A stretch of 64,000 nucleotides of DNA. Origin: Sulfurovum sp. AR (lineage in GTDB: Bacteria; Campylobacterota; Campylobacteria; Campylobacterales; Sulfurovaceae). Each line of letters begins with the position of its first letter. Positions within the stretch are counted from its first letter, which is position 1. The notes beneath the pieces are model-generated. The model saw only the letters and a program-made list of their open reading frames with translations. It ran no database searches and was not told where the DNA came from. Made by a program: the position numbers and the translations under genes. Shown in pieces: positions 1-64,000 of this stretch. The stretch is from assembly GCF_000296775.1 (NCBI RefSeq), contig NZ_AJLE01000003.1, forward strand, positions 124,001-188,000. Reading direction: 5' to 3'.

Positions 1-1057
1 TGCTTAACTGACCGATCTCGCATCCCTCTGCCAGGATCATCCCGGCATTGGCTGTAACATTATTATCGATCACATTATCATTACAGATCACACAACCATC
101 CAGCTTGACTTTAGCATGAATCTCCACATCATTCCAGATCACAGTGTTTCTGATCTTACTCTCTTTGCCGATGGTGACATTGTCTCCGATCACGACATTA
201 TTGAGCTTTACACCCTTCTCCAGCGTAACATTCTTTCCCAGTACCACCGTACCAATAAATTCAATACTTTGATCAAAACTGTACGTCTCATCGCTGTAAA
301 GCACACCATCAGGAAATTGTGTTATTTCCCCATCAATGTTGAACTTGACCCTGCCGGTTAAAATATCATCATAGACGTCCCGATAGCTTTCGGGGTTTCC
401 CACATCACGCCAGTACCCTTCAGTATATCCAGCCATCAGATCAATGCCTTTACGCATCAATTTAGGAAAAAGGTCTTTACTAAAATCATAGTTTTCATTT
501 TTAGGGATATACGCCAGGATCTCCGGCTCTATGATATAGATACCCGTATTGATCGTGTCACTGAAGACTTCACCCCAACTTGGTTTTTCAAGGAACTTTT
601 CTATTTTCCCCTCTTCATTGGCGATCACGACACCAAACTCCAAAGGATTATCGACCGATGTCAAGGTAATGGTCAATTTGGACTTTTTCTCTGCATGATA
701 GTCAAAGATCTTCTGGAAATCAAAATCCGTTACAAGGTCCCCACTGATGATAATAAAGTTATCATCTCCTATGTATTCCTGTGCCAGCTTCACTGCACCT
801 GCCGTACCATAATCTTCATCTGGAACTACATAGGTGATCTTGATACCAAAATCACTTCCGTCCCCAAAATGCGCTTGAATGATCTCGGGCTTGAAATAAA
901 GCAGCACGATAAACTCTGTGATCCCCAACTCTTTCAGGGTCATCATTGTATGTTCCATCATCGGTTTATTCATGATCGGGAGCATCGGTTTCGGACGTGA
1001 GTTTGTAAGTGGCTGGATCCTCGTTCCAAAACCACCTGCCATGACAACAGCTTTCAT
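1..1057 (-). CDS. Mannose-1-phosphate guanylyltransferase-like nucleotidyltransferase (3' end beyond window)
   Basis: The translation starts [18 protein letters not shown], the glycine-rich nucleotide-binding signature of NTP transferases, with the KPM motif shortly after. The nucleotidyltransferase domain fills about the first 240 residues. It is followed by left-handed beta-helix hexapeptide repeats (runs such as [15 protein letters not shown]) that continue to the window edge. The start at 1057 has a good upstream AGGAGG site. The family makes activated sugars (GDP-mannose or a related NDP-sugar) in the cytoplasm for surface polysaccharide. In relatives a phosphomannomutase domain often follows the hexapeptide repeats; that part lies outside the window, so a bifunctional enzyme is only a possibility. 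Substrate cannot be fixed from sequence alone. Confidence 0.85.
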
Positions 1058-1114
1058 TTATCCTCCTATGGATTTTTATCTAAAGTAGAACCATATTCAT
1101 TAAAAAAGACGAAC

Positions 1115-1396
1115 TCATAATGTGAGTAAAGAGTTTTGACTGGCATAGACCGTAGGCACACTAGGACATGCCTCCTCAGTGAGCCAGTCATTTTGATTGA
1201 CCTTATACCCAAACTGAAAACTATCTCCTGCCCTGAGTATTTTGGTGATATAGTAATCACCATTTTTTTTCTGCTTCATCGGCTCCTCTTTCCATTCATT
1301 CCATTCACCTGAAACAGCTACATCCTCAACACTATATGTCGGTGAAAATGTAAATGTCACCCAAACCCTGTTCCCGTTCTTTTTCATTGTAAGCAT
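1115..1396 (-). CDS. Small CBM48/isoamylase N-terminal (AMPK-type glycogen-binding) domain protein
   Basis: About 93 residues that consist of a single carbohydrate-binding module fold: VWVTFTFSPTYSVEDVAVSG, then EWNEWKEEPM and a GDYYITKILRAGDSFQFGYK strand pair. This pattern (sugar-binding WNEW, then FQFGYKVN) is typical of CBM48 domains of glycogen-branching enzymes and AMPK beta. No catalytic domain is attached. I chose the ATG at 1396 because AAGGA lies about 6 bases upstream; a TTG 18 bases earlier lacks a site. It sits 57 bases downstream of the nucleotidyltransferase start, in the same direction, and may be co-transcribed with it. Role inferred: glycogen or polysaccharide binding or regulation. 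Confidence 0.75.
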   Translation of the reverse strand: MLTMKKNGNRVWVTFTFSPTYSVEDVAVSGEWNEWKEEPMKQKKNGDYYITKILRAGDSFQFGYKVNQNDWLTEEACPSVPTVYASQNSLLTL

Positions 1397-1689
1397 GATC
1401 AATCCTTTTAGCAATGAAACTATTATATCCGAGATTTTAAAAAAATTGACAAATATATTGATTTATATTTAATCAGTATAAGAATTTTTATCTTTAAATT
1501 ATAAGTAATTGTACCAAGATATGGTTTCATAAAGATAACATTCTTCTAGAGAAGAAGGCAAGTCTCAACAAATAAGGATATAGGTTAAAGTTTAGTGTAA
1601 AAAGAGTATTATCAAGATGGTATACAAAAGTATTTTATACGGTTTACTCTTTTGCTAGTTTTCTGATAGAAGTAGAAAGGACTAACAAT

Positions 1690-2661
1690 ATGACTGATTT
1701 CAGATTTATTTTTAAACTATTTTTGCTTGCTTTCACAACATTACATCCACTCTTAGCAAGTGATACTCCAAGCAATGTAACGTTAGAGCCCTCACATACT
1801 AATATATTGGCTGGTACCAAATGGCATCTTATTGAATTTCAATCAATGGATGATGCTCAGGGAATAAAGAGAACAGATGACCCTTCAAAATACACTATGA
1901 ATCTCCATGAAGATGGTACCGTTACCATGAAACTAAACTGTAATATAGCCAAAGGAACATGGTCGATCAAAGAAGGGCAATCCCCTATCAGTGGCCAATT
2001 TCAATTTGGTAAACTTGCTACAACCAGAGCCTTCTGTCCTCCTCCGAGCATGGATGTATTTATATCCATGCAGGTACCGTATATCCGTTCTTATCTGTTT
2101 AAGGATGAAAAACTCTACTTGAGTTTAATGGCAGACGGTGGGATATTTGTCTGGAAAAAAGATACTGATGAGTCAATGGAAATGAAAGCCGATCCAAAGC
2201 TTGAAACGGCGATCCGATCACTCTATCCAGATTATAATGATAAACTGATCAACCCTATATACGGTGTAAAGAAAGCCCGTTATGTTTACGGACATGTCGA
2301 TCTCAATGAAGATGGGAACAGTGAAGTGTTTGTCTACCTCATGGGTTCAATTTTCTGTGGAACTGGTGGTTGTAACCTGCTGCTTTTTACTGAAGAAGAG
2401 AATGGATATAGATTGATCGATCAATTCGCAACAACAAGAATTCCCGTCATCGTCTCAAATGAAAAAAACCATGGATGGAAAAATATCACATGGTTAAAAT
2501 CTGGTGGAGGGTATCCTTCATTATACTTAACCTATATGTTCAACGGTAAACACTATGTTGAAACGCAAAGTACCTCAAGCAAAAAAGTTCCAGAAGGAAA
2601 GCCTTATCTTTCAGGAGAACTCACTTTCCATGATGGAATTCCTTTAGAACCTAATAAATAA
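1690..2661 (+). CDS. Secreted META/HslJ-domain protein
   Basis: 323 residues with an N-terminal signal peptide (hydrophobic FKLFLLAFTTLHPLLA, cleavage likely near residue 24). Residues about 40-155 match the META/HslJ pattern: NILAGTKWHLIEFQS, then an NLHEDGTVTMKLNCN strand pair and a conserved FCPPPSMD segment. The C-terminal half (about 175-320) has an FG-GAP-like stretch, GHVDLNEDGNSEVFVY, followed by a cysteine pair in FCGTGGCNLLLF. Such proteins are periplasmic or envelope-associated and linked to stress in other bacteria; no enzymatic role is evident. It is transcribed alone, toward the lipoprotein gene on the other strand. Confidence 0.7.
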   Translation: MTDFRFIFKLFLLAFTTLHPLLASDTPSNVTLEPSHTNILAGTKWHLIEFQSMDDAQGIKRTDDPSKYTMNLHEDGTVTMKLNCNIAKGTWSIKEGQSPISGQFQFGKLATTRAFCPPPSMDVFISMQVPYIRSYLFKDEKLYLSLMADGGIFVWKKDTDESMEMKADPKLETAIRSLYPDYNDKLINPIYGVKKARYVYGHVDLNEDGNSEVFVYLMGSIFCGTGGCNLLLFTEEENGYRLIDQFATTRIPVIVSNEKNHGWKNITWLKSGGGYPSLYLTYMFNGKHYVETQSTSSKKVPEGKPYLSGELTFHDGIPLEPNK

Positions 2662-2703
2662 CAATCATAGTTTGCTGTACAGACAGACTATATGGAAGTT
2701 TTC

Positions 2704-2759
2704 ATGATAAAAGCAGCGTTTAAAAAACATTTCTTTTTTAATTCTACTACTTTTATCAT
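2704..2759. terminator. Inverted repeat between convergent genes, likely bidirectional terminator
   Basis: Arms of 13 bases (2704-2716 and 2747-2759) pair with one mismatch, and an A/T-rich inner part can extend the stem. It lies between the META gene (+) and the Asp-rich lipoprotein gene (-), which converge here. Confidence 0.45.
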
Positions 2760-2780
2760 TGTATATCTATCATTCAGAAA

Positions 2781-3581
2781 TTAATCGTCATCTTCTTCAT
2801 CAGAGATGCCGTCATTATCATCATCGTCATCCTCATCGTCATTGATACCATCATTGTCGTCATCATCGTCTTCGTCGTCATCCAATCCATCATTGTCATC
2901 ATCTACATCATGATCGTTTGAGATACCATCACCATCTGTATCATTATCTGCAATACCATCACCATCATCATCCGTATCTTCATCATCTGAGATACCATCA
3001 TTATCATCATCGTCATCATCATGATTACAGAATTCATCACCATCATCATTGTCATAGACATCTAGAAGACCATCACCGTCTTGATCCATCGGGTCATTCT
3101 CAAGTTCAACAGAAAGTAAACCATTTTCTACTTCGATCTCCAATACATCATCCGAGACACCATCACCCTCGATATCGACAATAAACTCACGATCCATAGC
3201 TAGGTCCACATACCCAAGATCAACATCTCCTTGAGCTCTGAACAGTGTGCTATTTCCATCGACTGTAACAATCCCGATCGGTGTTACGACCTTATTATCT
3301 GGTTCATTTTCATTCGTTGTCATCACGATACGACAATCCGTATTCAGTGGAACTTCTATCTCAAAAGGGTGTTGATCTGTACCGTTTTGCACAGATGTTG
3401 TAGAGTAGTAGCTTCCATCTTCACAAAATACTTCTATCAGTGTACCAGGAACAGTACCGATCACTTTTGCTGTCGGTTCTAAAACTGTTTGTTCTGTAGA
3501 GGTACTCCCTCCGCATCCCATCAAAGATAGACCTACCAGAGTTGAAACTAACCCGCTTGTTAATACATGTATTTTTTTCAT
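2781..3581 (-). CDS. Asp-rich lipoprotein with thrombospondin-type-3-like calcium-binding repeats
   Basis: The start at 3581 (MKKIHVLTSG) has GAAGGA at good spacing; an upstream in-frame start at 3620 lacks one. Residues 1-22 are a lipoprotein signal with lipobox LMGC, so the mature protein is probably lipid-anchored to the envelope. Residues about 40-165 form a beta-rich domain. The last third is an almost pure Asp/Gly/Asn tail of repeats of the form DxDxDGIxDxxD, the pattern of thrombospondin type 3 and dockerin-like calcium loops. The tail simply ends in Asp residues with no C-terminal anchor domain, which is unusual because such repeats normally link two domains. It lies 205 bases downstream of a c-di-GMP riboswitch on the same strand, suggesting a role in attachment or biofilm (inference). 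Confidence 0.75.
   Translation of the reverse strand: MKKIHVLTSGLVSTLVGLSLMGCGGSTSTEQTVLEPTAKVIGTVPGTLIEVFCEDGSYYSTTSVQNGTDQHPFEIEVPLNTDCRIVMTTNENEPDNKVVTPIGIVTVDGNSTLFRAQGDVDLGYVDLAMDREFIVDIEGDGVSDDVLEIEVENGLLSVELENDPMDQDGDGLLDVYDNDDGDEFCNHDDDDDDNDGISDDEDTDDDGDGIADNDTDGDGISNDHDVDDDNDGLDDDEDDDDDNDGINDDEDDDDDNDGISDEEDDD
2784..3062 (-). repeat. Asp-codon trinucleotide-type low-complexity tract
   Basis: Within the lipoprotein gene the + strand is a run of ATC/GTC/TCA triplets (Asp codons on the minus strand) with 12-21 base sub-repeats. Such tracts change in length easily, so the number of Asp repeats probably varies between strains. Confidence 0.7.
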
Positions 3582-3644
3582 ACCTTTTCCTTCAATCATT
3601 TTATATGTTATTGAGTTCAATGTTGTTCAAATAAAGAAAAGCAC

Positions 3645-3788
3645 TTATGGAACCTGGATATATTCAGAGATCCCAAAGCATTCCAGCAGTAGCTTTACTA
3701 CATATTTGACATAACAAAACAGCCCTGAATTAAATATGATGAGTGAACAACCTATCGAAAGGATAAAAGGAAGTAATGAAGTATTCAT
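3645..3788 (-). CDS. Small membrane peptide ORF directly downstream of the riboswitch
   Basis: 47 codons starting MNTSLLPFILSIGCSLIIF, with one or two hydrophobic segments and no recognisable family. The ATG at 3788 is part of the last strand of the riboswitch outer stem (3786-3791). The only purine-rich stretch ahead of it is the conserved AGCGGGG of the aptamer itself, so expression could depend on aptamer folding. It may be a real leader-linked peptide or merely an open frame between the riboswitch and the lipoprotein gene. Confidence 0.35.
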   Translation of the reverse strand: MNTSLLPFILSIGCSLIIFNSGLFCYVKYVVKLLLECFGISEYIQVP

Positions 3789-3865
3789 TATGGCAACCCC
3801 GCTATCTACTTGAGACCGGAGGCTTTCCGTCCTTGCTTCGCAACAAGTTTGGCACAACAATAATA
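3786..3865 (-). ncRNA. c-di-GMP-I (GEMM-I) riboswitch
   Basis: On the minus strand the segment reads GCCAAAC, a GCGAAGC-type hairpin, then GGACGGAAAGCCTCCGG and finally TAGCGGGGTTGCC. These are the conserved blocks, in order and spacing, of the GEMM-I aptamer as in the Vibrio Vc2 example (GGGACGCAAAGCC...GGTAGCGGGGTTACC). An outer stem can form between TATTAT (3860-3865) and ATAATG (3786-3791); the latter contains an ATG. The ligand is cyclic di-GMP. Same-strand genes downstream are the 47-codon ORF and the Asp-rich lipoprotein, so the likely output is c-di-GMP-controlled surface-protein expression. On/off direction cannot be told from sequence. Confidence 0.85.
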
Positions 3866-4024
3866 TTTAATAAATCAGATATATTATACGAAAGAAATAT
3901 AAAAGTTTTTCACCAATTGGTAACAAAATGATAACATTGATAGAATACTACAGAGCCTAAGAACCATAGGTAAGAAATGTATGTTTACATACGGTTAGTG
4001 TAATGCATATAAACTTCTTCTTAC

Positions 4025-4104
4025 ATAGCAACCAAAAACATGAAAAGCCAATTTCATGTTAACTCCTCATTTTAAACTTCTCCCCCCTTGTATTTGGTTG
4101 CTAT
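4025..4104. other. Nested inverted repeats in the 3' region of the Cache gene
   Basis: Outer arms of 12 bases (4025-4036 and 4093-4104, ATAGCAACCAAA and its complement) enclose an inner hairpin (ACATGAAA, 6-base loop, TTTCATGT). It lies just past the stop of the minus-strand Cache gene and may be a 3' UTR structure or terminator. The rest of 3866-4138 shows nothing else that I can support. Confidence 0.4.
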
Positions 4105-4138
4105 CATACATCAAAATAAGACTCAAAGTCTTACAATC

Positions 4139-5008
4139 TTAATCAAGATACAATCCTGCACATACAATAATCATTTCCCCATCGATCATCACTTTTTTGA
4201 CATATGCTGATTTTTGTGATCTTTCTACATCTCCTGGTTTTGGCCATGGGTAATCAACCCAGCCACTGCCTTTTGTTTTGGCAACATATATAAATTCCCT
4301 TACAAAATAATTCCCCTTAGCATCCTTATAGTTGATCACATTACGCCCTTCTAATTTTGGGAAAGCTGCATTCATTAACTCTACACCATTTTCGTCGATC
4401 ACAAAAACATAGGTATCCTGATAACTATACTGACTTCTCTTGCTTCTCAACGTATCAAATGCCTTAAATCCATCCTGTTCGATCAATCTCGCTGCTGAAT
4501 CAACTGCATCTATAATAAAGGATCTTTGAACAGGCATATCATAGGTACCGCTTCCTATAAGAAATATTTTCCCAGAAGAACTTTTCACTCGCATAACATA
4601 CGTACTTTTCCAACTTGGATCCAATTCACCGGGTTTTGGCCAACGGTAATGAATCCACCCTTTTCCTTTTTTGGATGAAGCTACTTTGATCATCAGTTCG
4701 CCAATTGGCTTTTCATCAACATCTTTAAGATCACGTACATTTTTACCCTCACCTTTTACATCAGGTGGATATACATACCGTAACCCATTCATATCCCAGA
4801 CATATATATATTGATCATCATGAAACCACTTTGTTCCCTTTTGTCTGAATAAATGAAATGCTTTATCACCTTTCTCTTCTATCAATGCAGCACCACTTTT
4901 GACAAACGCTTCAAGTGCTTCTGCATCTTTTGCGTGTATTACACTTCCAACACTACTTATCAACACTATGAACTTCAAAAAACGTACAATAAAATGATAC
5001 ATATCCAT
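4139..5008 (-). CDS. Periplasmic protein with two tandem single-Cache (sCache_2-like) domains
   Basis: 289 residues from the ATG at 5008 (AGGA 5 bases upstream), beginning with a signal peptide (FLKFIVLISSVGSVIHA). The mature part holds two copies of one module, about 30-150 and 160-289. Each has a helix (FVKSGAALIEEKGDKAF / AARLIEQDGFKAFDTL), a YIYVWDMNG or YVFVIDENG strand pair, a G.NV..KD loop and a GWIHYRWPKPG or GWVDYPWPKPG strand. This is the Cache_2 sensor fold for small ligands. No transmembrane signalling, chemotaxis or kinase domain follows, so it is a free or soluble binding protein. It follows RtcB by 29 bases, perhaps by chance of arrangement. Confidence 0.75.
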   Translation of the reverse strand: MDMYHFIVRFLKFIVLISSVGSVIHAKDAEALEAFVKSGAALIEEKGDKAFHLFRQKGTKWFHDDQYIYVWDMNGLRYVYPPDVKGEGKNVRDLKDVDEKPIGELMIKVASSKKGKGWIHYRWPKPGELDPSWKSTYVMRVKSSSGKIFLIGSGTYDMPVQRSFIIDAVDSAARLIEQDGFKAFDTLRSKRSQYSYQDTYVFVIDENGVELMNAAFPKLEGRNVINYKDAKGNYFVREFIYVAKTKGSGWVDYPWPKPGDVERSQKSAYVKKVMIDGEMIIVCAGLYLD

Positions 5009-5037
5009 CCTTTTCCTATATAGCTGTTTTTGGCACA

Positions 5038-6474
5038 CTACCCTTTTATGCAAACCTTTGGTCTTAAAAAGGCTACTCTTCTTGCTAAGCCCGCCTTTTC
5101 AGTAGCCTGTGCAACAAGATCCACATCCTTATAAGCATCAGGGGCTTCTTCAGCAACGCCGCGCATGGATGCAGAACGGATCAAAATACCCTTCTGGGCA
5201 AGCTCCTGTATGACTTGCTTTCCTTTCCACAATTTGAGTGCCTGATGACGGCTCATTGCGCGGCCGGCCCCGTGACTTGCTGAAGAGAAAGCACGTTCCT
5301 CTCCCTCTTTGGTACCTGCAAGAATGTACGATCCCGTTCCCATACTTCCACCGATAATTACAGGCTGACCGACACTCCTGTAACGTACCGGTATGTCGGG
5401 ATGTCCTGGTCCAAAAGCACGCGTTGCACCTTTACGGTGAACCCATAAATTACGTTCCACACCATTGACCAGATGTGTCTCTTCTTTGCAGGTATTATGG
5501 GAAACATCGTAGAGTGTCTCTATCTTCACACCTTTAAATAAGCACTCAAAAGCATTTCTGGTCATATGGGTAAGTACCTGCCTGTTTGCCATAGCACAGT
5601 TTATTGCAGCATTCATGGCACCGATATACTCCTGTCCTTCAGGTGAATGGATAGGCGCACAGGCAAGTTCCCTGTCAGGCAGTGAGATCCCTAGTCGTGT
5701 GGCCGCTTTTGCAAGCGATACTAGATACTCCGTACCGATCTGATGTCCCAGTGCCCGTGAACCGCAATGGATCGACACAACGATCTGGCCTTTTTTGATA
5801 CCAAATGCTTCTGCTGCTTTTTCATCATAGATCTTGGCAACTTCCTGAACCTCAAGGTAATGGTTTCCAGACCCCAGAGTCCCTACCTCTCCCAATTGCC
5901 GTTCCTTAGCCAGCCGAGAGATGTTCTCAGGCCTTGCACCCTGCATCTTACCCATCTCTTCAACAAAACTCAGGTCCTCACCTAACCCATATCCATGATG
6001 GATCGCCCATTGGGCACCACCTCTAAGGACATCATCAAGTTCATCTAGCGTGAGTCTGAGTTTTCCCTCTCTACCGACTCCTGCGGGTATCGCGCGAGAA
6101 AGCTCATCAGCCAGCTTTGTTAGATCGGTAGAGGTCAGATCTTCTCTCATCAGGTTTGTACGCAGACATCGAATGCCGCATGAGATATCAAATCCCACAC
6201 CACCTGCAGAGATGATGCCACCCTCTTCAGCATCAAAGGCAGCAACACCGCCTATGGGAAATCCGTAACCCCAGTGCGCATCCGGCATTGTCATCGCCTC
6301 TCCTACCAGACCGGGCAGTGTTGCGACATTGGTGATCTGCTCCAACACTTTGTCATCCATACTTTTCAATAAAGGTTCTGAACCGTATAAGCGTATACCG
6401 CTTCTTTTTTCTCCAACCTTTAGAGGGATGGTCCATGTATAATCATCAATTCTTTCCAATAGGTTCATATTCAT
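5038..6474 (-). CDS. rtcB: RNA-splicing ligase RtcB
   Basis: 478 residues, the usual length. RtcB joins RNA 2',3'-cyclic phosphate or 3'-phosphate ends to 5'-OH ends using GTP and Mn2+. Visible signatures: SAGGVGFDISCGIR near residue 95 (metal-binding Asp and Cys), GSGNHYLEV near 200, SIHCGSRALGHQIG near 235, AAINCAMANRQ near 290, and SASHGAGRAMSR near 400 carrying the histidine that is guanylylated. The start at 6474 has AAGGAG at normal spacing. It lies 12 bases downstream of archease, the cofactor that activates RtcB turnover, so the two form a repair operon for broken RNA. Confidence 0.95.
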   Translation of the reverse strand: MNMNLLERIDDYTWTIPLKVGEKRSGIRLYGSEPLLKSMDDKVLEQITNVATLPGLVGEAMTMPDAHWGYGFPIGGVAAFDAEEGGIISAGGVGFDISCGIRCLRTNLMREDLTSTDLTKLADELSRAIPAGVGREGKLRLTLDELDDVLRGGAQWAIHHGYGLGEDLSFVEEMGKMQGARPENISRLAKERQLGEVGTLGSGNHYLEVQEVAKIYDEKAAEAFGIKKGQIVVSIHCGSRALGHQIGTEYLVSLAKAATRLGISLPDRELACAPIHSPEGQEYIGAMNAAINCAMANRQVLTHMTRNAFECLFKGVKIETLYDVSHNTCKEETHLVNGVERNLWVHRKGATRAFGPGHPDIPVRYRSVGQPVIIGGSMGTGSYILAGTKEGEERAFSSASHGAGRAMSRHQALKLWKGKQVIQELAQKGILIRSASMRGVAEEAPDAYKDVDLVAQATEKAGLARRVAFLRPKVCIKG

Positions 6475-6486
6475 GACACTTCTCCT

Positions 6487-6900
6487 TTACACATCTACGA
6501 CACATCGGGCTTCCCAATGATCCTCTTTTTCTTCCACGGAGAGCATGGTCAGTGTTGCCCCTTTGACCTCTGTACCCCGTTCCAGATCTTTTCGCCAAGT
6601 ATCTCCCCATGCTTTCCCTCTCCAGGAATTACCCTCTCTATGCAGTTCAAACTTACCCAGAACAAGATGTTTCATATGTGCTAAAGCCAAAAGCGTATTG
6701 AGCCACTCTATCAGAGCAAACTCGTTATCATCTTCCTCAAATACCACTTCTATCAACTCATCACAATGCAATAGATCTACATTAGCCATAATAGCAAACA
6801 TCGCCACTGCAGCTGATTCGAATGATTCCTCCAGACTCTTTCCTCTTCCAATAATACCGATATCCGCATCATGGTCAAAGTAACGATATCTCTTGTTCAT
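6487..6900 (-). CDS. Archease, RtcB activator
   Basis: 137 residues matching the archease family: the N-terminal RYRYFDHDADIGIIGRGKSLEESFE (metal-binding Asp in DHDADIG), the central ALIEWLNTLLALAHMKHLV helix, and the C-terminal TMLSVEEKEDHWEARCVVDV strand ending in the conserved Asp-Val. Archease speeds guanylylation and multiple turnover of RtcB and widens its nucleotide use. First gene of the rtc operon. No RtcR-type regulator is present nearby. Confidence 0.93.
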   Translation of the reverse strand: MNKRYRYFDHDADIGIIGRGKSLEESFESAAVAMFAIMANVDLLHCDELIEVVFEEDDNEFALIEWLNTLLALAHMKHLVLGKFELHREGNSWRGKAWGDTWRKDLERGTEVKGATLTMLSVEEKEDHWEARCVVDV

Positions 6901-7098
6901 GTTTGGCCTTCTTTGTTTTACAAGTTCTATATTTCAATACATCGTTAAAAAAAGATCCTTACTTATTCTAGCATCATTTTCGTCTTTTACCATCTCCAAC
7001 TCTACTATTCGTAACTTTATAATCTTATAAAAGCAGTACTCTCTAACTTGTTATCTGTTATGATTATCATAGAATCTGTTACTGAAAAGATGTACATA

Positions 7099-9930
7099 AT
7101 GAAATATGAAATCAAGTCTAAAGCGGATAAAAGGGCTCAAGCTCTCTTAAAAGTCATAAGTGAACTTCTTACAGAGATACATCCGCATCATCTTCCTTCT
7201 GAGTCTATTTCACTTGATAGTCGTTTTGAAGAAGAGCTTGGACTGGACAGTCTTTCACGGGTTGAACTCATCGCAAGAGTTGAAAAGGAGTTCAAACTTT
7301 CATTACCGGAACGTAGCTACTCCGAAGCAGAAACACCACGGGACCTTTTGCGTATGCTGCTTGGGGCACAAGAAGCATATGCTATCCTTCAAGATTCGGG
7401 AATTGCTTCAATAACACTGGATGAAACAGAAGGTACACCTTTTGAAGCACAAACCCTCGTAGATGTACTGAATTGGCATGTAGCACAGCATCCGGATCGT
7501 CCCCATATCAAGTTCTACCAGGATGATGGACAAGGCGATGTCATCACGTATGCTCAGCTGGAAAAAGGTGCCAAAAATACCGCAATACTGTTGCAACAAC
7601 ATAGATTAGAACCTGGTCAGCCGATCGCAATTATGTTACCCAGCAGTCCGGATTACTTTTTCATCTTTTTTGGTATACTGATGGCCGGTGGCATACCTGT
7701 TCCCATCTATCCACCTGCACGCCCTTCACAGCTTGAAGACCACATCCGAAGACATGCACGTATACTGGATAATTGCCGTGCAAGCATCCTCATTACCGTA
7801 CCTGAAGCCAAGCATGTTGCAAAACTTCTAAAATCGCTGGTCCCTAACCTTCAGCATATCATATCAACTACAGATTTGAAAGACTCCTCTTCAAGTACAA
7901 TGCTGCCAAGCATACATGAACAGGATATCGCATTTATACAATACACATCAGGAAGTACCGGAAACCCGAAAGGCGTAGTACTGACACATGCCAACCTTCT
8001 TAACAATATTAGGGCCATGGGGAAAGTTGTCAAAGCAGGGCCCAAAGATGTTTTTGTCAGTTGGCTTCCACTTTATCATGATATGGGCCTTATTGGTGCC
8101 TGGCTTGGCAGCCTCTACTATGCTGCATTTTTTGTAGTCATGTCACCATTGGATTTTTTGGCCAGACCCGAACGCTGGCTATGGGCGATCCACCGCTATC
8201 GGGGTACACTCTCTGCCTCACCTAACTTCGGATACGAGTACAGTATGCATCGCATAAAAGATACCGATCTGACGGGGTTGGATCTTAGTTCATGGCGTGC
8301 TGCATTCAACGGGGCAGAAGCAGTCAGTCCTGAAACAGTAGAAGAGTTCAATAAACGATTTGCACCATTTGGATTTAACAAAGATGCGATGATGCCTGTT
8401 TACGGCCTTGCAGAGTCTTCCGTCGGTTTGGCATTTCCACCACTCGGACGTGGCGTACATATCGACCATATAGACCGCACTACTTTTACCCGTACAGGAA
8501 GTGCCTTAAATACCGTACAGGATGACAGTAATGTTTTAAAATTTGTCAGTTGTGGGTTGCCTCTTCCTGGACACCAGCTCAGAATCGTAGATGATACCGG
8601 ACATGAACTGCCCGAACGTCAAGAAGGACGTTTGGAGTTTCGGGGTCCCTCTTCTACCAGTGGCTACTACCGTGATGTTCAAAAAACACAAACCCTTTTT
8701 GATGGAGAGTGGCTCGATACAGGCGATCTGGCCTATATTGCCGACGGAGAACTTTATGTAACTGGACGTATCAAGGACATTATTATACGCGCCGGACGCA
8801 ATATCTATCCGGATGAACTGGAAAAGATGGTAGGAGATATACCAAATATCCGAAAAGGCTGTGTGGCTGTATTTGCCAGTATGGATCCAAAGAGACAGAC
8901 AGAAAAACTGGTCATTTTAGCTGAAACACGAAGTGAAGACCCCAATGAACACCAAAGATTGCGCAACGACATCAATACACTATCGATCGATCTGACCGGA
9001 ATACCGCCTGATGAAGTTGTCTTTGCACCTCCCGGGAGCGTTCTAAAAACTTCAAGCGGGAAGATCAGACGTTCTGCAAGCCGTGAACGCTATGAAAAAG
9101 GAATGATCACTAAAAAGCCCCAAAATGTAGTATGGCAGGTAGTCAGACTTGCCCTTAGCGGTATCAAACCCCAATTACGACGTATAAAACACTATATTGG
9201 AAGCCTTTTCTTTGCTCTATATAGTTGCTCCGTCTTTGCTTTGGTCACACCGGTCGCATGGCTCTCTATGATACTCTTGCCAAAGTTTTCCATGCGATGG
9301 AGTATGTTACAGGTCTGTACAAAATTTCTAGCCTATGCAACTGCCACGCCGCTCAGAGTGAATGGTGTCGAAAACCTTCCACCTGCAGGAACATCTTGCG
9401 TCTTGGTCGCCAATCACGCCAGTCTTCTTGATGGAGCTGCTCTCATAGCAGCACTGCCACGTCATTTTCGATTTATTGCCAAGTCCGAGTTCACTAAAGA
9501 CTTTTATACCCGTCTGCCACTGGAAAAGATCCATACGGAGTTTGTCGAACGATTTGAGACCACTAAAAGTGTTCAAGATACAGAACATCTTCGTACCGTG
9601 CTGGAATCGGGTCATGCCTTGTTCTTTTTCCCTGAGGGGACTTTCAGCCGTGTTCCCGGACTTATGCCGTTTCGGCTGGGTGCATTCAGCATTGCAGCTG
9701 GGGCAAATGTACCGGTCATTCCCATATCGATCAGAGGTACACGATCGATACTTCGGGATACATCCTGGTTCCCTCATCACAGTCCGGTTCACATAGAGAT
9801 CGGTAAACCTATCGATCCTGAGAAGATCAGATCCAAAGCAGAGGTAAAAGAGTGGGATGTAGCTATAGAGCTGCGCGACCAAAGCCGCGAATTTATTTTA
9901 CGGCACTGTGGTGAACCGGATCTTTCATAG
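7099..9930 (+). CDS. Trifunctional fusion: acyl carrier domain + fatty-acyl-AMP ligase + PlsC-type acyltransferase
   Basis: About 943 residues. An N-terminal carrier domain (roughly 1-80) carries the phosphopantetheine serine in GLDSLSRVEL. An adenylation domain follows (roughly 100-680) with YTSGSTGNPKG, YGLAESSVG, DTGDLAYI, GRIKDIIIRAGRNIYP and a terminal KTSSGKIRR lysine; its opening resembles fatty-acyl-AMP ligases. Then come a hydrophobic segment and a PlsC domain with NHASLLDG (HX4D), FPEGTFS and IPISIRGT. The design suggests that a free fatty acid is activated, loaded on the built-in carrier and passed to a lysophospholipid or similar acceptor at the membrane (inference). The start is uncertain: ATGs at 7060, 7090 and 7099 are all weak; 7099 has GAAAAG at fair spacing. 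Confidence 0.88.
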   Translation: MKYEIKSKADKRAQALLKVISELLTEIHPHHLPSESISLDSRFEEELGLDSLSRVELIARVEKEFKLSLPERSYSEAETPRDLLRMLLGAQEAYAILQDSGIASITLDETEGTPFEAQTLVDVLNWHVAQHPDRPHIKFYQDDGQGDVITYAQLEKGAKNTAILLQQHRLEPGQPIAIMLPSSPDYFFIFFGILMAGGIPVPIYPPARPSQLEDHIRRHARILDNCRASILITVPEAKHVAKLLKSLVPNLQHIISTTDLKDSSSSTMLPSIHEQDIAFIQYTSGSTGNPKGVVLTHANLLNNIRAMGKVVKAGPKDVFVSWLPLYHDMGLIGAWLGSLYYAAFFVVMSPLDFLARPERWLWAIHRYRGTLSASPNFGYEYSMHRIKDTDLTGLDLSSWRAAFNGAEAVSPETVEEFNKRFAPFGFNKDAMMPVYGLAESSVGLAFPPLGRGVHIDHIDRTTFTRTGSALNTVQDDSNVLKFVSCGLPLPGHQLRIVDDTGHELPERQEGRLEFRGPSSTSGYYRDVQKTQTLFDGEWLDTGDLAYIADGELYVTGRIKDIIIRAGRNIYPDELEKMVGDIPNIRKGCVAVFASMDPKRQTEKLVILAETRSEDPNEHQRLRNDINTLSIDLTGIPPDEVVFAPPGSVLKTSSGKIRRSASRERYEKGMITKKPQNVVWQVVRLALSGIKPQLRRIKHYIGSLFFALYSCSVFALVTPVAWLSMILLPKFSMRWSMLQVCTKFLAYATATPLRVNGVENLPPAGTSCVLVANHASLLDGAALIAALPRHFRFIAKSEFTKDFYTRLPLEKIHTEFVERFETTKSVQDTEHLRTVLESGHALFFFPEGTFSRVPGLMPFRLGAFSIAAGANVPVIPISIRGTRSILRDTSWFPHHSPVHIEIGKPIDPEKIRSKAEVKEWDVAIELRDQSREFILRHCGEPDLS

Positions 9931-9946
9931 ATGTCATGCAGCGCTC

Positions 9947-11626
9947 TTAGAGCCCTGTATTTTTTTTCATCTCCCTCTCACGCAGCAGACGACGCATCAA
10001 TTTACCCATGACATTTTTAGGTAACGCGTCTACAAATTCGACCGATGATGGGACCTTGAACCGTGCAAGCTTTTTTCTAAGGTATTCGATGATCTCATAT
10101 GCTTCAGCCGCTTCACCCTCTTTTAGAACTATAAATGCCTTTATCTCTTCGCCTTTGTACTCATGAGGTATACCCACAACCGCTGCATCTTCGACTTTAG
10201 GGTGCGTGCAGCACACCTTTTCCACTTCTGTAGGTGATACGTTCAACCCTTTAACAATGATGATATCCTTTTTCCTGTCAACCACATAAAAATAACCCTC
10301 TTCATCCATTTTTACAATATCACCTGTATGGAGCCACCCCTCTCTTATCGCTTCATTTGTCATTTCAGGCTGCATCCAGTACCCCTTCATCAACTGCGGA
10401 CCCTTTATGATAAGCTCCCCCTCTTTTCCGACCTCTATCTCATCTTTTCCGTTTTCAATATCAACGATCCTACACTCTGTATCTGGCATGGGCACACCGA
10501 TGGAGTTTGGTTTATTTGGGGCATTCATCGGATTGGCATGTGTCACAGGAGATGCTTCTGAAAGCCCATACCCTTCAACCAATTTTGAACCTGTCACTTC
10601 CACAAACCTCTTTTGGACACTTTCTATCAGCGGTGCACCTCCGCAGATACATGCCCTTACCGAGCTTAGATCATATTTTGCCACACTCTTATAGCTACCC
10701 AATGCTGCATACATCGTAGGTACACCCGGCATGATCGTGATTTTCTCTTTTTCCATCGTTTTAAGAATATAAGACAAGTCTCTGGGATTAGGGGTCAATA
10801 TCAGCGTGCCCGCACAGCTCATCGTATAACTAAGACAGGCTGTCATACCGAAGCTGTGAAAGAAAGGAAGCCACCCCAACACACGCTCCTGACCTTCAAC
10901 TGTATCAGTCACCCATGCCCTGCACTGAAGTGCATTGACGACTAGATTATAGTGGCTTAGCATCACACCCTTAGGTGTTCCTGTTGTTCCACTGGTGTAC
11001 TGCAGTAGCGCAATATCTTCAGGATCAATCCCTATATCAGGTTTTTTATCATTGCTTTGGTGCATCAACTTCTCCAACCAATGATCTGTATCATCTATGC
11101 GCACCCTATCCTCTTTCTCTTTTAAAAGCGTAAAGAGGATCTTGGTGAGGAAGGGGAAGTAGTCTTTGACATTGGTAACAATGATGTTTTTAAGCATTGT
11201 TTCCTCTTTGATCTGTTGGATGATCGGATAAAAACGACTCATAACGATCACAGTTTTGGCACCAGAGTCATTAAGCTCAAATGCCACTTCTGCAGACTTA
11301 AAAAGGGGATTTATCGGAACAGCGATCGCTCCTATCTTTAAAATACTATATAACATAATAATAAATTGGGGTGTATTGGCAAGATAAAGTGCCACACGAT
11401 CACCTTTTTGAACACCCAGGTCTGTAAGAGCATTTGCAGCTTTATTTACCAGTCTATCCAGCTTGCTATAAGAGATATCATTTCCCAGGTAGGAGAGAGC
11501 CCTATTGTGGGGATATTTGGAAGCTGACTCTTCCAAAAAAGTAAAAAGTGGTACTTTAGGGTATTTTAGAGTGGCCGGTACACCCTGATCATATTGTTTT
11601 AACCAAATCTTTTCATCATATATCAT
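9947..11626 (-). CDS. Long-chain fatty acid-CoA ligase (AMP-dependent synthetase)
   Basis: 559 residues, typical for FadD-like enzymes that make acyl-CoA from fatty acid, ATP and CoA at the membrane. Motifs: YTSGTTGTPKGVMLSH near 210, YGLSEASP near 355, HTGDIVKMDEEGYFYVVDRKKD near 440, and a C-terminal LPKNVMGKLMRR with the catalytic lysine. The start has GGAGAG upstream. It converges with the acyl-AMP ligase fusion, their stops only 16 bases apart, so the two fatty-acid-activating genes face each other. Chain-length preference is not readable from sequence. Confidence 0.9.
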   Translation of the reverse strand: MIYDEKIWLKQYDQGVPATLKYPKVPLFTFLEESASKYPHNRALSYLGNDISYSKLDRLVNKAANALTDLGVQKGDRVALYLANTPQFIIMLYSILKIGAIAVPINPLFKSAEVAFELNDSGAKTVIVMSRFYPIIQQIKEETMLKNIIVTNVKDYFPFLTKILFTLLKEKEDRVRIDDTDHWLEKLMHQSNDKKPDIGIDPEDIALLQYTSGTTGTPKGVMLSHYNLVVNALQCRAWVTDTVEGQERVLGWLPFFHSFGMTACLSYTMSCAGTLILTPNPRDLSYILKTMEKEKITIMPGVPTMYAALGSYKSVAKYDLSSVRACICGGAPLIESVQKRFVEVTGSKLVEGYGLSEASPVTHANPMNAPNKPNSIGVPMPDTECRIVDIENGKDEIEVGKEGELIIKGPQLMKGYWMQPEMTNEAIREGWLHTGDIVKMDEEGYFYVVDRKKDIIIVKGLNVSPTEVEKVCCTHPKVEDAAVVGIPHEYKGEEIKAFIVLKEGEAAEAYEIIEYLRKKLARFKVPSSVEFVDALPKNVMGKLMRRLLREREMKKNTGL

Positions 11627-11882
11627 CTATCTCTCCTTTTTGATCGGAGAAGATGTTCCAAAGAAAAGTACAAGAATAGAAGTAAAAAAAGAATGATCGT
11701 TCCATCCACATAACCTCATTTTTTAGTGGCTGTCATATAAAGTCGCTTTTACTCATCATAACTAATCAGAAGAAAAAAAGTCAAGTACGACTTGGAACTT
11801 TTATACGGGTAAAATGTTAACGGTAGGAAAAAAACAAAGAGAAGACTCCTATTTCCTGATTCCATGAAAAATCAAAACTATT

Positions 11883-12449
11883 TCAAACTTTTTCTCTACT
11901 ATTAAAATAAGGCTTTATGATCCAAACTAAAAAAATAATGATCAATACAAGTGCTATAAATTGTTCGATCTTTTCAATTTTTCCAAAAAGGTGTTCTGCT
12001 CCTGTACCCAATATGTATCCTAATAAAATTCCTGACACACTCCATACTATGATACCAAGTGTATTAAAAAGAGTAAATTTTTTATGAAGATACCTATAAG
12101 TACCCAGTGTTGCAGGAAATAGTATCGCACCACTATAAATAAATCGCCCACTGAAGGCTAGCCAGCTTCCCCGTTTTTTTACAGAATGTTCAAGCTTTTT
12201 TATTCTTTGTTGCAGTAATGGAAACTTCTTTAGTATATTTTGACCATAATATCTACCTACAAAGTACCAAAACTGATCGCCTATAAGTGCTCCGAATATA
12301 GCCACAGGTATGGTCTCTTCTAAAGATAACATCCCAAGATAACACAATATCCCAGAGACAATGATCATAATGGTTCCTTCAGTCATCATACCAAAAAACA
12401 CAATCCATAAACCATATTGTGAAACAAGTGATGTAAATTCTTCCAACAT
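11883..12449 (-). CDS. DedA family (VTT domain) membrane protein
   Basis: 188 residues with four to five hydrophobic segments. Family landmarks are present: the N-terminal GLWIVFFGMMTEGTIMIIVSG re-entrant region with an acidic residue, GDQFWYFVGRYYG, and SGRFIYSGAILFPATLGTYRY, the DedA arginine motif. DedA proteins act in lipid (undecaprenyl-phosphate or phospholipid) flipping and membrane homeostasis. Single gene on the minus strand; the 256 bases between it and the acyl-CoA ligase start hold no gene. Confidence 0.85.
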   Translation of the reverse strand: MLEEFTSLVSQYGLWIVFFGMMTEGTIMIIVSGILCYLGMLSLEETIPVAIFGALIGDQFWYFVGRYYGQNILKKFPLLQQRIKKLEHSVKKRGSWLAFSGRFIYSGAILFPATLGTYRYLHKKFTLFNTLGIIVWSVSGILLGYILGTGAEHLFGKIEKIEQFIALVLIIIFLVWIIKPYFNSREKV

Positions 12450-12507
12450 ACTTTTTATCCTTATTTTATCATTATACTTAATTGTAGAGAGTAATAAAAT
12501 ATAACCT

Positions 12508-12700
12508 TATAATACATGCATAATTTGGCTATTTTCATAAGGTTAGTTTGTCTAATTGATTTAGGGATAATTTGGAGCATATTGATTTTTATTGATGAAT
12601 CAATATAATACATGCATAATTTGGCTATTTTCATAAGGTTAGTTTGTCTAATTGATTTAGGGATAATTTGGAGCATATTGATTTTTATTGATGAATCAAT
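12508..12700. repeat. Perfect 96-bp tandem duplication (two copies)
   Basis: The segment 12508-12603 is repeated without any mismatch at 12604-12699; the match breaks at 12701. The unit ends with TTGATGAATCAA-type A/T-rich sequence. Since 96 is a multiple of 3, a frame on the minus strand repeats the same 32 residues, but I see no support for a gene. Exact identity means a recent event. Confidence 0.95.
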
Positions 12701-12793
12701 GTGAATGGTGAGGGATTGGAACTATTGGAACCCCGTTATCCTTCATACCTTATGTGTCTTATCAATATTCTTCTCTCTGTGTCACTACGATTA

Positions 12794-14011
12794 CTAAAAA
12801 CGCTTCAAAACTCCCAACAAGTACTCGATATCTTTTTCTGTATGATTGGCAGAAACCTGAAACCTTATCTCCTCGTCACCCTTTGGAACTACTGGAAAGT
12901 TAAGGCCTGTGGCAAGAATACCATGCTTAAAAAGATGCTTCACAAGTCTGGAAGTCTTTTCGGTGTCTCTTATCATAAGAGGGATAATAGGATGCTCCCC
13001 TGGTATGGTCTCATAACCAAGATCCTTTAGCCCCTCTTTAAGATGCCGTGTGAGTCTGCGAAGCTTTTCGAGTAACTTCAGCCCCTGGGTGCTGTCGAGG
13101 ATATCAAGAGATTTAATGGCCGCTGCGGATTCAGAGGGAGTAATAGGATTTGAAAAAATGTAAAAGGGAGCTGTCTCTCTTAGGTAATCTATGACGGTTT
13201 CACTGGAAACCACATAGCCACCATTGACGCCGAGTGCCTTTCCAAGGGTTGCAATGTGGATATCCACTTTTGTACCTGTCACCTCCTCTGTACCCCGACC
13301 GGTTTTACCGAAAGCTCCCACACCGTGTGAGTCATCGACTACCGTAATGATCCCCTCTTCAAACTTTTCTTCATATCTTTTGCAGATTGCAACAATCTCA
13401 TTAAGGGGTGCATGGTCTCCCCGCATACTGAAGATACCGTCGGTAACGACGATCATTCGTCTGTATTTACCCAAGTATCTCTTGATTGCACCTTCAAGAT
13501 CTTCCATATCAAGGTGCCTGTATACCGTCTTTTCAGTGGGGTGTGCCAGCCGGATAGCATTGATGATACAGTTGTGGTTCAGTTCATCACTGATGACAAC
13601 CGTTTCTTCTGTAATAAGCTGTGGGAGGACACCCATAACGGCCGAATAGGCGGCACTGAAGATCATGGCCGCTTCTCTACCGCAGAAGGTAGCCAGTTTC
13701 TTTTCGAGTATCACATGCGGCGCAAAGGTACCGCTGATAAACCGGACGGCACCCGGCCCGGTTCCAAATAACTGGGATGCATCCTCCTCTGCTTCAATGA
13801 CATCTTTATCTGTTGAGAGGCCCAGGTAACTGTTAGAATTCATCTGCAAGAAGGGCTTATCTCCATTCCCTCTAAGGGTAACCCTCGGTCCGAAACCATC
13901 TTCGGCTTCCATGATCCCGGTAATGATCTTTTCATGCCGTTTACTGACACCCTTTGCATCTATGGATTCCAACTGTTGCTTTAAAGGAATTTCAAGCTTT
14001 TCAAGTGACAT
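12794..14011 (-). CDS. kbl: 2-amino-3-ketobutyrate CoA ligase / alpha-oxoamine synthase
   Basis: 405 residues of the PLP-dependent alpha-oxoamine synthase family. Features: NSNSYLGL near 55, the GAVRFISGTF loop near 90, VVDDSHGVGAFGKTGRGT near 225 (PLP-ring Asp and His) and TLGKALGVNGGY near 255 with the Schiff-base lysine. The same fold also serves biotin and haem synthesis (BioF, HemA). The threonine assignment rests on the partner gene directly upstream, an epimerase-type threonine dehydrogenase whose end overlaps this start by 11 bases. Together they turn threonine into glycine plus acetyl-CoA in the cytoplasm. Confidence 0.88.
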   Translation of the reverse strand: MSLEKLEIPLKQQLESIDAKGVSKRHEKIITGIMEAEDGFGPRVTLRGNGDKPFLQMNSNSYLGLSTDKDVIEAEEDASQLFGTGPGAVRFISGTFAPHVILEKKLATFCGREAAMIFSAAYSAVMGVLPQLITEETVVISDELNHNCIINAIRLAHPTEKTVYRHLDMEDLEGAIKRYLGKYRRMIVVTDGIFSMRGDHAPLNEIVAICKRYEEKFEEGIITVVDDSHGVGAFGKTGRGTEEVTGTKVDIHIATLGKALGVNGGYVVSSETVIDYLRETAPFYIFSNPITPSESAAAIKSLDILDSTQGLKLLEKLRRLTRHLKEGLKDLGYETIPGEHPIIPLMIRDTEKTSRLVKHLFKHGILATGLNFPVVPKGDEEIRFQVSANHTEKDIEYLLGVLKRF

Positions 14012-14960
14012 GGGAACCCTCCTTTCTCAACTGTTCGATCATATCTTTTGTCATCGATCCGATATCATATGCCGGCTGCCAGCACCATTCGGCTCTTGCA
14101 GCGCTGTCATCCATTTTACGAGGCCAGCTGTCGGCGATTGCCTGCCTTAGTGGGTCTACTTCATAGGTCATGCTGAAATGGGGCAGCTCTTTTTTTATAG
14201 TAGCATATAATTGCTCCGGCGTAAAACTCATGGCTGTAATATTGTAAGCATTACGGTGAGTTAGCATCCTCCCATCCGACTCCATAAGTTCCACGACCGC
14301 CCGAATGGCATCGGGCATGTACATCATGTCCAGACGGGTTCCCTCTTTCAAAAAGCATCGGTAGGGTTCATTTTTTACAGCAGCATAGAAGATCTCAACG
14401 GCATAATCGGTTGTTCCTCCGCCCGGCGGTGTTTTATAGGAGATCAAACCGGGGAATCGAACCCCGCGGATATCCATATCATACTTTTTAACGTAATAGT
14501 CGCAAAGCAGTTCACCCGCCACTTTTGTAATACCATACAGTGTATTGGGACGCTGGATAGTCACCTGAGGGGTATTGTCCGGTGGTGTGGATGGTCCGAA
14601 GGCCCCGATGGAACTGGGGAAAAAGAGCGCGCAGTGATGATGACGGGCAACTTCCAGAACCGTCTGGAGCCCATTCATATTGACATCCCATGCAAGCTGG
14701 GGATTCTCTTCCGCTCTTGCCGAAAGAAGCGCTGCAAGATGGTAGATGATATCAATGCTGTACTTTTTTACAAGCGCTGTGATGGCTTCGGAATCTGTCG
14801 TCTCTATGATCTCATAAGGACCGGAATCAATAAATACATCGTCCGGCTTCCTACTGTGTCCCGCAGCAACTACATTGTCTCTTCCATATTTATCTCTAAG
14901 TACAGGGACGAGCTCAGAGCCGAGCTGACCTGTTGCACCGGTGACTAATATCCTTTTCAT
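14001..14960 (-). CDS. L-threonine 3-dehydrogenase, NAD-dependent epimerase (SDR) type
   Basis: 319 residues of the extended short-chain dehydrogenase family. VTGATGQLGSELVP at the N-terminus binds NAD; YHLAALLSARAEENPQLAWDVN near 75, SSIGAFGP near 120 and YGITKVAGE near 145 (YxxxK catalytic pair) follow. RFPGLISYKTPPGGGTTDYAVEIFY near 170 is the segment I know as diagnostic for SDR-type threonine dehydrogenase. It oxidises threonine to 2-amino-3-ketobutyrate for the overlapping downstream kbl gene; the 11-base overlap suggests translational coupling. Both genes look richer in G+C than the surroundings. Confidence 0.9.
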   Translation of the reverse strand: MKRILVTGATGQLGSELVPVLRDKYGRDNVVAAGHSRKPDDVFIDSGPYEIIETTDSEAITALVKKYSIDIIYHLAALLSARAEENPQLAWDVNMNGLQTVLEVARHHHCALFFPSSIGAFGPSTPPDNTPQVTIQRPNTLYGITKVAGELLCDYYVKKYDMDIRGVRFPGLISYKTPPGGGTTDYAVEIFYAAVKNEPYRCFLKEGTRLDMMYMPDAIRAVVELMESDGRMLTHRNAYNITAMSFTPEQLYATIKKELPHFSMTYEVDPLRQAIADSWPRKMDDSAARAEWCWQPAYDIGSMTKDMIEQLRKEGSHVT

Positions 14961-15226
14961 CTTTTATCCTCTTGAATCATAATATTTTTTGCCCTGTCAA
15001 CCTGGAAGGATTCAGCAAGCCATATCTCTTGTTAAGGTCTAACCTTCTTACTTATTGTAGCATCATTCTAGTGAACCAATAGGAAACATTACATACAGGT
15101 TTTCAGACTCTGCCAAATGACTATACAGTCGATATTTTTTCATGACGACACAATCATACTGATCATTGTCTTTACTTCGTTCTATGAATTGTCGTATAAT
15201 TAAAAAGTAATATGAAGAGGGTTAAC

Positions 15227-15955
15227 ATGAAAAAGATTATGATATTAAGCGGTGCCGGTCTCTCTGCCGAAAGTGGCATCCATACCTTTAGGGATCATGA
15301 TGGTCTTTGGGAAAATCACGATGTCATGAAAGTCTGCTCTACGCAAGGGTGGATTGAAGATCACAAATATGTTACCCGTTTTTACAATGAAAGAAGACGT
15401 GATCTTAAATTTAAAGAGCCTAATCCTGCGCATAAGGTGCTAGCCCAACTTGAATATGACTATCGTGGTAGAATCATCCACCTCACCCAAAATATAGATA
15501 ACCTTATGGAGAAAGCGGGTGCCAAAGATGTGATCCACCTTCACGGTACACTCACTGATCTACGATGTGAAGCTTGTACAGAAACATTTAATGTTGGTTA
15601 TGCACCTCAAGAGGGCAATGAGCATTGTCCGCATTGTGGCAATACAAGGGTCCGACATAATGTTGTTATGTTTGGCGAAGCTGCACCAGAGTACAGCCAC
15701 ATCCAAGAGGCTATCCGGCATAGTACTCTTTTCATCGCTATTGGTACCAGCGGCACTGTGATCGACATTGTTCCCATTGCAAAAGAGTTTAAACACTCAA
15801 TTCTCATTGATCCCAAACGTCAGGAGACTGCAAATAAATTTGCCCCTCATACATACATAGATGAGTACTTTGAGCATTTTATTCAGAAAAAAGCGGGTGA
15901 AGCAATGGATGAGATGATGGCTATTATCAAAGATCATATGGATAATCGATTATAA
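15227..15955 (+). CDS. cobB: NAD-dependent protein deacylase, sirtuin (Sir2/CobB)
   Basis: 242 residues. Signatures: ILSGAGLSAESGIHTFRDHDGLW at the N-terminus (NAD site), HLTQNIDNLMEKAG near 95 (catalytic region), HLHGTL near 110, a zinc ribbon C-x2-C...C-x2-C (CEAC and CPHC), then NVVMFGEAAPEY and a GTSGTV NAD-ribose loop. Sirtuins remove acetyl, succinyl and related groups from lysines using NAD. I prefer the ATG at 15227 (AGAGGG six bases upstream) over the one at 15212. It is isolated between the Tdh gene, divergent from it, and an att-like repeat just 4 bases past its stop. Confidence 0.93.
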   Translation: MKKIMILSGAGLSAESGIHTFRDHDGLWENHDVMKVCSTQGWIEDHKYVTRFYNERRRDLKFKEPNPAHKVLAQLEYDYRGRIIHLTQNIDNLMEKAGAKDVIHLHGTLTDLRCEACTETFNVGYAPQEGNEHCPHCGNTRVRHNVVMFGEAAPEYSHIQEAIRHSTLFIAIGTSGTVIDIVPIAKEFKHSILIDPKRQETANKFAPHTYIDEYFEHFIQKKAGEAMDEMMAIIKDHMDNRL

Positions 15956-15959
15956 TTTA

Positions 15960-16006
15960 TGGCGGACAGAGTGAGATTCAAACACTAGGTTAAATGCCTT
16001 AAAATA
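15960..16006 (-). repeat. att-like tRNA-Ser 3'-end repeat, copy A (partial)
   Basis: TGGCGGACAGAGTGAGATTC followed by AAACACTAGGTTAAATGCC. On the minus strand it ends as a tRNA 3' end with CCA. It matches copy D (28186) over about 45 bases and then diverges. It lies 4 bases after the sirtuin stop codon. Confidence 0.6.
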
Positions 16007-16130
16007 TAATGACTTTACATTTTCTTCAATCTGATAAAAGAGTATATTGTTAAATCTTATTTATTCATACTTATTTCACACTTTTGTTTTATCATTGCCT
16101 TATCTTTAAATAGAGAAAGGAAATAATAAT

Positions 16131-16265
16131 ATGAAAAAAATTATGATAGCATTACTTTTTGTAGCAGGTTTGGCATCGGTAGCTTCAGCACATCACATGG
16201 CAGCGTATGATGATGCAGGTATCTATATTCCAGAAACATCACCTCACTTAGATATGGTATTTTAA
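16131..16265 (+). CDS. 44-residue secreted small protein
   Basis: MKKIMIALLFVAGLASVASA is a near-ideal signal peptide (Lys, hydrophobic core, ASA cleavage). It is followed by a mature peptide of only 24 residues starting HHMAAYDDAG, rich in His, Asp and Pro. GAAAGGA lies about 8 bases upstream and a strong stem-loop follows 48 bases past the stop (16313). Clean promoter-gene-terminator spacing argues that it is real despite its size. No family recognised; a metal-binding (HH, Asp) periplasmic peptide is one guess. Confidence 0.65.
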   Translation: MKKIMIALLFVAGLASVASAHHMAAYDDAGIYIPETSPHLDMVF

Positions 16266-16312
16266 TTATCTCTGACTCCTTCCATTTTCGGGATAATAAC
16301 CTGACCTTAAAA

Positions 16313-16332
16313 CATGCCCTCTTCTGGGCATG
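16313..16332 (+). terminator. Rho-independent-type stem-loop after the small secreted protein
   Basis: CATGCCC, a 6-base loop, and GGGCATG form a perfect 7-bp G+C-rich stem, followed by a short T-containing stretch. It can end transcription of the 44-residue protein gene. Confidence 0.7.
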
Positions 16333-16511
16333 ACTTCTTATAAGCTATAAAACTTTCTATTTTCATCTTACTACTTTTCATTGATATAAACGACTAAAAT
16401 TCATTACATCTAAAGAGCGATCTCTCTGTAATATAATTCTAATAATATTATGTTAATATATAATTTATATTTATACAATTCAATGAAGTACTATTACTAA
16501 AAAGGATTCTC

Positions 16512-16823
16512 ATGGGATTGACATTGATTATTGTGGGATTGGTAATTTCATATTTTTGTTGGGTACAAAAAAGAGAGATAGATTATATTGAGAAAAAAAA
16601 TCATGAAAATGCAATTGGTACAGAAGGTATCATTGATAAGAGAGTAAAAATTCAAACCAAATTGCTAAATAAGGAAAAATTAACCCTATCAGAGGGACTG
16701 AATTGGTATTCATATAATATTATGTATACTGCCCTGAAATGTGGTTTTTATGGTGGTTTTCTTTTGAGTTTTATCGGTCTTGTTCTGTTTATCTCAGTAA
16801 TATTTCATTTTACATTTCGATGA
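16512..16823 (+). CDS. Small two-helix membrane protein, unknown
   Basis: 103 residues. A hydrophobic N-terminal helix (LTLIIVGLVISYFCWV) is followed by a charged middle section (about 22-70) and a C-terminal hydrophobic segment (GFLLSFIGLVLFISVIF). AAAGGA precedes the ATG. The topology suggests an inner-membrane protein with a soluble loop. I recognise no family. Confidence 0.55.
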   Translation: MGLTLIIVGLVISYFCWVQKREIDYIEKKNHENAIGTEGIIDKRVKIQTKLLNKEKLTLSEGLNWYSYNIMYTALKCGFYGGFLLSFIGLVLFISVIFHFTFR

Positions 16824-16958
16824 ACACACAAGGTAGTGTCATAGTATAATAAAACACTTTATATATACTGGTTAACCTTCAATAGAGTAGATTGGAGCCA
16901 TTGTTCCTTTATAAATGGTTAGAGACTGTCAGATAGTACACTGAAAAAGGATTGACCC

Positions 16959-17453
16959 ATGGAAATATTTCAGATAACATTGATATTGGCTACGCTTCTG
17001 TGTTCTCTTGTATCAGGATTTTTATTTGCTTTTGCTGTCGTAGTGATGCCAGGTATAAAAAAGTTGAATGACAAAGGGTTTATCCGTGCTTTTCAGGTGA
17101 TCGATGGCGTTATTCAAAATAATCAACCGATATTCATGCTGGTATGGGTCGGTTCAGTTCTAGTGCTGATCACTTCGGTTGTACTGGGCATAGGAGAACT
17201 CGATAGCATTGGAAGCATTCTCATCATCTCCTCAGCACTTGTCTATCTCTTCGGTGTCCAATTACCAACGGCCACCATCAATGTACCGCTGAACAATAAG
17301 TTACAAACGCTAGATCTCCACACTGAAAGTGAGTCGACATATAAAGCGGCCCGAGAATTGTTCGAAGTACGTTGGAATCGTTGGAACAAGATCAGGACGG
17401 TGTTGTCATGCCTCGTAACCCTACTATTGATCTATCTACTTTTTAGACTATGA
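16959..17453 (+). CDS. DUF1772 (anthrone oxygenase-like) membrane protein
   Basis: 164 residues with four hydrophobic helices. The family pattern is clear: an N-terminal SGFLFAFAVVVMPGI, NVPLNNKLQ near 108 and a closing RWNRWNKIRTVLS helix. Members include fungal anthrone oxygenase-like proteins and many bacterial membrane proteins without known function. AAAGGA lies before the start. It precedes another membrane protein in the same direction. Confidence 0.75.
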   Translation: MEIFQITLILATLLCSLVSGFLFAFAVVVMPGIKKLNDKGFIRAFQVIDGVIQNNQPIFMLVWVGSVLVLITSVVLGIGELDSIGSILIISSALVYLFGVQLPTATINVPLNNKLQTLDLHTESESTYKAARELFEVRWNRWNKIRTVLSCLVTLLLIYLLFRL

Positions 17454-17554
17454 TAGTATGAAGCCCGACAAATGACAGAAAAACGTTCAAAAATGCTCAA
17501 ATGATTCTTAAATTACTTATTTTGAACGTAAATCCAGAAGGAGAAGAGAGTTAG

Positions 17555-18208
17555 ATGTTTATAGGTCACTATGCAGCATGTTTTGCTCTGAAAAAGGTTG
17601 AGAAAAGCGCCTCACTGGGAATGTTGTTCCTAGCGGTACAATTCGTTGACATCCTGTTCTTCCCATTTGTACTTCTAGGGATAGAAAAAATCAATATCAT
17701 CGAAAATTTCACTCAATCAACTCACTTTGAACTGGAATATATGCCCTACACACACAGTCTGCTTGCATCCATTCTTTTAGCGGGTCTTATCTATATCTTG
17801 TATCGAATTGTGTCTAGAGGAAAGAAATCAGTTGCACTGGTAATGGGGATCGCTGTACTTTCGCATTGGTTTTTTGACCTCATCGTTCATACACCGGATC
17901 TACCACTTTGGAGCGATACCTCCACCAAACTTGGTTTTGGACTGTGGAACAATGCCATTGCAACATATACTCTTGAAGCAGTCCTCTTGATCGGGGGACT
18001 GTGGCTCTACCTGAGTGGAACTACAGCAAGATCACCCATAGGAAGATATGGCATGGGTATATTCGTAATGATCCTTCTCTTAGTAAATGCCGTTAATATA
18101 TTTGGGCCACCCTTTGGGAACACTGAAATATCCTTGGCGATATCAGCACTTATAATGTACTTCCTCTTTGCAGGGGTAGCTTATTGGCTTGATGGCGAAC
18201 GTTCATAA
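17555..18208 (+). CDS. Membrane-bound metal-dependent hydrolase-like protein (DUF457/YdjM type)
   Basis: 217 residues, about six hydrophobic helices. Conserved polar residues sit within helices as in the YdjM/DUF457 group: GHYAACFALKK (His5), VQFVDILFFP (Asp near 31), YTHSLLASILLA (His near 67) and SHWFFDLIVHTPD (His, Asp, His near 108-120). These His/Asp residues are thought to bind metal. AGAAGGAGAAGAG precedes the ATG. It ends 34 bases before the stop of SelO on the other strand. Confidence 0.7.
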   Translation: MFIGHYAACFALKKVEKSASLGMLFLAVQFVDILFFPFVLLGIEKINIIENFTQSTHFELEYMPYTHSLLASILLAGLIYILYRIVSRGKKSVALVMGIAVLSHWFFDLIVHTPDLPLWSDTSTKLGFGLWNNAIATYTLEAVLLIGGLWLYLSGTTARSPIGRYGMGIFVMILLLVNAVNIFGPPFGNTEISLAISALIMYFLFAGVAYWLDGERS

Positions 18209-18242
18209 CCATTAAGCATTCAGTCCCTTCTATAATTGAAAA

Positions 18243-19952
18243 TCACGACGAACAGCTGACATGGGATATACCGGCAATTTCAAAGAACTCAGAGGGCTTT
18301 TCTCTATAGTATTTCTCCTCTATCTCTTTAGATTGCTCAGCATAGGGGTTTGTCATCACTTCTTGCAACTCTTTAATCAGTGTATAGTCCCCCTTGGTGG
18401 CTTGTTTATAGGCAGGGACAAGAAACCACTCCCGCAAAGTGTATTTTGGGTTAAAGGCTTTCATTTGCTTAGAAAGATTTTCGCGTGATTCGCTCGTCGT
18501 GGCATCAACGAGCGATCTCCATTTTTCCAGCCACTCCGACCAGCGTTTTAAGATCTTTTCATTGAGTACGGCGTCACCGTAAAAGCTTTTAGTGAGTGGA
18601 GAGATATCCTCAGGGACCGTAGAGAGCTCGCGAAAGAAGATCGTATAATCGACAGAGGTTTCTATCATCAGTTTTACAAGTTCATTGAAAAGTGATGCAT
18701 CAAAGGTTTCTAGTCCAAGCTTGGAAGCCCACATCTTTATCATTTGACCCTGCATGACTTGAGGAAAGCCCTCTCTTATCTCATCTAATTGATCCAGAGC
18801 ATCCTGATTCGACGCCAGCAGTGGTTTCAACGCCAGGCAGAACATAGAAAAGTTACGCTCGGCAGCTTGCGGCTGATTGAGAAATGAGAAGTGAACACCG
18901 CCACCCGTCCATGGCTGATATCTCGGGTCAAACATATCGATAAATCCAAATGGTCCATAATCAAGAGTAAATCCACCTGCCGCACAGTTGTCACTGTTGA
19001 AGTTCCCCTGGCAATAGCCCACGCGTATCCAGTTTGCCACCAGTGCAGTGAGTCGACTTCGGAACGCTTTTGCTAGCAGGATCACTTTTTCTTGGATAGG
19101 TAAATGCTTGTCAATGACGTCACTGTACTCACGATCGATCAGGTGTAACACAATCTGTTCAAGCTCTTCGATCGCTTTTGGATGTTCCTTTTTACGTGCA
19201 CGCCGTCCGAAAAGTTCGAGTTGACCCACCCGTAGAAAAGAAGGTGCAACCCGTGTGGTAATAGCAACAGCCTCTTCGATCATCACTTCAGGGTCTCTTG
19301 AGTACGATCCATTGGTAAACCATGGCCGCCTTACTGTCTCTGTTTTTGAAGTGTACAGACTCAAAGAGCGTGATGTCGGCACACCCAGGGCATGCATATG
19401 CTCTTGTGCCAAAAACTCACGAATACTTGAACGCAAGACGGCACGACCATCAGCACCCCTGCAGTAAGGTGTTCTACCGCCACCTTTAAGCTGCATCTCC
19501 CATCGATTCCCGTTGATCACCGCTTCGAGGATGGAAATGGCGCGACCGTCACCATATGCATTACCTGTTCCAAATGGACACTGCTCATAGTATTCGGAGC
19601 CATAAATGGAAAGTGCATAGCCTGTAGCCCAACCCATACGACTCATCGGTTCTGGCAGCTGCGAGCTATCGCCTGAGAACATACGGATAAAATCCTCTGA
19701 TGTTGCCAAAGCGTCGCTAAAACCAAGTTCGTGAAAGAAGTTCTCACTGTGCGCAATGTACACAGGCTCTTCGATAGGTGTAGGGTTCACAGGGACATAA
19801 TGTCCAGAGAAGACTTGTCGCGGTGTGTGATCAACTCCGTCTGAAGTTGCCTCTGGATCAGTGTTTAACGTCTCCATGAGTGAATAATCCACCAACGCTG
19901 CAAGATCGTCGAGCGTCTCTACCGTTGCAGAGGTATTGTTTGTATCTTTCAT
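18243..19952 (-). CDS. selO: Protein adenylyltransferase SelO (YdiU/UPF0061)
   Basis: 569 residues of the SelO pseudokinase family, which transfers AMP to protein Ser/Thr/Tyr residues and is linked to oxidative stress. Signatures: [16 protein letters not shown] near 50, [11 protein letters not shown] near 135, [27 protein letters not shown] near 155-185 and [28 protein letters not shown] near 320 (active-site Asn and DYG metal motif). The C-terminus ends HVSCSS, so a cysteine rather than selenocysteine is near the end. It is longer than the roughly 480-residue E. coli protein. Single gene. Confidence 0.92.
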
Positions 19953-20170
19953 AGATTTTCCTTCTTTTAAAAACGTACAGACATTTTCATATTACAACAG
20001 CCGTCTCTATAGTTAATCCAGCTGCTAACTCAAATCTTCATCTTTGTTCGCCACTATATCAAATGAAACATAATAATAGATGAAGCAAAGGATAAATTTG
20101 GCAGAGTTAAAGATTGGTTAGTCTGAAAGTATGTGTTTTAGGGGAGTATAAGAAGGTTGATTAAATTAAG

Positions 20171-20255
20171 TGGTGCGGATGAGAGGACTCGAACCTCCAC
20201 GCCGTAAAGCACCAGATCCTAAGTCTGGCGTGTATACCAATTTCACCACATCCGC
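20171..20255 (-). tRNA. tRNA-Leu (anticodon TAG)
   Basis: A complete class II tRNA on the minus strand. The acceptor stem is GCGGATG/CATCCGC, the D-loop reads GGTGAAATTGGTATACACG, the anticodon loop CTTAGGA gives TAG, there is a long variable arm, the T-loop is GTTCGAGTC, discriminator A and an encoded CCA (20171-20173). Confidence 0.95.
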
Positions 20256-20394
20256 ATGTGATTATTACAACAAAAGTGTATTTATTTAACTTCTATATCG
20301 AATGATACAAAAATTAGACTTTTGTTCAAATAAGTAAAAGACTAAAATATTTCAAAAAAGTGATTTGTTCGTGATGTATTAGGAATTTATTAAG

Positions 20395-20420
20395 TGGCGG
20401 ACAGTAAGGGATTTTAAATA
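20395..20420 (-). repeat. att-like tRNA-Ser 3'-end repeat, copy B (short)
   Basis: TGGCGGACAGTAAGGGATT matches the left end of copies A and D and then diverges. It lies 146 bases ahead of an integrase N-terminal remnant and on the left side of the metal-efflux operon. Confidence 0.5.
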
Positions 20421-20565
20421 ATCTATTTCCTATCTTTTCTTAAACTTTCCCAGATAACCTTATAAAGCCCTAAAAATAGGACACTTTATAAGTAACATAT
20501 TACCCAAACTTTCATCTAATAGTCTTATGTTTCATAAAAATTGGTTGCCAAAATGAGGGTTGTAA

Positions 20566-20658
20566 ATGGCACGTATTAAGTCAAAGAAGTATGCAGGAGA
20601 TTTAATCCTGATCAAATTTTTAGAACGGCATAATCAAAGCAAGAAATTATCAGTTTAG
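20566..20658 (+). pseudogene. Remnant of a tyrosine-integrase N-terminus
   Basis: The frame starts MARIKSKKYAGDL, which resembles the opening of phage-type tyrosine recombinases of this group (MA+I+SKKYxGVY...). After about a dozen residues the resemblance ends, and the frame stops at 30 codons, 47 bases from the end of cusA on the other strand. Together with att-like copy B it looks like the left end of an integrated element that has lost its recombinase. The assignment rests on a short match. The remainder of 20256-20705 shows nothing else. Confidence 0.45.
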
Positions 20659-20705
20659 TGCTGGTCTACTTATTGGAGATGGGTACACTTATATACAATT
20701 AAAAA

Positions 20706-23700
20706 CTACTGTTTAGCTTTACCTTCATCTCTCTTTGCTAACAAAATTTTTCTATGTTCAAAGTACGAAAAAACTATTGGTACAACAAACAAACTAATTA
20801 ACTCTACCAGCATTCCACCAAGTGTTGGTATAGCCATTGGTTTCATTACTTCACTACCAGTGCCTGTCGACCACATTATAGGTAGTAATGCTGCAACAGT
20901 TGTTGTAGTTGTCATAAGAAGTGGTCTTATTCTTCTCGAACTTGCCTCAATAATAGTCTCTTTTAATTCATTCCAATTATCAGGTGTATTTTTCTTCATT
21001 GATTGTTGTAAATATGTCATCTTAATAACACCATCATCAACAGCTATTCCAAAAAGAGCGATAAACCCTACCCAAACAGCTACAGAAGTATTAAAACCAC
21101 CAACCCATAAAAGAATTAAACCTCCTGCAAATGCAATAGGAACTGCAGAGAATACAATTACTGCGTTTCGTAAACTTTTTATACCAAAATATATAATCAC
21201 TAAATTGATAAACAATGCCAGTGGCATTAAAACCATCAATCTATTATTAGATCTGACTTGATTTTCATATTGACCTGCCCAAACTATTGAATAGCCTTCT
21301 GGCAAGTTAATCTTATCAATTTTATTTTTTGCCTCTTCTACAAATCCAATTAAATCACGGCCTCTTACATTAAGTAAAACCAGTGATCTAAGCATTCCAT
21401 TTTCTGACTGAATAACAGACGGCCCTGTTACTACTTGGACATTAGCAAGCTCAACAATTGGTATATGATGTCCTAATGGACTAGGAACAAGGACTTTTTT
21501 TAATTCATCAATTCTATTTCGAAGTTCTTTTTTATATCGTACTCGTATAGAGTATCTATCTCTACCCTCATAAAACTGTCCAATAGTCATACCACCCACG
21601 GCTGTTTGAAGAATTTTATTTATTGTTCCTGTATTTATTCCATATCTGCTTGCTGCTATTCGATCTATATCAAATTCTATATATGGTTTACCCGTAATTT
21701 TTTCTGCATAAACACCATATGCTCCACTAATTTTTTCAACTTCTTTACCTATTTGTGCTGATATTTCCTCTAATGTTTTTGAATCATCACCAAAGACCTT
21801 TACACCAATTTGTGTTTTAATACCTGTTGATATCATAGAGATTCTATTTTCAATAGGAAACAACCATGCATTTACAAGTCCAGGAACTTGAAGTTCTTCA
21901 TCAAGCTCATTCATAATGTCATAAATAGAAATACCATCAGGCCATTCATTTTTGGGAACTAACTTTACTACTGTCTCAAACATAGAAATTGGCGCAGGGT
22001 CTATGGCGGTATCAGCCCTTCCTAACTTTCCTATTGCGTCAGCCACAAGCGGATGTTCTTGAAGCTTTTTATCTATATAAGCCAATATTTCTCGTGCCTT
22101 AGTCATACTCACATCAGGTGTCGTAACTGGCATGTATAAGATTTCACCCTCATTCAATGATGGCATAAACTCTTTTCCTAATTTAGAATAAGCAAAGCCT
22201 CCCAAAAGTAATATTATTATAGGTAGAGTTAAAAAAAGTTTTCTATGTTCCAGCATCCAATGAAGTATCGGAATGTAAGTTTTTACAATCGTATTACTTA
22301 CAGGGTTTTTTTCAATTGGTTTCAAATTTCCTTTTAGAAAATAGACTGCTAAGGCAGGTACTAAGACTATCGCAACAGTAACTGAACCGAACATAGCAAG
22401 GGTTTTTGCCCAGGCTAAAGGACCAAAAAGCTTTCCTTCACTATCTTCCAAACCAAAAACTGGTAAAAATGTAACTATGGTTGTAGAGACTGCAGTTAAA
22501 ATTGCAGGGCCAACTTCACGGGATGCCTTTACAATTATTTCAACTCTGTCTTCTTTTGAGACATTGGGGTTTTGAGCTAAATTAGCATATATATTTTCAG
22601 TCATTATGATACCCATATCAATCATCGAACCAATGGCAATGACCAATCCAGATAAACTCATTACATTTGAATCTATTTCTAATAATTTCATAAGAATGAA
22701 ACTAATACCGACACCTAGTGGAAGTGTCAATGAAACAAGTACAGAGGACTTGAAATGTAATAAAAACAACATAATTACAATAATAGAAATAATAATTTCT
22801 TGTGTTAAAGCAGAATAGACTGTACCAATAGTTCTTTCTATAACTTCTGTTCTATCATAAAAAGGTACTAATTCAACTCCCTTTGGCAATCCTTTCTTTA
22901 CAATTTCTAATCTAGTTTTAACATTATCAAGAACCTCCTGAGGGTTCTCTCCATAACGCATGGTAACTACTCCACCAACCGATTCTATACCATTTTTATC
23001 AAGAGCGCCCCTTCTGAAACCTGCCCCTATCTGAACGCTTGCTAAATCTTTTACTCTTATAGGAGAATTGTTCTTAACAGCTACAACGACATTTTCAATA
23101 TCACTAATGTTTTTAAAAAAACCTTTTCCTCTAACAATAAATTCTCTATCACCCTCTTCAATAACTTCAGCACCTACATCAATATTACTATTTTGAATCG
23201 CTTTTACAAGTGTGGAAAAATGGACATCATAAGCAAAAAGATTATTAGGATCGACATCAATTTGGTACTCTTTGACAAACCCACCTATGCTAGCTACTTC
23301 ACTTACACCTTTTACCCCTTGAAGTAAATAACGAACATAAAAATCCTGTAACGACCGAAGTTCTGCTAAAGATTTTGGATGTTTACTATCTTTTTTATTT
23401 TCAAGTGTGTACCAAAACACCTGTCCAAGACCGGTTGCATCTGGTCCCATAGTTGGAGTAACTTCAGAAGGTAGTTCAGAAGTAGCCGTTGAAAGTTTTT
23501 CTAAAATACGACTTCGACTCCAATAAAAGTCAATATCATCCTCAAAAATAACATAAATGATAGAAAAACCAAATGCAGAACTAGCACGAATATTTTTGAC
23601 TCCAGGAATCCCTTGCATCATTACACTTAAGGGATATGTTATCTGTGCTTCAACATCTTTGGGTGAACGACCTGGCCATTTTGTAAACACGATTTGCTGG

Positions 23701-23834
23701 TTTTCTCCAATATCAGGTATTGCATCAATGCGAGCTGTATTCAAGCTAAACACTGACAATAACCCAATAATTACAAAACCTATGACAACCATTGCACGAT
23801 TTCGAATAGCTAATTCAATTAAATTTTGAATCAT
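20706..23834 (-). CDS. cusA: Heavy-metal efflux RND pump, CusA/CzcA family
   Basis: 1042 residues, the usual length for an HME-type RND transporter. N-terminal MIQNLIELAIRNRAMVVIG helix 1; periplasmic domains with KWPGRSPKDVEAQITYPL and ATGLGQVFWYTLE; a central helix group with SMIDMGIIMTENIYANL (acidic TM4 proton-relay residue); a second half with GKEFMPSLNEGEILYMPVT near 560 and PLALFINLVIIYFG plus GIAVDDGVI helices. It drives metal export from the periplasm across the outer membrane with proton motive force. Gene order CusC-CusB-CusA on the minus strand, 9 bases after cusB. The CPM-type HMBD on the partner suggests Cu/Ag, but Co/Zn/Cd remains possible. Confidence 0.92.
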   Translation of the reverse strand: MIQNLIELAIRNRAMVVIGFVIIGLLSVFSLNTARIDAIPDIGENQQIVFTKWPGRSPKDVEAQITYPLSVMMQGIPGVKNIRASSAFGFSIIYVIFEDDIDFYWSRSRILEKLSTATSELPSEVTPTMGPDATGLGQVFWYTLENKKDSKHPKSLAELRSLQDFYVRYLLQGVKGVSEVASIGGFVKEYQIDVDPNNLFAYDVHFSTLVKAIQNSNIDVGAEVIEEGDREFIVRGKGFFKNISDIENVVVAVKNNSPIRVKDLASVQIGAGFRRGALDKNGIESVGGVVTMRYGENPQEVLDNVKTRLEIVKKGLPKGVELVPFYDRTEVIERTIGTVYSALTQEIIISIIVIMLFLLHFKSSVLVSLTLPLGVGISFILMKLLEIDSNVMSLSGLVIAIGSMIDMGIIMTENIYANLAQNPNVSKEDRVEIIVKASREVGPAILTAVSTTIVTFLPVFGLEDSEGKLFGPLAWAKTLAMFGSVTVAIVLVPALAVYFLKGNLKPIEKNPVSNTIVKTYIPILHWMLEHRKLFLTLPIIILLLGGFAYSKLGKEFMPSLNEGEILYMPVTTPDVSMTKAREILAYIDKKLQEHPLVADAIGKLGRADTAIDPAPISMFETVVKLVPKNEWPDGISIYDIMNELDEELQVPGLVNAWLFPIENRISMISTGIKTQIGVKVFGDDSKTLEEISAQIGKEVEKISGAYGVYAEKITGKPYIEFDIDRIAASRYGINTGTINKILQTAVGGMTIGQFYEGRDRYSIRVRYKKELRNRIDELKKVLVPSPLGHHIPIVELANVQVVTGPSVIQSENGMLRSLVLLNVRGRDLIGFVEEAKNKIDKINLPEGYSIVWAGQYENQVRSNNRLMVLMPLALFINLVIIYFGIKSLRNAVIVFSAVPIAFAGGLILLWVGGFNTSVAVWVGFIALFGIAVDDGVIKMTYLQQSMKKNTPDNWNELKETIIEASSRRIRPLLMTTTTTVAALLPIMWSTGTGSEVMKPMAIPTLGGMLVELISLFVVPIVFSYFEHRKILLAKRDEGKAKQ

Positions 23835-23843
23835 CTTACATCC

Positions 23844-25139
23844 TTAATGATTGTGTATCATTTCTGTAGTTGTTTTCATATCTTCATAACCACCAAAAAG
23901 TTGTGCTTGAGCATCTAAAAGAAAGTTACCTTCAATAACGACTTCCTCATTTTTTATTAAACCATTTTTTATTTCTATATAACCTTCAGACTCGTATCCA
24001 GTCAGTACAGCTTTTGCTTGAAAAGTTCTATTGTTTACTTTAACCCACACAACTTTTCTCTTTCCCGTATCAATAATTGCTGTTCGTGGCACTACTAAAG
24101 ATTTACCATCCATTTCTATATTTAACACTGCATTTGCCACCATACCTGGTCTTAACTTACCCAAATCATTTTTTATCGTTGCTCTTACTTTTAATGTCTT
24201 AGATTTAATATCTAAAAATGGGTTTATAAAGTCAATATAACTAACTAATATTTCCCCTGGTAAAGCACTAAACATTAAGTCGATTTTTTGACCAATTTTA
24301 ACTAATGATGCATCACTCTCATAAACATCCATCTCTACCCAAACATCTTTTAAATCCCAAAGTTCAAAAAAGTTTTCCCCCTCTTTAAAGTACTTTCCTA
24401 CTATTGCATTCTTTGTTATAACAACACCATTTGTATTTGCATGGATAGTAATAGTACGAGGCACTTTTCCATTTTTATACCAATTATCATATTGAAACTT
24501 TTTGATACCCCATAGACTAAGCTTTTTTTCACTTTCATCTAACATCTCTTTAAACAAGTTATCCTTATCTAATTCATAGCTTTTTCTAGCTATTAAATAC
24601 TCTTCACCAGCAGTTATCAATTCAGGACTGTACAAATCAATAACAGGGTCATTAATCCTTACAAAGCTTCCTGTTGATTTTACATACACTTTTTCAACAC
24701 GACCTTTCACTCGTGCAGGTATCTTACTTTCTGTTTGTTCAGATTGAAGTACTAAACCTAACAGCCTTATCTTCTTTGTCATTTTCATCTCACTTACAGG
24801 GAAAAAATCAGGTTTAAAGTGTTTCAACTGTGCTTTTCTGAGTTTTACATTAGCTACTACTTTTTCAGCATTTTGACTTAAATGTTTTTTGTCTGAATGT
24901 TGTACATCAGATGCATTTAGCATTTCACCATCAATTTCAATTTTTGTTAAATTCATATGACATATAGGACATTTACCTGGCTTCTTTTCTCGTATCTGAG
25001 GATGCATAGAACAAGTATAATAAACATCAGTATGATTATGTAATTCTAAATTATCAGTAGATGCGTATAATATATTTAAGCAAACACTTATATTCAATAA
25101 AATTACAAACATTAGTATATTTTTAAAAAATCTATTCAT
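23844..25139 (-). CDS. cusB: RND periplasmic adaptor CusB with N-terminal heavy-metal-binding domain
   Basis: 431 residues. A signal or anchor segment (FKNILMFVILLNISVCLNILYA) is followed by a heavy-metal-binding domain, YTCSMHPQIREKKPGKCPIC with HMNL, at about 40-68 (the Cys/Met/His set of the HMBD family). The membrane-fusion core follows: AKVRGRVEKVYVKSTGSFV lipoyl half, a helical hairpin near 165-225, then beta-barrel and membrane-proximal domains with VVPRTAIIDTGKRKVVWV. It bridges CusA and the outer-membrane channel and can hand metal to the pump. It overlaps the upstream tolC-like stop by 8 bases, so translation is probably coupled. Confidence 0.9.
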   Translation of the reverse strand: MNRFFKNILMFVILLNISVCLNILYASTDNLELHNHTDVYYTCSMHPQIREKKPGKCPICHMNLTKIEIDGEMLNASDVQHSDKKHLSQNAEKVVANVKLRKAQLKHFKPDFFPVSEMKMTKKIRLLGLVLQSEQTESKIPARVKGRVEKVYVKSTGSFVRINDPVIDLYSPELITAGEEYLIARKSYELDKDNLFKEMLDESEKKLSLWGIKKFQYDNWYKNGKVPRTITIHANTNGVVITKNAIVGKYFKEGENFFELWDLKDVWVEMDVYESDASLVKIGQKIDLMFSALPGEILVSYIDFINPFLDIKSKTLKVRATIKNDLGKLRPGMVANAVLNIEMDGKSLVVPRTAIIDTGKRKVVWVKVNNRTFQAKAVLTGYESEGYIEIKNGLIKNEEVVIEGNFLLDAQAQLFGGYEDMKTTTEMIHNH

Positions 25140-26331
25140 CGAACAAGTCCCCTTTTATATACTTTAAAGATACTCGTTCAAGATCTCTCTTTGACTCAAG
25201 GGCTACTTTTCTTAAAAGAATATTTTGTAGATTCAATTCACTCTGTAAAAGTTCTATATAGGTAGCCTTCCCAACTCCATAAGATTTTGAAATAATCTTT
25301 CTGGCATCTATTGCGAATCCAATTATTTTATTATTCAATACATTTAATTCACTGTTTAATTTTTTGATTTCCTGCGTTTTAAGCATAATGTCTCTATTTT
25401 TAGACTTTTTATACACTTCGTACTCTTTCAATGTTTTAGATTCTTCATACAGAGACTTACTATAATTTGATGACTTTTTATCAGAAAATGGCAATGGAAA
25501 ACTAATAGATACGCCAATAAAGTCTCCAACCATATCTATATTTGATCGCTGTGTATAGTTTAGCGAAATGGTTATATCAGATATAAGATCTAAACTTGAT
25601 GCTGTTATAGCGTGTTGTTTTGCTTTTACTTTTTCTTGAAACTCAAGTTCTCTATAATCTATATTATCTGTTGAAAATGTATCTAAAGAGTTCCATGGAA
25701 TAGACTTTTCTTCGATTTCAGAATGACCTGTCAAGTATTTAATTTTTTCCTTAATTTTAGAGAGCTCATGTTTTTTATTACTAATTATATTATCCAGTTC
25801 AAAGCTTCTAATTTGAATTTCCAGTATAGCTTGCTGTGTAACTTTTCCCATCGTATATAATCGACTGCTTACTTTGAGGTTTTTTTCAATCCAGTCTTTA
25901 TTATTTTCTAAAATAATAAGTTCATCAGATAATTTTCTATTTTCTATTAAAATATTCCAAAAATTTAAGATTAAAAGCTCTTTTTGGTTTTCTATATTAT
26001 ATCTATATGCTTGCGATAGACTTTCTAAGGCACTCTTTTTTACTTCATATTTATTAGTCAATGGTATTTTCTGAGATACGCCAAAGTCAATTCCGGTCAT
26101 TGGGGTTTGATCATTAGCCAACGTATCAATTGGATAGTTTTTCGCTGCAATTTTAAAAACAGGGTCACCCCATGAACCCTTACTTTTTGCTTCTTCTTGA
26201 ATAGCTCTAACTTTAAAGTTTCCAGATTGTATCACTTCATGCTCTTGAATCTTTTCAAGTGCATCACTATATGTTATCGCTTGTACACTAATACTTGAAC
26301 AAAATAAAAGCACTAATGTAAATTTAATCAT
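25132..26331 (-). CDS. Outer-membrane TolC-family efflux channel (CusC-like)
   Basis: 399 residues from the ATG at 26331 (GGGAGAA upstream), with signal peptide MIKFTLVLLFCSSISVQA. The rest is long alpha-helical coiled coil with two internal halves typical of TolC channels: YSDALEKIQEHEVIQ and GIDFGVSQKIPL...KKSALESLSQAYRYNIEN, then VGDFIGVSISFPLPFSDKK near 280 and GKATYIELLQSELNLQNILLRK near the end. First gene of the efflux operon; it overlaps the next gene by 8 bases. No regulator is found in the operon. Confidence 0.85.
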   Translation of the reverse strand: MIKFTLVLLFCSSISVQAITYSDALEKIQEHEVIQSGNFKVRAIQEEAKSKGSWGDPVFKIAAKNYPIDTLANDQTPMTGIDFGVSQKIPLTNKYEVKKSALESLSQAYRYNIENQKELLILNFWNILIENRKLSDELIILENNKDWIEKNLKVSSRLYTMGKVTQQAILEIQIRSFELDNIISNKKHELSKIKEKIKYLTGHSEIEEKSIPWNSLDTFSTDNIDYRELEFQEKVKAKQHAITASSLDLISDITISLNYTQRSNIDMVGDFIGVSISFPLPFSDKKSSNYSKSLYEESKTLKEYEVYKKSKNRDIMLKTQEIKKLNSELNVLNNKIIGFAIDARKIISKSYGVGKATYIELLQSELNLQNILLRKVALESKRDLERVSLKYIKGDLFDE

Positions 26332-26352
26332 TCCCTTTTCTCCCAACATTTC

Positions 26353-26372
26353 TATAATACTTAAGTATTATA
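26353..26372. promoter_or_regulatory. 20-bp perfect palindrome upstream of the efflux operon
   Basis: TATAATACTTAAGTATTATA, centred about 32 bases before the first start codon. The position suits an operator for a dimeric metal-responsive repressor. The regulator is not in the window. Confidence 0.45.
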
Positions 26373-26628
26373 TATTTCACATGTGCAAAGAGTGTGTAGA
26401 GCTTTTTAGTGTTTATGAATTTACAATTGCAACTATGACAATTTAGCCCCACGTTTTTTGCATTAGGCCATTTTTACATACAAGGAAAGACTATATGGTT
26501 ATAAAATTGTTGATGATCATGTAAAGAACTATGGTATCACATAGGTATCACTTTTACATAGAATAAAAAACTTAAATTGGTTATATTGTCTTAAAAATAG
26601 GGCTATATTAGGCTTTATAAGGATTATA

Positions 26629-26754
26629 TGGCAGAGAGGAAGGAATTCGAACACAAGATTAAATTCCTTAAATGTCCTATTTTAGAGTATACATAAATTA
26701 AATAGTTAGCTGTTGGCATATAATAAACATACATATTGGGCAGAATCTGCCATA
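26629..26754 (-). repeat. att-like repeat, copy C (long)
   Basis: Starts TGGCAGAGAGGAAGGAATTC, continues with the AACACAAGATTAAATTCCTT block and TGTTGGCATATAATAAACAT, and ends at the near-palindrome GGCAGAATCTGCC. It aligns with copies D and E over about 110-125 bases. It closes the metal-efflux block on its right side. Between 26373 and 26628 I see nothing. Confidence 0.65.
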
Positions 26755-26903
26755 TACCACTTTATGTTCTAAGTCTAAAATCCTTCCCATATGTATATAT
26801 TTATTCTTAGTTAAGTTTATATGGATACAATGAAAATCTATTTTGTAGCCTTCACTAATCTATAATTTAATCAAACATACTTAAATATTTCAATATTTAT
26901 TAT

Positions 26904-26980
<77 letters not shown>

Positions 26981-27006
26981 ATTACATTAAAACACAAGGA
27001 GAAAAT

Positions 27007-27159
27007 ATGTCAATCAATAATATATCTAAACATTCAAGACTAAAAGTATTAATTAGACTTTTAAATGATAATGAACAATTTAATATTGCCTGTTCTAAAT
27101 CAGGCTTATCAATCAATATTGCCAAAAAACTTTTAGATAAAAATGACCTCATGAAATAA
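27007..27159 (+). CDS. 50-residue HTH-like small protein after tRNA-fMet
   Basis: The frame starts MSINNISKHSRLKVLIRLL, has a second helix pair (FNIACSKSGLSINIAKKLLD) and ends NDLMK. CAAGGAG at ideal spacing precedes the ATG. The helix-turn-helix spacing and basic residues suggest a DNA-binding or adaptor peptide, but no family is recognised. It starts 27 bases after the initiator tRNA and may be co-transcribed with it. Confidence 0.5.
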   Translation: MSINNISKHSRLKVLIRLLNDNEQFNIACSKSGLSINIAKKLLDKNDLMK

Positions 27160-27471
27160 CAGCACTAATATCAATAATATTTCCCTATTTTTAAACAAAT
27201 AGTGTAACTGTATAATAACTTTCAAATAAAATTATGTCTCATTTTTAAAACTTACAAGAGACATAAATAATATCTATTTTTTCATATAATTTGCTATTAT
27301 CAAAATATTCAGCTATAATAATATATTGAAAGATGATTTAGAGTTTCATCTTTGGCTAGACTTTTATTGCTTACCTTTAGTTTACAGTATTATCCACCCG
27401 AAAAAGAACACTCCACTTTATATTTTCAGCACATCAGTAATGAAGTGTATCAACAACTAAAAGGAATTGCA
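27160..27471 (+). promoter_or_regulatory. Intergenic region with likely long cold-shock mRNA leader
   Basis: No gene is supported in these 312 bases. Upstream frame-open codons run into the cold-shock gene, but the family start is at 27472. Long structured leaders are usual for cspA-type genes, and the last 150 bases probably form one here (inference). Confidence 0.35.
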
Positions 27472-27690
27472 ATGGCAACTCAAGTAAACGGAACAGTAAA
27501 ATGGTTCAACAGTGAAAAAGGTTTCGGTTTTATCGAACAAGAAAATGGCGGAAATGATGTATTTGTACACTATCGTCAAATTAATAGCAATGGTTACGAC
27601 CGTGTCTCTCTTAATGAGGGTCAAAAAGTGACTTTTGAGATCGGTGAAGGTCAAAAAGGCCCACAGGCTGAGAACGTTACTGCTCTTTAA
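27472..27690 (+). CDS. Cold-shock domain protein (CspA family)
   Basis: 72 residues: [19 protein letters not shown] (RNP1 region), DVFVHYRQI (RNP2) and [20 protein letters not shown], the complete five-strand OB fold that binds single-stranded RNA/DNA and melts mRNA structure. The ATG at 27472 has AAAAGGA upstream; a longer in-frame start at 27352 would add 40 unrelated residues. A stem-loop terminator follows 10 bases past the stop. Confidence 0.95.
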
Positions 27691-27700
27691 GACCATCTAA

Positions 27701-27720
27701 TGGACAGAGAAATCTGTCCA
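27701..27720 (+). terminator. Stem-loop after the cold-shock gene
   Basis: TGGACAGA, loop GAAA, TCTGTCCA: a perfect 8-bp stem with a GNRA-type loop, followed by TGTTTTAAA. Confidence 0.75.
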
Positions 27721-27784
27721 TGTTTTAAACACTTCTATAAAGAGACCAATAGGTCTTTTTATGAATTGCTTAAAGGGAAAACGT

Positions 27785-27994
27785 ATGAAAAGTAAAGAAG
27801 CTGTTTTTGAAGCGTTAAAAGAAGGGCATAATCTTATTAGTTGTATCACAGGGATACAATATACTCTGATTAAAGGGATCTTACATACTCGTCATAGTGA
27901 AAAAAATGACTGGGAGCAAAGTGAACTTAATTTTTACAATCCACCATCTTGGCTTAACCTCAAAATCATAGAAAAAAAATCTGACAATATATAA
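27785..27994 (+). CDS. Small hypothetical protein downstream of the cold-shock gene
   Basis: 69 residues from the ATG at 27785 (AAAGGG upstream); a start at 27761 is also in frame. The sequence MKSKEAVFEALKEGHNLISC and the W-containing end PPSWLNLKIIEKK suggest a compact helix-strand domain. No family known to me. A strong stem-loop ends the unit at 28000-28022. Confidence 0.55.
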   Translation: MKSKEAVFEALKEGHNLISCITGIQYTLIKGILHTRHSEKNDWEQSELNFYNPPSWLNLKIIEKKSDNI

Positions 27995-27999
27995 GATTT

Positions 28000-28022
28000 A
28001 ACAGAGTCTGATCGACTCTGTT
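28000..28022 (+). terminator. Stem-loop terminator
   Basis: AACAGAGTC, 5-base loop, GACTCTGTT: a perfect 9-bp stem just past the stop of the small gene, then TGTTCC. The stretch from here to 28185 holds nothing further. Confidence 0.75.
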
Positions 28023-28185
28023 GTTCCATATCTTAATATCCCTACTCTCTCATTAACAACATATCTTATTTTACATTTCGATAATTTATTAGTGCTATTG
28101 TATATATCTTCTGTTGTTTTATATTGATGCAGTAATATTTTTTAGGGAGTTATTGGTCTATATTGATTTGTATTTACTCTTGAAG

Positions 28186-28310
28186 TGGCGGACAGTGAGG
28201 GATTCGAACACTAGGTTAAATCCCTCAAACACCCTATTTTAGGGCATTTATAAATTATACAGTTGGCTGTTGGCATACAATTAACATACATATTTGGCAG
28301 ACTCTGCCAA
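28186..28310 (-). repeat. att-like tRNA-Ser 3'-end repeat, copy D (best preserved)
   Basis: Read on the minus strand it ends TTCGAATCCCTCACTGTCCG then CCA: the T-loop, 3' T-stem and acceptor strand of a serine tRNA with discriminator G. The 5' part of a T-arm is missing, so it is no tRNA gene. To its right follow about 100 bases shared with copies C and E, ending in the palindrome TTTGGCAGACTCTGCCAAA (28293-28311). It bounds the retron on the left. 28311-28419 holds no gene. Confidence 0.7.
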
Positions 28311-28419
28311 AATGATTTTCAAACACTTATCAACACTAAAAAATTATTAGTTTTTATCTCTTTCCAATAAAATTGAGTATTTTCTCCTACTTTATACTCA
28401 AATTCTAGTTTTCAATCTA

Positions 28420-29474
28420 TTATATTTTGGTACTATCTTCTATAAGTATCTTATTTTTTAAGATACTTAATTTTTCTATTGCATTAATAGCTTCTTTATT
28501 ATCAGGCTCTACTGAAATCCAAAAATTGACTTTTCCGATTAAGGATAATAAATAATCTAATCTTCGAATTTTCTTTTTAGAAATATGTGATTCTAAAGAA
28601 TATTTAAAAATATAATGTAGCTCTTGTTTGAGTTCTCTTTTATACTTTCTCGGTATTTTTATTTTTGAACCAATAACCGATATACCTGTAACTATCCGCT
28701 TACTTTTTTCTTGATAAAGTCTCGTTTTTGTAGTGTTAAGTTTAAACCCTTCATCCTCTATAATATCGGTAATATATTTTATAAGAGTTGCTGGGATCTC
28801 ATCTCCCGAAAAAGTTAGATCATCTGCATATCGAGTGTATTTCAAGTTAAATTTTTTTGAAAAACTTATTAAGCGTTTATCTAATTGTTTTGCAATAATA
28901 TTACTTAACATTGGGCTTGTTGATGCTCCCTGAGGGAGAGCATCTTCATAACTACATATAGTAGCGAGATAATACGCAATTATATTGGGATATCCTAGTG
29001 AGGAAAAGACATGTATTATTCGATTAAGTTTTATTGATGGGAAAAAGTCTTTTAAATCTAGTTTTAAAAGTTGCTTTTGACCAACATGTATTTTGGCATT
29101 AGTAATAATAGACTTTTTTATTGCAAACCCATGTGCATGATGGCTTATTTGTGTTTTTTTCAAAATATTATGATAAATCCAATCTTGCATTTCTGCTAAA
29201 GCAGGATATGGTGAAGTGATTATCCGATGATCGGAAGAGTTTCTTTTTTTATTTTAAATTCACGGTAATGATTGTTCGGCGAGTTTACAACTGATGCTAA
29301 GTAAAAAGTTTTTCTCCCCAATAAGAGTGATAAGTGTTCGAAATTAAAAATGATAGGTGCATTGTTTTTTAATAATTTTTTAATATATGTAAGATATTGC
29401 TCTTGAATTTCTGGAGAAATTCCTTTTGCTTCGTAATATTTTTTCCATTCATTAAAAGTTTTTTTATTTGACAT
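28420..29474 (-). CDS. Retron reverse transcriptase, split by a -1 frameshift at an A7 run
   Basis: The N-terminal part starts at 29474 (MSNKKTFNEWKKYYEAKG) and holds the retron-type NFEHLSLLLGRKTFYLASV and NNHYREFKIKK. It would stop at 29220 after KKETLPIIG. Re-reading one base within the A7 run (29244-29250) gives instead KKRNSSDHRIITSPYPALAE and joins the second frame, open down to 28420. That frame carries TNAKIHVG (NAxxH-type), LDLKDFFPSI, PQGASTSPMLSN, the catalytic YADD near residue 205, and RIVTGISV (VTG triplet binding the msr RNA). The joined protein of about 350 residues is a normal retron RT. It makes branched msDNA from the RNA encoded just upstream. Programmed frameshift, phase variation, decay or sequencing error are all open. 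Confidence 0.85.
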
Positions 29475-29482
29475 TTTTTCAA

Positions 29483-29727
29483 GTCCTATATAACATGGTA
29501 TTAGTTAACTACTTTCTTTTCTTTAGCTTATGCATCAAATTGATTTTATTGACGTTCGCGGCGATAAAATTATTTTGATGCGAGCAAAGCTATGCTTTGC
29601 ATAGTGTGCTGGGTTCTATTTGAAATCTTCGATTTCAAATAGAACCCTTTAGGATAAAACTCACCTTAACTCTCGGAAGCGACTACACTTCCTTAATGCT
29701 AGTTTCTAATACCATGTTATATAGGAC
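29483..29727 (-). ncRNA. Retron msr-msd non-coding RNA
   Basis: Perfect 22-base inverted repeats at 29706-29727 (a1) and 29483-29504 (a2) enclose the region between the winged-helix gene and the RT gene. Inside, in RNA order: ACTAGC right after a1 (retron AGC with the branching G), a short GGAAG/CTTCC hairpin (29676-29693), a perfect 17-bp stem with a 3-base loop (29611-29647), a GCAAAGC/GCTTTGC hairpin (29584-29600) and a long imperfect hairpin (29532-29581). The a1 arm overlaps the last codons of the winged-helix gene. The RT start lies 9 bases past a2. Exact msr/msd border not determined. Confidence 0.88.
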
Positions 29728-30058
29728 GCTTCAATATGTCTTCTGGAACTTCTTTTATATTTGGTAAAAATGGCTGATTAATTCCAATCTTATCAACTAA
29801 AAACTCTTCAGGAATATTAAACTTTTTACCATTACTAGGTTTATTATAAAACAATTGTTTCATAATAATGTTTCGTCCTTCATCAGTAATAATAATTTTA
29901 TCCGATGTATCGTTAATTATACCTTTTGATTTATATTTTTCAACGAACGTATATATTGCGTCTGGTTCAATTTTATATCTTGAATAGAAAGTGAATAGAT
30001 ATAGCCCATCTATACTTTCATACAAATCTTTCAAGATTAGCCTTTCTAGTTTTGTCAT
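29717..30058 (-). CDS. Retron-associated winged-helix protein
   Basis: 113 residues. Residues 1-75 are a winged helix (KLERLILKDLYESIDGLYLF, recognition helix IYTFVEKYKSKGII, wing DKIIITDEGRNIIM); the last 35 are a Pro-rich tail. Its ATG directly follows the stop of the phosphoribosyltransferase-like gene, and its own stop lies inside the a1 arm of the retron RNA. In retrons of this class the winged-helix protein and the PRTase-like protein together form the toxic effector held in check by RT and msDNA (knowledge of the class; not shown here). Confidence 0.8.
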   Translation of the reverse strand: MTKLERLILKDLYESIDGLYLFTFYSRYKIEPDAIYTFVEKYKSKGIINDTSDKIIITDEGRNIIMKQLFYNKPSNGKKFNIPEEFLVDKIGINQPFLPNIKEVPEDILKRPI

Positions 30059-30898
30059 TTAAAACCCTCTTTCATATCTTGTAAGTAAAGTATCTCTATC
30101 TTTATTGTCTTTGTCTTTAACCCACCAAAAAATTGGAAAGACAGAATTTGGTGTATTTCCATTACATCCTTCCATTGTTAGTAAGGCTTCAGCATGACCA
30201 TATCCAAAGGAATAATCACTTAGATTTTTATCTTTTATTTTCTTTGCAAGTTTTTGTTCTAAATTTTTCATTGATGCTATTGCATCTGTTAATTCTGAAC
30301 CTGTATAATACCCAGAAATACCCTTCTCTAATTGCAGTGGACAAAAAATATTTATGCCTTGCTGTGCAACTAGATCGACAGCATCTTTTATACCTGCGAG
30401 AATACAAAATGTGATGTTTATATGAGGGTTGATATCACTACGTAGTTTTTTAACTCTATTTAATACAGTAAGTCCACTACCTATAAATTCATCAACTACT
30501 ATTATCTCTGTTTTACCTTTCTTGTATTGTTTAACAGCACCACCTATAGTATTTACAGTTTGAACATCTTTCCAACCATTTTTGTATAAAGGTATTTTGA
30601 TTTGGTCTAAAGTTTTTTGACCACTATCTGCTTGTCCATCGTATGACATTGCGACTATTTGAGCAGTTGCCTCAGAATAGCTAGAATGATTAATAATAAA
30701 ATCACTCATTTGATCTAAATAAAAGTTTAATGCTTTGTCTTCTATGTTTACAAAACGTTCAAGTAAAGAAACGACAAGGGACATGTCTTCTCCAGAAAAT
30801 TTAACTAGTTCCGCTAATTCATGTTTTTTATCTAATAACCACGTTTGCTTTGCATATAAATTGTAAACTGCTTGAAAGGAATTTTTGTTGTAATTCAT
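30059..30898 (-). CDS. Retron effector: phosphoribosyltransferase-like protein
   Basis: 279 residues. The core (about 75-200) has a PRTase-like fold with IVVDEFIGSGLTVLNRV near 145, matching the PRPP-binding loop of type I phosphoribosyltransferases (hydrophobic strand, acidic pair, G-S/T-G-x-T). The preceding helical region (1-70) and the C-terminal segment with FGYGHAEALLTMEGCNGNTPNSVFPIFWW are family-specific extensions. First gene of the retron operon PRTase, winged helix, RNA, RT, the layout known as the type III retron group. Inferred role: abortive-infection effector acting on nucleotides or nucleic acid once phage disturbs the RT-msDNA complex. Confidence 0.8.
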   Translation of the reverse strand: MNYNKNSFQAVYNLYAKQTWLLDKKHELAELVKFSGEDMSLVVSLLERFVNIEDKALNFYLDQMSDFIINHSSYSEATAQIVAMSYDGQADSGQKTLDQIKIPLYKNGWKDVQTVNTIGGAVKQYKKGKTEIIVVDEFIGSGLTVLNRVKKLRSDINPHINITFCILAGIKDAVDLVAQQGINIFCPLQLEKGISGYYTGSELTDAIASMKNLEQKLAKKIKDKNLSDYSFGYGHAEALLTMEGCNGNTPNSVFPIFWWVKDKDNKDRDTLLTRYERGF

Positions 30899-31283
30899 TT
30901 ATTGAAATCTTTGTGATATCTTATATATTTTTCTAATAAATTATATCTTAATTATTTTATATCTATAATTATGACCTAATAAAAATAGAAAGATAGTTAG
31001 AATTACATATTCTTGAAAAAATATCAGATATAACTCTCTAGTGGAATTACTGGTATTTGATCAAAGGTAACTCTCACCCTACAACCTTCACTTTGAGACC
31101 GACCGTCACATATAAGAAAACATAAAATCAAGCGTATCTAATTTATATTCTTCGGCTAATGTAAAAGTTAACCGTATCCAAATCTACTCGAAATAATACT
31201 TGAATCGTTCAGCTATTTATTTAGAATATACAGCAAGATCAAAAAGGTGATTTATTGCCCATATATTTGGTCTTTGTGAATAA
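30899..31283. other. Gene-free stretch upstream of the retron operon
   Basis: Very A/T-rich DNA that must contain the promoter of the retron operon (minus strand). I see no gene and no clear box that I would defend. Confidence 0.3.
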
Positions 31284-31390
31284 TGGACATGAGAGATTCG
31301 AACACTAGATAAAATCCCTTAAACGCCCTAGGGCATCTGTAAATAAAAAATTGGCTATTGGTGTACAAGTTACATACATATTTGGCAGAG
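31284..31390 (-). repeat. att-like repeat, copy E
   Basis: Starts TGGACATGAGAGATTCGAAC, continues ACTAGATAAAATCCCTTAAA and ends TACATACATATTTGGCAGAG. Aligns with copy D across about 107 bases in the same direction, with several small gaps. It bounds the retron on its promoter side. Confidence 0.65.
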
Positions 31391-31425
31391 TTAAAAAAGA
31401 AAATAGACTTATTTTATACGGGTTT

Positions 31426-32343
31426 TTATATATACACTTTTAAATCACTCTCTATAGCATCTTGTATCCTAGTAGGTTCTAATACTTTAATATGTGGTAT
31501 CCAATATTTCACAAAAGGTATAATCTCCCTATCGTCAGTAACTTCTATACTTACAACCATACCTCCATCTTCATATACAGATTCTGTAATCTGAGATTTT
31601 GAAATGGGTTTACGAGTAAAATACTCTGCCACCTTGGAAGATATTTGAAGTGTAACTCTATATGGTTCAACCTCAGCTTTGAACCAAACAGAAATAGAAT
31701 TATCCAATAACTTATCAAGTTTTTTATTGCTTTCAAAAGTTGTATCTAGTATCGTTATTTGCTTGATACTTTTCAGGTAATACTTCTTAAGAATATCATT
31801 ACGGCTATCAAGTGCTATGAGATACCAGTAACCTTCGTAATTGGCTATTTTAAGAGGCTTTAAATCTATTTGAACAGTAGGTTGATCAAGTGGTGTATAA
31901 AAACAGTTAATTTGTCTTTTTTCTTTTATTGCATGTTCCAGCTTCTGGATCTCTTGTAGCTTATCACCTATATCTTCCATATCGAGTTTTGCATAGATAG
32001 GATTTAAAGATTCATTTTTAATCTTTGAAAGCAATTTGTTTGCTTTTGCAGCAAACGTAGTTCCAGCACCTTCTACCAATCTTTGTACAATGTCAAGTAC
32101 AACAGTATCTTCAACAGATGAGAGTTTTTCGAGTTTAAAACCATCTTGCATCTTCCATTTTTTCCCATCTCGGTAGATAGGATAATGAAGACCAAGCCTC
32201 TTATTGAAATCTCTCTGAATGGTTCTGTCACTTACATTAAAATCCTTTGCCAACTCTTTAACAGAAAGAGCTTCCCCGTTGTTTAGTCGAGCAAGTATCT
32301 CTGTAAGCCGATCTAAGATTGTGTCATATTCATGTGTTGCCAT
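31426..32343 (-). CDS. WYL-domain transcriptional regulator (HTH_11 N-terminus)
   Basis: 305 residues. The N-terminal winged HTH (about 8-60: YDTILDRLTEILARLNNGEALSVKELAKDFNVSDRTIQRDF) is followed by the WYL domain (about 135-210, with NCFYTPLD...GYWYLIALDSR) and the C-terminal WCX extension. WYL regulators bind small nucleic-acid-type ligands and often repress or activate phage-defence genes. It heads a series of minus-strand accessory genes just outside the retron block; its target is not evident. Confidence 0.88.
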   Translation of the reverse strand: MATHEYDTILDRLTEILARLNNGEALSVKELAKDFNVSDRTIQRDFNKRLGLHYPIYRDGKKWKMQDGFKLEKLSSVEDTVVLDIVQRLVEGAGTTFAAKANKLLSKIKNESLNPIYAKLDMEDIGDKLQEIQKLEHAIKEKRQINCFYTPLDQPTVQIDLKPLKIANYEGYWYLIALDSRNDILKKYYLKSIKQITILDTTFESNKKLDKLLDNSISVWFKAEVEPYRVTLQISSKVAEYFTRKPISKSQITESVYEDGGMVVSIEVTDDREIIPFVKYWIPHIKVLEPTRIQDAIESDLKVYI

Positions 32344-32411
32344 CGTATTTCCCTTGGTGATTATTATACTATAACATTATTTCGACAACTAACTGTCTAG
32401 CTATTTAGAAG

Positions 32412-32636
32412 TTATATGTCATTTAGTTTTTTTAAAATATCAATGCTTTCTTGTCTAGATTCTTCATAGATCAACCCCTGTTCTCTCATATCTTTAAAAT
32501 CATTTTTTATCTCTTCAATGTATTCATCTACACGGACATCATCTTCATAATCCATAGGTAGTTTAGGTAGATAACCATAATTCACTTCTAAATGTTCACT
32601 GATGAATTTCCATAATTTATCTAGTCTTTGTTTCAT
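32412..32636 (-). CDS. Small acidic hypothetical protein
   Basis: 74 residues, helical, acidic: KQRLDKLWKFISEHLEVNYG, then DYEDDVRVDEYIEEIKNDF. No family recognised. It lies 18 bases after the next upstream gene (32655) in the same direction, so probably one transcript. Confidence 0.5.
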   Translation of the reverse strand: MKQRLDKLWKFISEHLEVNYGYLPKLPMDYEDDVRVDEYIEEIKNDFKDMREQGLIYEESRQESIDILKKLNDI

Positions 32637-32654
32637 ATATATCTTCTTCTACTT

Positions 32655-33014
32655 TTAATCCCATCTCAATATCTTTTCAAATGTATCTTCATTTTGTTCT
32701 TTCATCTTCATATATCTTATGTATTTGAAGTAATACACTGGATCATTCGGACTTAACAAAGGGATATCATATCTAAATCCATTGCGGGGATCTACTAAAT
32801 TATAATAATAACTATCATCTTTAGTAACATAGGATAACAATTCTTCATCATTTTGTAGTTTATCATCAGCAAACTGTAATGAGTGAGGATTATTTTTTAC
32901 AGCTTCTAATACTATCTCTTTATCGTTTCTAAGATCGCCAGAACATTTTCTTAATTGCATTCCATCTGTTTTAACAGTATTAAATGCTTCTTCTTTATTA
33001 ACTATCTTATTCAA
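32655..33014 (-). CDS. DUF4116 repeat protein
   Basis: 119 residues. It contains LRNDKEIVLEAVKNNPHSLQ followed by FADDKLQNDEELLSYVTKDD, the repeat of DUF4116 proteins (about 45 residues with the pattern LR.D+E.VL.AV..N...L..A...L+.D). Such proteins are common in amoebae, viruses and bacterial islands without known function. A C-terminal YFKYIRYMKMKEQNEDTFEK helix follows. Confidence 0.65.
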   Translation of the reverse strand: MNKIVNKEEAFNTVKTDGMQLRKCSGDLRNDKEIVLEAVKNNPHSLQFADDKLQNDEELLSYVTKDDSYYYNLVDPRNGFRYDIPLLSPNDPVYYFKYIRYMKMKEQNEDTFEKILRWD

Positions 33015-33161
33015 TTTAACACCTCTAATCTAATAATATATAAGAATAGTGTTTTAAAATGACAGCTTTATGTCTGGTTGCATTGATTTATTAAGTTATC
33101 TAGTTATAAAAACTTTTTTTCTTTTATAACCGTTGTAGTTTTTAACAAATTATTTTCAATG

Positions 33162-33908
33162 TTAGTTTGATTTTGTATAGCTTAAAGATTTTATTTGTTC
33201 TAACAAATCATTTTTATTTTGTACAAAATGTCTTTTTCTCCATCCATTTGCTGGAGATGGATGAGGAAGCCCAAAAAGTACCTGAGATTCATCTAGTTGA
33301 ACAGTTTCGTCTTTTAGCAGAGTCTTAAAAACCTCTTCAACACGTTTACCTAGCGGTATGTAAATTGTATTATCTGATAATACAGAAATCTCATTTTTAA
33401 AATTTTCAAGTTCTGACTCTAATAATTTATTTTTTAAGATCTTTGGACCACTACCACTATAATTTTTGCCATTTATAAAAACTGGATTTCTCAGTAAAGA
33501 TGTATAATGTATTAAGTCTTCTCTAGTATCAAATAATTCTTCACAAGATTCAAGATTTAAAAATTCATTCAATTCAATATCATCAAGCATATTGATCAAT
33601 ATATCCCTCATTGCTCCACTGAAACTAGCACATTTTTTTACTTCTTTTAAGATTTCATGCTCTTGTAAAACATTATCATAATTGAGAAGTTCAGATGCTT
33701 TAGTTAAAGCATTTATCGCTTGAGTGAACCCTGGAGTTATCCCACATATAACAACTTTTGCATCTTTATTAATATAGTCAAAAGGTGCATATGAAATTTT
33801 AATTTTATCTACTTCTTGAATCGTCAAAGTATCAATATCTTCAAATTTTTTATTTGCATAATCTGTTTTTTTTATAATTTCTTTATAATTATTAAATGTA
33901 TTTTGCAT
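33162..33908 (-). CDS. Uracil-DNA glycosylase-fold-like protein
   Basis: 248 residues. A VVICGITPGFTQAINAL segment near 50 resembles the GxxPG motif A of the UDG superfamily, and LFGLPHPSPANGWRKRHF near 215 matches the HPSP motif with its DNA-intercalating loop. The region between (NYSGSGPKILKN...YIPLGKRVEEVFKTL) fits the rest of the fold. The catalytic Asp/Asn of motif A is not obvious, so glycosylase activity is uncertain. It lies 39 bases after the DUF2779 nuclease gene. Confidence 0.55.
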   Translation of the reverse strand: MQNTFNNYKEIIKKTDYANKKFEDIDTLTIQEVDKIKISYAPFDYINKDAKVVICGITPGFTQAINALTKASELLNYDNVLQEHEILKEVKKCASFSGAMRDILINMLDDIELNEFLNLESCEELFDTREDLIHYTSLLRNPVFINGKNYSGSGPKILKNKLLESELENFKNEISVLSDNTIYIPLGKRVEEVFKTLLKDETVQLDESQVLFGLPHPSPANGWRKRHFVQNKNDLLEQIKSLSYTKSN

Positions 33909-33947
33909 ACTTAACTCCCACTTTTATTTTTATAATATTACTATTCA

Positions 33948-35426
33948 TTAAGTAACGTCCTTTAATTTTTCCAAAACTTTAACCATAGCCAAAGTATCAA
34001 GCTCACAGTATCTTAACAATGCCTCTCTAAGTCTCGCTACTTCTTCCTTATCCTCCATATGAGCCAACTTTGCATAAGTCTGCATAGCATCACCACCGTT
34101 TTGAACACTATCGAGTTCTTTGTAGGCTTGTGCCATTTCAGGAACAAGTGCAGGCAGGACATACTTTATCGAATAGCTTCCTCTCATAGAAGGTACATAG
34201 CAGTCTTTCTTTTGAAATGGCATCATTAAGTCTTGTATATTGTCATGTATTGCTAAAAGTTCTGGTGCAAATTCATCAAACATAGCTGCTAATTCTCGAA
34301 TCACACCTTTCTCAAATCCCATATTGTATGCAAGTACAGTTACATCAGTTGGTATATCTTCCACCAACCTTTTTGCCAACTCATATCGTGGATCTATTCC
34401 TTCTTCAGCCAGAAACTCATAATGTTCTAAAGGTTTATCTTTATGCTCTGCATGAAGCGAGTACTGAAATGGAATCTTCATAAATGGACTTATACCTTTC
34501 CATTCAGGTATGGCTTGCTGAAATGTTTCAAAATCCAAATGATAGATAGGATACGTTAGCCCGTCTATGAACTCTTGAATAGCATCTTTATTGATAATGG
34601 AACTATTTGTCTGCTCAGACTTTATTTGTACTTGTTGAGAGGTAGAAAAACTTGATATATCTGTAATATGTTCAAACTCTATGATACCATCATGATACAT
34701 CTGAAACTTTTTATCGCTTTTCAATCGTGAAATATTAAAAATACTATATTCAGGGATATGATTCCAGCAGTACTCTATTGCATCACAATCATATGGATCA
34801 GTACAATGTTTACCTATCCCAATATCTGGTTCTACATCTTTATTGCCTAACTGCTTGCGAAAGTATTGTAGATATGTAGGAATATCTGCCTGCAGGTCTA
34901 ATACCTCATCGGATACATCTACAATTGAAAAGAGCTTATCTATTTCAAGTTCCTCATCTCTTACATACTTATTGTTGATATGAACAATATTTGTTTTTTT
35001 AACATCGTAACCTAGGCCATTAAGTACATAGTATTGTATGGAAGCATCATGCAAATAAACTTCTTTTACTTCAGTGGAGCTCTTCACTTCATTTATCTCT
35101 ACGCTACCATCTTCATTGATATGAAGGACATCTACCATTACTAGAATATCATCATATTTAAATGTTGCCTCGTATATATTTTGAACACCTTCATCCATCC
35201 ATTTTTTGGTAAGAGCTATTTTCTCATCAAAAGTTGTACCCTCAAATGGTACTTCTTTACCCTCAGGAAAAAGTTGACAGGCTAATGCCCCCACTTTATC
35301 TCCCGTTTCAAATATAGCTTTGGCTGATGCATCTGGCGGAGTAAGCACATCTGCTTTATATTTTTTCAGCCATAGAGATTTCGAGCATTGCAGTCCTCTT
35401 GTATAAAGTGATTTTGATAGGTTCAT
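33948..35426 (-). CDS. DUF2779 protein: RecB/Cas4-like nuclease plus exonuclease-like domain
   Basis: 492 residues. The N-terminal half (MNLSKSLYTRGLQCSKSLWL, then MVDVLHINEDGSVEINEVKSSTEVKEVYLHDASIQ near 95-130) is a Cas4/RecB-like PD-(D/E)XK nuclease with D, ExK and Q residues; cysteines near 14, 208, 215 and 222 could bind an Fe-S cluster. The C-terminal half is DUF2779: YHLDFETFQQAIPEWKG near 295, an RNase H-like exonuclease start (DxE), with TVLAYNMGFEKGVIREL and YCELDTLAMVKVL as further exonuclease motifs. Inferred: a dual nuclease acting on DNA or RNA. Frequent in mobile or defence regions. Confidence 0.8.
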   Translation of the reverse strand: MNLSKSLYTRGLQCSKSLWLKKYKADVLTPPDASAKAIFETGDKVGALACQLFPEGKEVPFEGTTFDEKIALTKKWMDEGVQNIYEATFKYDDILVMVDVLHINEDGSVEINEVKSSTEVKEVYLHDASIQYYVLNGLGYDVKKTNIVHINNKYVRDEELEIDKLFSIVDVSDEVLDLQADIPTYLQYFRKQLGNKDVEPDIGIGKHCTDPYDCDAIEYCWNHIPEYSIFNISRLKSDKKFQMYHDGIIEFEHITDISSFSTSQQVQIKSEQTNSSIINKDAIQEFIDGLTYPIYHLDFETFQQAIPEWKGISPFMKIPFQYSLHAEHKDKPLEHYEFLAEEGIDPRYELAKRLVEDIPTDVTVLAYNMGFEKGVIRELAAMFDEFAPELLAIHDNIQDLMMPFQKKDCYVPSMRGSYSIKYVLPALVPEMAQAYKELDSVQNGGDAMQTYAKLAHMEDKEEVARLREALLRYCELDTLAMVKVLEKLKDVT

Positions 35427-35446
35427 TGTTAGAAAATCCTTGTTTA

Positions 35447-36670
35447 TTATCTGAGTAGCTCAAGTATTATGGTTGAAAGCTGATTGAACTGGCCATCTTC
35501 TCTGAAAAAATCTTCTATAAAAATATCTATTTTATTCTTCAGTATATCCATATCATTTTCATCAATATCACTTTGAGAAATAATACTTTTTTTCCATGTC
35601 CATACCGTATTCCATTTTAATGCTAAGTTTTTACCTGGATTAAAATTCTTTAAATCTTTTAGCTTTCTAAAAATATCTTCTCTAAATAATTCATCCCCTG
35701 GACCGATGATTAATTTTAAAGTCAAGCCACTAGCAGTATAATAAAATTCATATAGTAATACTCTATCACTTTTTGTCCATTGCCCCTTGCCACTTTTCTG
35801 TCCAGGAATGTCGTCCCACCTTATATCAGCAAAACGAATAAGGTTTTTATTTGATAAATCAACTTCTACATGTTCATCTTGAAATTGACTCAACTTATCT
35901 TGTAGATAGTCACTAATCTCTGACTTAATATCAACTCTATAGTTATATAGAATATCCAGTGCTTTACTGTACTCTTTGTTTGCCCAGATTTTTTCACATA
36001 GTTCTTGAATCTCTCTATTTTCCACAATGTTCCTTCTTTTTAATAAATCCGTATAGCTTTCGAAAACCAACTTTGTATTTGATGATAATTCATTTTGTAT
36101 CAAAATATCCGTTATAATATTTGAAATCATTTCATAATCAGCTTTTAACCAATGCTCTTTTGAGGCATCATCAAAATTTGGTGTTAAAAAAATATAATAA
36201 ATATCGTATTTAGGATATTTGGACTTTACTTTTTTTTCATATTTCTCTAATTGTCCACCATCCTCACCATCTCTCCTTTCTCTAGAATAAACTTTATTTT
36301 CTATAACAAAAATTTTTTTATTTTTTTCATCTTCAATTAATATATCAATATCATCTCTTTCTCTATAGACATTTAAATTGTACTTAGTTGAAATATATAT
36401 ATACTCTTGCAATTTTTTATCATTACAATTATTCTTTAAATATATCTTTTTTAGAAAATCTATAAAAATTCCATATCCTTGATTATGTTCATTATCACCC
36501 AGCATCCAGGACAACACACTAGAATGTTTTATTTCTTGTGCCCCCATACCTGTAATTTCTAATACATTAAAATCTAAAAAACTTTGATTTATCTTTTGTA
36601 AATATACTGATATATCATCATTGTAAATAAAATTTTCTATCACAGCTAATTTATTTTCTGTTTTGCTCAT
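35447..36670 (-). CDS. PD-(D/E)XK nuclease superfamily protein (PDDEXK_4 type)
   Basis: 407 residues from the ATG at 36670, which has GGAGG 5 bases ahead. SSVLSWMLGDNEHNQGYGIF near 55 and the core RDDIDILIEDEKNKKIFVIENKVYSRE near 110-135 give the D...ExK nuclease pattern; QLEKYEKKVKSKYP and YYIFLTPNFDDAS follow as in PDDEXK_4 proteins. These often occur alone or near restriction genes. A GQKSGKGQWTKSDRVLLYEF stretch marks a C-terminal domain. Target unknown. Confidence 0.75.
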   Translation of the reverse strand: MSKTENKLAVIENFIYNDDISVYLQKINQSFLDFNVLEITGMGAQEIKHSSVLSWMLGDNEHNQGYGIFIDFLKKIYLKNNCNDKKLQEYIYISTKYNLNVYRERDDIDILIEDEKNKKIFVIENKVYSRERRDGEDGGQLEKYEKKVKSKYPKYDIYYIFLTPNFDDASKEHWLKADYEMISNIITDILIQNELSSNTKLVFESYTDLLKRRNIVENREIQELCEKIWANKEYSKALDILYNYRVDIKSEISDYLQDKLSQFQDEHVEVDLSNKNLIRFADIRWDDIPGQKSGKGQWTKSDRVLLYEFYYTASGLTLKLIIGPGDELFREDIFRKLKDLKNFNPGKNLALKWNTVWTWKKSIISQSDIDENDMDILKNKIDIFIEDFFREDGQFNQLSTIILELLR

Positions 36671-36866
36671 TGCCACCTCCAATATCTATTTTTAATGTAT
36701 TCACAATGCTTTTGTAAACTGCATTTTAAAATATTATAATCAATCGATGTAATATTTATATAACTTAAATTTTTTTTAAGATGATTACATTAATTATCCT
36801 CCTGGCAACTTAAATATTAAAATTACTCTATTTTATACTCTTAGAATACATAACTACTACATGTAT

Positions 36867-37070
36867 TTACACAAACATCACATATGGTGTCCATAGGTAC
36901 TTATCCATATTGTCTTTTACTTCATGTATATTCTGAGTTGCTACATTACCACTTTCATATACGATATGTATCTCATCATTAACCCTATAAGCATCAAACT
37001 TATGTTTTGCCATATCTTCGCCTGAACCTAGGTATTTACCTTTACCATATTCGTTAAATTGTTGTTTCAT
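36867..37070 (-). CDS. Small hypothetical protein
   Basis: 67 residues, MKQQFNEYGKGKYLGSGEDM start, beta-rich (KFDAYRVNDEIHIVYESGN). No family recognised. It lies 56 bases after the double AAA+ gene on the same strand and may be its small partner. Confidence 0.5.
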   Translation of the reverse strand: MKQQFNEYGKGKYLGSGEDMAKHKFDAYRVNDEIHIVYESGNVATQNIHEVKDNMDKYLWTPYVMFV

Positions 37071-37126
37071 TCTAGTGCCTTTTATTTATACTAATTTTTA
37101 CTGTACCTGTATTCTGTATATTCATA

Positions 37127-39247
37127 TCAAATAAATCCAATCTTATTAGATGATTCATTTTCTTTAACCAGGGTCTCTTCATTTAGTCTTTCTAAAAATA
37201 TCTCTGCACTCTTCAATGGTTTAAATCTACTCTGTCGTCTTACTGCTGCAAAATCACCAGGAACAAGTTGATTTAATCTTTGTATTTTCTGCTTATAGAG
37301 ATTTTTATCTTTTATATCCAATCCTAATATTTTGCATTCATCTCTAAAAAGTTTCCAGGCATGCTTAGGTTGTAAATAACCAAATTCTAGCTTCATATCA
37401 AACCTACGGAGACTTGCTTGATCCAATCCTGACATTAGATTCGTAGTGGCTATAAAAATTCCGTTAAAGTTCTCCATCTGAACCAGCATCTCATTGACTT
37501 GTGTCACTTCCCATGAGTTTGTAGCAGAGCGTCTATCTTGTAAAAAACTATCCACCTCATCAAATACCAGTACAGCATCTTCTTCTTTAGCTTCTCTAAA
37601 AGCATTAGCAATATTTTTCTCTGTTTCACCAACCCATTTAGAGATTAGATCACTACCCTTTTTGAGTAGAAATTGTTTATCAATATATTCTGCTATCCAT
37701 TTACCAAAAGCACTCTTTCCTGTACCTGGTACACCATAGAGACAAATTCTTGCATTAGGATGTTTGTTGATACCTTTAGCTAACTCTTTTAGATCTATAT
37801 CAGTATTAATATATTCAGGGTTATAGGATTTAGGAAGCATAAGAGAAGTGTCTTTTTTTATCTCACTGTAACCCTGTGCCTTTAATGTATTATTCAATAA
37901 ATGAGTAAAAGACTTTATGCTATTTTTACTCTTTATAGAATTTATTACTTTTGCTGTTTTAGATATAAGTGCTGGAGCTATATTTTCATTTTTTGCCAAC
38001 ATTTCAATAGTCTCTTGATTCAATAAATCATTACTGTATGTTTGTATAATTTCTTCTCTTTTGGATTTAGCAGGTATAGGGATCTCTATACTCATATCAA
38101 ATCTTCTAACTAATGCATTATCAATACTGTGGATATTATTTGTAATCCAAATAGTGGGAATCACATTAGTCTCCAGTACTCTGTTGATCCACGCTTTGTC
38201 TTTTTGTCGTTTAGGAGCAAAAAAGCCGCTATTACTTTCAAAAATATCTTCTGCCTCATCATACATAAGCAATGTTTTCTTATTCCCAAGCAATGCCTGA
38301 GCTGTTTTATATGCTTTTAATCTCTTGCTGCCATCTATAGGCTCACCATCTTCATCGGTATAGCTCACTTCAAAAAGATTTGTCTTTAAATATGATGACA
38401 AAACTTTTGCAAGTTCAGTTTTTCCTGTTCCAGGCAAACCATAAAAAAGAATATTAACACCACATTGTTTTGTAGCAATCACCTTTTTTAAATAAGGGAC
38501 TAAGATCTCCATATCTTTACTGATATGTGTATAATCTTTTATCGTCAACTTACTTTTCTCACAAGATTGAACAGAATCTTTTAGCATAACTGAAATATCT
38601 TCATTGAGGCTCAACATATTATCTATAAACTCATCACTGACAGAGTCAAGTTTTCTATCCAACGTATTTGTTGTATTTCTTTTATCCAATACTACTAAAG
38701 ATGATTTAACTAGTTTTGAATTTGTAGAAAAAGCCTTATCTATTTCATTTTTTGGAATATCTAAAATCACACCTAATACTTTTTTTACCCGGGTTGAGTT
38801 TAAATCATTCCCAAGTTGACCAACAGCAAGATCAAGTATGTCATACTGTTTTACAAGTATAACGAACTCAAGAATGGCTTCTTCGTACTTATTTAAGTGT
38901 ACTAAATTTGAAATTTGTCGTATATTAGTAGCTAATATTTCTGATGTAGTGAAGGTATTTTGTGTTTGTAATTTTCTGAGTTTATTTTTTAATTGTATTA
39001 ACACCTCTGCTCTATTATATTCGGATACATCCATATCAACATATTTACCAATATCTAAAAAGTAAGCTAATTTTTCTTCTGAGAGATAACCATTGGAGTC
39101 AATGAATTCTCTATGCCCACCAAGATTCAGTAAAATTCTTAATATCCAAAGAGATATCTTGTTTATAAGTTCTCGTTCTACAAAATCAGTTTTTTCAAAA
39201 CCTAATGATAAGTCAGGTAAATTTCGTCTTTGTCTTTTTATTCTCAT
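37127..39247 (-). CDS. Double AAA+ ATPase
   Basis: 706 residues from the ATG at 39247 (AAGGAG seven bases ahead). After a helical N-terminal region of about 250 residues come two AAA+ domains. The first has Walker A GLPGTGKTELAK near 270, Walker B LLMYDEAED and sensor ITNNIHSIDNALVRRFDM. The second has GVPGTGKSAFGK near 505, VGETEKNIANAF, LVFDEVDSFLQDR and ATTNLMSGLDQASLRRFD. The second is of the FtsH/spastin-like classic type and the first is diverged. Such ATPases remodel proteins in rings. Neighbouring nuclease genes suggest a role in an accessory, perhaps defensive, unit (inference). Confidence 0.8.
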   Translation of the reverse strand: MRIKRQRRNLPDLSLGFEKTDFVERELINKISLWILRILLNLGGHREFIDSNGYLSEEKLAYFLDIGKYVDMDVSEYNRAEVLIQLKNKLRKLQTQNTFTTSEILATNIRQISNLVHLNKYEEAILEFVILVKQYDILDLAVGQLGNDLNSTRVKKVLGVILDIPKNEIDKAFSTNSKLVKSSLVVLDKRNTTNTLDRKLDSVSDEFIDNMLSLNEDISVMLKDSVQSCEKSKLTIKDYTHISKDMEILVPYLKKVIATKQCGVNILFYGLPGTGKTELAKVLSSYLKTNLFEVSYTDEDGEPIDGSKRLKAYKTAQALLGNKKTLLMYDEAEDIFESNSGFFAPKRQKDKAWINRVLETNVIPTIWITNNIHSIDNALVRRFDMSIEIPIPAKSKREEIIQTYSNDLLNQETIEMLAKNENIAPALISKTAKVINSIKSKNSIKSFTHLLNNTLKAQGYSEIKKDTSLMLPKSYNPEYINTDIDLKELAKGINKHPNARICLYGVPGTGKSAFGKWIAEYIDKQFLLKKGSDLISKWVGETEKNIANAFREAKEEDAVLVFDEVDSFLQDRRSATNSWEVTQVNEMLVQMENFNGIFIATTNLMSGLDQASLRRFDMKLEFGYLQPKHAWKLFRDECKILGLDIKDKNLYKQKIQRLNQLVPGDFAAVRRQSRFKPLKSAEIFLERLNEETLVKENESSNKIGFI

Positions 39248-39492
39248 ATGCAACTCCTTCTTGATTTTTCAAGTATAGTATTGCTTTGAGACAGCATAAT
39301 GTCTGGTTTAATCAAATAAAGAAATAATTTACCACTTAGATCTAAAATAGGTATTTATAAAATAAAAGCATTAGTGAACTAACGAATAAAATAGAAATGG
39401 TTTTAACACTTTATGATAGAATTAAGACACTTTTCAAAAGGGAAGAAGTAGTTTTTACGACACTAGGCAAAATCTTTAATAAGGATGTAATA

Positions 39493-40248
39493 ATGGTACA
39501 AAATAAGTTGGATGAGTTATATACGCGAGTTCTAGATAAGGAAGAACTTCAAAGCATATTTCCTCCAAATATTTTAGGAAAAATATCTGCTCCGCATCTT
39601 TTAAATATTAATCAAAACTATTTACAAGCTGATACTAGAATCCTTTTTGTAGGGAAAGAGACAAATAAGTGGTGGGGTAAACTAGAACATTTTTTGGAAG
39701 TTGAGAATGCTATTGACATACTAAAAGATCGTTACCGAGTAAAGTTCTTTGGCGGTGAAGTTCCAAAATCAAACAATATAAATGAATTAAAAAGCTATAA
39801 GGCAGAAAAATACAGTACACCATTTTTTACTGAATACAAAAAAGTAAGTAAAGCCTTATGTAATGGAATGCCTGGTGCTTTGGTTTGGTCAAACTTATTA
39901 AAAATGGATTTAGAAAGAGGGAAAAAGTATTCTCGAAACTCAAAGTCTAATACACAAATAGTATCTATATCTAAAAAGATATTTCTTGAAGAACTTGAAA
40001 TATTGAAGCCTGATTACATTATCTTCGCTACAAGTTACACATATGATGACATCATAAAAGAATTTTTGGGTGAACTTATAAGCGAAAGTGAAGTAATTGA
40101 AAAACGTTCATTATGGAAATTTAAAGTTGGTGATACTACTTGTTTTAGAACTTGGCACCCATCTACTATTCGTTACAAAGCAAAAAAATCCAAATTTGAA
40201 TATTATCAAGATATTATAGACTATATTTCAAATGAATCGGAAATATAA
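39493..40248 (+). CDS. Hypothetical protein resembling the uracil-DNA-glycosylase fold
   Basis: 251 residues from the ATG at 39493, which has AAGGA at good spacing; an in-frame ATG at 39397 would add 32 residues without a ribosome site. RILFVGKETNKWWGKLEHFL near 45 and TCFRTWHPSTIRYKAKKSKF near the end mimic motif A and the HP(S/T) motif of UDG-like proteins; DYIIFATSYTYDDIIKEFL lies between. Catalytic residues are not clear. It is divergent from the double AAA+ gene, 245 bases away. Confidence 0.45.
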   Translation: MVQNKLDELYTRVLDKEELQSIFPPNILGKISAPHLLNINQNYLQADTRILFVGKETNKWWGKLEHFLEVENAIDILKDRYRVKFFGGEVPKSNNINELKSYKAEKYSTPFFTEYKKVSKALCNGMPGALVWSNLLKMDLERGKKYSRNSKSNTQIVSISKKIFLEELEILKPDYIIFATSYTYDDIIKEFLGELISESEVIEKRSLWKFKVGDTTCFRTWHPSTIRYKAKKSKFEYYQDIIDYISNESEI

Positions 40249-40397
40249 TGACAACCTAATATAGTATTATGTGATGATTCCTATAATTTATATATATTAT
40301 AATGTTTGCAGAATATAGATTATAAAGTCCTGTTTGTCAAAACATTTTTTTAGTATAGACTTTGTATTATAGTAAAAAGTGAAAAGAGAAATACCCT

Positions 40398-41075
40398 ATG
40401 TGTGGACGTGTTGCCCTCCATGACGATAAACAGTTTTTAGAAGAGGTTATAAAAACCATTAGAACGGTAGAACGTAATCTCACATTACAGCCAAGCTACA
40501 ATATTGCACCTTCACAACCAATCGCAACACTAACAAGTAATAAAGTCTATCAATACACAAGATTCGGTCTCATCCCTCATTGGGCAAAAGATACCAAGTT
40601 TCAGCCCATCAATGCCAGAGCAGAAACCCTTGCCCAAAAACCTACCTTCAAAACACCCTTTAGATCCAACCGATGCATTATTCCTGTCAACGGCTTCTAT
40701 GAATGGAAAAAAGAGGGAGATCATAAAATACCCTACTGGATATATCCTACCCAGTCTAATTACTTTGCCCTTGCAGGGATCTGTGATACCTGGCATGATC
40801 CTTCCACTGACAAAGATATCATATCCTCCGCGATTATCACTACCACACCCAATGATATGATGAAACCAATTCATGACAGGATGCCTGTCATACTGGAACC
40901 AAAGGATTGGCATCTATGGCTTGATGCAGACATTCATGAGAGTGAAGTCTTGACACCGCTACTAAAACCTTTTAGTGACAAAGCGATGCAGGCCTACGAG
41001 GTCTCTAAATTTGTGAACTCTCCTGCAAACAATACAGCACAATGTATAGAGCCAAGAAGCAATGCACTGTTTTAA
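40398..41075 (+). CDS. SRAP / HMCES-YedK abasic-site shielding protein
   Basis: 225 residues starting MCGRVALHDD: Cys2 forms the thiazolidine crosslink to abasic sites in single-stranded DNA. Other family motifs: PSYNIAPSQPIATL, LIPHWAKD, INARAETLAQKPTFK, FRSNRCIIPVNGFYEWKKEG (catalytic Glu) and PIHDRMPVILEPKDWHLWLD (active His). It protects stalled replication gaps from error-prone repair. It faces the LexA-like repressor, whose stop is 15 bases away, and forms with the Y-family polymerase an SOS-type trio. Confidence 0.95.
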   Translation: MCGRVALHDDKQFLEEVIKTIRTVERNLTLQPSYNIAPSQPIATLTSNKVYQYTRFGLIPHWAKDTKFQPINARAETLAQKPTFKTPFRSNRCIIPVNGFYEWKKEGDHKIPYWIYPTQSNYFALAGICDTWHDPSTDKDIISSAIITTTPNDMMKPIHDRMPVILEPKDWHLWLDADIHESEVLTPLLKPFSDKAMQAYEVSKFVNSPANNTAQCIEPRSNALF

Positions 41076-41090
41076 CAATCATTACCATAT

Positions 41091-41759
41091 TTAAACAATT
41101 CCTACTTTTCCTACCACTTTACCAATGATTGATACCCCTGACATCTCATCTTCATTGATCACTTCAGAGTTGTAGTTCCTGTTATCACTGATAAGCTCTA
41201 TCGTTCCATCAATACGCTGCGCGATACGTTTCACAAAAAGCCCTGCATTCGTTGAGACTATGTAGATACCTCCTTTGGTAAAGTCTTTGTCCTCTTTATC
41301 AAACAGAATGACTTCCTTATCCTGCAAGGTCGGTTCCATAGAATCCCCCATGACATTGAGCGCTGCTATATGTTTGGAGTTGGCATTGTGTGAACGGTAA
41401 AGCGTATCAAGCAATACTTTGTCCATGCTAATAAGTTCATACTCCGATTCCTCATTAAATGTTCCACCCCCTGCTCCTGCATTGATCTTGGAAAAGTACT
41501 TGATACGGGTGTACTTTTCTGTCTCCTCTTCAAGTGACTTTGGCATTTGATCAAAAAGTATCCAATTGATAGAGATCTTTCGTGTTGCACAGAAGTAGGC
41601 TATCTGTTCAAGAGGCACACTGCCACGTTTTTTAAAATGGCTAAAGGACTCTTTTGACATACCAAGAGCCTTCGCCACATCCTTTTCATAGACAATACTC
41701 CCAGGTACTTCCTGACTGATAATATCTTTGAGCTTTTCAATGATCTCATGGTTATTCAT
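41091..41759 (-). CDS. LexA/CI-like S24 repressor
   Basis: 222 residues from the ATG at 41759 (AAGGAG seven bases ahead). N-terminal HTH (VYEKDVAKALGMSKESFSHF, about 18-60), a linker with cleavage-type NAGAGGG near 100, then the S24 peptidase domain with GDSMEPTLQDKEVILFD (nucleophile Ser) and GLFVKRIAQ (Lys). Such proteins cut themselves when RecA filaments form and release DNA-damage genes. It is divergent from the Y-family polymerase; a palindrome between them is a likely operator. Confidence 0.9.
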   Translation of the reverse strand: MNNHEIIEKLKDIISQEVPGSIVYEKDVAKALGMSKESFSHFKKRGSVPLEQIAYFCATRKISINWILFDQMPKSLEEETEKYTRIKYFSKINAGAGGGTFNEESEYELISMDKVLLDTLYRSHNANSKHIAALNVMGDSMEPTLQDKEVILFDKEDKDFTKGGIYIVSTNAGLFVKRIAQRIDGTIELISDNRNYNSEVINEDEMSGVSIIGKVVGKVGIV

Positions 41760-41776
41760 GTAATACTCCTTATTAG

Positions 41777-41791
41777 TTGATATTTTATCAA
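41777..41791. promoter_or_regulatory. Palindromic operator candidate in the repressor/polymerase divergent region
   Basis: TTGATA, 3 bases, TATCAA: a perfect 15-bp palindrome, 18 bases upstream of the repressor start and 61 bases upstream of the polymerase start. Position suits control of both genes by the S24 repressor. Confidence 0.45.
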
Positions 41792-41851
41792 TTATTTTAT
41801 TCATTTTTCAAAAAATAATTAAACTTAGTAAAATTTATAGAAGGAGAATAA

Positions 41852-43150
41852 ATGAAAATTCATCTTGATCTAGACTGCTATTTCGTCTCCGCAGAGCGTA
41901 CACGCTACCCTTTTTTAAAAAACAAAAACGTGGTGATCGTCAAAGGTAGCGATAAACGCATTTTTTCCGATGGTAAAAAAGAAGGGGTACTTTTAGGTGA
42001 TACAAGGGCATTTAACTCGGTACTTGAATTTAGAAATCCCAAACATGAAGATATTCTGAATGCCTGGAAGAATGAGTTTATTGATCCTGATGGTTCTATA
42101 CGAGGTATTGTGATTGCCAAGAGCTATGAAGCAAAAAGATACAAAATTAAAACCGGAACACCACTTGTAGAGGCATTTACACTCTGCAATGATTTGCTGG
42201 TACTGCCTAGTGACCACATGTTCTACCAGGAGCTCTCACAAAAGCTCAAACGATATCTTGAAGCCAAGATACCTGTACTGGAGCAGTACTCCATCGATGA
42301 GTTCTTTGGGGATTTGACAGGATGGATCAAAGAGGAGGATACACAGGATTTCATCACTGAACTCCGTGATGATATTAAAAGACGGTTCGACCTGCCTGTC
42401 TCAATTGGTGCAAGCCGCTCCAAGTGGATCGCCAAACTTCTCACTGATGAGATTAAACCCTATGGTGCGATGGTGCTCTATGATCATGAGCTACGCAAAG
42501 AGACTGCCCATATTCCCATAGAGGATTTTCCCGGTATCGGAAGATCTATCTTTAGAAGGCTCTCTTCTCATGGTATTAAAAATTTGGGAGAACTTAGAGA
42601 ATGCCCTTCTCTATTGAACTGTTATGGTAAAATAGGCAGAGACCTTTATAAAAGGGTCTGCGGCACAGACAATGAAGCGGTCATTCCCTATCATGACAGA
42701 CGAGGTATTGGCATGAGTAGGAACTTTAAAGCCATACACAACAGAGATGAGATCTTTAGAAGAGTTACCATTCTAGCCAGGTATCTTAGCCACAGTATTG
42801 TGAAACTGGGTGTATCACCACTTACCTTTTATTTCAAGATACGCTATGAGTTTGGATATTCGAGTAAAATATCTGTCACATATCACAGGCTTTTCAACGA
42901 ACGCTTCTTTATTGACCTGGCACTAGAAACCATCCGAAAGTTGGATAAGTATCCCGACTATGCCATCCACTACATTGCCATGAACGCTTCAAATTTTATG
43001 ACTCCAAGTAATCTAAAAACCTATTCACTGCTTGAACATGACAAAGATAAAAAAATGGCAAGCCTTAATGCTGGACTTCTCAAGATCAGAGATAAGTATG
43101 GTGTGGACATTGTTCGATATGGGAGTGAAAAAATGAAAGCGACAGTTTAG
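41852..43150 (+). CDS. Y-family DNA polymerase (DinB/UmuC type)
   Basis: 432 residues. HLDLDCYFVSAERTRYP opens the palm with its catalytic Asp; YSIDEFFGDLTGW near 148 holds the second acidic pair; then IGASRSKWIAKLLTDEIKPYGAMVL and the helix-hairpin-helix FPGIGRSIFRRLSSHGI near 230, with a little-finger domain to 420. Compared with DinB it carries an enlarged segment (about 35-95) between the first palm motif and the fingers. It performs translesion synthesis. AGAAGGAG precedes the ATG. Divergent S24 repressor and neighbouring SRAP gene suggest damage induction. Confidence 0.9.
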   Translation: MKIHLDLDCYFVSAERTRYPFLKNKNVVIVKGSDKRIFSDGKKEGVLLGDTRAFNSVLEFRNPKHEDILNAWKNEFIDPDGSIRGIVIAKSYEAKRYKIKTGTPLVEAFTLCNDLLVLPSDHMFYQELSQKLKRYLEAKIPVLEQYSIDEFFGDLTGWIKEEDTQDFITELRDDIKRRFDLPVSIGASRSKWIAKLLTDEIKPYGAMVLYDHELRKETAHIPIEDFPGIGRSIFRRLSSHGIKNLGELRECPSLLNCYGKIGRDLYKRVCGTDNEAVIPYHDRRGIGMSRNFKAIHNRDEIFRRVTILARYLSHSIVKLGVSPLTFYFKIRYEFGYSSKISVTYHRLFNERFFIDLALETIRKLDKYPDYAIHYIAMNASNFMTPSNLKTYSLLEHDKDKKMASLNAGLLKIRDKYGVDIVRYGSEKMKATV

Positions 43151-43249
43151 CTCGGTTTTTTATTCCTATGGCGACAAGTTGCTGCGGTTTACTCCTTCAG
43201 AAACATTTTTTTCGGTAAATCCACCGTAAAAATATGATGTTTAGTAATT

Positions 43250-43320
43250 AAACCGTTGCAAAAATGTGCTTTTTCTGTATTTAGGCTATATTTTTGACAA
43301 AACCGCTGCAAAAGTGTGAT
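43250..43320. repeat. Two 19-bp direct repeats spaced by 50 bases
   Basis: AAACCGYTGCAAAARTGTG at 43250 and 43300, in the gap between the polymerase and the DUF6339 gene. A degenerate third (ACCGTAAAAATATGATG) lies at about 43223. The purpose is unknown; protein binding sites are one option. Confidence 0.55.
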
Positions 43321-43354
43321 CTACCATATGAGATTATATCACTATTCCCATCAG

Positions 43355-44116
43355 TTAAAACAAACTTGTTTTATATTTAAACTTATTATATTCTTTTGGA
43401 AGAAGTTCCAAAAGTTTTTCAAGTGGTATCGAATGTAAATCATATGTCATATCAAGCTGCTTAAGATAAACACCTAGTCTGCTTATTGATCCAGACCCTG
43501 CCGAACTACCACTTTTACCAATCCTCGAACTGGCTCCCTTTTTCAAAGATTCATTCTTTTCATCCCAGTAAAGTTTTTTAAGAAGTTTAATAATAGTTTT
43601 ATTACTTACCATACTTTGTCTTCCCATAACATTACCCATAAATTCTCCCATTTGATCAGGTCTTGTTTTCAGTAGAGGATAAGTATCTTCCAAATGATCC
43701 TGATGCATTTTGTAAATTAAGTAAGGGCCTAAAATTTTATGTTTGTAATACCTATTCCATATTGTGATCTCTGGAATATATGATATATTTGTTGATTCCA
43801 GTGCAATATTTCCGTTTTTATCTTTTTTAACTATTGATTCAAAATAAAAGAGAGATAGCCATGCCCAAAGATGTGTATCAGAATCTACATCTTTTCTATT
43901 TGGATTTTTTAAAATATTATCTATCTCCTGAAGCATTTCAAGCTTTGTTTCAAACTTTTTTTCAACAACTTCAATAGCCTCAGATCCATATGGTTCCGAG
44001 TATTCATCATCTTCAAGAATAAATTTAGGATACTCAGAGTTTTTTCCAGCACGAAGTTCGGATAAATATTTAGTAAATTGTTTTAGACCCAAATCTGTCA
44101 TTTTTTTTAAACGCAT
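43355..44116 (-). CDS. DUF6339 family protein
   Basis: 253 residues. RLKKMTDLGLKQFTKYLSEL at the start, LEDDEYSEPYG near 35, WAWLSLFYFESIV near 108 and YIPEITIWNRYYKHKILGPYLIY near 135 fit the DUF6339 pattern as I recall it. The C-terminal third (GASSRIGKSGSSAGSGSISRLG) is a Gly/Ser-rich basic linker followed by a helix. Members occur in bacterial restriction or defence operons; function unknown. Last of four co-directional genes with a GHKL ATPase, 3 bases after the preceding one. Confidence 0.65.
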   Translation of the reverse strand: MRLKKMTDLGLKQFTKYLSELRAGKNSEYPKFILEDDEYSEPYGSEAIEVVEKKFETKLEMLQEIDNILKNPNRKDVDSDTHLWAWLSLFYFESIVKKDKNGNIALESTNISYIPEITIWNRYYKHKILGPYLIYKMHQDHLEDTYPLLKTRPDQMGEFMGNVMGRQSMVSNKTIIKLLKKLYWDEKNESLKKGASSRIGKSGSSAGSGSISRLGVYLKQLDMTYDLHSIPLEKLLELLPKEYNKFKYKTSLF

Positions 44117-44119
44117 ATC

Positions 44120-44878
44120 TTATCCTTCCATCAATTTAGTATAAAGACGATTACAATCCAATCTTTTTGCAAATGTAGCTGTTGCCTGAGTTATCCAGTC
44201 TTTTATATCGGTGTTTTCTGCATCAATTGGCGGAGGTAAAGTTTGACTGCCCATTTCCTTTATAGCAAACTTATACCATAATTGAACCCAGTAATCTGTG
44301 TCTTCTTCATCGTAATCCAATTTTTCAATATAATAAATATGTGTGAAAATCTGATAGATTATTTGAGGAAAAACAAGAGCTCTGAAGCTGTCTGAAGTAC
44401 TAACATCACTTTTAATCTGATTACTGTTAATTAAAAGTACTGGGCCTGTATCAGTCATATCAAGAAACCAAACCATATCTTCAAGATTTTCAGACATGAT
44501 CGGCAACAATGAATCTCCAAGACCACTCTCATCATCATTCGGAGAACCGGCTTTCAGATTATCGACTTCGCCAAGTAACATACCAGTAGCAGGTTCAATA
44601 ATTTTAACACGAAATTGAATCTCCGAAGGATCATGAAATTCGGATAAAATATTTTTATGTGGTCTAAACTCAGGATTGGCAATTGTACCAAGAGAGAATT
44701 GCATATGTGTTGTAAGACGTTTTGCTTCAAGAGAGATCTCTGCTTCTTCCGGGAATTCATATCTTTCAAGATCAAGTGAATGTAAATAAAAACATAAATT
44801 CTTGTCATTCACAAAAGTACTTATCCCAATATCCGACTTTATAAGTTTCTGACGATGTGTATAATTAAACTTATGCAT
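44120..44878 (-). CDS. Uncharacterised protein of the GHKL operon
   Basis: 252 residues from the ATG at 44878 (GAGGA ahead), overlapping the end of the GHKL gene by 8 bases. Beta-rich first half (LCFYLHSLDLERYEFPEEAEISLEAK), an acidic middle with NDDESGLGDSLLP, then a helical second half (FRALVFPQIIYQIFTHIYYI). I recognise no domain. The tight coupling to the ATPase gene implies it works in the same complex. Confidence 0.6.
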   Translation of the reverse strand: MHKFNYTHRQKLIKSDIGISTFVNDKNLCFYLHSLDLERYEFPEEAEISLEAKRLTTHMQFSLGTIANPEFRPHKNILSEFHDPSEIQFRVKIIEPATGMLLGEVDNLKAGSPNDDESGLGDSLLPIMSENLEDMVWFLDMTDTGPVLLINSNQIKSDVSTSDSFRALVFPQIIYQIFTHIYYIEKLDYDEEDTDYWVQLWYKFAIKEMGSQTLPPPIDAENTDIKDWITQATATFAKRLDCNRLYTKLMEG

Positions 44879-46802
44879 TTTCAATCCTCTTTCGCGATAC
44901 ATCAACGGCAATATCCCTATTGGTGTCAAACCCTGTAACTGTTACTTTAAAATCATTATTGTTTACATTGAACAGAAGACGATTATGCTTTTTTTCATCA
45001 ATTGAGATTTCTCCTGACATTCCTGTTCCTATAGAAAATATTTTAATATCTTTCCCAAGTTGAAAATCAAGATGTGTCCATTGTTGAAAAGGATTGCCGT
45101 CTTTTGTTAGATATGCAAATTTAACTGCAAACTGCTGGGGCTCATTAATTGATTCATCAATACCTCTGATTATAACACCATTTGGAATTTCATCTATTGT
45201 GTATACCGGCTTGCTTATAGACCTTACTGGAATATCATCCTTCGTTTTTTTACTTTTGGGCTTTTTTTTCTGTTTTTTATTTGTACTTTCTTTTCCGTCA
45301 GGATTTGGTAATGGTGAAGGAAAGTAGTCACGAAGAGTGAGCACATCTTTTTCTGTATTTTCATCAGTTAGTTTAACAATGTCATACACACATCTTTTTA
45401 TAAAGTTTACATATGCCTTTGGATATTTATATTTTTGCATTTTTTCTGACCTGAACTGCCACTCTGTATGAGCAGGGTTTTCAGCATTCCCCATTAGAGT
45501 AGCAATACCTTCTTTTATATTGCAATCTTTATGATAAATATGTACAACTGACAATACATCACTGGCTTTACTTACAGATTTGGCAGGGTCGGGAACTAGA
45601 ATGCCTTCTCTTATGAAAACAGGTATTCCGTTGCCCAATTTTGAATTTTTCTTTATATATACATCAAAATAGCTTTCTACTACTGTATCATCAGTCATGT
45701 GGACATCTATAGGTATACGGACTGTGATTAACTCTTCATTGTGAAATTTTTCTTTCATCAACTCCAAATCAGTTTCAGATACCTGATCTTTGGTAATCCT
45801 TATTGTCTGTCCTATTTTCGGTTTTTCCAATTCAAAATACTTTTTGGTTTCTATCTGTTCAAGCGCATTACTACACATATTGATTATATTGACAATTTTT
45901 TCGCTTTTTTCAGGATCCTTGACATGTGTTTCAATTTTTTCAAGAAGATTATCACTGGTTATCACACAAGTATTGATATCGTCATATATTTCAACTTCAA
46001 GTTTATTAAAGTTAATAGGATGATAATATTCCTGGATCATGTATGAAATCAGACTCTCAATAGTTATATCCTCTTCCAAATAGGGAATAACAATACTTAG
46101 CCCAGGTTCATCATTTTTCCTTGAAACATTGAATGTATCTTTAAATAAAGCTATATCATCTGAATCGTCGATAGGCAAATTAACTTTTGGCTCATGTTTT
46201 CCCCACCATCCATCAGGTGAGAATGTATCATTATCTATAGTATGTGTTTTCAATACACTTTGACCGGAAAGATACTCTTTCCCATCATCTTCTCTGACCG
46301 TAAGTGCAAAAAAGGATTTTATGCGACTTGAACGGGGAAAAACATATTTACCAATCCCCCACCTTCCTCTATCCGAATCACCTTTACCTGATTTTCCTTC
46401 AGCACGTAAAAAATAGTAGAACCTATTCTCTTTGTTTGTTACACCATGATATTGAGTGACATCACCTGTAAGACCGCGTGTATTGAAGTCCTCAAATACC
46501 ATAAATCGGCATTTTTCATTTTCTATATCAGGTACATTTTCCAATCCGGAATCTTTGCTTTTAAAGTGTTGTGCAGCATCTGTAAAATAATGTTTTACTT
46601 CAGAAGGAGAAAGAAAGGCGCTCTCAGATGAGATATAAATCCGTATTTTTACTTTGTCTGATGTAGATTCATCAAGTGTATTTTGAGTACTTTCCCTAAC
46701 AAGTGCTTGTGTGTGTTCTTCAATATTTTCAATAGTAAAGAACGCATCCTGCATCGGATCACGTTCTTTATCGTCATCGGCCAATTTTTTATATCGCCAC
46801 AT
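44871..46802 (-). CDS. GHKL-type ATPase (MORC/MutL-like), defence-associated
   Basis: 643 residues. A Bergerat-fold ATPase fills about 1-230: HTQALVRESTQNTLDE (N-box with the catalytic Glu and Asn) near 30, MVFEDFNTRGLTGD (D-box) near 103 and GDSDRGRWGIGKYVFPRSSRIKSF (G-box) near 140. A central mixed domain follows, then a Lys-rich linker (NKKQKKKPKSKKTKDD near 510) and a C-terminal beta domain. MutL/MORC-like ATPases of this build occur in bacterial restriction-type operons. There are no histidine-kinase features. Genes before and after are coupled (12 bases; 8-base overlap). Confidence 0.8.
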   Translation of the reverse strand: MWRYKKLADDDKERDPMQDAFFTIENIEEHTQALVRESTQNTLDESTSDKVKIRIYISSESAFLSPSEVKHYFTDAAQHFKSKDSGLENVPDIENEKCRFMVFEDFNTRGLTGDVTQYHGVTNKENRFYYFLRAEGKSGKGDSDRGRWGIGKYVFPRSSRIKSFFALTVREDDGKEYLSGQSVLKTHTIDNDTFSPDGWWGKHEPKVNLPIDDSDDIALFKDTFNVSRKNDEPGLSIVIPYLEEDITIESLISYMIQEYYHPINFNKLEVEIYDDINTCVITSDNLLEKIETHVKDPEKSEKIVNIINMCSNALEQIETKKYFELEKPKIGQTIRITKDQVSETDLELMKEKFHNEELITVRIPIDVHMTDDTVVESYFDVYIKKNSKLGNGIPVFIREGILVPDPAKSVSKASDVLSVVHIYHKDCNIKEGIATLMGNAENPAHTEWQFRSEKMQKYKYPKAYVNFIKRCVYDIVKLTDENTEKDVLTLRDYFPSPLPNPDGKESTNKKQKKKPKSKKTKDDIPVRSISKPVYTIDEIPNGVIIRGIDESINEPQQFAVKFAYLTKDGNPFQQWTHLDFQLGKDIKIFSIGTGMSGEISIDEKKHNRLLFNVNNNDFKVTVTGFDTNRDIAVDVSRKRIENA

Positions 46803-46814
46803 TGCAATTACTCC

Positions 46815-47033
46815 TTATAATTTAAATTCGGTATGTTCTTCTTTAGAATTTTCCTCAAATCTCTTTTTTACATTTTTTACAGCATTGTCCAAAGCATTAA
46901 TTATTTTTTTATAATCTACTTCTGTGTATTCATAGTTATTTTTATTACTAAGATTTCCAATTAAGTGAATATCTTTTAAGGCTTTGGTTACTCTTTTTTC
47001 TGCAAGTTCTACAAATTTATCTCTAGATCCCAT
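46815..47033 (-). CDS. Small helical protein heading the GHKL operon
   Basis: 72 residues: SRDKFVELAEKRVTKALKDI, HLIGNLSNKNNYEYTEVD and a basic/acidic coiled helix to the end. AAGGAG sits 6 bases ahead of the ATG. I believe similar small proteins occur beside restriction genes, but no function is known to me. A 33-bp palindrome lies 53 bases upstream. Confidence 0.6.
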   Translation of the reverse strand: MGSRDKFVELAEKRVTKALKDIHLIGNLSNKNNYEYTEVDYKKIINALDNAVKNVKKRFEENSKEEHTEFKL

Positions 47034-47085
47034 ATTTTTCTCCTTATTTTAAAATTGTACTAATTATAACTATAAATGTCAACTG

Positions 47086-47118
47086 TATTTTTAAAATATA
47101 GTATATATTTTAAAAATA
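47086..47118. promoter_or_regulatory. 33-bp palindrome upstream of the GHKL operon
   Basis: Perfect 15-base arms (47086-47100 and 47104-47118; TATTTTTAAAATATA) with centre GTA, in the promoter region between the GHKL operon and the inverted McrC fragment. Likely a repressor site; A/T richness could also make it a cruciform. Confidence 0.5.
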
Positions 47119-47133
47119 TGTAAAAAATATACA

Positions 47134-47670
47134 TTGTTGGGAGCAGAGTATTACTCCAGTGGTACCAACAAAAAAAGAAGTAACAAAAGTAAATCACATG
47201 ACAGCACTTTACTTTGCCCGAACCGCCTGTATGAATGGTATGTTTATCAACAGATCATGACACCCGACAATCCTTATTTTAATATAAATAACTGCACTAT
47301 AAAATTTGATAAAATTAATTCAGCAACAAGTTCAAAATATACAATTTCAAGTGAAAAAGTTTACATATCCGAGCGTACATCCAATCCTGATTATATACTT
47401 GGGAATGATGATAAAATAATTATTATAGACGCAAAATGGAAAATTTTTGAAAATAACAGTGATAAGTCTTGTGGATTGAAAATTGAAGATGTAATCAAGC
47501 TTCAGCGTGATGTTGAACTAAGAAAAGATCCAAATGTACAAAAAGAGATCTATGCAGCTTTAGTATATCCAAAAGTTTTAGACAGTTACAAAAATCGGAT
47601 ATTCAAAATGAAGTATCCTTTCAATAATGATGTTTTTAACTTTAAAGTTATTGAAATTCCTTATTCATAA
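47134..47670 (+). pseudogene. Inverted C-terminal fragment of an McrC-like gene
   Basis: The frame encodes the last 178 residues of an McrC-like nuclease and is a near copy, on the opposite strand, of the end of the intact gene at 55392-56732. It lacks the first 260 or so residues. A short section near its start (SNKSKSHDSTLLCPN) is frame-shifted relative to the intact copy by an extra A in a run near 47169 and a compensating change before 47222. The nuclease core NPDYILGNDDKIIIIDAKW is kept. No promoter or start is evident. Confidence 0.85.
47222..47401 (+). repeat. 180-bp perfect inverted repeat, left arm
   Basis: Identical, base for base by my reading, to the complement of 55661-55840 inside the intact McrC-like gene, while flanking homologous sequence differs. 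Perfect identity inside diverged copies points to recent gene conversion or recombination. Confidence 0.85.
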
Positions 47671-47724
47671 TAGATCAATATATTATCTTTATCCTATGAA
47701 CTTTTCTACTAAAAGATTCCAGCC

Positions 47725-49179
47725 TTACACCCCAGAGCAATTTTTCAATGTTTTAATTCCTATATATTCAATTTGGGAATCAAGAACATTGTCATTACAT
47801 ATAATATCGGGCTCAATATCAAACAAATCAATGGGATCAGTATTTAATGACAAAGTATCAATGTTGTCAAGGTCAACTACGGATTTGTCGGCATAGACAA
47901 TGACCTTTTTAATATTCTTTTGGTTTGAGAGTTCTTTTGAATATGCTTTGTTAAACAGAATAGAATAAACCAATATTTGTCTTATATCAGCTTCGTTTAC
48001 TACTTTGTCTACGAGTTTATACTTTGCATCCATTATATGATACACTTCTGTACCTTCTATATCATCTTTAAGTAAAAAATCTGGATATTGTCTTTTTCTT
48101 TTTTTCCCATTCACTTTGACAAGAAAATTTTCATTATTCAGCTTTTTATCTTTCTTGCCCTTAAATGTTATTTGTTTATTTTTTTCATCTCCTATATACA
48201 ACTTTTCTGAGTAGTGTACCAGCTTCTGTTCTGTAATCTTTTCAAAAATTGTAGGCAGATCCAGACTTTGGAAAAACTGTACATCTTCACTTAATTGTGT
48301 ATAAAATATCGATTCAATCAATGTAAATATTTTTCTATTTCTTTTTATTTCTTTTTTGTTTTTGTTTTGTTTTAAATATTTTTCTAGACTGTCATTGTCG
48401 TTTTTGATACCATTATCTACCATATCCTTGTGGGTAGATATTTTAAGCAGAAGATTGTTTATTCTGTTAATCTTCTTGTGCAAGAATCCAAACTCTTCAT
48501 CGCATGTTGATCTGAATACCTCAATTCTGAATTTTTTCAAAAAGGACAGAATAGAATAGATAAAATGGATTAACTCCTTTTGATATGCAACTTTAATAAA
48601 CTGGTAGTTTTTCAGAGGGTTGCTTTCCAGTCTGTTCAGCTCATAAATCTCTATACCGATCTTCTTGTCACTGCATATCACTTTGTTGGCATGATGTGCC
48701 TTGTAATTTAACAGATAACTGTAAAGCCTATCCAGTTTGTCTATATAGAAGGCTGCTTCAAGCTGAAGAAAACTTTTTCCTCTGTCGTGGCGGAAAAGTT
48801 CCATACCCCTCTCTCCCAAACCTAGCTGGGAGTAGAGATTAAAAAGCTTAAAGGACAATTGTTCACATTTTTCTATCTTTTGTTCATCTGTATCTGTTTC
48901 GTTATCTTGGATATCCAGATCTTTGGGCAAAATATAAAGATGAAGAAAATATTGTTGATCATTTTCGTAAATACCATCGATATATGTTGTTATACTGCTT
49001 ATATAGCTTCTCTGCCTTTCCAGTGTAACTGAAAAAAAGTTCTTGTCCAAAATCTTTTTTATGAGATTCGGTGTGTTGGAAGGAAAAGTCTGTATTTTGG
49101 AATATACAGTTTCAATGTCATCTTCAAAGTCTTGTATGACAAGATATAAATGATTGTCTTTTTGATCAGTTAAAATCAT
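47725..49179 (-). CDS. McrC-like restriction subunit 1 (LlaJI R2-like)
   Basis: 484 residues. The N-terminal beta/helical half (about 1-250) is typical of McrC/DUF2357 proteins; the C-terminal PD-(D/E)XK nuclease contains YPDFLLKDDIEGTEVYHIMDAKYKL near 375 (D...DxK) and EADIRQILVYSILFNKAY. McrC partners with the McrB-like motor whose gene ends 9 bases upstream. It cleaves DNA when the motor translocates. It is only distantly similar to the second McrC-like protein in the window. Confidence 0.8.
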   Translation of the reverse strand: MILTDQKDNHLYLVIQDFEDDIETVYSKIQTFPSNTPNLIKKILDKNFFSVTLERQRSYISSITTYIDGIYENDQQYFLHLYILPKDLDIQDNETDTDEQKIEKCEQLSFKLFNLYSQLGLGERGMELFRHDRGKSFLQLEAAFYIDKLDRLYSYLLNYKAHHANKVICSDKKIGIEIYELNRLESNPLKNYQFIKVAYQKELIHFIYSILSFLKKFRIEVFRSTCDEEFGFLHKKINRINNLLLKISTHKDMVDNGIKNDNDSLEKYLKQNKNKKEIKRNRKIFTLIESIFYTQLSEDVQFFQSLDLPTIFEKITEQKLVHYSEKLYIGDEKNKQITFKGKKDKKLNNENFLVKVNGKKRKRQYPDFLLKDDIEGTEVYHIMDAKYKLVDKVVNEADIRQILVYSILFNKAYSKELSNQKNIKKVIVYADKSVVDLDNIDTLSLNTDPIDLFDIEPDIICNDNVLDSQIEYIGIKTLKNCSGV

Positions 49180-49188
49180 TATTGTTTA

Positions 49189-50949
49189 TTATATTTCATC
49201 TTCGTAGATATTAAGTTTGTGTAAAACTTTATACTTGTAACTGATCTCATCTGTAGTATAATCTAATTCTTTATCCTTAAGTTCTTTTTTGAGAAATGTT
49301 TTAAACCACTCATTGTCACTACTGCTATACATATTTGTGATTAAGTTCCAACCTATCTTGTTGATTTCACTGTTTTTATTGTTAAATCTAAGTGCATTCT
49401 TTATCATGCCAAATAAAAACTTGAAAACTTCAGCTTGTTTATTTGATTGACTAATTGGTTTTCCTTCCGAATCTACAATCTTCCACATACCAAAACAATA
49501 CTTCTCGTAATCAAATATGTTGTTTTTTTCAAGAATTAACCTTAGGTTAGTATTTAGTTTTTTACAACACTCAACAAAACCACTTTCATCATTTTCAAGA
49601 TCAAAAGTCTCAATAGGGTCTTTGTAAGTAATTTTTGCTCTGTCTTCCCAGTCTGCAAATATATTTAATGTATTTTCATTAAAGTTGGCCGCACCAAGTA
49701 AATAAAAATTTGAAGGGAATACAAGATTGAGTGACTCTCCTGATATTCTGTTTGTCAGTGGAACTTGTGGAATATCATTACAGTTGCTTTCAACAAAGTT
49801 GTTCCAAGTTTTTATGAACTCATCCGCATCAGCATAACTTGTTCTGGTGAATATTTCATGTTCTGTGTCAACTTTACCTATGTCTCTCATTTGCTGAGAT
49901 TTGAAAAGAGGTGTGTATTCAGACATCAAAGAAGAAATATCCTGATTGTGAAAGTCATCCAAAAATATTACATGAGGAACTTTTGGATTTGCAATTGCAG
50001 ACATTAGCACTTGCAAAAACTCACCAAATTTAATCTCTTCTTTTATAGGATCAAAAGTCAGTGCAAGATCTGTATTTTGTAGACCTTTGTATTCATTTCC
50101 AATACCTCCAGACACAGGTATCTTTTTGTATCTATAATTATCTTTATACTTAATATTTAAAAGTCTAGATTCTTCAAAGTTATAGCTTTTACCAGTATTT
50201 GGTTGTCCTATAACAAATTCAATATTTTTCCACTTCTTGTCAATTTGAGCTTCCTCTTTATATTCAATTTTTTTAATAAACGATTGAAACCTATCTTTAT
50301 CTAAATCTACAATATTGGAATCGTCTTCTATTTCTTCAGAAGGTTCATCAAAATCTTCATTTTTCATTTTTTCTACAAATTTTATGTATTGATTTAAAGT
50401 TTGTTGGATTTCTCCACCGCCACCTTTGCTTCTGTCCCATTCATAATTACTATGGCCTTTTTTTAAAGTATTTACAATATCTTTTAACTTATTTATATCA
50501 AAAATTTCAAAAATACTTATAGGATTTTCACTATCTAATCTCTCAGGCAAAATTTTATCTAAATACTCAATTCTCTTTTCAACTTTTTTTGTCTCTATAT
50601 TCCAATCATGATTAATATAATCTGCAAATAATTCTCTTATATCTTTTTGATTTTCTGTTCCTGTATTCTGTAAAATAAAGTCAATTTCATTCTTGTTTAT
50701 TTGAATAAGCCGGTTTGATCTTTTTGTTTGATAAAACAAAGTATATGGCAAATCAATATTTGTTGAGGAGAAGCTTTCATTTTCAATCAAATCACTACCA
50801 TCAAATGTAAACTGTTGAATCAGGCTGAAACCACCATTAATATTATCTTCTGAATAAACATAAATGGTATCGCCATTTTGTATACTCCCATAATTCTCTA
50901 AATCTTTTAAATTCAAGTTCTCTTTTTCTTTACATAGCCATATACTCAT
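49189..50949 (-). CDS. McrB-like AAA+ motor 1 (LlaJI R1-like)
   Basis: 586 residues. N-terminal domain SIWLCKEKENLNLKDLENYG to about 120 is shared with the second McrB-like protein. The AAA+ core has Walker A VIGQPNTGKSYNFEE near 245, Walker B HVIFLDDFHNQDI near 335, and a GAANFNENTLNIFADWEDRA sensor region near 425. In McrB-type enzymes the motor uses GTP, or ATP in some relatives, and powers the McrC nuclease. The ATG overlaps the stop of the recognition-protein frame by 4 bases (ATGA). Confidence 0.8.
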   Translation of the reverse strand: MSIWLCKEKENLNLKDLENYGSIQNGDTIYVYSEDNINGGFSLIQQFTFDGSDLIENESFSSTNIDLPYTLFYQTKRSNRLIQINKNEIDFILQNTGTENQKDIRELFADYINHDWNIETKKVEKRIEYLDKILPERLDSENPISIFEIFDINKLKDIVNTLKKGHSNYEWDRSKGGGGEIQQTLNQYIKFVEKMKNEDFDEPSEEIEDDSNIVDLDKDRFQSFIKKIEYKEEAQIDKKWKNIEFVIGQPNTGKSYNFEESRLLNIKYKDNYRYKKIPVSGGIGNEYKGLQNTDLALTFDPIKEEIKFGEFLQVLMSAIANPKVPHVIFLDDFHNQDISSLMSEYTPLFKSQQMRDIGKVDTEHEIFTRTSYADADEFIKTWNNFVESNCNDIPQVPLTNRISGESLNLVFPSNFYLLGAANFNENTLNIFADWEDRAKITYKDPIETFDLENDESGFVECCKKLNTNLRLILEKNNIFDYEKYCFGMWKIVDSEGKPISQSNKQAEVFKFLFGMIKNALRFNNKNSEINKIGWNLITNMYSSSDNEWFKTFLKKELKDKELDYTTDEISYKYKVLHKLNIYEDEI

Positions 50950-51603
50950 ATAATCTCCTCTGCTTTATCAAAACAATCACATTCCAATGTAGTATCATAT
51001 GGAACCCCTATAAATGTTTTATTACAGTTTTCTAGCGAATAAAGTGTAAATTGAGTAGATGATTTACCAAAAGTAATTGTTTCATCAAGTTTGTCAATTC
51101 CAAATTTACTCAAATAAACATCTGTAAATTCGTTTGGTACAATTCCAGCATTATTTGAACTATTTGGATGCTCAATCATAAGTCTGTACCTATTGTCAGA
51201 TCTTGATTTACGTTCTAAGATATATTTGTAAATAGATTCTGATTTAATAGATATATTATAGTTACTTCCATCTTCTACAATAAATATACTAATAATGTCA
51301 CCAGGTATAATTTGTTCAAGCTGAACATATTTTGTCAGCTGATATCTTAACTCTCTTGAACCTTTTGCAAAAAAAAGTATCATATTTTTTTCCAAGAATA
51401 GAATCAATTGTAGTAAAATGTATATTGGTTGTCTTACCTTTTATTTCTTGTCTAATAGTTGAATTGTTTATACTTGTAATACTTCCAGCCAATATACCAT
51501 TAAAAATTTTATTGAAGATTTCTTCTGAAGTTACATTGATATATTTATCACTTCCTGAATATTCACAAAGTTGACGATTTGCCACTGTTTTAAATATAAT
51601 CAT
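50946..51603 (-). CDS. Putative DNA-recognition protein 1, split by a frameshift at a T8 run
   Basis: The first frame starts at 51603 (MIIFKTVANRQLCEYSGSDK) and runs out of sense after DSILGKKYDTFF. The second frame resumes AKGSRELRYQLTKYVQLEQI and ends at 50946. Dropping one base of the T8 run (51369-51376, coding strand) joins them into about 218 residues. The joined product aligns without gaps across the junction to the intact paralogue at 58211-58882 (KKYDTFFAKGSRELRYQL / KEYTANISKVSNGIRFRI), and the ends match (FIGVPYDTTLECDCFD / YIGVPFNTILDVDCFD). It precedes McrB, so a specificity or recruiting role is inferred. A B3-like fold as in LlaJI is only a guess. Confidence 0.65.
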
Positions 51604-51660
51604 CTATATACTTTCCTACTTAGTTAGAAGATAGATAATATCCTGTTATTATTAAAGTTG

Positions 51661-53139
51661 TTATAAATTATTTTTAAAAATTTTGGCAAAAACCTGTGAC
51701 ATAAGCGGAGGAACCGCATTCCCTATCTGCATGTATGTTTTCAAATACGCTCCCATAAATATATAATCATCCGGAAAAGACTGAACTCTTGCAGCTTCAC
51801 GTGGAGTCAGACTTCTTGTTTGGGAAGGATGTATATGTGAATGACAGTCCATTTTCATGTGGGCTGTAATTGTTCTTGAGGGTTCATTTTCGATCAATTT
51901 AAAATATTTGTCTTTAAATACATGATTCCTGTGACTGTATGGCATAATGTCTTTTATTGACTCACAAGTTGAATCTGCACCTTGTTGCAATGTCTTGTAT
52001 ATTTTTATATTGTTTTCATTTTGGTATCGGGCTTTGTGATTGAAAGTAAAATCAAATTCTTTATTATTGTTAACCAGCTTCATATAGTCATTAGATTTGT
52101 TTTTATAAATATTTATGTCTATTTTCTTACCTGACAGCTCACAATCAATCTCTGTAGTATTTTTAATTGTTGGACACTCTAAAGGCTTTATATTTTCCAG
52201 TGCATCTTTTAATACATACCTTGGTTTGTTTTTAATCTCAGATTCAACCTCTTTCATAAGCTGGGACGGAGTTATATTGTGTTTTTTTGCATACACTCTA
52301 TTTACCCCTATATAAAGTAAACGTACTCTTTTTTGTGCAACAGAAAACTCACTGGAGTCAAACAGTCTGTATTCCACATCATAACCTATACGGTTGAAAT
52401 CTTCTACTACCTGGTCCGCAACTTTTATCATTCCTCTTACATTTTCCATAAGAACAAATTTTGGCTGTATTTTCTCAACTGCCTTCACATAATAGGTGTA
52501 CAGTACATTTCTCGGATCATCAATCACTCTCTGCTGATTCGCACTGCTGAAGGACTGGCAGGGAGGTCCCCCGATAATTACATCAATATCTGTGTCAACA
52601 TGATTGTCAATATTGTTAACTATCTCTTTTATGTCACCACTTAGAATTTTATCCGTACTGATATCTGGATGATTGTATTTGTATGTTTCCAGAGCTACTG
52701 GTTCAATATCATTGGCCAACTCAACTTTGTAACCCTCCTGTATAAAGCCCAAACTGAAACCGCCGGCACCACAAAACAAATCTATTATTTTTGGTTTGTC
52801 ACTTTTACTGCTTTTTGTCTGTTCTTCCTGTCTGTATGAGTTATAAAATTTGTTTAGAAACTGCCAGTTTTGTTGTGAATATATTGTCAGGCTTTTTCTC
52901 AAAACATCAAATTCTCTGCCCAGTATTTTCCGAGCTGTTCCTATATCTTCTTTGTTTTCGATAAAACCTATTTTTACCAGTTCGGCAAATACCCTGTCTT
53001 CATCTGCAACAACAGCATTAAAATCTATATTCTCTTTTAGACAATATTTTTTAACCAGTTCATTTATGATATTGATTTTTTCTATAAAGAATTTCTTCTC
53101 ATTTTTTTCTGTTAACTTGTTTACATTTTTAAAAAGCAT
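51661..53139 (-). CDS. DNA cytosine-5 methyltransferase 1
   Basis: 492 residues. An N-terminal helical extension of about 110 residues precedes the catalytic domain: IIDLFCGAGGFSLGF (motif I) near 117, GGPPCQSFSSANQQ with the catalytic Cys (motif IV) near 190, MENVRGM (motif VI), FSVAQKRVRLLYIG (motif VIII), a variable target-recognition region and IGNAVPPLMSQV (motif X). It methylates cytosine at the C5 position to protect host DNA. It lies 7 bases after the second methyltransferase gene; a pair of m5C enzymes suggests an asymmetric recognition site with one enzyme per strand, as in LlaJI. Confidence 0.95.
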   Translation of the reverse strand: MLFKNVNKLTEKNEKKFFIEKINIINELVKKYCLKENIDFNAVVADEDRVFAELVKIGFIENKEDIGTARKILGREFDVLRKSLTIYSQQNWQFLNKFYNSYRQEEQTKSSKSDKPKIIDLFCGAGGFSLGFIQEGYKVELANDIEPVALETYKYNHPDISTDKILSGDIKEIVNNIDNHVDTDIDVIIGGPPCQSFSSANQQRVIDDPRNVLYTYYVKAVEKIQPKFVLMENVRGMIKVADQVVEDFNRIGYDVEYRLFDSSEFSVAQKRVRLLYIGVNRVYAKKHNITPSQLMKEVESEIKNKPRYVLKDALENIKPLECPTIKNTTEIDCELSGKKIDINIYKNKSNDYMKLVNNNKEFDFTFNHKARYQNENNIKIYKTLQQGADSTCESIKDIMPYSHRNHVFKDKYFKLIENEPSRTITAHMKMDCHSHIHPSQTRSLTPREAARVQSFPDDYIFMGAYLKTYMQIGNAVPPLMSQVFAKIFKNNL

Positions 53140-53146
53140 ACTCTGT

Positions 53147-54376
53147 TTAATCCAATTGTGTCAAATATTTTTTTAGTACACTTGCAATGGTCTTTGCCAA
53201 CAGTGGAGGTACAGCATTCCCTATCTGTTTGTACTGCTGAGTTTTGGAACACGGGAAGACAAAGTCATCCGGAAAAGACTGGCATCGTGCAGCTTCTCTA
53301 GGGGTAAATGTTCTTTCCTGCGTATGATCAGGATGTATAAACTGGTTGCCGTCCTTATATAAATGTGCAATAATGGTTTTTGATGGCATATCAAATCGCT
53401 GAACAACATAACTGTTGTTGAAAAGTCTTTTTTTAGGGTGTTTCAACTCTGGTTTTTTATCATACAGTTCACCCAGTGTCCAGTTGTTCTTACTCATTAG
53501 TTTATATCTCTTCTTGTCCAGATCATTATGAGTTCTGGCAACATGGTGATGTAGTTTTTCGTAATTCTCTGACCGGATCTTTTTTAGATATTCATTCGTT
53601 TTTTCAGGGATAAAATCAATACAGTCTTCACCCTGTCCTGCTTTTAGTTTGGGCAGATCGGCCAACGCATCCTGAACTGTCACTTTTGGTTCATTTTTCG
53701 ATATTTCTGCCAGATCTTCATATATTGCTTTTGGATGAATGTCTATATCCTTTCTCACCCCAATGATAATAACTCTCTTTCTTTCCTGAGGTATACCGAA
53801 ATCCGAAGAATTTAAAACAATCTCTGATTTCTCTTCGACTATATTGTAGTTTTTCTTCATATCCTTCATAATGGTTTCTATAATTTTTTTGCCGTTTATC
53901 TCTGTTGACAACAGTCCTGTCACATTTTCAAAAACAAAAAATTTGGGGCGGTAGTGATTTAGAATCTTCAGATAACTCTCATAGAGATAATTTCTGGGAT
54001 CACACTTCATGGAGTGTGGATCTCTTGCTTTTCCCTGTGACGAAAATGATTGGCATGGTGGACCACCGATAATTATATCTACGTCATTACCCTTTACAGA
54101 CTTGTCCATTTTTTCAATAATGTCTTTGGATGTAATATCCTCACACAAAACACCATGTTTTATGTCTTCCTCATCATATCCGTAATGCTTCATTCTGTGT
54201 CTCAGTGTATCACAGGCATATTTGTCAAATTCTATATGGGAAAGTGCCTTATACCCTTCCTGGTAAAACCCTTCCGCAAATCCTCCTGCCCCGGCGAACA
54301 GATCAATGAATGTCAAAGGTTTTTCATTTGAAGACTTTTTGTTTTCTTCAGATGTTCCACTGTATGAAATAGTCAT
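53147..54376 (-). CDS. DNA cytosine-5 methyltransferase 2
   Basis: 409 residues. Motifs: FIDLFAGAGGFAEGFYQEGY near 22, GGPPCQSFSSQGKARDP near 103, FENVTGLL, FGIPQERKRVIIIG, the target domain, ARCQSFPDDFVFP and IGNAVPPLLAKTI. Lacks the long N-terminal extension of its neighbour. The ATG overlaps the stop of the controller gene (TAATG), so translation is coupled to it. Confidence 0.95.
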   Translation of the reverse strand: MTISYSGTSEENKKSSNEKPLTFIDLFAGAGGFAEGFYQEGYKALSHIEFDKYACDTLRHRMKHYGYDEEDIKHGVLCEDITSKDIIEKMDKSVKGNDVDIIIGGPPCQSFSSQGKARDPHSMKCDPRNYLYESYLKILNHYRPKFFVFENVTGLLSTEINGKKIIETIMKDMKKNYNIVEEKSEIVLNSSDFGIPQERKRVIIIGVRKDIDIHPKAIYEDLAEISKNEPKVTVQDALADLPKLKAGQGEDCIDFIPEKTNEYLKKIRSENYEKLHHHVARTHNDLDKKRYKLMSKNNWTLGELYDKKPELKHPKKRLFNNSYVVQRFDMPSKTIIAHLYKDGNQFIHPDHTQERTFTPREAARCQSFPDDFVFPCSKTQQYKQIGNAVPPLLAKTIASVLKKYLTQLD

Positions 54377-54624
54377 TACTTTTCACCTTCCTTTTGTGTT
54401 TCTTCCCATAGTCTTACTATATGTACAATATCAGCATCATCCAGATTTGACAGCATATCGAGCAGGGTTTTCATGGCAAGAGGAGCAATTCCTCCTCTTA
54501 GATATTCTCCATAGGTTCTTGGATTGACCCCTATATAGTCTGCCATATCCTGATATTTATAGTCCCTGCTGTTTTTAACTTCAATGGTACGATGAATCTG
54601 TTTTAAAATATCTTTTAATTCCAT
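54376..54624 (-). CDS. Controller-type helix-turn-helix protein
   Basis: 82 residues. YKYQDMADYIGVNPRTYGEYLRGG at about 23-46 is a clear helix-turn-helix of the XRE kind; helices surround it. The gene leads the methyltransferase operon and three palindromes lie just upstream, as with C proteins that time methyltransferase before nuclease expression. No endonuclease domain. Confidence 0.8.
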   Translation of the reverse strand: MELKDILKQIHRTIEVKNSRDYKYQDMADYIGVNPRTYGEYLRGGIAPLAMKTLLDMLSNLDDADIVHIVRLWEETQKEGEK

Positions 54625-54644
54625 AAATAGATTATATCCATAAT

Positions 54645-54721
54645 TACATTAAAATGTATTTATAATACATTATATTAAATTAAATATACATTTAAATGTA
54701 TTTATTATACACATTTAATGT
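54645..54721. promoter_or_regulatory. Three palindromic boxes upstream of the controller gene
   Basis: TACATT-AA-AATGTA (54645-54658), TACATT-TA-AATGTA (54687-54700) and ACATT-T-AATGT (54711-54721). They lie 21-97 bases ahead of the controller start, the arrangement of C-boxes. Confidence 0.6.
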
Positions 54722-54839
54722 AAATAATTTCTTTTCCAAATACTAATGACATCAATGTTACCAATTATATACTGATAATTTTTGTCCTGTTAAAAATATG
54801 TCAAATTGTCATACTGGTGAGAATAATAACCTATTAAAA

Positions 54840-55256
54840 CTAAAGACTGTAAAATACAGCTTCGATTTTATCTGCACAATCTAATAAATTTTTTCGGATA
54901 TCTGCTTCCCAGAAACGCAAAACAATCCATCCCTTATCTTTTAGTTCTTCATTTACTTTTTTGTCCCGTTCAATATTTCTTGTGATCTTTTTGACCCAGA
55001 ATTCGGTATTCGTTTTTGGGATATATTTTTCTTCAAGCAGATACTTTCCATGCCAAAACTCAGAGTCTGCGAATACTGCCAGTTTTTTCCCTTTAAAGAC
55101 TATATCTGGTTTCCCACAAACATCTTTTGCATTTTTTTGATATCGCAATCCTCTTTTCCAAAGTTCTTTCCTCAAGAGAATTTCAATAGACGTATCTTTG
55201 GATTTAATACGACGCATATTTTCAGAACGGCCTATTGGTTGTTTCTTTCTTTTCAT
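54840..55256 (-). CDS. vsr: Very short patch repair endonuclease (Vsr)
   Basis: 138 residues. RSENMRRIKSKDTSIEILLR, LWKRGLRYQKNAKDVCGKPDIVFKGKKLAVFADSEFWHG and FWEADIRKN match Vsr. The metal-binding Asp lies in KPDIVF and the general base region in FWHG. Vsr nicks at T:G mismatches that arise when 5-methylcytosine deaminates, so it belongs with the m5C methyltransferases. The usual VDGCFWHG is ADSEFWHG here; the lost Cys suggests that the structural zinc site differs. Confidence 0.9.
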   Translation of the reverse strand: MKRKKQPIGRSENMRRIKSKDTSIEILLRKELWKRGLRYQKNAKDVCGKPDIVFKGKKLAVFADSEFWHGKYLLEEKYIPKTNTEFWVKKITRNIERDKKVNEELKDKGWIVLRFWEADIRKNLLDCADKIEAVFYSL

Positions 55257-55391
55257 CAGCTAATTTTAACATAAAAACATGATTACTGAAAAATTAGTAC
55301 ATTTTGAAGTTTTTATAAGAATTTATGCAAAATTCTGGCCAATATTGATTTAATAAGGAAAGGCTGAAAAATTAGGATAATATTGTTGTTA

Positions 55392-56732
55392 CTATAGATA
55401 AGGCACTTCAATAACTTCAAAGTTGAAAACATCATTGTTAGAAGGGTAATGCATTTTAAATTCCTTATTTTTGTAACTCTCTAAAACTTTTGGAAATATC
55501 AGAACTGCATGGATCTCTTTAGAAATATCCGGGTTTTTTCTTATTTCAACATCACGCTGAAGCTTTATTACATCCTCTATTTTCAAACCGTGTGACTCAT
55601 CACTGTCATTTTCAAAAATTTTCCATTTTGCATCTATAATAATTAATTTATCATCATATTCAAGTATATAATCAGGATTGGATGTACGCTCGGATATGTA
55701 AACTTTTTCACTTGAAATTGTATATTTTGAACTTGTTGCTGAATTAATTTTATCAAATTTTATAGTGCAGTTATTTATATTAAAATAAGGATTGTCGGGT
55801 GTCATGATCTGTTGATAAACATACCATTCATACAGGCGGTCCGGCGCAAAATAAAGTGATGTCATATGACTGACTTTTGTTACTTCTTTTTTGTTGTCAC
55901 CACTGGAATAATACTCGACTCCCAATAATGTGAGTAATGCATTATAGAGCTTACGATATTTATTGTCTTTTTTGAACAGTCCACTTATTTTCTCTTTTGT
56001 TATATCTTTCGTTTTAAAAGAAAAGCTCTTATCGGACACAAACTTATTAAGGATAATATGTTTAGTCAAACTCGCAAATTTTCTTGTTTCTTTATTTTCA
56101 GGGATACCTGAGGGTACTCTATTCTTTAAAAAGTATTCCAATGAACTGATTGATATAAATGCCAACTTCGAATATAAAACAGATACATATTTGTCCTGGT
56201 GTATTTTCGACTTATCCAGTTCTCTTATATTTTTTCCAAGATTAATTTTATGTTTAACTGACTGTGAGGTATATGAAACTAGTTTGGACGTATTTTTATT
56301 ATGTTTCTTAAAAAAGCTTCTAATTGTTTTTAACGCATCAAGATATTTAAGTTCTATCAAATCATCCATATTATTGACATGTTCAAGTGGTGAATTGTTT
56401 TCCAAAGCCATATCAACAATATTTGAATTTATAACTTTTGGATTTATCTTAGGATTATCTTTTTTTAATTCATAGTAGTTTTTTACAAATGAAAAAAAAT
56501 AGCTTTTATTTGTTTCATCATCAGACTTTTTATAGATTTTAGGAAGTACATAGATTTTGTAGTAATAGCTTTTTTCTTTAAACTGATAATATCCGATTAA
56601 ATTGTTATTTGATTTCTTGACAATCTCTTTTATATTTTTTCTAGAAATATCAGACAAAGCAATTTTATTATCATAAAAATAATCTAGGAGATTTTCATTT
56701 TCATTAAAGAAAAGTGTCTTTGTATAAATCAT
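55392..56732 (-). CDS. McrC-like restriction subunit 2
   Basis: 446 residues. An N-terminal region of about 240 residues and a C-terminal nuclease (SNPDYILEYDDKLIIIDAKWKIF near 355; LKIEDVIKLQRDVEIRKN) with the D...DxK signature of PD-(D/E)XK enzymes. This is the intact relative of the inverted fragment at 47134-47670. It follows the second McrB-like gene by 6 bases and ends the three-gene set 58882-55392. Confidence 0.82.
   Translation of the reverse strand: MIYTKTLFFNENENLLDYFYDNKIALSDISRKNIKEIVKKSNNNLIGYYQFKEKSYYYKIYVLPKIYKKSDDETNKSYFFSFVKNYYELKKDNPKINPKVINSNIVDMALENNSPLEHVNNMDDLIELKYLDALKTIRSFFKKHNKNTSKLVSYTSQSVKHKINLGKNIRELDKSKIHQDKYVSVLYSKLAFISISSLEYFLKNRVPSGIPENKETRKFASLTKHIILNKFVSDKSFSFKTKDITKEKISGLFKKDNKYRKLYNALLTLLGVEYYSSGDNKKEVTKVSHMTSLYFAPDRLYEWYVYQQIMTPDNPYFNINNCTIKFDKINSATSSKYTISSEKVYISERTSNPDYILEYDDKLIIIDAKWKIFENDSDESHGLKIEDVIKLQRDVEIRKNPDISKEIHAVLIFPKVLESYKNKEFKMHYPSNNDVFNFEVIEVPYL
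55661..55840 (-). repeat. 180-bp perfect inverted repeat, right arm
   Basis: Complement of 47222-47401; see the left arm. It lies within the C-terminal nuclease part of the McrC-like gene 2. The spacing of the arms is about 8.3 kb. Confidence 0.85.
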
Positions 56733-56738
56733 CTTATT

Positions 56739-58214
56739 CTACGTATTAGAATTAGTTTCATCAATATTTTCCGGAGTAGTAATGGATTTCTCTTCTTCTG
56801 TATTAGCATCAGTTTCTTCTGTCTCTACAGTACTATTCTCTGGTAAAAAATCGTAACTTTTATTTTGTAAATATTCGATAAGATCTTTGTATGATTCTTT
56901 TTTTATTTCATCTTTAGTAATACCAAAAGGATAATCGGTGATTTTGGATAGTATTTCTTTTAGATAATCATCATACTCCAACTCTTTGACATCCTTAAAC
57001 TCAACAACTACTTTGAGTAAGGCTTTGTAAAAAGTTTTTTTGTCTTTTACTTTTCTCCAGATTGCGTGTCCTATAACAAATCTGTCAGGATGAACTTCAT
57101 CATCCTTCATTTTACTTAAGATTTTGCTGTTTAATGATGACAAAAACTTTGCAACTTTGGGTTCTTCATAGATATCGTCATTATAGTTAGGGTAAATTTC
57201 AATTGTGTCAAACCTTCTCAATAAGTTGTCCTCAATAACTTTCTTGTCTTCTCTGAAATTTGAAGTACAAAAAACATATAAATTATCCGGAAAGATCATT
57301 TTTCTTTTTTTAATATCAGTTGATACAAGACTCGGAATTTCCACAAAGTGTGCAAACTCAGCTTCTCCACCACTTTTAGTAAAAGGAGTTGAAACTATTT
57401 TAGTAATTAAATTATCTAAAGTTTTTATATCTTTATACTCTTCTTTTACATCCTTTAAATCTTTCCCTTCCAATACATATTTTGCTATGTTTGTTCTTTT
57501 TGAAGGCTCAATCAAATAAATAAGATCTCCTATCAATTCATTCAGACTGTTTTCCTGAATCTCTTCAAGCACAAGTACAAATGCCTGTTTGGGATGAAGT
57601 ATAGCTTCATAAATATGATCAAGAATAAGCCCCTGCTTTTCTTTATACTCAATATCATGTGATGTAGTTGTATTAATTCCAATTCCCTGCATAAGGTCTG
57701 CATTGCTTGAAGCGGAATGTACATTTATTCTCAAAACATTTTCATCATTGGTACTTAATTTCAGTTCTTTATTTATAAGTGTTTTATCTATCAGATGGGA
57801 CTTTCCTGTTCCGGGAACTCCTTTGAGTAATATATTTTTATATTCAAAGTTCGTATCTGATTTACCATTATCTTCAGAAATGATTTCTACAGGAGGAGTT
57901 TCATGTATATTCGTTTCGTCAATTATAAACTTGATTGCTTTTTCATCTAGCTTAATTAAATTTTTAGAAGATCTAGTGTTATATAGAATAGTATATGGTA
58001 GGTCCACCTCATTATTTAATTCTTCTTCTCTTTTCAGTTTTAAATTCAAACCAACAATATATTTATATTTGAGACGCAATCCGCCGTGACTATAATCATC
58101 ACTATACACATAAATAATATCTTTATATTCAATTTTCCCTACTGAAGACAGTAAATCTTCGACTTCTTTTTTTACATTTACTGTATTATTGTTTTTACAG
58201 ATCCAAATACTCAT
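56739..58214 (-). CDS. McrB-like AAA+ motor 2
   Basis: 491 residues. N-terminal domain SIWICKNNNTVNVKKEVEDL to about 110, shared with motor 1. Walker A LLKGVPGTGKSHLIDK near 133, Walker B FVLVLEEIQENSLNEL near 210, and VFCTSNFREDKKVIEDNLLRRFD near 315. An acidic Thr/Glu-rich tail (TEETDANTEEEKS) ends the protein. The first base overlaps the recognition-protein stop by 4 bases (ATGA), the same arrangement as in set 1. Confidence 0.85.
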   Translation of the reverse strand: MSIWICKNNNTVNVKKEVEDLLSSVGKIEYKDIIYVYSDDYSHGGLRLKYKYIVGLNLKLKREEELNNEVDLPYTILYNTRSSKNLIKLDEKAIKFIIDETNIHETPPVEIISEDNGKSDTNFEYKNILLKGVPGTGKSHLIDKTLINKELKLSTNDENVLRINVHSASSNADLMQGIGINTTTSHDIEYKEKQGLILDHIYEAILHPKQAFVLVLEEIQENSLNELIGDLIYLIEPSKRTNIAKYVLEGKDLKDVKEEYKDIKTLDNLITKIVSTPFTKSGGEAEFAHFVEIPSLVSTDIKKRKMIFPDNLYVFCTSNFREDKKVIEDNLLRRFDTIEIYPNYNDDIYEEPKVAKFLSSLNSKILSKMKDDEVHPDRFVIGHAIWRKVKDKKTFYKALLKVVVEFKDVKELEYDDYLKEILSKITDYPFGITKDEIKKESYKDLIEYLQNKSYDFLPENSTVETEETDANTEEEKSITTPENIDETNSNT

Positions 58215-58882
58215 AGTACTTCCTCAAAGTCATCAAAACAATCAACATCTAATATGGTATTGAAAGGTACACCAATATAGTCTTTTGTACATCCCTCAAA
58301 TTCATACATTTGATACTCAAAGTTCTCTTTTCCTTTCGGGACCGTTCTACCACTTTGAACAATACCAAACTGTAGTAGATATTCTGATACATTACTTGAC
58401 AATGTCATTTTAGAACATTCTTCTTCTTCAATATAGTATTTGTTTTCAGTCTGATCTTTAGTTTTTTTTGCGGTTTTACTTTTTTGTACTTTTTTTAAAA
58501 GATATTTATAAAATCCACCTGCTCTGATACCAATATTACAATTTGAAGCTTCTTTATGCATAGTAATAACAATAAATTGACTGGGTAACAAATCCATATA
58601 CTCCGAAAAAGCACTGATTCTAAATCTAATACCATTTGAAACTTTTGAAATATTGGCAGTATACTCTTTGTCGGTATAGGTATCAATAAGTGTAAATTCA
58701 AACTTATCCGATCCTGATTCTCTATTTGGTTTTTTATTATTAATTGTCTTAATAATACCAAAATTAAGTTGTGGCCATATGTCTTTAAAGTTTTCTACAT
58801 TCTTCAGTTCTATATATGGATCACTCTTGTATTGAGTACAATTGGACATTTTTCTATCTGCTTTTACTATAAATTGTTCCAT
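58211..58882 (-). CDS. Putative DNA-recognition protein 2 (intact paralogue)
   Basis: 223 residues, unrelated to any family I can name with certainty. KNVENFKDIWPQLNFGIIKT and a FTLIDTYTDKEYTANISK beta section make up the N-terminal half; QFIVITMHKEASNCNIGIRAGGFYKYLL and a Lys-rich loop (KKVQKSKTAKKTKDQ) the middle; EGCTKDYIGVPFNTILDVDCFD the end. It is the intact version of the split protein at 50946-51603. A 21-bp palindrome covers its ribosome-binding site. Role inferred from its fixed place before McrB: DNA recognition or docking. Confidence 0.6.
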   Translation of the reverse strand: MEQFIVKADRKMSNCTQYKSDPYIELKNVENFKDIWPQLNFGIIKTINNKKPNRESGSDKFEFTLIDTYTDKEYTANISKVSNGIRFRISAFSEYMDLLPSQFIVITMHKEASNCNIGIRAGGFYKYLLKKVQKSKTAKKTKDQTENKYYIEEEECSKMTLSSNVSEYLLQFGIVQSGRTVPKGKENFEYQMYEFEGCTKDYIGVPFNTILDVDCFDDFEEVL

Positions 58883-58887
58883 TTGAT

Positions 58888-58908
58888 ACCTTAAAATAAT
58901 TTTAAGGT
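58888..58908. promoter_or_regulatory. 21-bp palindrome covering the ribosome site of the second recognition gene
   Basis: ACCTTAAAAT, A, ATTTTAAGGT: perfect 10-base arms 6 bases ahead of the start codon at 58882. The AAGG of the ribosome site lies in one arm, so a hairpin would hide it; otherwise an operator. Confidence 0.5.
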
Positions 58909-59128
58909 GTATTCTAACGAATTAAACTTATTTAGTTACATACTTACAATAACATCTAAAATATCCTCAATATATTACATATGATATTAGCGGATATTAG
59001 TTCTAACATAATAAATAATCAAAATAGTAATTTTAGAACAAAAAATGAAATATGCAAAGGTTTTTATTTTCATTTAATCGTGTGAATATTTGAATAAGTC
59101 AAAGCCTTGTAACTGACCTCATCAGCTT

Positions 59129-59533
59129 ATGAAAAGTAAAAAAATCAAAATGGACAATATCATTTATGCTGACTCAGCAAATCCAGACAAGATACAAACG
59201 ATAACCATTGAAAGATACAGAAAATTCTAGCCTGCAAAAAAGATGTACTTGCAGAGGTTGATTATTTTAAGAGTAAAAAGCTTAATGTGAATATAGGCAG
59301 TGTAAATCTAAATAAGGGACCGGAATCTTACTCATGTAAACTTGATAATAATGATCAATCTACAGAAGTACAGTTAAGCTTTTTGATGAAGTATTGGATG
59401 CTCTTGGATATGCTGTCTTTATATGGTAAAAAAGTAAAACTCAAGTAGGGATAAGAAAGTCTAATTATTTTAGAGGGTATGTAAGTAATCAAGGCTTCAG
59501 AGACTTTTATTCTGGAGGTATAAAAGGATTTTA
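59129..59533 (+). pseudogene. Decayed C-terminal part of a phage terminase large subunit
   Basis: Three frames in sequence carry terminase-like nuclease pieces: MDNIIYADSANPDKIQTI (the IYADSAxPxxI motif of the terminase nuclease), then DYFKSKKLNVNIGSVNLNKG and, after a further shift, FDEVLDALGYAVF. Stops at 59228 and frameshifts break it. The beginning of the gene is missing, so this is an old prophage remnant. Lower certainty for the part after 59430. Confidence 0.55.
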
Positions 59534-59574
59534 ATATATTGTTTGAATAAATGTAACTATTTTTAAAATGACTA

Positions 59575-59994
59575 TTATGGTAAAAGCTCTATTCCTTTTT
59601 GATAACAAATATCTTCAAAATCCCTAGCGTTAAATGTTATTAGTGCATCAGTCTTTATATCCGTATCTTCTAGTATTTGTCTAATAATATAATCTACTGA
59701 ACTATATTCTTGTCCCATTAGAGGATTTAATACAACAATAATAGAATCATCTCGATATGGAGTATCATCTATTTTCGTTACATTTGAGCCTTCAAAAAAT
59801 CTTTTAAAAGCTTCTCGCCGTTCTGGTCTCTTTACTAAACGAGTGTTTAATGTTTCATAAAGAGTTGGCCATGGTATTAAAACATTAAAATCTTCAATAT
59901 AAGTAACAAGTTCTAAGGCTTCTTCGTGATATGAGTCTCTTTCATCAAATAATGCGAACCAAAAACCACTATCTACAACAATATTCAGTGGCAT
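59575..59994 (-). CDS. PIN-domain ribonuclease toxin (VapC-like)
   Basis: 139 residues of the PIN fold: NIVVDSGFWFALFDERD with the first catalytic Asp (residue 8), TLYETLNTRLV with the Glu near 45, SVDYIIRQIL with another acidic residue and a C-terminal TDALITFNARDFEDICYQKG. PIN toxins cut tRNA or rRNA. Its start is 1 base past the stop of the upstream gene, the usual layout of a toxin-antitoxin pair. Confidence 0.75.
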   Translation of the reverse strand: MPLNIVVDSGFWFALFDERDSYHEEALELVTYIEDFNVLIPWPTLYETLNTRLVKRPERREAFKRFFEGSNVTKIDDTPYRDDSIIVVLNPLMGQEYSSVDYIIRQILEDTDIKTDALITFNARDFEDICYQKGIELLP

Positions 59995-59995
59995 C

Positions 59996-60352
59996 TTATC
60001 CGTCTATTTCAACTGTTTTATCACCAAAACCTTCCCAAGGGGAAGCTTTACGTCTACCAAAAATAAAAGTTCCTCTTACACGTGTTCCATCTGGTTCTCT
60101 ATAAACTAAATATATTCTATCACGCTTTTCAATATTCACTTTACTTTGGATGTCTTCTTTTATCTTTTTTCTTATATCATCATCCTTATTGATTTCATAT
60201 AGAAAAAAAGCCAGATTATCTCCACACTCTTTAGCACCGACATTATCTAGCCACTCATAAAGACCCGTATAATCTCCTTTTACCCCTAAATCATATGACA
60301 ACCAAAATGCTTTTTCCAACTTAATACCCTCTCTATTCAAATAAATTTTCAT
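59996..60352 (-). CDS. Candidate antitoxin upstream of the PIN toxin
   Basis: 118 residues: KIYLNREGIKLEKAFWLSYD, a helical middle and a YLVYREPDGTRVRGTFIFGR strand section. It shows no AbrB, RHH or HTH fold typical of VapB, and it is longer than most antitoxins. The role is inferred only from its place directly before the PIN gene. Confidence 0.5.
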   Translation of the reverse strand: MKIYLNREGIKLEKAFWLSYDLGVKGDYTGLYEWLDNVGAKECGDNLAFFLYEINKDDDIRKKIKEDIQSKVNIEKRDRIYLVYREPDGTRVRGTFIFGRRKASPWEGFGDKTVEIDG

Positions 60353-60556
60353 AGTTTATTAATGTAATAATACTCTATTTTTTTCACAAATAGAAATAAC
60401 CTTTATATATCAGTATGGAATGTCAACACTTTCATAGACATAAAATTATTCTGCTAACACCTTTTGACTGTTGAAATTTTGATTATATCTTTTTTCAAAC
60501 TCATTTTTTAATTATAACAAAATGTAATAATGTCCTATTGTGATTTTACTTCCAAT

Positions 60557-60779
60557 TACACATCGAGTATCATTCGAGTATCATTCGAGTATCATTCGAG
60601 TATCATTCGAGTATCATTCGACTACACATCGAGTATCAAAAATGGTAATATTGATACTAAAACAAAAAAAATCAAAACCTTGGTTGCAAAAAAAGCATAT
60701 TTAATTACGAAGAAATGATACTCGAGTATCATTCGACTACACATCGACTACACATCGACTACACATCGAGTATCATTTC
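60557..60779. repeat. Iteron-like array of 11-bp units in two clusters
   Basis: Cluster 1 (60557-60633) has seven consecutive 11-bp units, TATCATTCGAG or TACACATCGAG types, then a partial one. Cluster 2 (60727-60770) has four units, TATCATTCGAC and TACACATCGAC types, between GAAATGATACTCGAG (60712) and its mirror image ending TATCATTTC (60779). About 85 bases lie between the clusters. All units share the TCGA core and 11-bp period, close to one helical turn, as in plasmid or phage replication iterons. No spacers, so no CRISPR. Confidence 0.75.
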
Positions 60780-60801
60780 TTATTTTGGAATATTTTTTCA
60801 C

Positions 60802-60825
60802 TTTGTACCAATACGTTGGTACAAA
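60802..60825. promoter_or_regulatory. 24-bp palindrome next to the iteron-like array
   Basis: TTTGTACCAA, 4 bases, TTGGTACAAA: perfect 10-base arms. A likely protein binding site; the T-run after it would also permit a weak terminator. Confidence 0.5.
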
Positions 60826-60920
60826 AATCATTTTTTTATATCCCTCAAAAAAAAGTCATTTCCTCAGATATTTAAAATTTAAATGCCCAATACACCGCAA
60901 AGCTTGTTTTTGAGAAAAAT

Positions 60921-60955
60921 ACTAAAATTTTGAACATGGTGTTCAATATTTTAGT
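60921..60955. promoter_or_regulatory. 35-bp palindrome right of the iteron-like array
   Basis: Arms of 16 bases (ACTAAAATTTTGAACA and its complement with one mismatch) around TGG. It lies between the array and the small HTH-like gene, 333 bases upstream of that gene's start codon when read on its strand's opposite side. A binding site or hairpin. Confidence 0.5.
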
Positions 60956-61099
60956 ACAATTTTATTTGTATACATAATGATTAAACTCAAATAATACCAA
61001 TACCTAGTAACTCGATTCTTTAAAGTATTACTTTTAGTTATATAAATACTGGGGTTGATCATCGTGTTAAATAAAAAATTGTCTGTTAGCTAAAAAATT

Positions 61100-61288
61100 T
61101 TATTTTTCCAATAACTTATAATTCTCTTTCTCCTCTTGAATCAGTTTTTTTATATTCTCGACATATTCAAGAGGAAGTGCTTCAAGTGTCCGATAAAGAA
61201 TATATCGCTGTGAATTTTTATCATTTTGCCAGTTGTTAAGTGTTTTTCTGGTCACACCAAAGTTTTCAATCATTTCTTTTTTTATCAT
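61100..61288 (-). CDS. Small HTH-like protein beside the iteron-like array
   Basis: 62 residues: KEMIENFGVTRKTLNNWQNDKN is a plausible helix-turn-helix (short helix, FGVTRKTLNNWQ recognition helix), followed by a helical tail. It could bind the neighbouring repeats, but nothing proves it. The ribosome site is weak. Confidence 0.5.
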   Translation of the reverse strand: MIKKEMIENFGVTRKTLNNWQNDKNSQRYILYRTLEALPLEYVENIKKLIQEEKENYKLLEK

Positions 61289-61419
61289 TTTTTAATCTTT
61301 ATATGTAAATTTATGGATAATTATTACACAAATAGATAAATTTAACCCATTGATAAGTATTTGTATGTAATTATTATCTATATGAATATTAAATATCCAT
61401 AAATCATTCAGGAGTAAAC

Positions 61420-62313
61420 ATGAAATTTGAGTCAAGAGATAAAAGGACACTACAAAAACGTATAGATAATTTTATTTATCTTGGGAAAAAGAAACATGGA
61501 AGCAATCGGTATGATTATTCTGCAGTTCATAATGAATATAAAAATAATAGGACCCCTGTACATATAAAGTGTAATATGTGTGATAACCCTCCTTTTAAAG
61601 TTTATCCGTTTGTACATACTAATAAAAGTGATAATCAAAAGGGTACCTGTCCACATTGCTATGTACCCAAACAAACTGTACAAGAAACCAGATGGAACAA
61701 AAATATCAAACATAGAATTAAAGAGTTTAAGGTTCGCATGTTCAATAGGCATAAAGGAAGATATGCCTATCCTTATTTGGAAATAGAATATAAGAATGAA
61801 AATTCAATAATTACGGTTAAATGCAACCAGTGTAATACAAAGCCTTTTAAACGGTTGGTACGTGCACTCAAAGCAGAAGATCGTTATGCTGGTTGCGAAG
61901 TATGCAATAAGAATAAAATGGTAAAAATCATTAAGAGAAAAAATAAAATAAGGCAACTTAGAAACCGTCGGACACAAAATATTCCTCGTGATTATGGGTG
62001 TATATATAAAATCACAAATACAAAAAATAACAAATTCTATATCGGGTATACAACCATGACATCACAAAAAAGGTTAAAAGCTCATGCGGATGAAACAAGA
62101 AGAATGCAAAAAGGTCATAAAGGGAAGTCCAGTTATCTTCATAATTCTATGGCTTTTCATGGTATTGAACATTTCAAGGTGAAAGTACTGGAGGAATTTA
62201 CCAATGTCACGCCTATTTTTTTAGGAACGTTGGAAAAGGAATATATTGAAAGAGAGAAACCTCACTATAATCTCTCACCGGGTGGTGAACTTGGAGCTCA
62301 CAAAAACAAATAA
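61420..62313 (+). CDS. GIY-YIG homing-endonuclease-like protein with N-terminal Zn modules
   Basis: 297 residues. Two DUF723-like modules come first (GSNRYDYSAVHNEYKNNRTP with VHIKCNMC and CPHC near 35-85; a second with VKCNQCNTKPFKRL and CEVC near 130-165). A GIY-YIG nuclease follows: CIYKITNTKNNKFYIGYTTM near 195, with SYLHNSMAFHGIEHF and LEKEYIEREKPHYNLSPGG. GGAG precedes the ATG at 61420. Free-standing GIY-YIG enzymes are usually mobile endonucleases that cut at a phage or plasmid target. Confidence 0.85.
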   Translation: MKFESRDKRTLQKRIDNFIYLGKKKHGSNRYDYSAVHNEYKNNRTPVHIKCNMCDNPPFKVYPFVHTNKSDNQKGTCPHCYVPKQTVQETRWNKNIKHRIKEFKVRMFNRHKGRYAYPYLEIEYKNENSIITVKCNQCNTKPFKRLVRALKAEDRYAGCEVCNKNKMVKIIKRKNKIRQLRNRRTQNIPRDYGCIYKITNTKNNKFYIGYTTMTSQKRLKAHADETRRMQKGHKGKSSYLHNSMAFHGIEHFKVKVLEEFTNVTPIFLGTLEKEYIEREKPHYNLSPGGELGAHKNK

Positions 62314-62536
62314 ACTTGATTTCATAAGCATATTCTGCTGCAGTAATTATTAGTAATACAGTGACACTTACAAATGACTACATAATATATTGTTGTTCCG
62401 TCATTTATGAAGCAAAATATTAAGGAAGACTATACACAGGGAATATTAATTTAAAGAATCTTTTTCATTTTACCCTGAGTCAACATTCTTTAATTATATT
62501 TCCATTAGAATGATTTAAACTATTGACTGGGTTTAA

Positions 62537-63154
62537 ATGACATATAATACACTATCCTATTATGATAAAAATGCAATGCATTTATCAGACAGATATGAAT
62601 CTGCAAATGTTGACCATTTGCATTCTTTACTACTGGATATCTTTCCAAATAGATCTCATTTGTTGGAAATTGGGTGTGGATCAGGGAGAGATGCTTCCTT
62701 CATGGTAAAAAATAAATTTGACATTCTTGCCACAGATGGATCCAAAGAAATGATCGAAACAGCAAAACAATGCCACCCTGAAATAAGCAATTCACTTTGT
62801 TTAATGCAGATTCCTGAGGACCTTTCATTTGAACCTTCTTCTTTTGACGGCGTTTACTCCATAGCAACTTTAATGCATCTACAAAAAAATGAGATTGAAT
62901 CTACTATTTATAAAATTTCTACAATCATTAAAAAAGGTGCTAACTTTCTCTTCTCCGTATCAATTCAAAGAGATGACATTGATAATCAAGGAAAAGATAA
63001 AATGGGGAGACATTTCACCACTATGCCTGAGAGTGAATGGATCAGTTATTGTGAAAAGTATGGTATGCGGTTCAAATATTCAAAAATTACCGGAGATGGA
63101 CTCAATAGAGATGGAATCGTTTGGCTTACCTGTGTTGTCAAAAAAGAAGAATAA
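62537..63154 (+). CDS. Class I SAM-dependent methyltransferase
   Basis: 205 residues. HLLEIGCGSGRDASFMVKNK near 38-57 is the SAM-binding motif I, ATDGSKEMIETAKQ the acidic motif II, and FDGVYSIATLMHL the post-motif region. It has no DNA-methylase catalytic motif (NPPY or PC), so a small-molecule or tellurite-type (TehB-like) substrate is likelier. The next gene, an HNH endonuclease, begins 4 bases after its stop, so the two probably form a pair. Confidence 0.85.
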   Translation: MTYNTLSYYDKNAMHLSDRYESANVDHLHSLLLDIFPNRSHLLEIGCGSGRDASFMVKNKFDILATDGSKEMIETAKQCHPEISNSLCLMQIPEDLSFEPSSFDGVYSIATLMHLQKNEIESTIYKISTIIKKGANFLFSVSIQRDDIDNQGKDKMGRHFTTMPESEWISYCEKYGMRFKYSKITGDGLNRDGIVWLTCVVKKEE

Positions 63155-63158
63155 TCTA

Positions 63159-64000
63159 TGGAGCATGCATTTATCAAATACGTAGCCAAGGGGTCTAACA
63201 GCAACACATACAAATTTGCTTTAGCAAAATTTCTTCTGGATTACTCCCGAAGTAAAAAAATTATTTCCGATTGCACTATCAGTTATAATGAGATTGCTAC
63301 AAAATTTTTAGAGTACTACTGGTTCCAGGAATGTAAATATAAATTCAAACAAGATTTTAATAAAGATAAAATGCCCGTAGTGATTCGGCTAATACAGAAA
63401 TATTGTGGTACGGAATATATCCCTGAAACTTATGAGAAATACTTTCAAGATAAAAAAGATATACAAAAAAAACTCATATCTGATATAGAAAAACAATGTT
63501 TTAAGGATGTGATTCCCAGATTTCAATCTGATGGAGAAAACCCTTTTTATATGCATTTTCATCAAATCTCTGAAAGTGAACGAAAATTTATGCCACCCCA
63601 AACTGAAAAAAGGCATATTATATTAAATTACAAAGCGCTCTCTTTTTTTAAAGAAGAATATGAAACGTTAACTAAGATTTTGATTTTAGAGTGGGCAAAG
63701 TTTCTTGAAAAAACGAACTTTACGCCAAGACTCATATCTAAAATAGAACTTATGAAAGATCCCAAAAGAAATTCACTAAACAAATTTAGGAAAATTCTCT
63801 TGGAAATGGATAACAAATGTTTTTATTGCGGAGAATCTTTTGACAATAAAACCATACATATAGACCATTTTATACCCTGGTCATATATCTATGAAGATGA
63901 GATATGGAATCTGGTACAGGCTTGTTCAAACTGCAATCTTATTAAAAGTGATGCTTTACCTCCAAAACAATATATTCAAAAAATAACCACAAGAAATGAA
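63159..64000 (+). CDS. HNH endonuclease-domain protein (3' end beyond window)
   Basis: The visible 280 residues begin MEHAFIKYVAKGSNSNTYKF (a helical N-terminal domain) and reach a typical HNH site near residue 225: CFYCGESFDNKTIHIDHFIP, then WNLVQACSNCNLIKS, with two Cys pairs and the His-Asp-His core. The frame is open to the right edge. N-terminal helical plus C-terminal HNH proteins of this sort occur in defence islands beside methyltransferase genes. Confidence 0.8.

Follow-up and report, generated by a model that had tools for sequence, protein, structure and literature searches.

A paraMORC2-type GHKL ATPase module beside a C5-methylation restriction locus in Sulfurovum sp. AR

The four-gene array and the adjoining restriction locus

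The window analysed here is a stretch of 64,000 nucleotides of Sulfurovum sp. AR (contig NZ_AJLE01000003.1, positions 124,001 to 188,000), and between positions 43355 and 47033 it carries four tightly packed genes, all on the minus strand, in the order SML, ATPase, MID, D63. SML (46815..47033, 72 amino acids) is a conserved small protein that lies beside several GHKL ATPase families. It is followed by a paraMORC2 GHKL ATPase (44871..46802, 643 amino acids), recognised by a match to the model PDC-M33A, by its GHKL boxes and by an ExxxH motif; by MID (44120..44878), which has 252 amino acids from an ATG start, with a longer alternative TTG start possible at 44929, and equals PDC-M33B by position; and by D63 (43355..44116), a DUF6339-like protein of 253 amino acids. 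The genes are spaced by 12 bp (SML/ATPase), -8 bp (ATPase/MID) and 3 bp (MID/D63), in agreement with an earlier note on this DNA that had described four coupled genes. Since each protein has homologues in distant phyla, with the gene order preserved, the array is more than chance.

About 20 bp before SML lies a promoter-like site, TTGACA-N17-TACAAT (47054..47082, minus strand), matching the consensus at 11 of 12 positions. The promoter scan as a whole returned no more sites than shuffled sequence does, and this site is the best of them and rightly placed; being near consensus, it probably gives the module a transcript of its own. A perfect 15-bp inverted repeat, AT-rich and possibly due to chance, is found just upstream of it, within 47086-47118.

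The restriction locus that the earlier note had placed next to the module is real. Upstream of the module, two related McrB/McrC-like sets flank a Vsr gene and two C5 methyltransferase genes, all on the minus strand. On one side lie McrB-like NTPase 1 (56739..58214; AAA_5 at 1.2e-6, GVPGTGKS) and McrC-like nuclease subunit 1 (55392..56732; PDYIL...DAK), on the other McrB-like NTPase 2 (49189..50949; Walker A GQPNTGKS) and McrC-like nuclease subunit 2 (47725..49179; PD...DAK motif, residue 366). Enclosed by them are the Vsr mismatch endonuclease (54840..55256), C5 DNA methyltransferase 1 (53147..54376) and C5 DNA methyltransferase 2 (51661..53139). Whole-genome searches find no C5 methyltransferases besides these two, and no Vsr besides that of the same locus. 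Between the module and the restriction operon lies a McrC-like gene fragment (47171..47672, plus strand), an 89% inverted copy of 55390-55892, which points to a rearrangement between the two. Apart from 170 bp that match at 71%, a genome of the same species lacks the DNA from 39.3 to 47.8 kb, and with it the module; a mobile defence locus would be expected to show such a pattern. Colinearity with that genome stops near 28.2 kb, approximately 1.2 kb past tRNA-Met, and 58-64 kb finds no match in it, in a comparison run without a positive control.

The adjacent locus holds the genes of a LlaJI-type system (PMC1459862), namely two C5 methyltransferases together with McrB-like and McrC-like restriction subunits; it differs from LlaJI in its two McrB/McrC pairs, its Vsr and the attached GHKL module. 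With Z1 restriction-modification systems of the CglI/NgoAVII type (PMC4267653) the module and its neighbouring locus share a methyltransferase and nucleotide-using restriction subunits; here there is a GHKL ATPase in place of the helicase. As the earlier note had remarked, Z1 is missing: neither Z1 nor AIPR was found in the host genome, while the Z1 control was positive in C. glutamicum.

The ATPase, MID and D63

The GHKL boxes of the ATPase are intact (E37xxQN41xxD44, E104-D105xxT108xG110L111xG113 and G146xxGxGK152) and are kept in about 80 to 86 of 86 aligned sequences. A lack of ATP binding by this domain had been named in the earlier note as a refutation of its proposal; the motifs are near-invariant, and with the match to the PADLOC model PDC-M33A (E 7.3e-22, best stretch residues 30-319) they uphold the MutL/MORC-like reading of the protein. 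An ExxxH motif is formed by E441 and H445, each present in 86/86 aligned homologues. The motif that defines MORC proper (GhXhhpXXRhl, S5 domain) occurs in 0/86 aligned sequences, and MORC proper is rejected. Iyer, Abhiman and Aravind (2008; PMC2292703) describe paraMORC2 as GHKL ATPases in restriction-modification systems, give ExxxH as their mark and propose DNA looping for the group. The window ATPase, judged by motif, belongs to paraMORC2: it shares the GHKL motifs, the late invariant ExxxH without the MORC S5 motif, and the linkage to C5 methyltransferase and Vsr, and DNA methylases, Vsr and endonucleases make up its neighbourhood. It differs in having SML, MID and D63 as fixed partners, which are absent from the available text of that description, and in a double McrBC/LlaJI-like locus as its neighbour.

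Searches of Pfam, NCBIfam and PHROGs returned no family above cut-off for any of the four proteins, and viral contigs searched with the ATPase held no relative. A related protein of the same genus shows a weak Sacsin/HATPase domain match, which agrees with the GHKL assignment.

Judged by sequence and gene order, the module would be a divergent member of the PADLOC candidate PDC-M33 (A/B/C). The three-gene order agrees, the ATPase matches A, and homologous loci and relatives in plasmids match B and C; in the Arthrobacter homologues the matches are 6e-30 (PDC-M33B) and 1e-31 (PDC-M33C). The window MID and D63 in contrast fall outside the PDC-M33B and PDC-M33C models, from which they are too divergent to match, and SML matched no PADLOC model. 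A profile-profile comparison of the window MID with PDC-M33B gave no significant match, and that of D63 a weak one. The window MID and D63 are therefore assigned mainly by synteny. The claim that D63 is a DUF6339 member stands as a distant relationship through its syntenic homologues: relatives in homologous loci are annotated DUF6339, and the matches range from weak (L003 0.0095, L005 0.017) to clear (the Arthrobacter homologue L098, 3.9e-34). A profile-profile comparison agrees weakly, over the full length (E 0.002, prob 13%). The window protein itself has no Pfam match and stays below the curated cut-off of DUF6339 (PF19866). The suggestion of an undescribed arrangement has to be given up, since, going by the available text of PMC2292703, the arrangement is already paraMORC2, and it is the PADLOC candidate PDC-M33 as well. 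A search of the open-licence literature (subscription papers were outside its scope) found no paper or experiment on PDC-M33 and no paper on DUF6339.

The earlier note recognised no nuclease in the four genes and proposed structure prediction of 44120-44878; the confident MID model matches no known nuclease. MID (pLDDT 89) consists of an N-terminal beta sandwich, weakly fn3-like at best, and C-terminal helices; D63 (pLDDT 93) is almost all-alpha, without a known fold match. Foldseek found no hit below E 0.001 for MID or D63 in the PDB or for D63 in BFVD, and profile searches from sequence to PDB, run for all four proteins, yielded nothing or hits at chance level. Candidate nuclease patterns in MID and D63 are not conserved, be they PD-(D/E)XK, HNH-like, GIY-YIG or HKD, and a nuclease motif in either protein is rejected. 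D63 does keep a conserved basic Gly-rich stretch, K192-R213, and conserved polar residues H126, K192, R213, Q220, D226 and E242.

Neighbourhoods of homologous loci

The neighbourhood survey proposed in the earlier note was run with a four-row alignment, the window ATPase and three distant plasmid homologues; in species genomes it found 271 relatives, of which 80 loci were kept, whereas a single-sequence scan found nothing. In a first pass the ATPase was present in 85 loci, MID in 62, D63 in 69 and SML in 10. The order ATPase-MID-D63 is kept in proteobacteria, planctomycetes, bacteroidetes, chloroflexi, actinobacteria, nitrospirae and others.

Homologues lie beside varied restriction and defence genes, with a C5 methyltransferase in 36/80 loci and Vsr in 26, all 26 of them with a methyltransferase; these are raw counts. 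The remaining 44 loci show no methyltransferase in the available DNA, some because their contigs are short, and where full flanks are available a methyltransferase is found in 22/34 loci and none in 12/34. It lies within 1 kb of the module in 21 loci; in some, such as L072 and L079, the beginning of the methyltransferase gene and D63 share 4 bp, both genes being on one strand. An intact paraMORC2 module is linked to C5 methylation and Vsr. The nucleases nearby vary, including EcoRII-C, AlwI, MutH/Sau3AI, type II REases, Mrr, AIPR, Z1 with DUF4420, and type I-like genes, an assignment made in Acetoanaerobium by eye from the sequences. Dependence on the McrBC-like neighbours, as the earlier note had suggested, is plausible for this genome; given that homologues adjoin many other partners, the common denominator is the C5 methyltransferase, often with Vsr, and not McrBC.

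Is the module then tied to restriction at all? AIPR, AbiG, AbiE-like, Shedu and Hachiman-like genes are also found nearby, and these neighbours, the full-flank loci that have no methyltransferase and the module's own promoter-like site would all suit a defence module that is independent and complete in itself, whether abortive or DNA-blocking, and whose presence near restriction systems reflects no more than a gathering in defence islands. Yet the methyltransferase adjoins or overlaps the module in many unrelated phyla, beyond what defence-island clustering easily yields, and we regard an independent module as quite unlikely.

A version with Z1 and nuclease, which the earlier note had given as the usual one, does exist, with Z1 and DUF4420-type genes accompanying the module in 3/80 loci (L037, L064 and L067; L037 also with AIPR). 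Absence of Z1 is the rule, so that the module of the window is no minimal exception. These few loci, in which genes of the CglI/NgoAVII type are paired with the module, would fit the view that the module is what is left of a Z1 helicase/DUF4420/AIPR restriction system after loss of helicase and nuclease, but they are rare, no Z1 or AIPR was found in the host genome, and all four genes are intact with conserved motifs. A Z1 remnant is thus very improbable, and is rejected on the absence of Z1 from the genome. Coupling of the module to the adjacent locus is the likelier alternative, since all C5 methyltransferase and Vsr genes found in the genome belong to that locus; the module's own promoter-like site and the intervening gene fragment speak against coupling in this strain.

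In several loci the module is accompanied by methyltransferase and Vsr only, close to housekeeping genes: L038 (ilvD), L083 (ubiA) and L008 (mutS2), and the same reduced unit is seen in L075 (polyprenyl synthase) and L081 (glutamate dehydrogenase), with small unidentified ORFs remaining in some. We found no earlier description of such a nuclease-poor unit, which is predicted from gene content. It could be taken to mean that the module is a complete restriction half, with an unrecognised nuclease in MID or D63, or a composite one with SML, that forms a full restriction-modification system with the methyltransferase (and Vsr). The reduced loci and the conserved polar residues of D63 speak for this; the lack of any conserved nuclease pattern and the confident models of MID and D63, matching no nuclease, speak against it, and we think a hidden nuclease unlikely.

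Proposed mode of action and the SML protein

The reading that we prefer, and consider somewhat probable, is that the four genes form a paraMORC2 (PDC-M33-like) module that supplies a C5-methylation restriction-modification system with its ATP-driven arm. The module probably helps to recognise and stop invading DNA, and we favour a methylation-licensed ATP clamp, whose clamp behaviour, licensing by methylation and hand-over to a nuclease we infer. The GHKL ATPase would dimerise like MutL or MORC to make a clamp or loop on the DNA. SML would serve as its small co-subunit, and MID and D63 would be the subunits contacting DNA or target. Host DNA would be licensed by the C5 methyltransferase or methyltransferases; on incoming DNA that lacks methylation the clamp, closed by ATP, would stay loaded, and would block the DNA or hand it over to a nuclease, the candidates in this genome being the adjacent McrBC/LlaJI-like complexes or Vsr.

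Eukaryotic MORC-type ATPases silence transposons and are presumed to have arisen from restriction-associated relatives in bacteria. We found no report, in the open-licence literature, of experiments on a bacterial paraMORC2 module. Loci that comprise module, methyltransferase and Vsr make DNA restriction by a GHKL clamp directly testable, and SML, small and conserved, would offer a handle on several ATPases of this type.

SML follows the pattern (R/K)EKFxxLAExRVxxALKxIxLIGNLSNRxNYEYT...FKL; its homologues are 36-60% identical to the window copy, a conservation at least that of its partners. A six-frame profile search yielded 24 SML stretches, a few of which show the same place more than once. 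In about 10/80 paraMORC2 loci SML is found shortly before the ATPase, in L007 with an intervening gene. Searches seeded with SML lead to other GHKL ATPases. In Ensifer it lies beside an 800-aa protein, whose GHKL nature is based on motifs only, near McrB/McrC-like and methyltransferase genes. In Agrobacterium, Dinoroseobacter and Rhizobium it adjoins GHKL ATPases of 615-621 aa (weak HATPase_c_3), and in a member of the host's order it lies downstream of a 741-aa GHKL ATPase, beside MutH-type and C5 methyltransferase genes. An adjacent GHKL gene is present in 10 of about 14 non-redundant loci found via SML and not via the ATPase. To judge by these gene neighbourhoods, SML accompanies GHKL ATPases of several unrelated kinds in restriction loci, an association for which we found no earlier description. 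One may go further and propose that SML is a shared co-subunit of unrelated GHKL ATPases, and that [SML]-paraMORC2-MID-D63 and a C5 methyltransferase (and Vsr) together suffice as a restriction-modification system, whose MutL-like clamp restricts by blocking DNA or directing Vsr, without a classical endonuclease; this combined proposal is tentative and rather doubtful. A homologue of SML is also found in a cyanophage, as gp47 of S-CRES1, which suggests a possible counter-defence decoy.

Paired McrBC-like sets and an inverted repeat

Two paralogous McrB/McrC-like sets lie on either side of Vsr and the two C5 methyltransferases (47725-58882), and in each set a small protein is encoded upstream (50946-51407 and 58211-58882), the two being mutually related. 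A McrC fragment is present in two copies, inverted relative to each other and 89% identical, with the reversed copy (47171-47672) sitting across the methyltransferase/McrBC block from the other (55390-55892). This inverted repeat could be a substrate for inversion or a trace of module shuffling.

SML homologues in plasmids, a congener and a cyanophage

On plasmids of Agrobacterium (L093) and Dinoroseobacter (L094), SML, the 72-aa protein of the GHKL module, accompanies a GHKL gene coding for 621 aa. These genes lie upstream of two Gabija-like ones, for an ATP-binding protein and a UvrD helicase, immediately in L093 and with one intervening gene in L094. In a locus from the same genus (L107, 9031-14031), SML, PDC-M33A-like (GHKL ATPase), MID-like and D63-like genes precede a PAPS-reductase-like gene; genes judged by eye to be AbiE-like lie upstream of this run.

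gp47 of Synechococcus phage S-CRES1 (L111, 4989-5267) is an SML homologue (hhalign 97.7%), with no GHKL gene among its annotated neighbours. About 5 kb from gp47, the annotation places an S-adenosylmethionine hydrolase; enzymes of this type are known to counteract restriction. It is possible that gp47 is a decoy against GHKL restriction modules.

Other candidate genes in the window

Immediately within the island boundary, a reverse-transcriptase-like ORF (28420-29190) is possibly retron- or DGR-like. A PDC-S26-like protein (match 6e-84) and a double-AAA ATPase similar to IetA (35447-39253) are further defence candidates, sharing the island with the module. Beyond the restriction locus, inspection by eye points to a possible toxin-antitoxin pair, a PIN-like ORF with a small partner upstream (59575-60352), and to an ORF with a GIY-YIG-like C-terminus (61420-62313), possibly a homing-type endonuclease.
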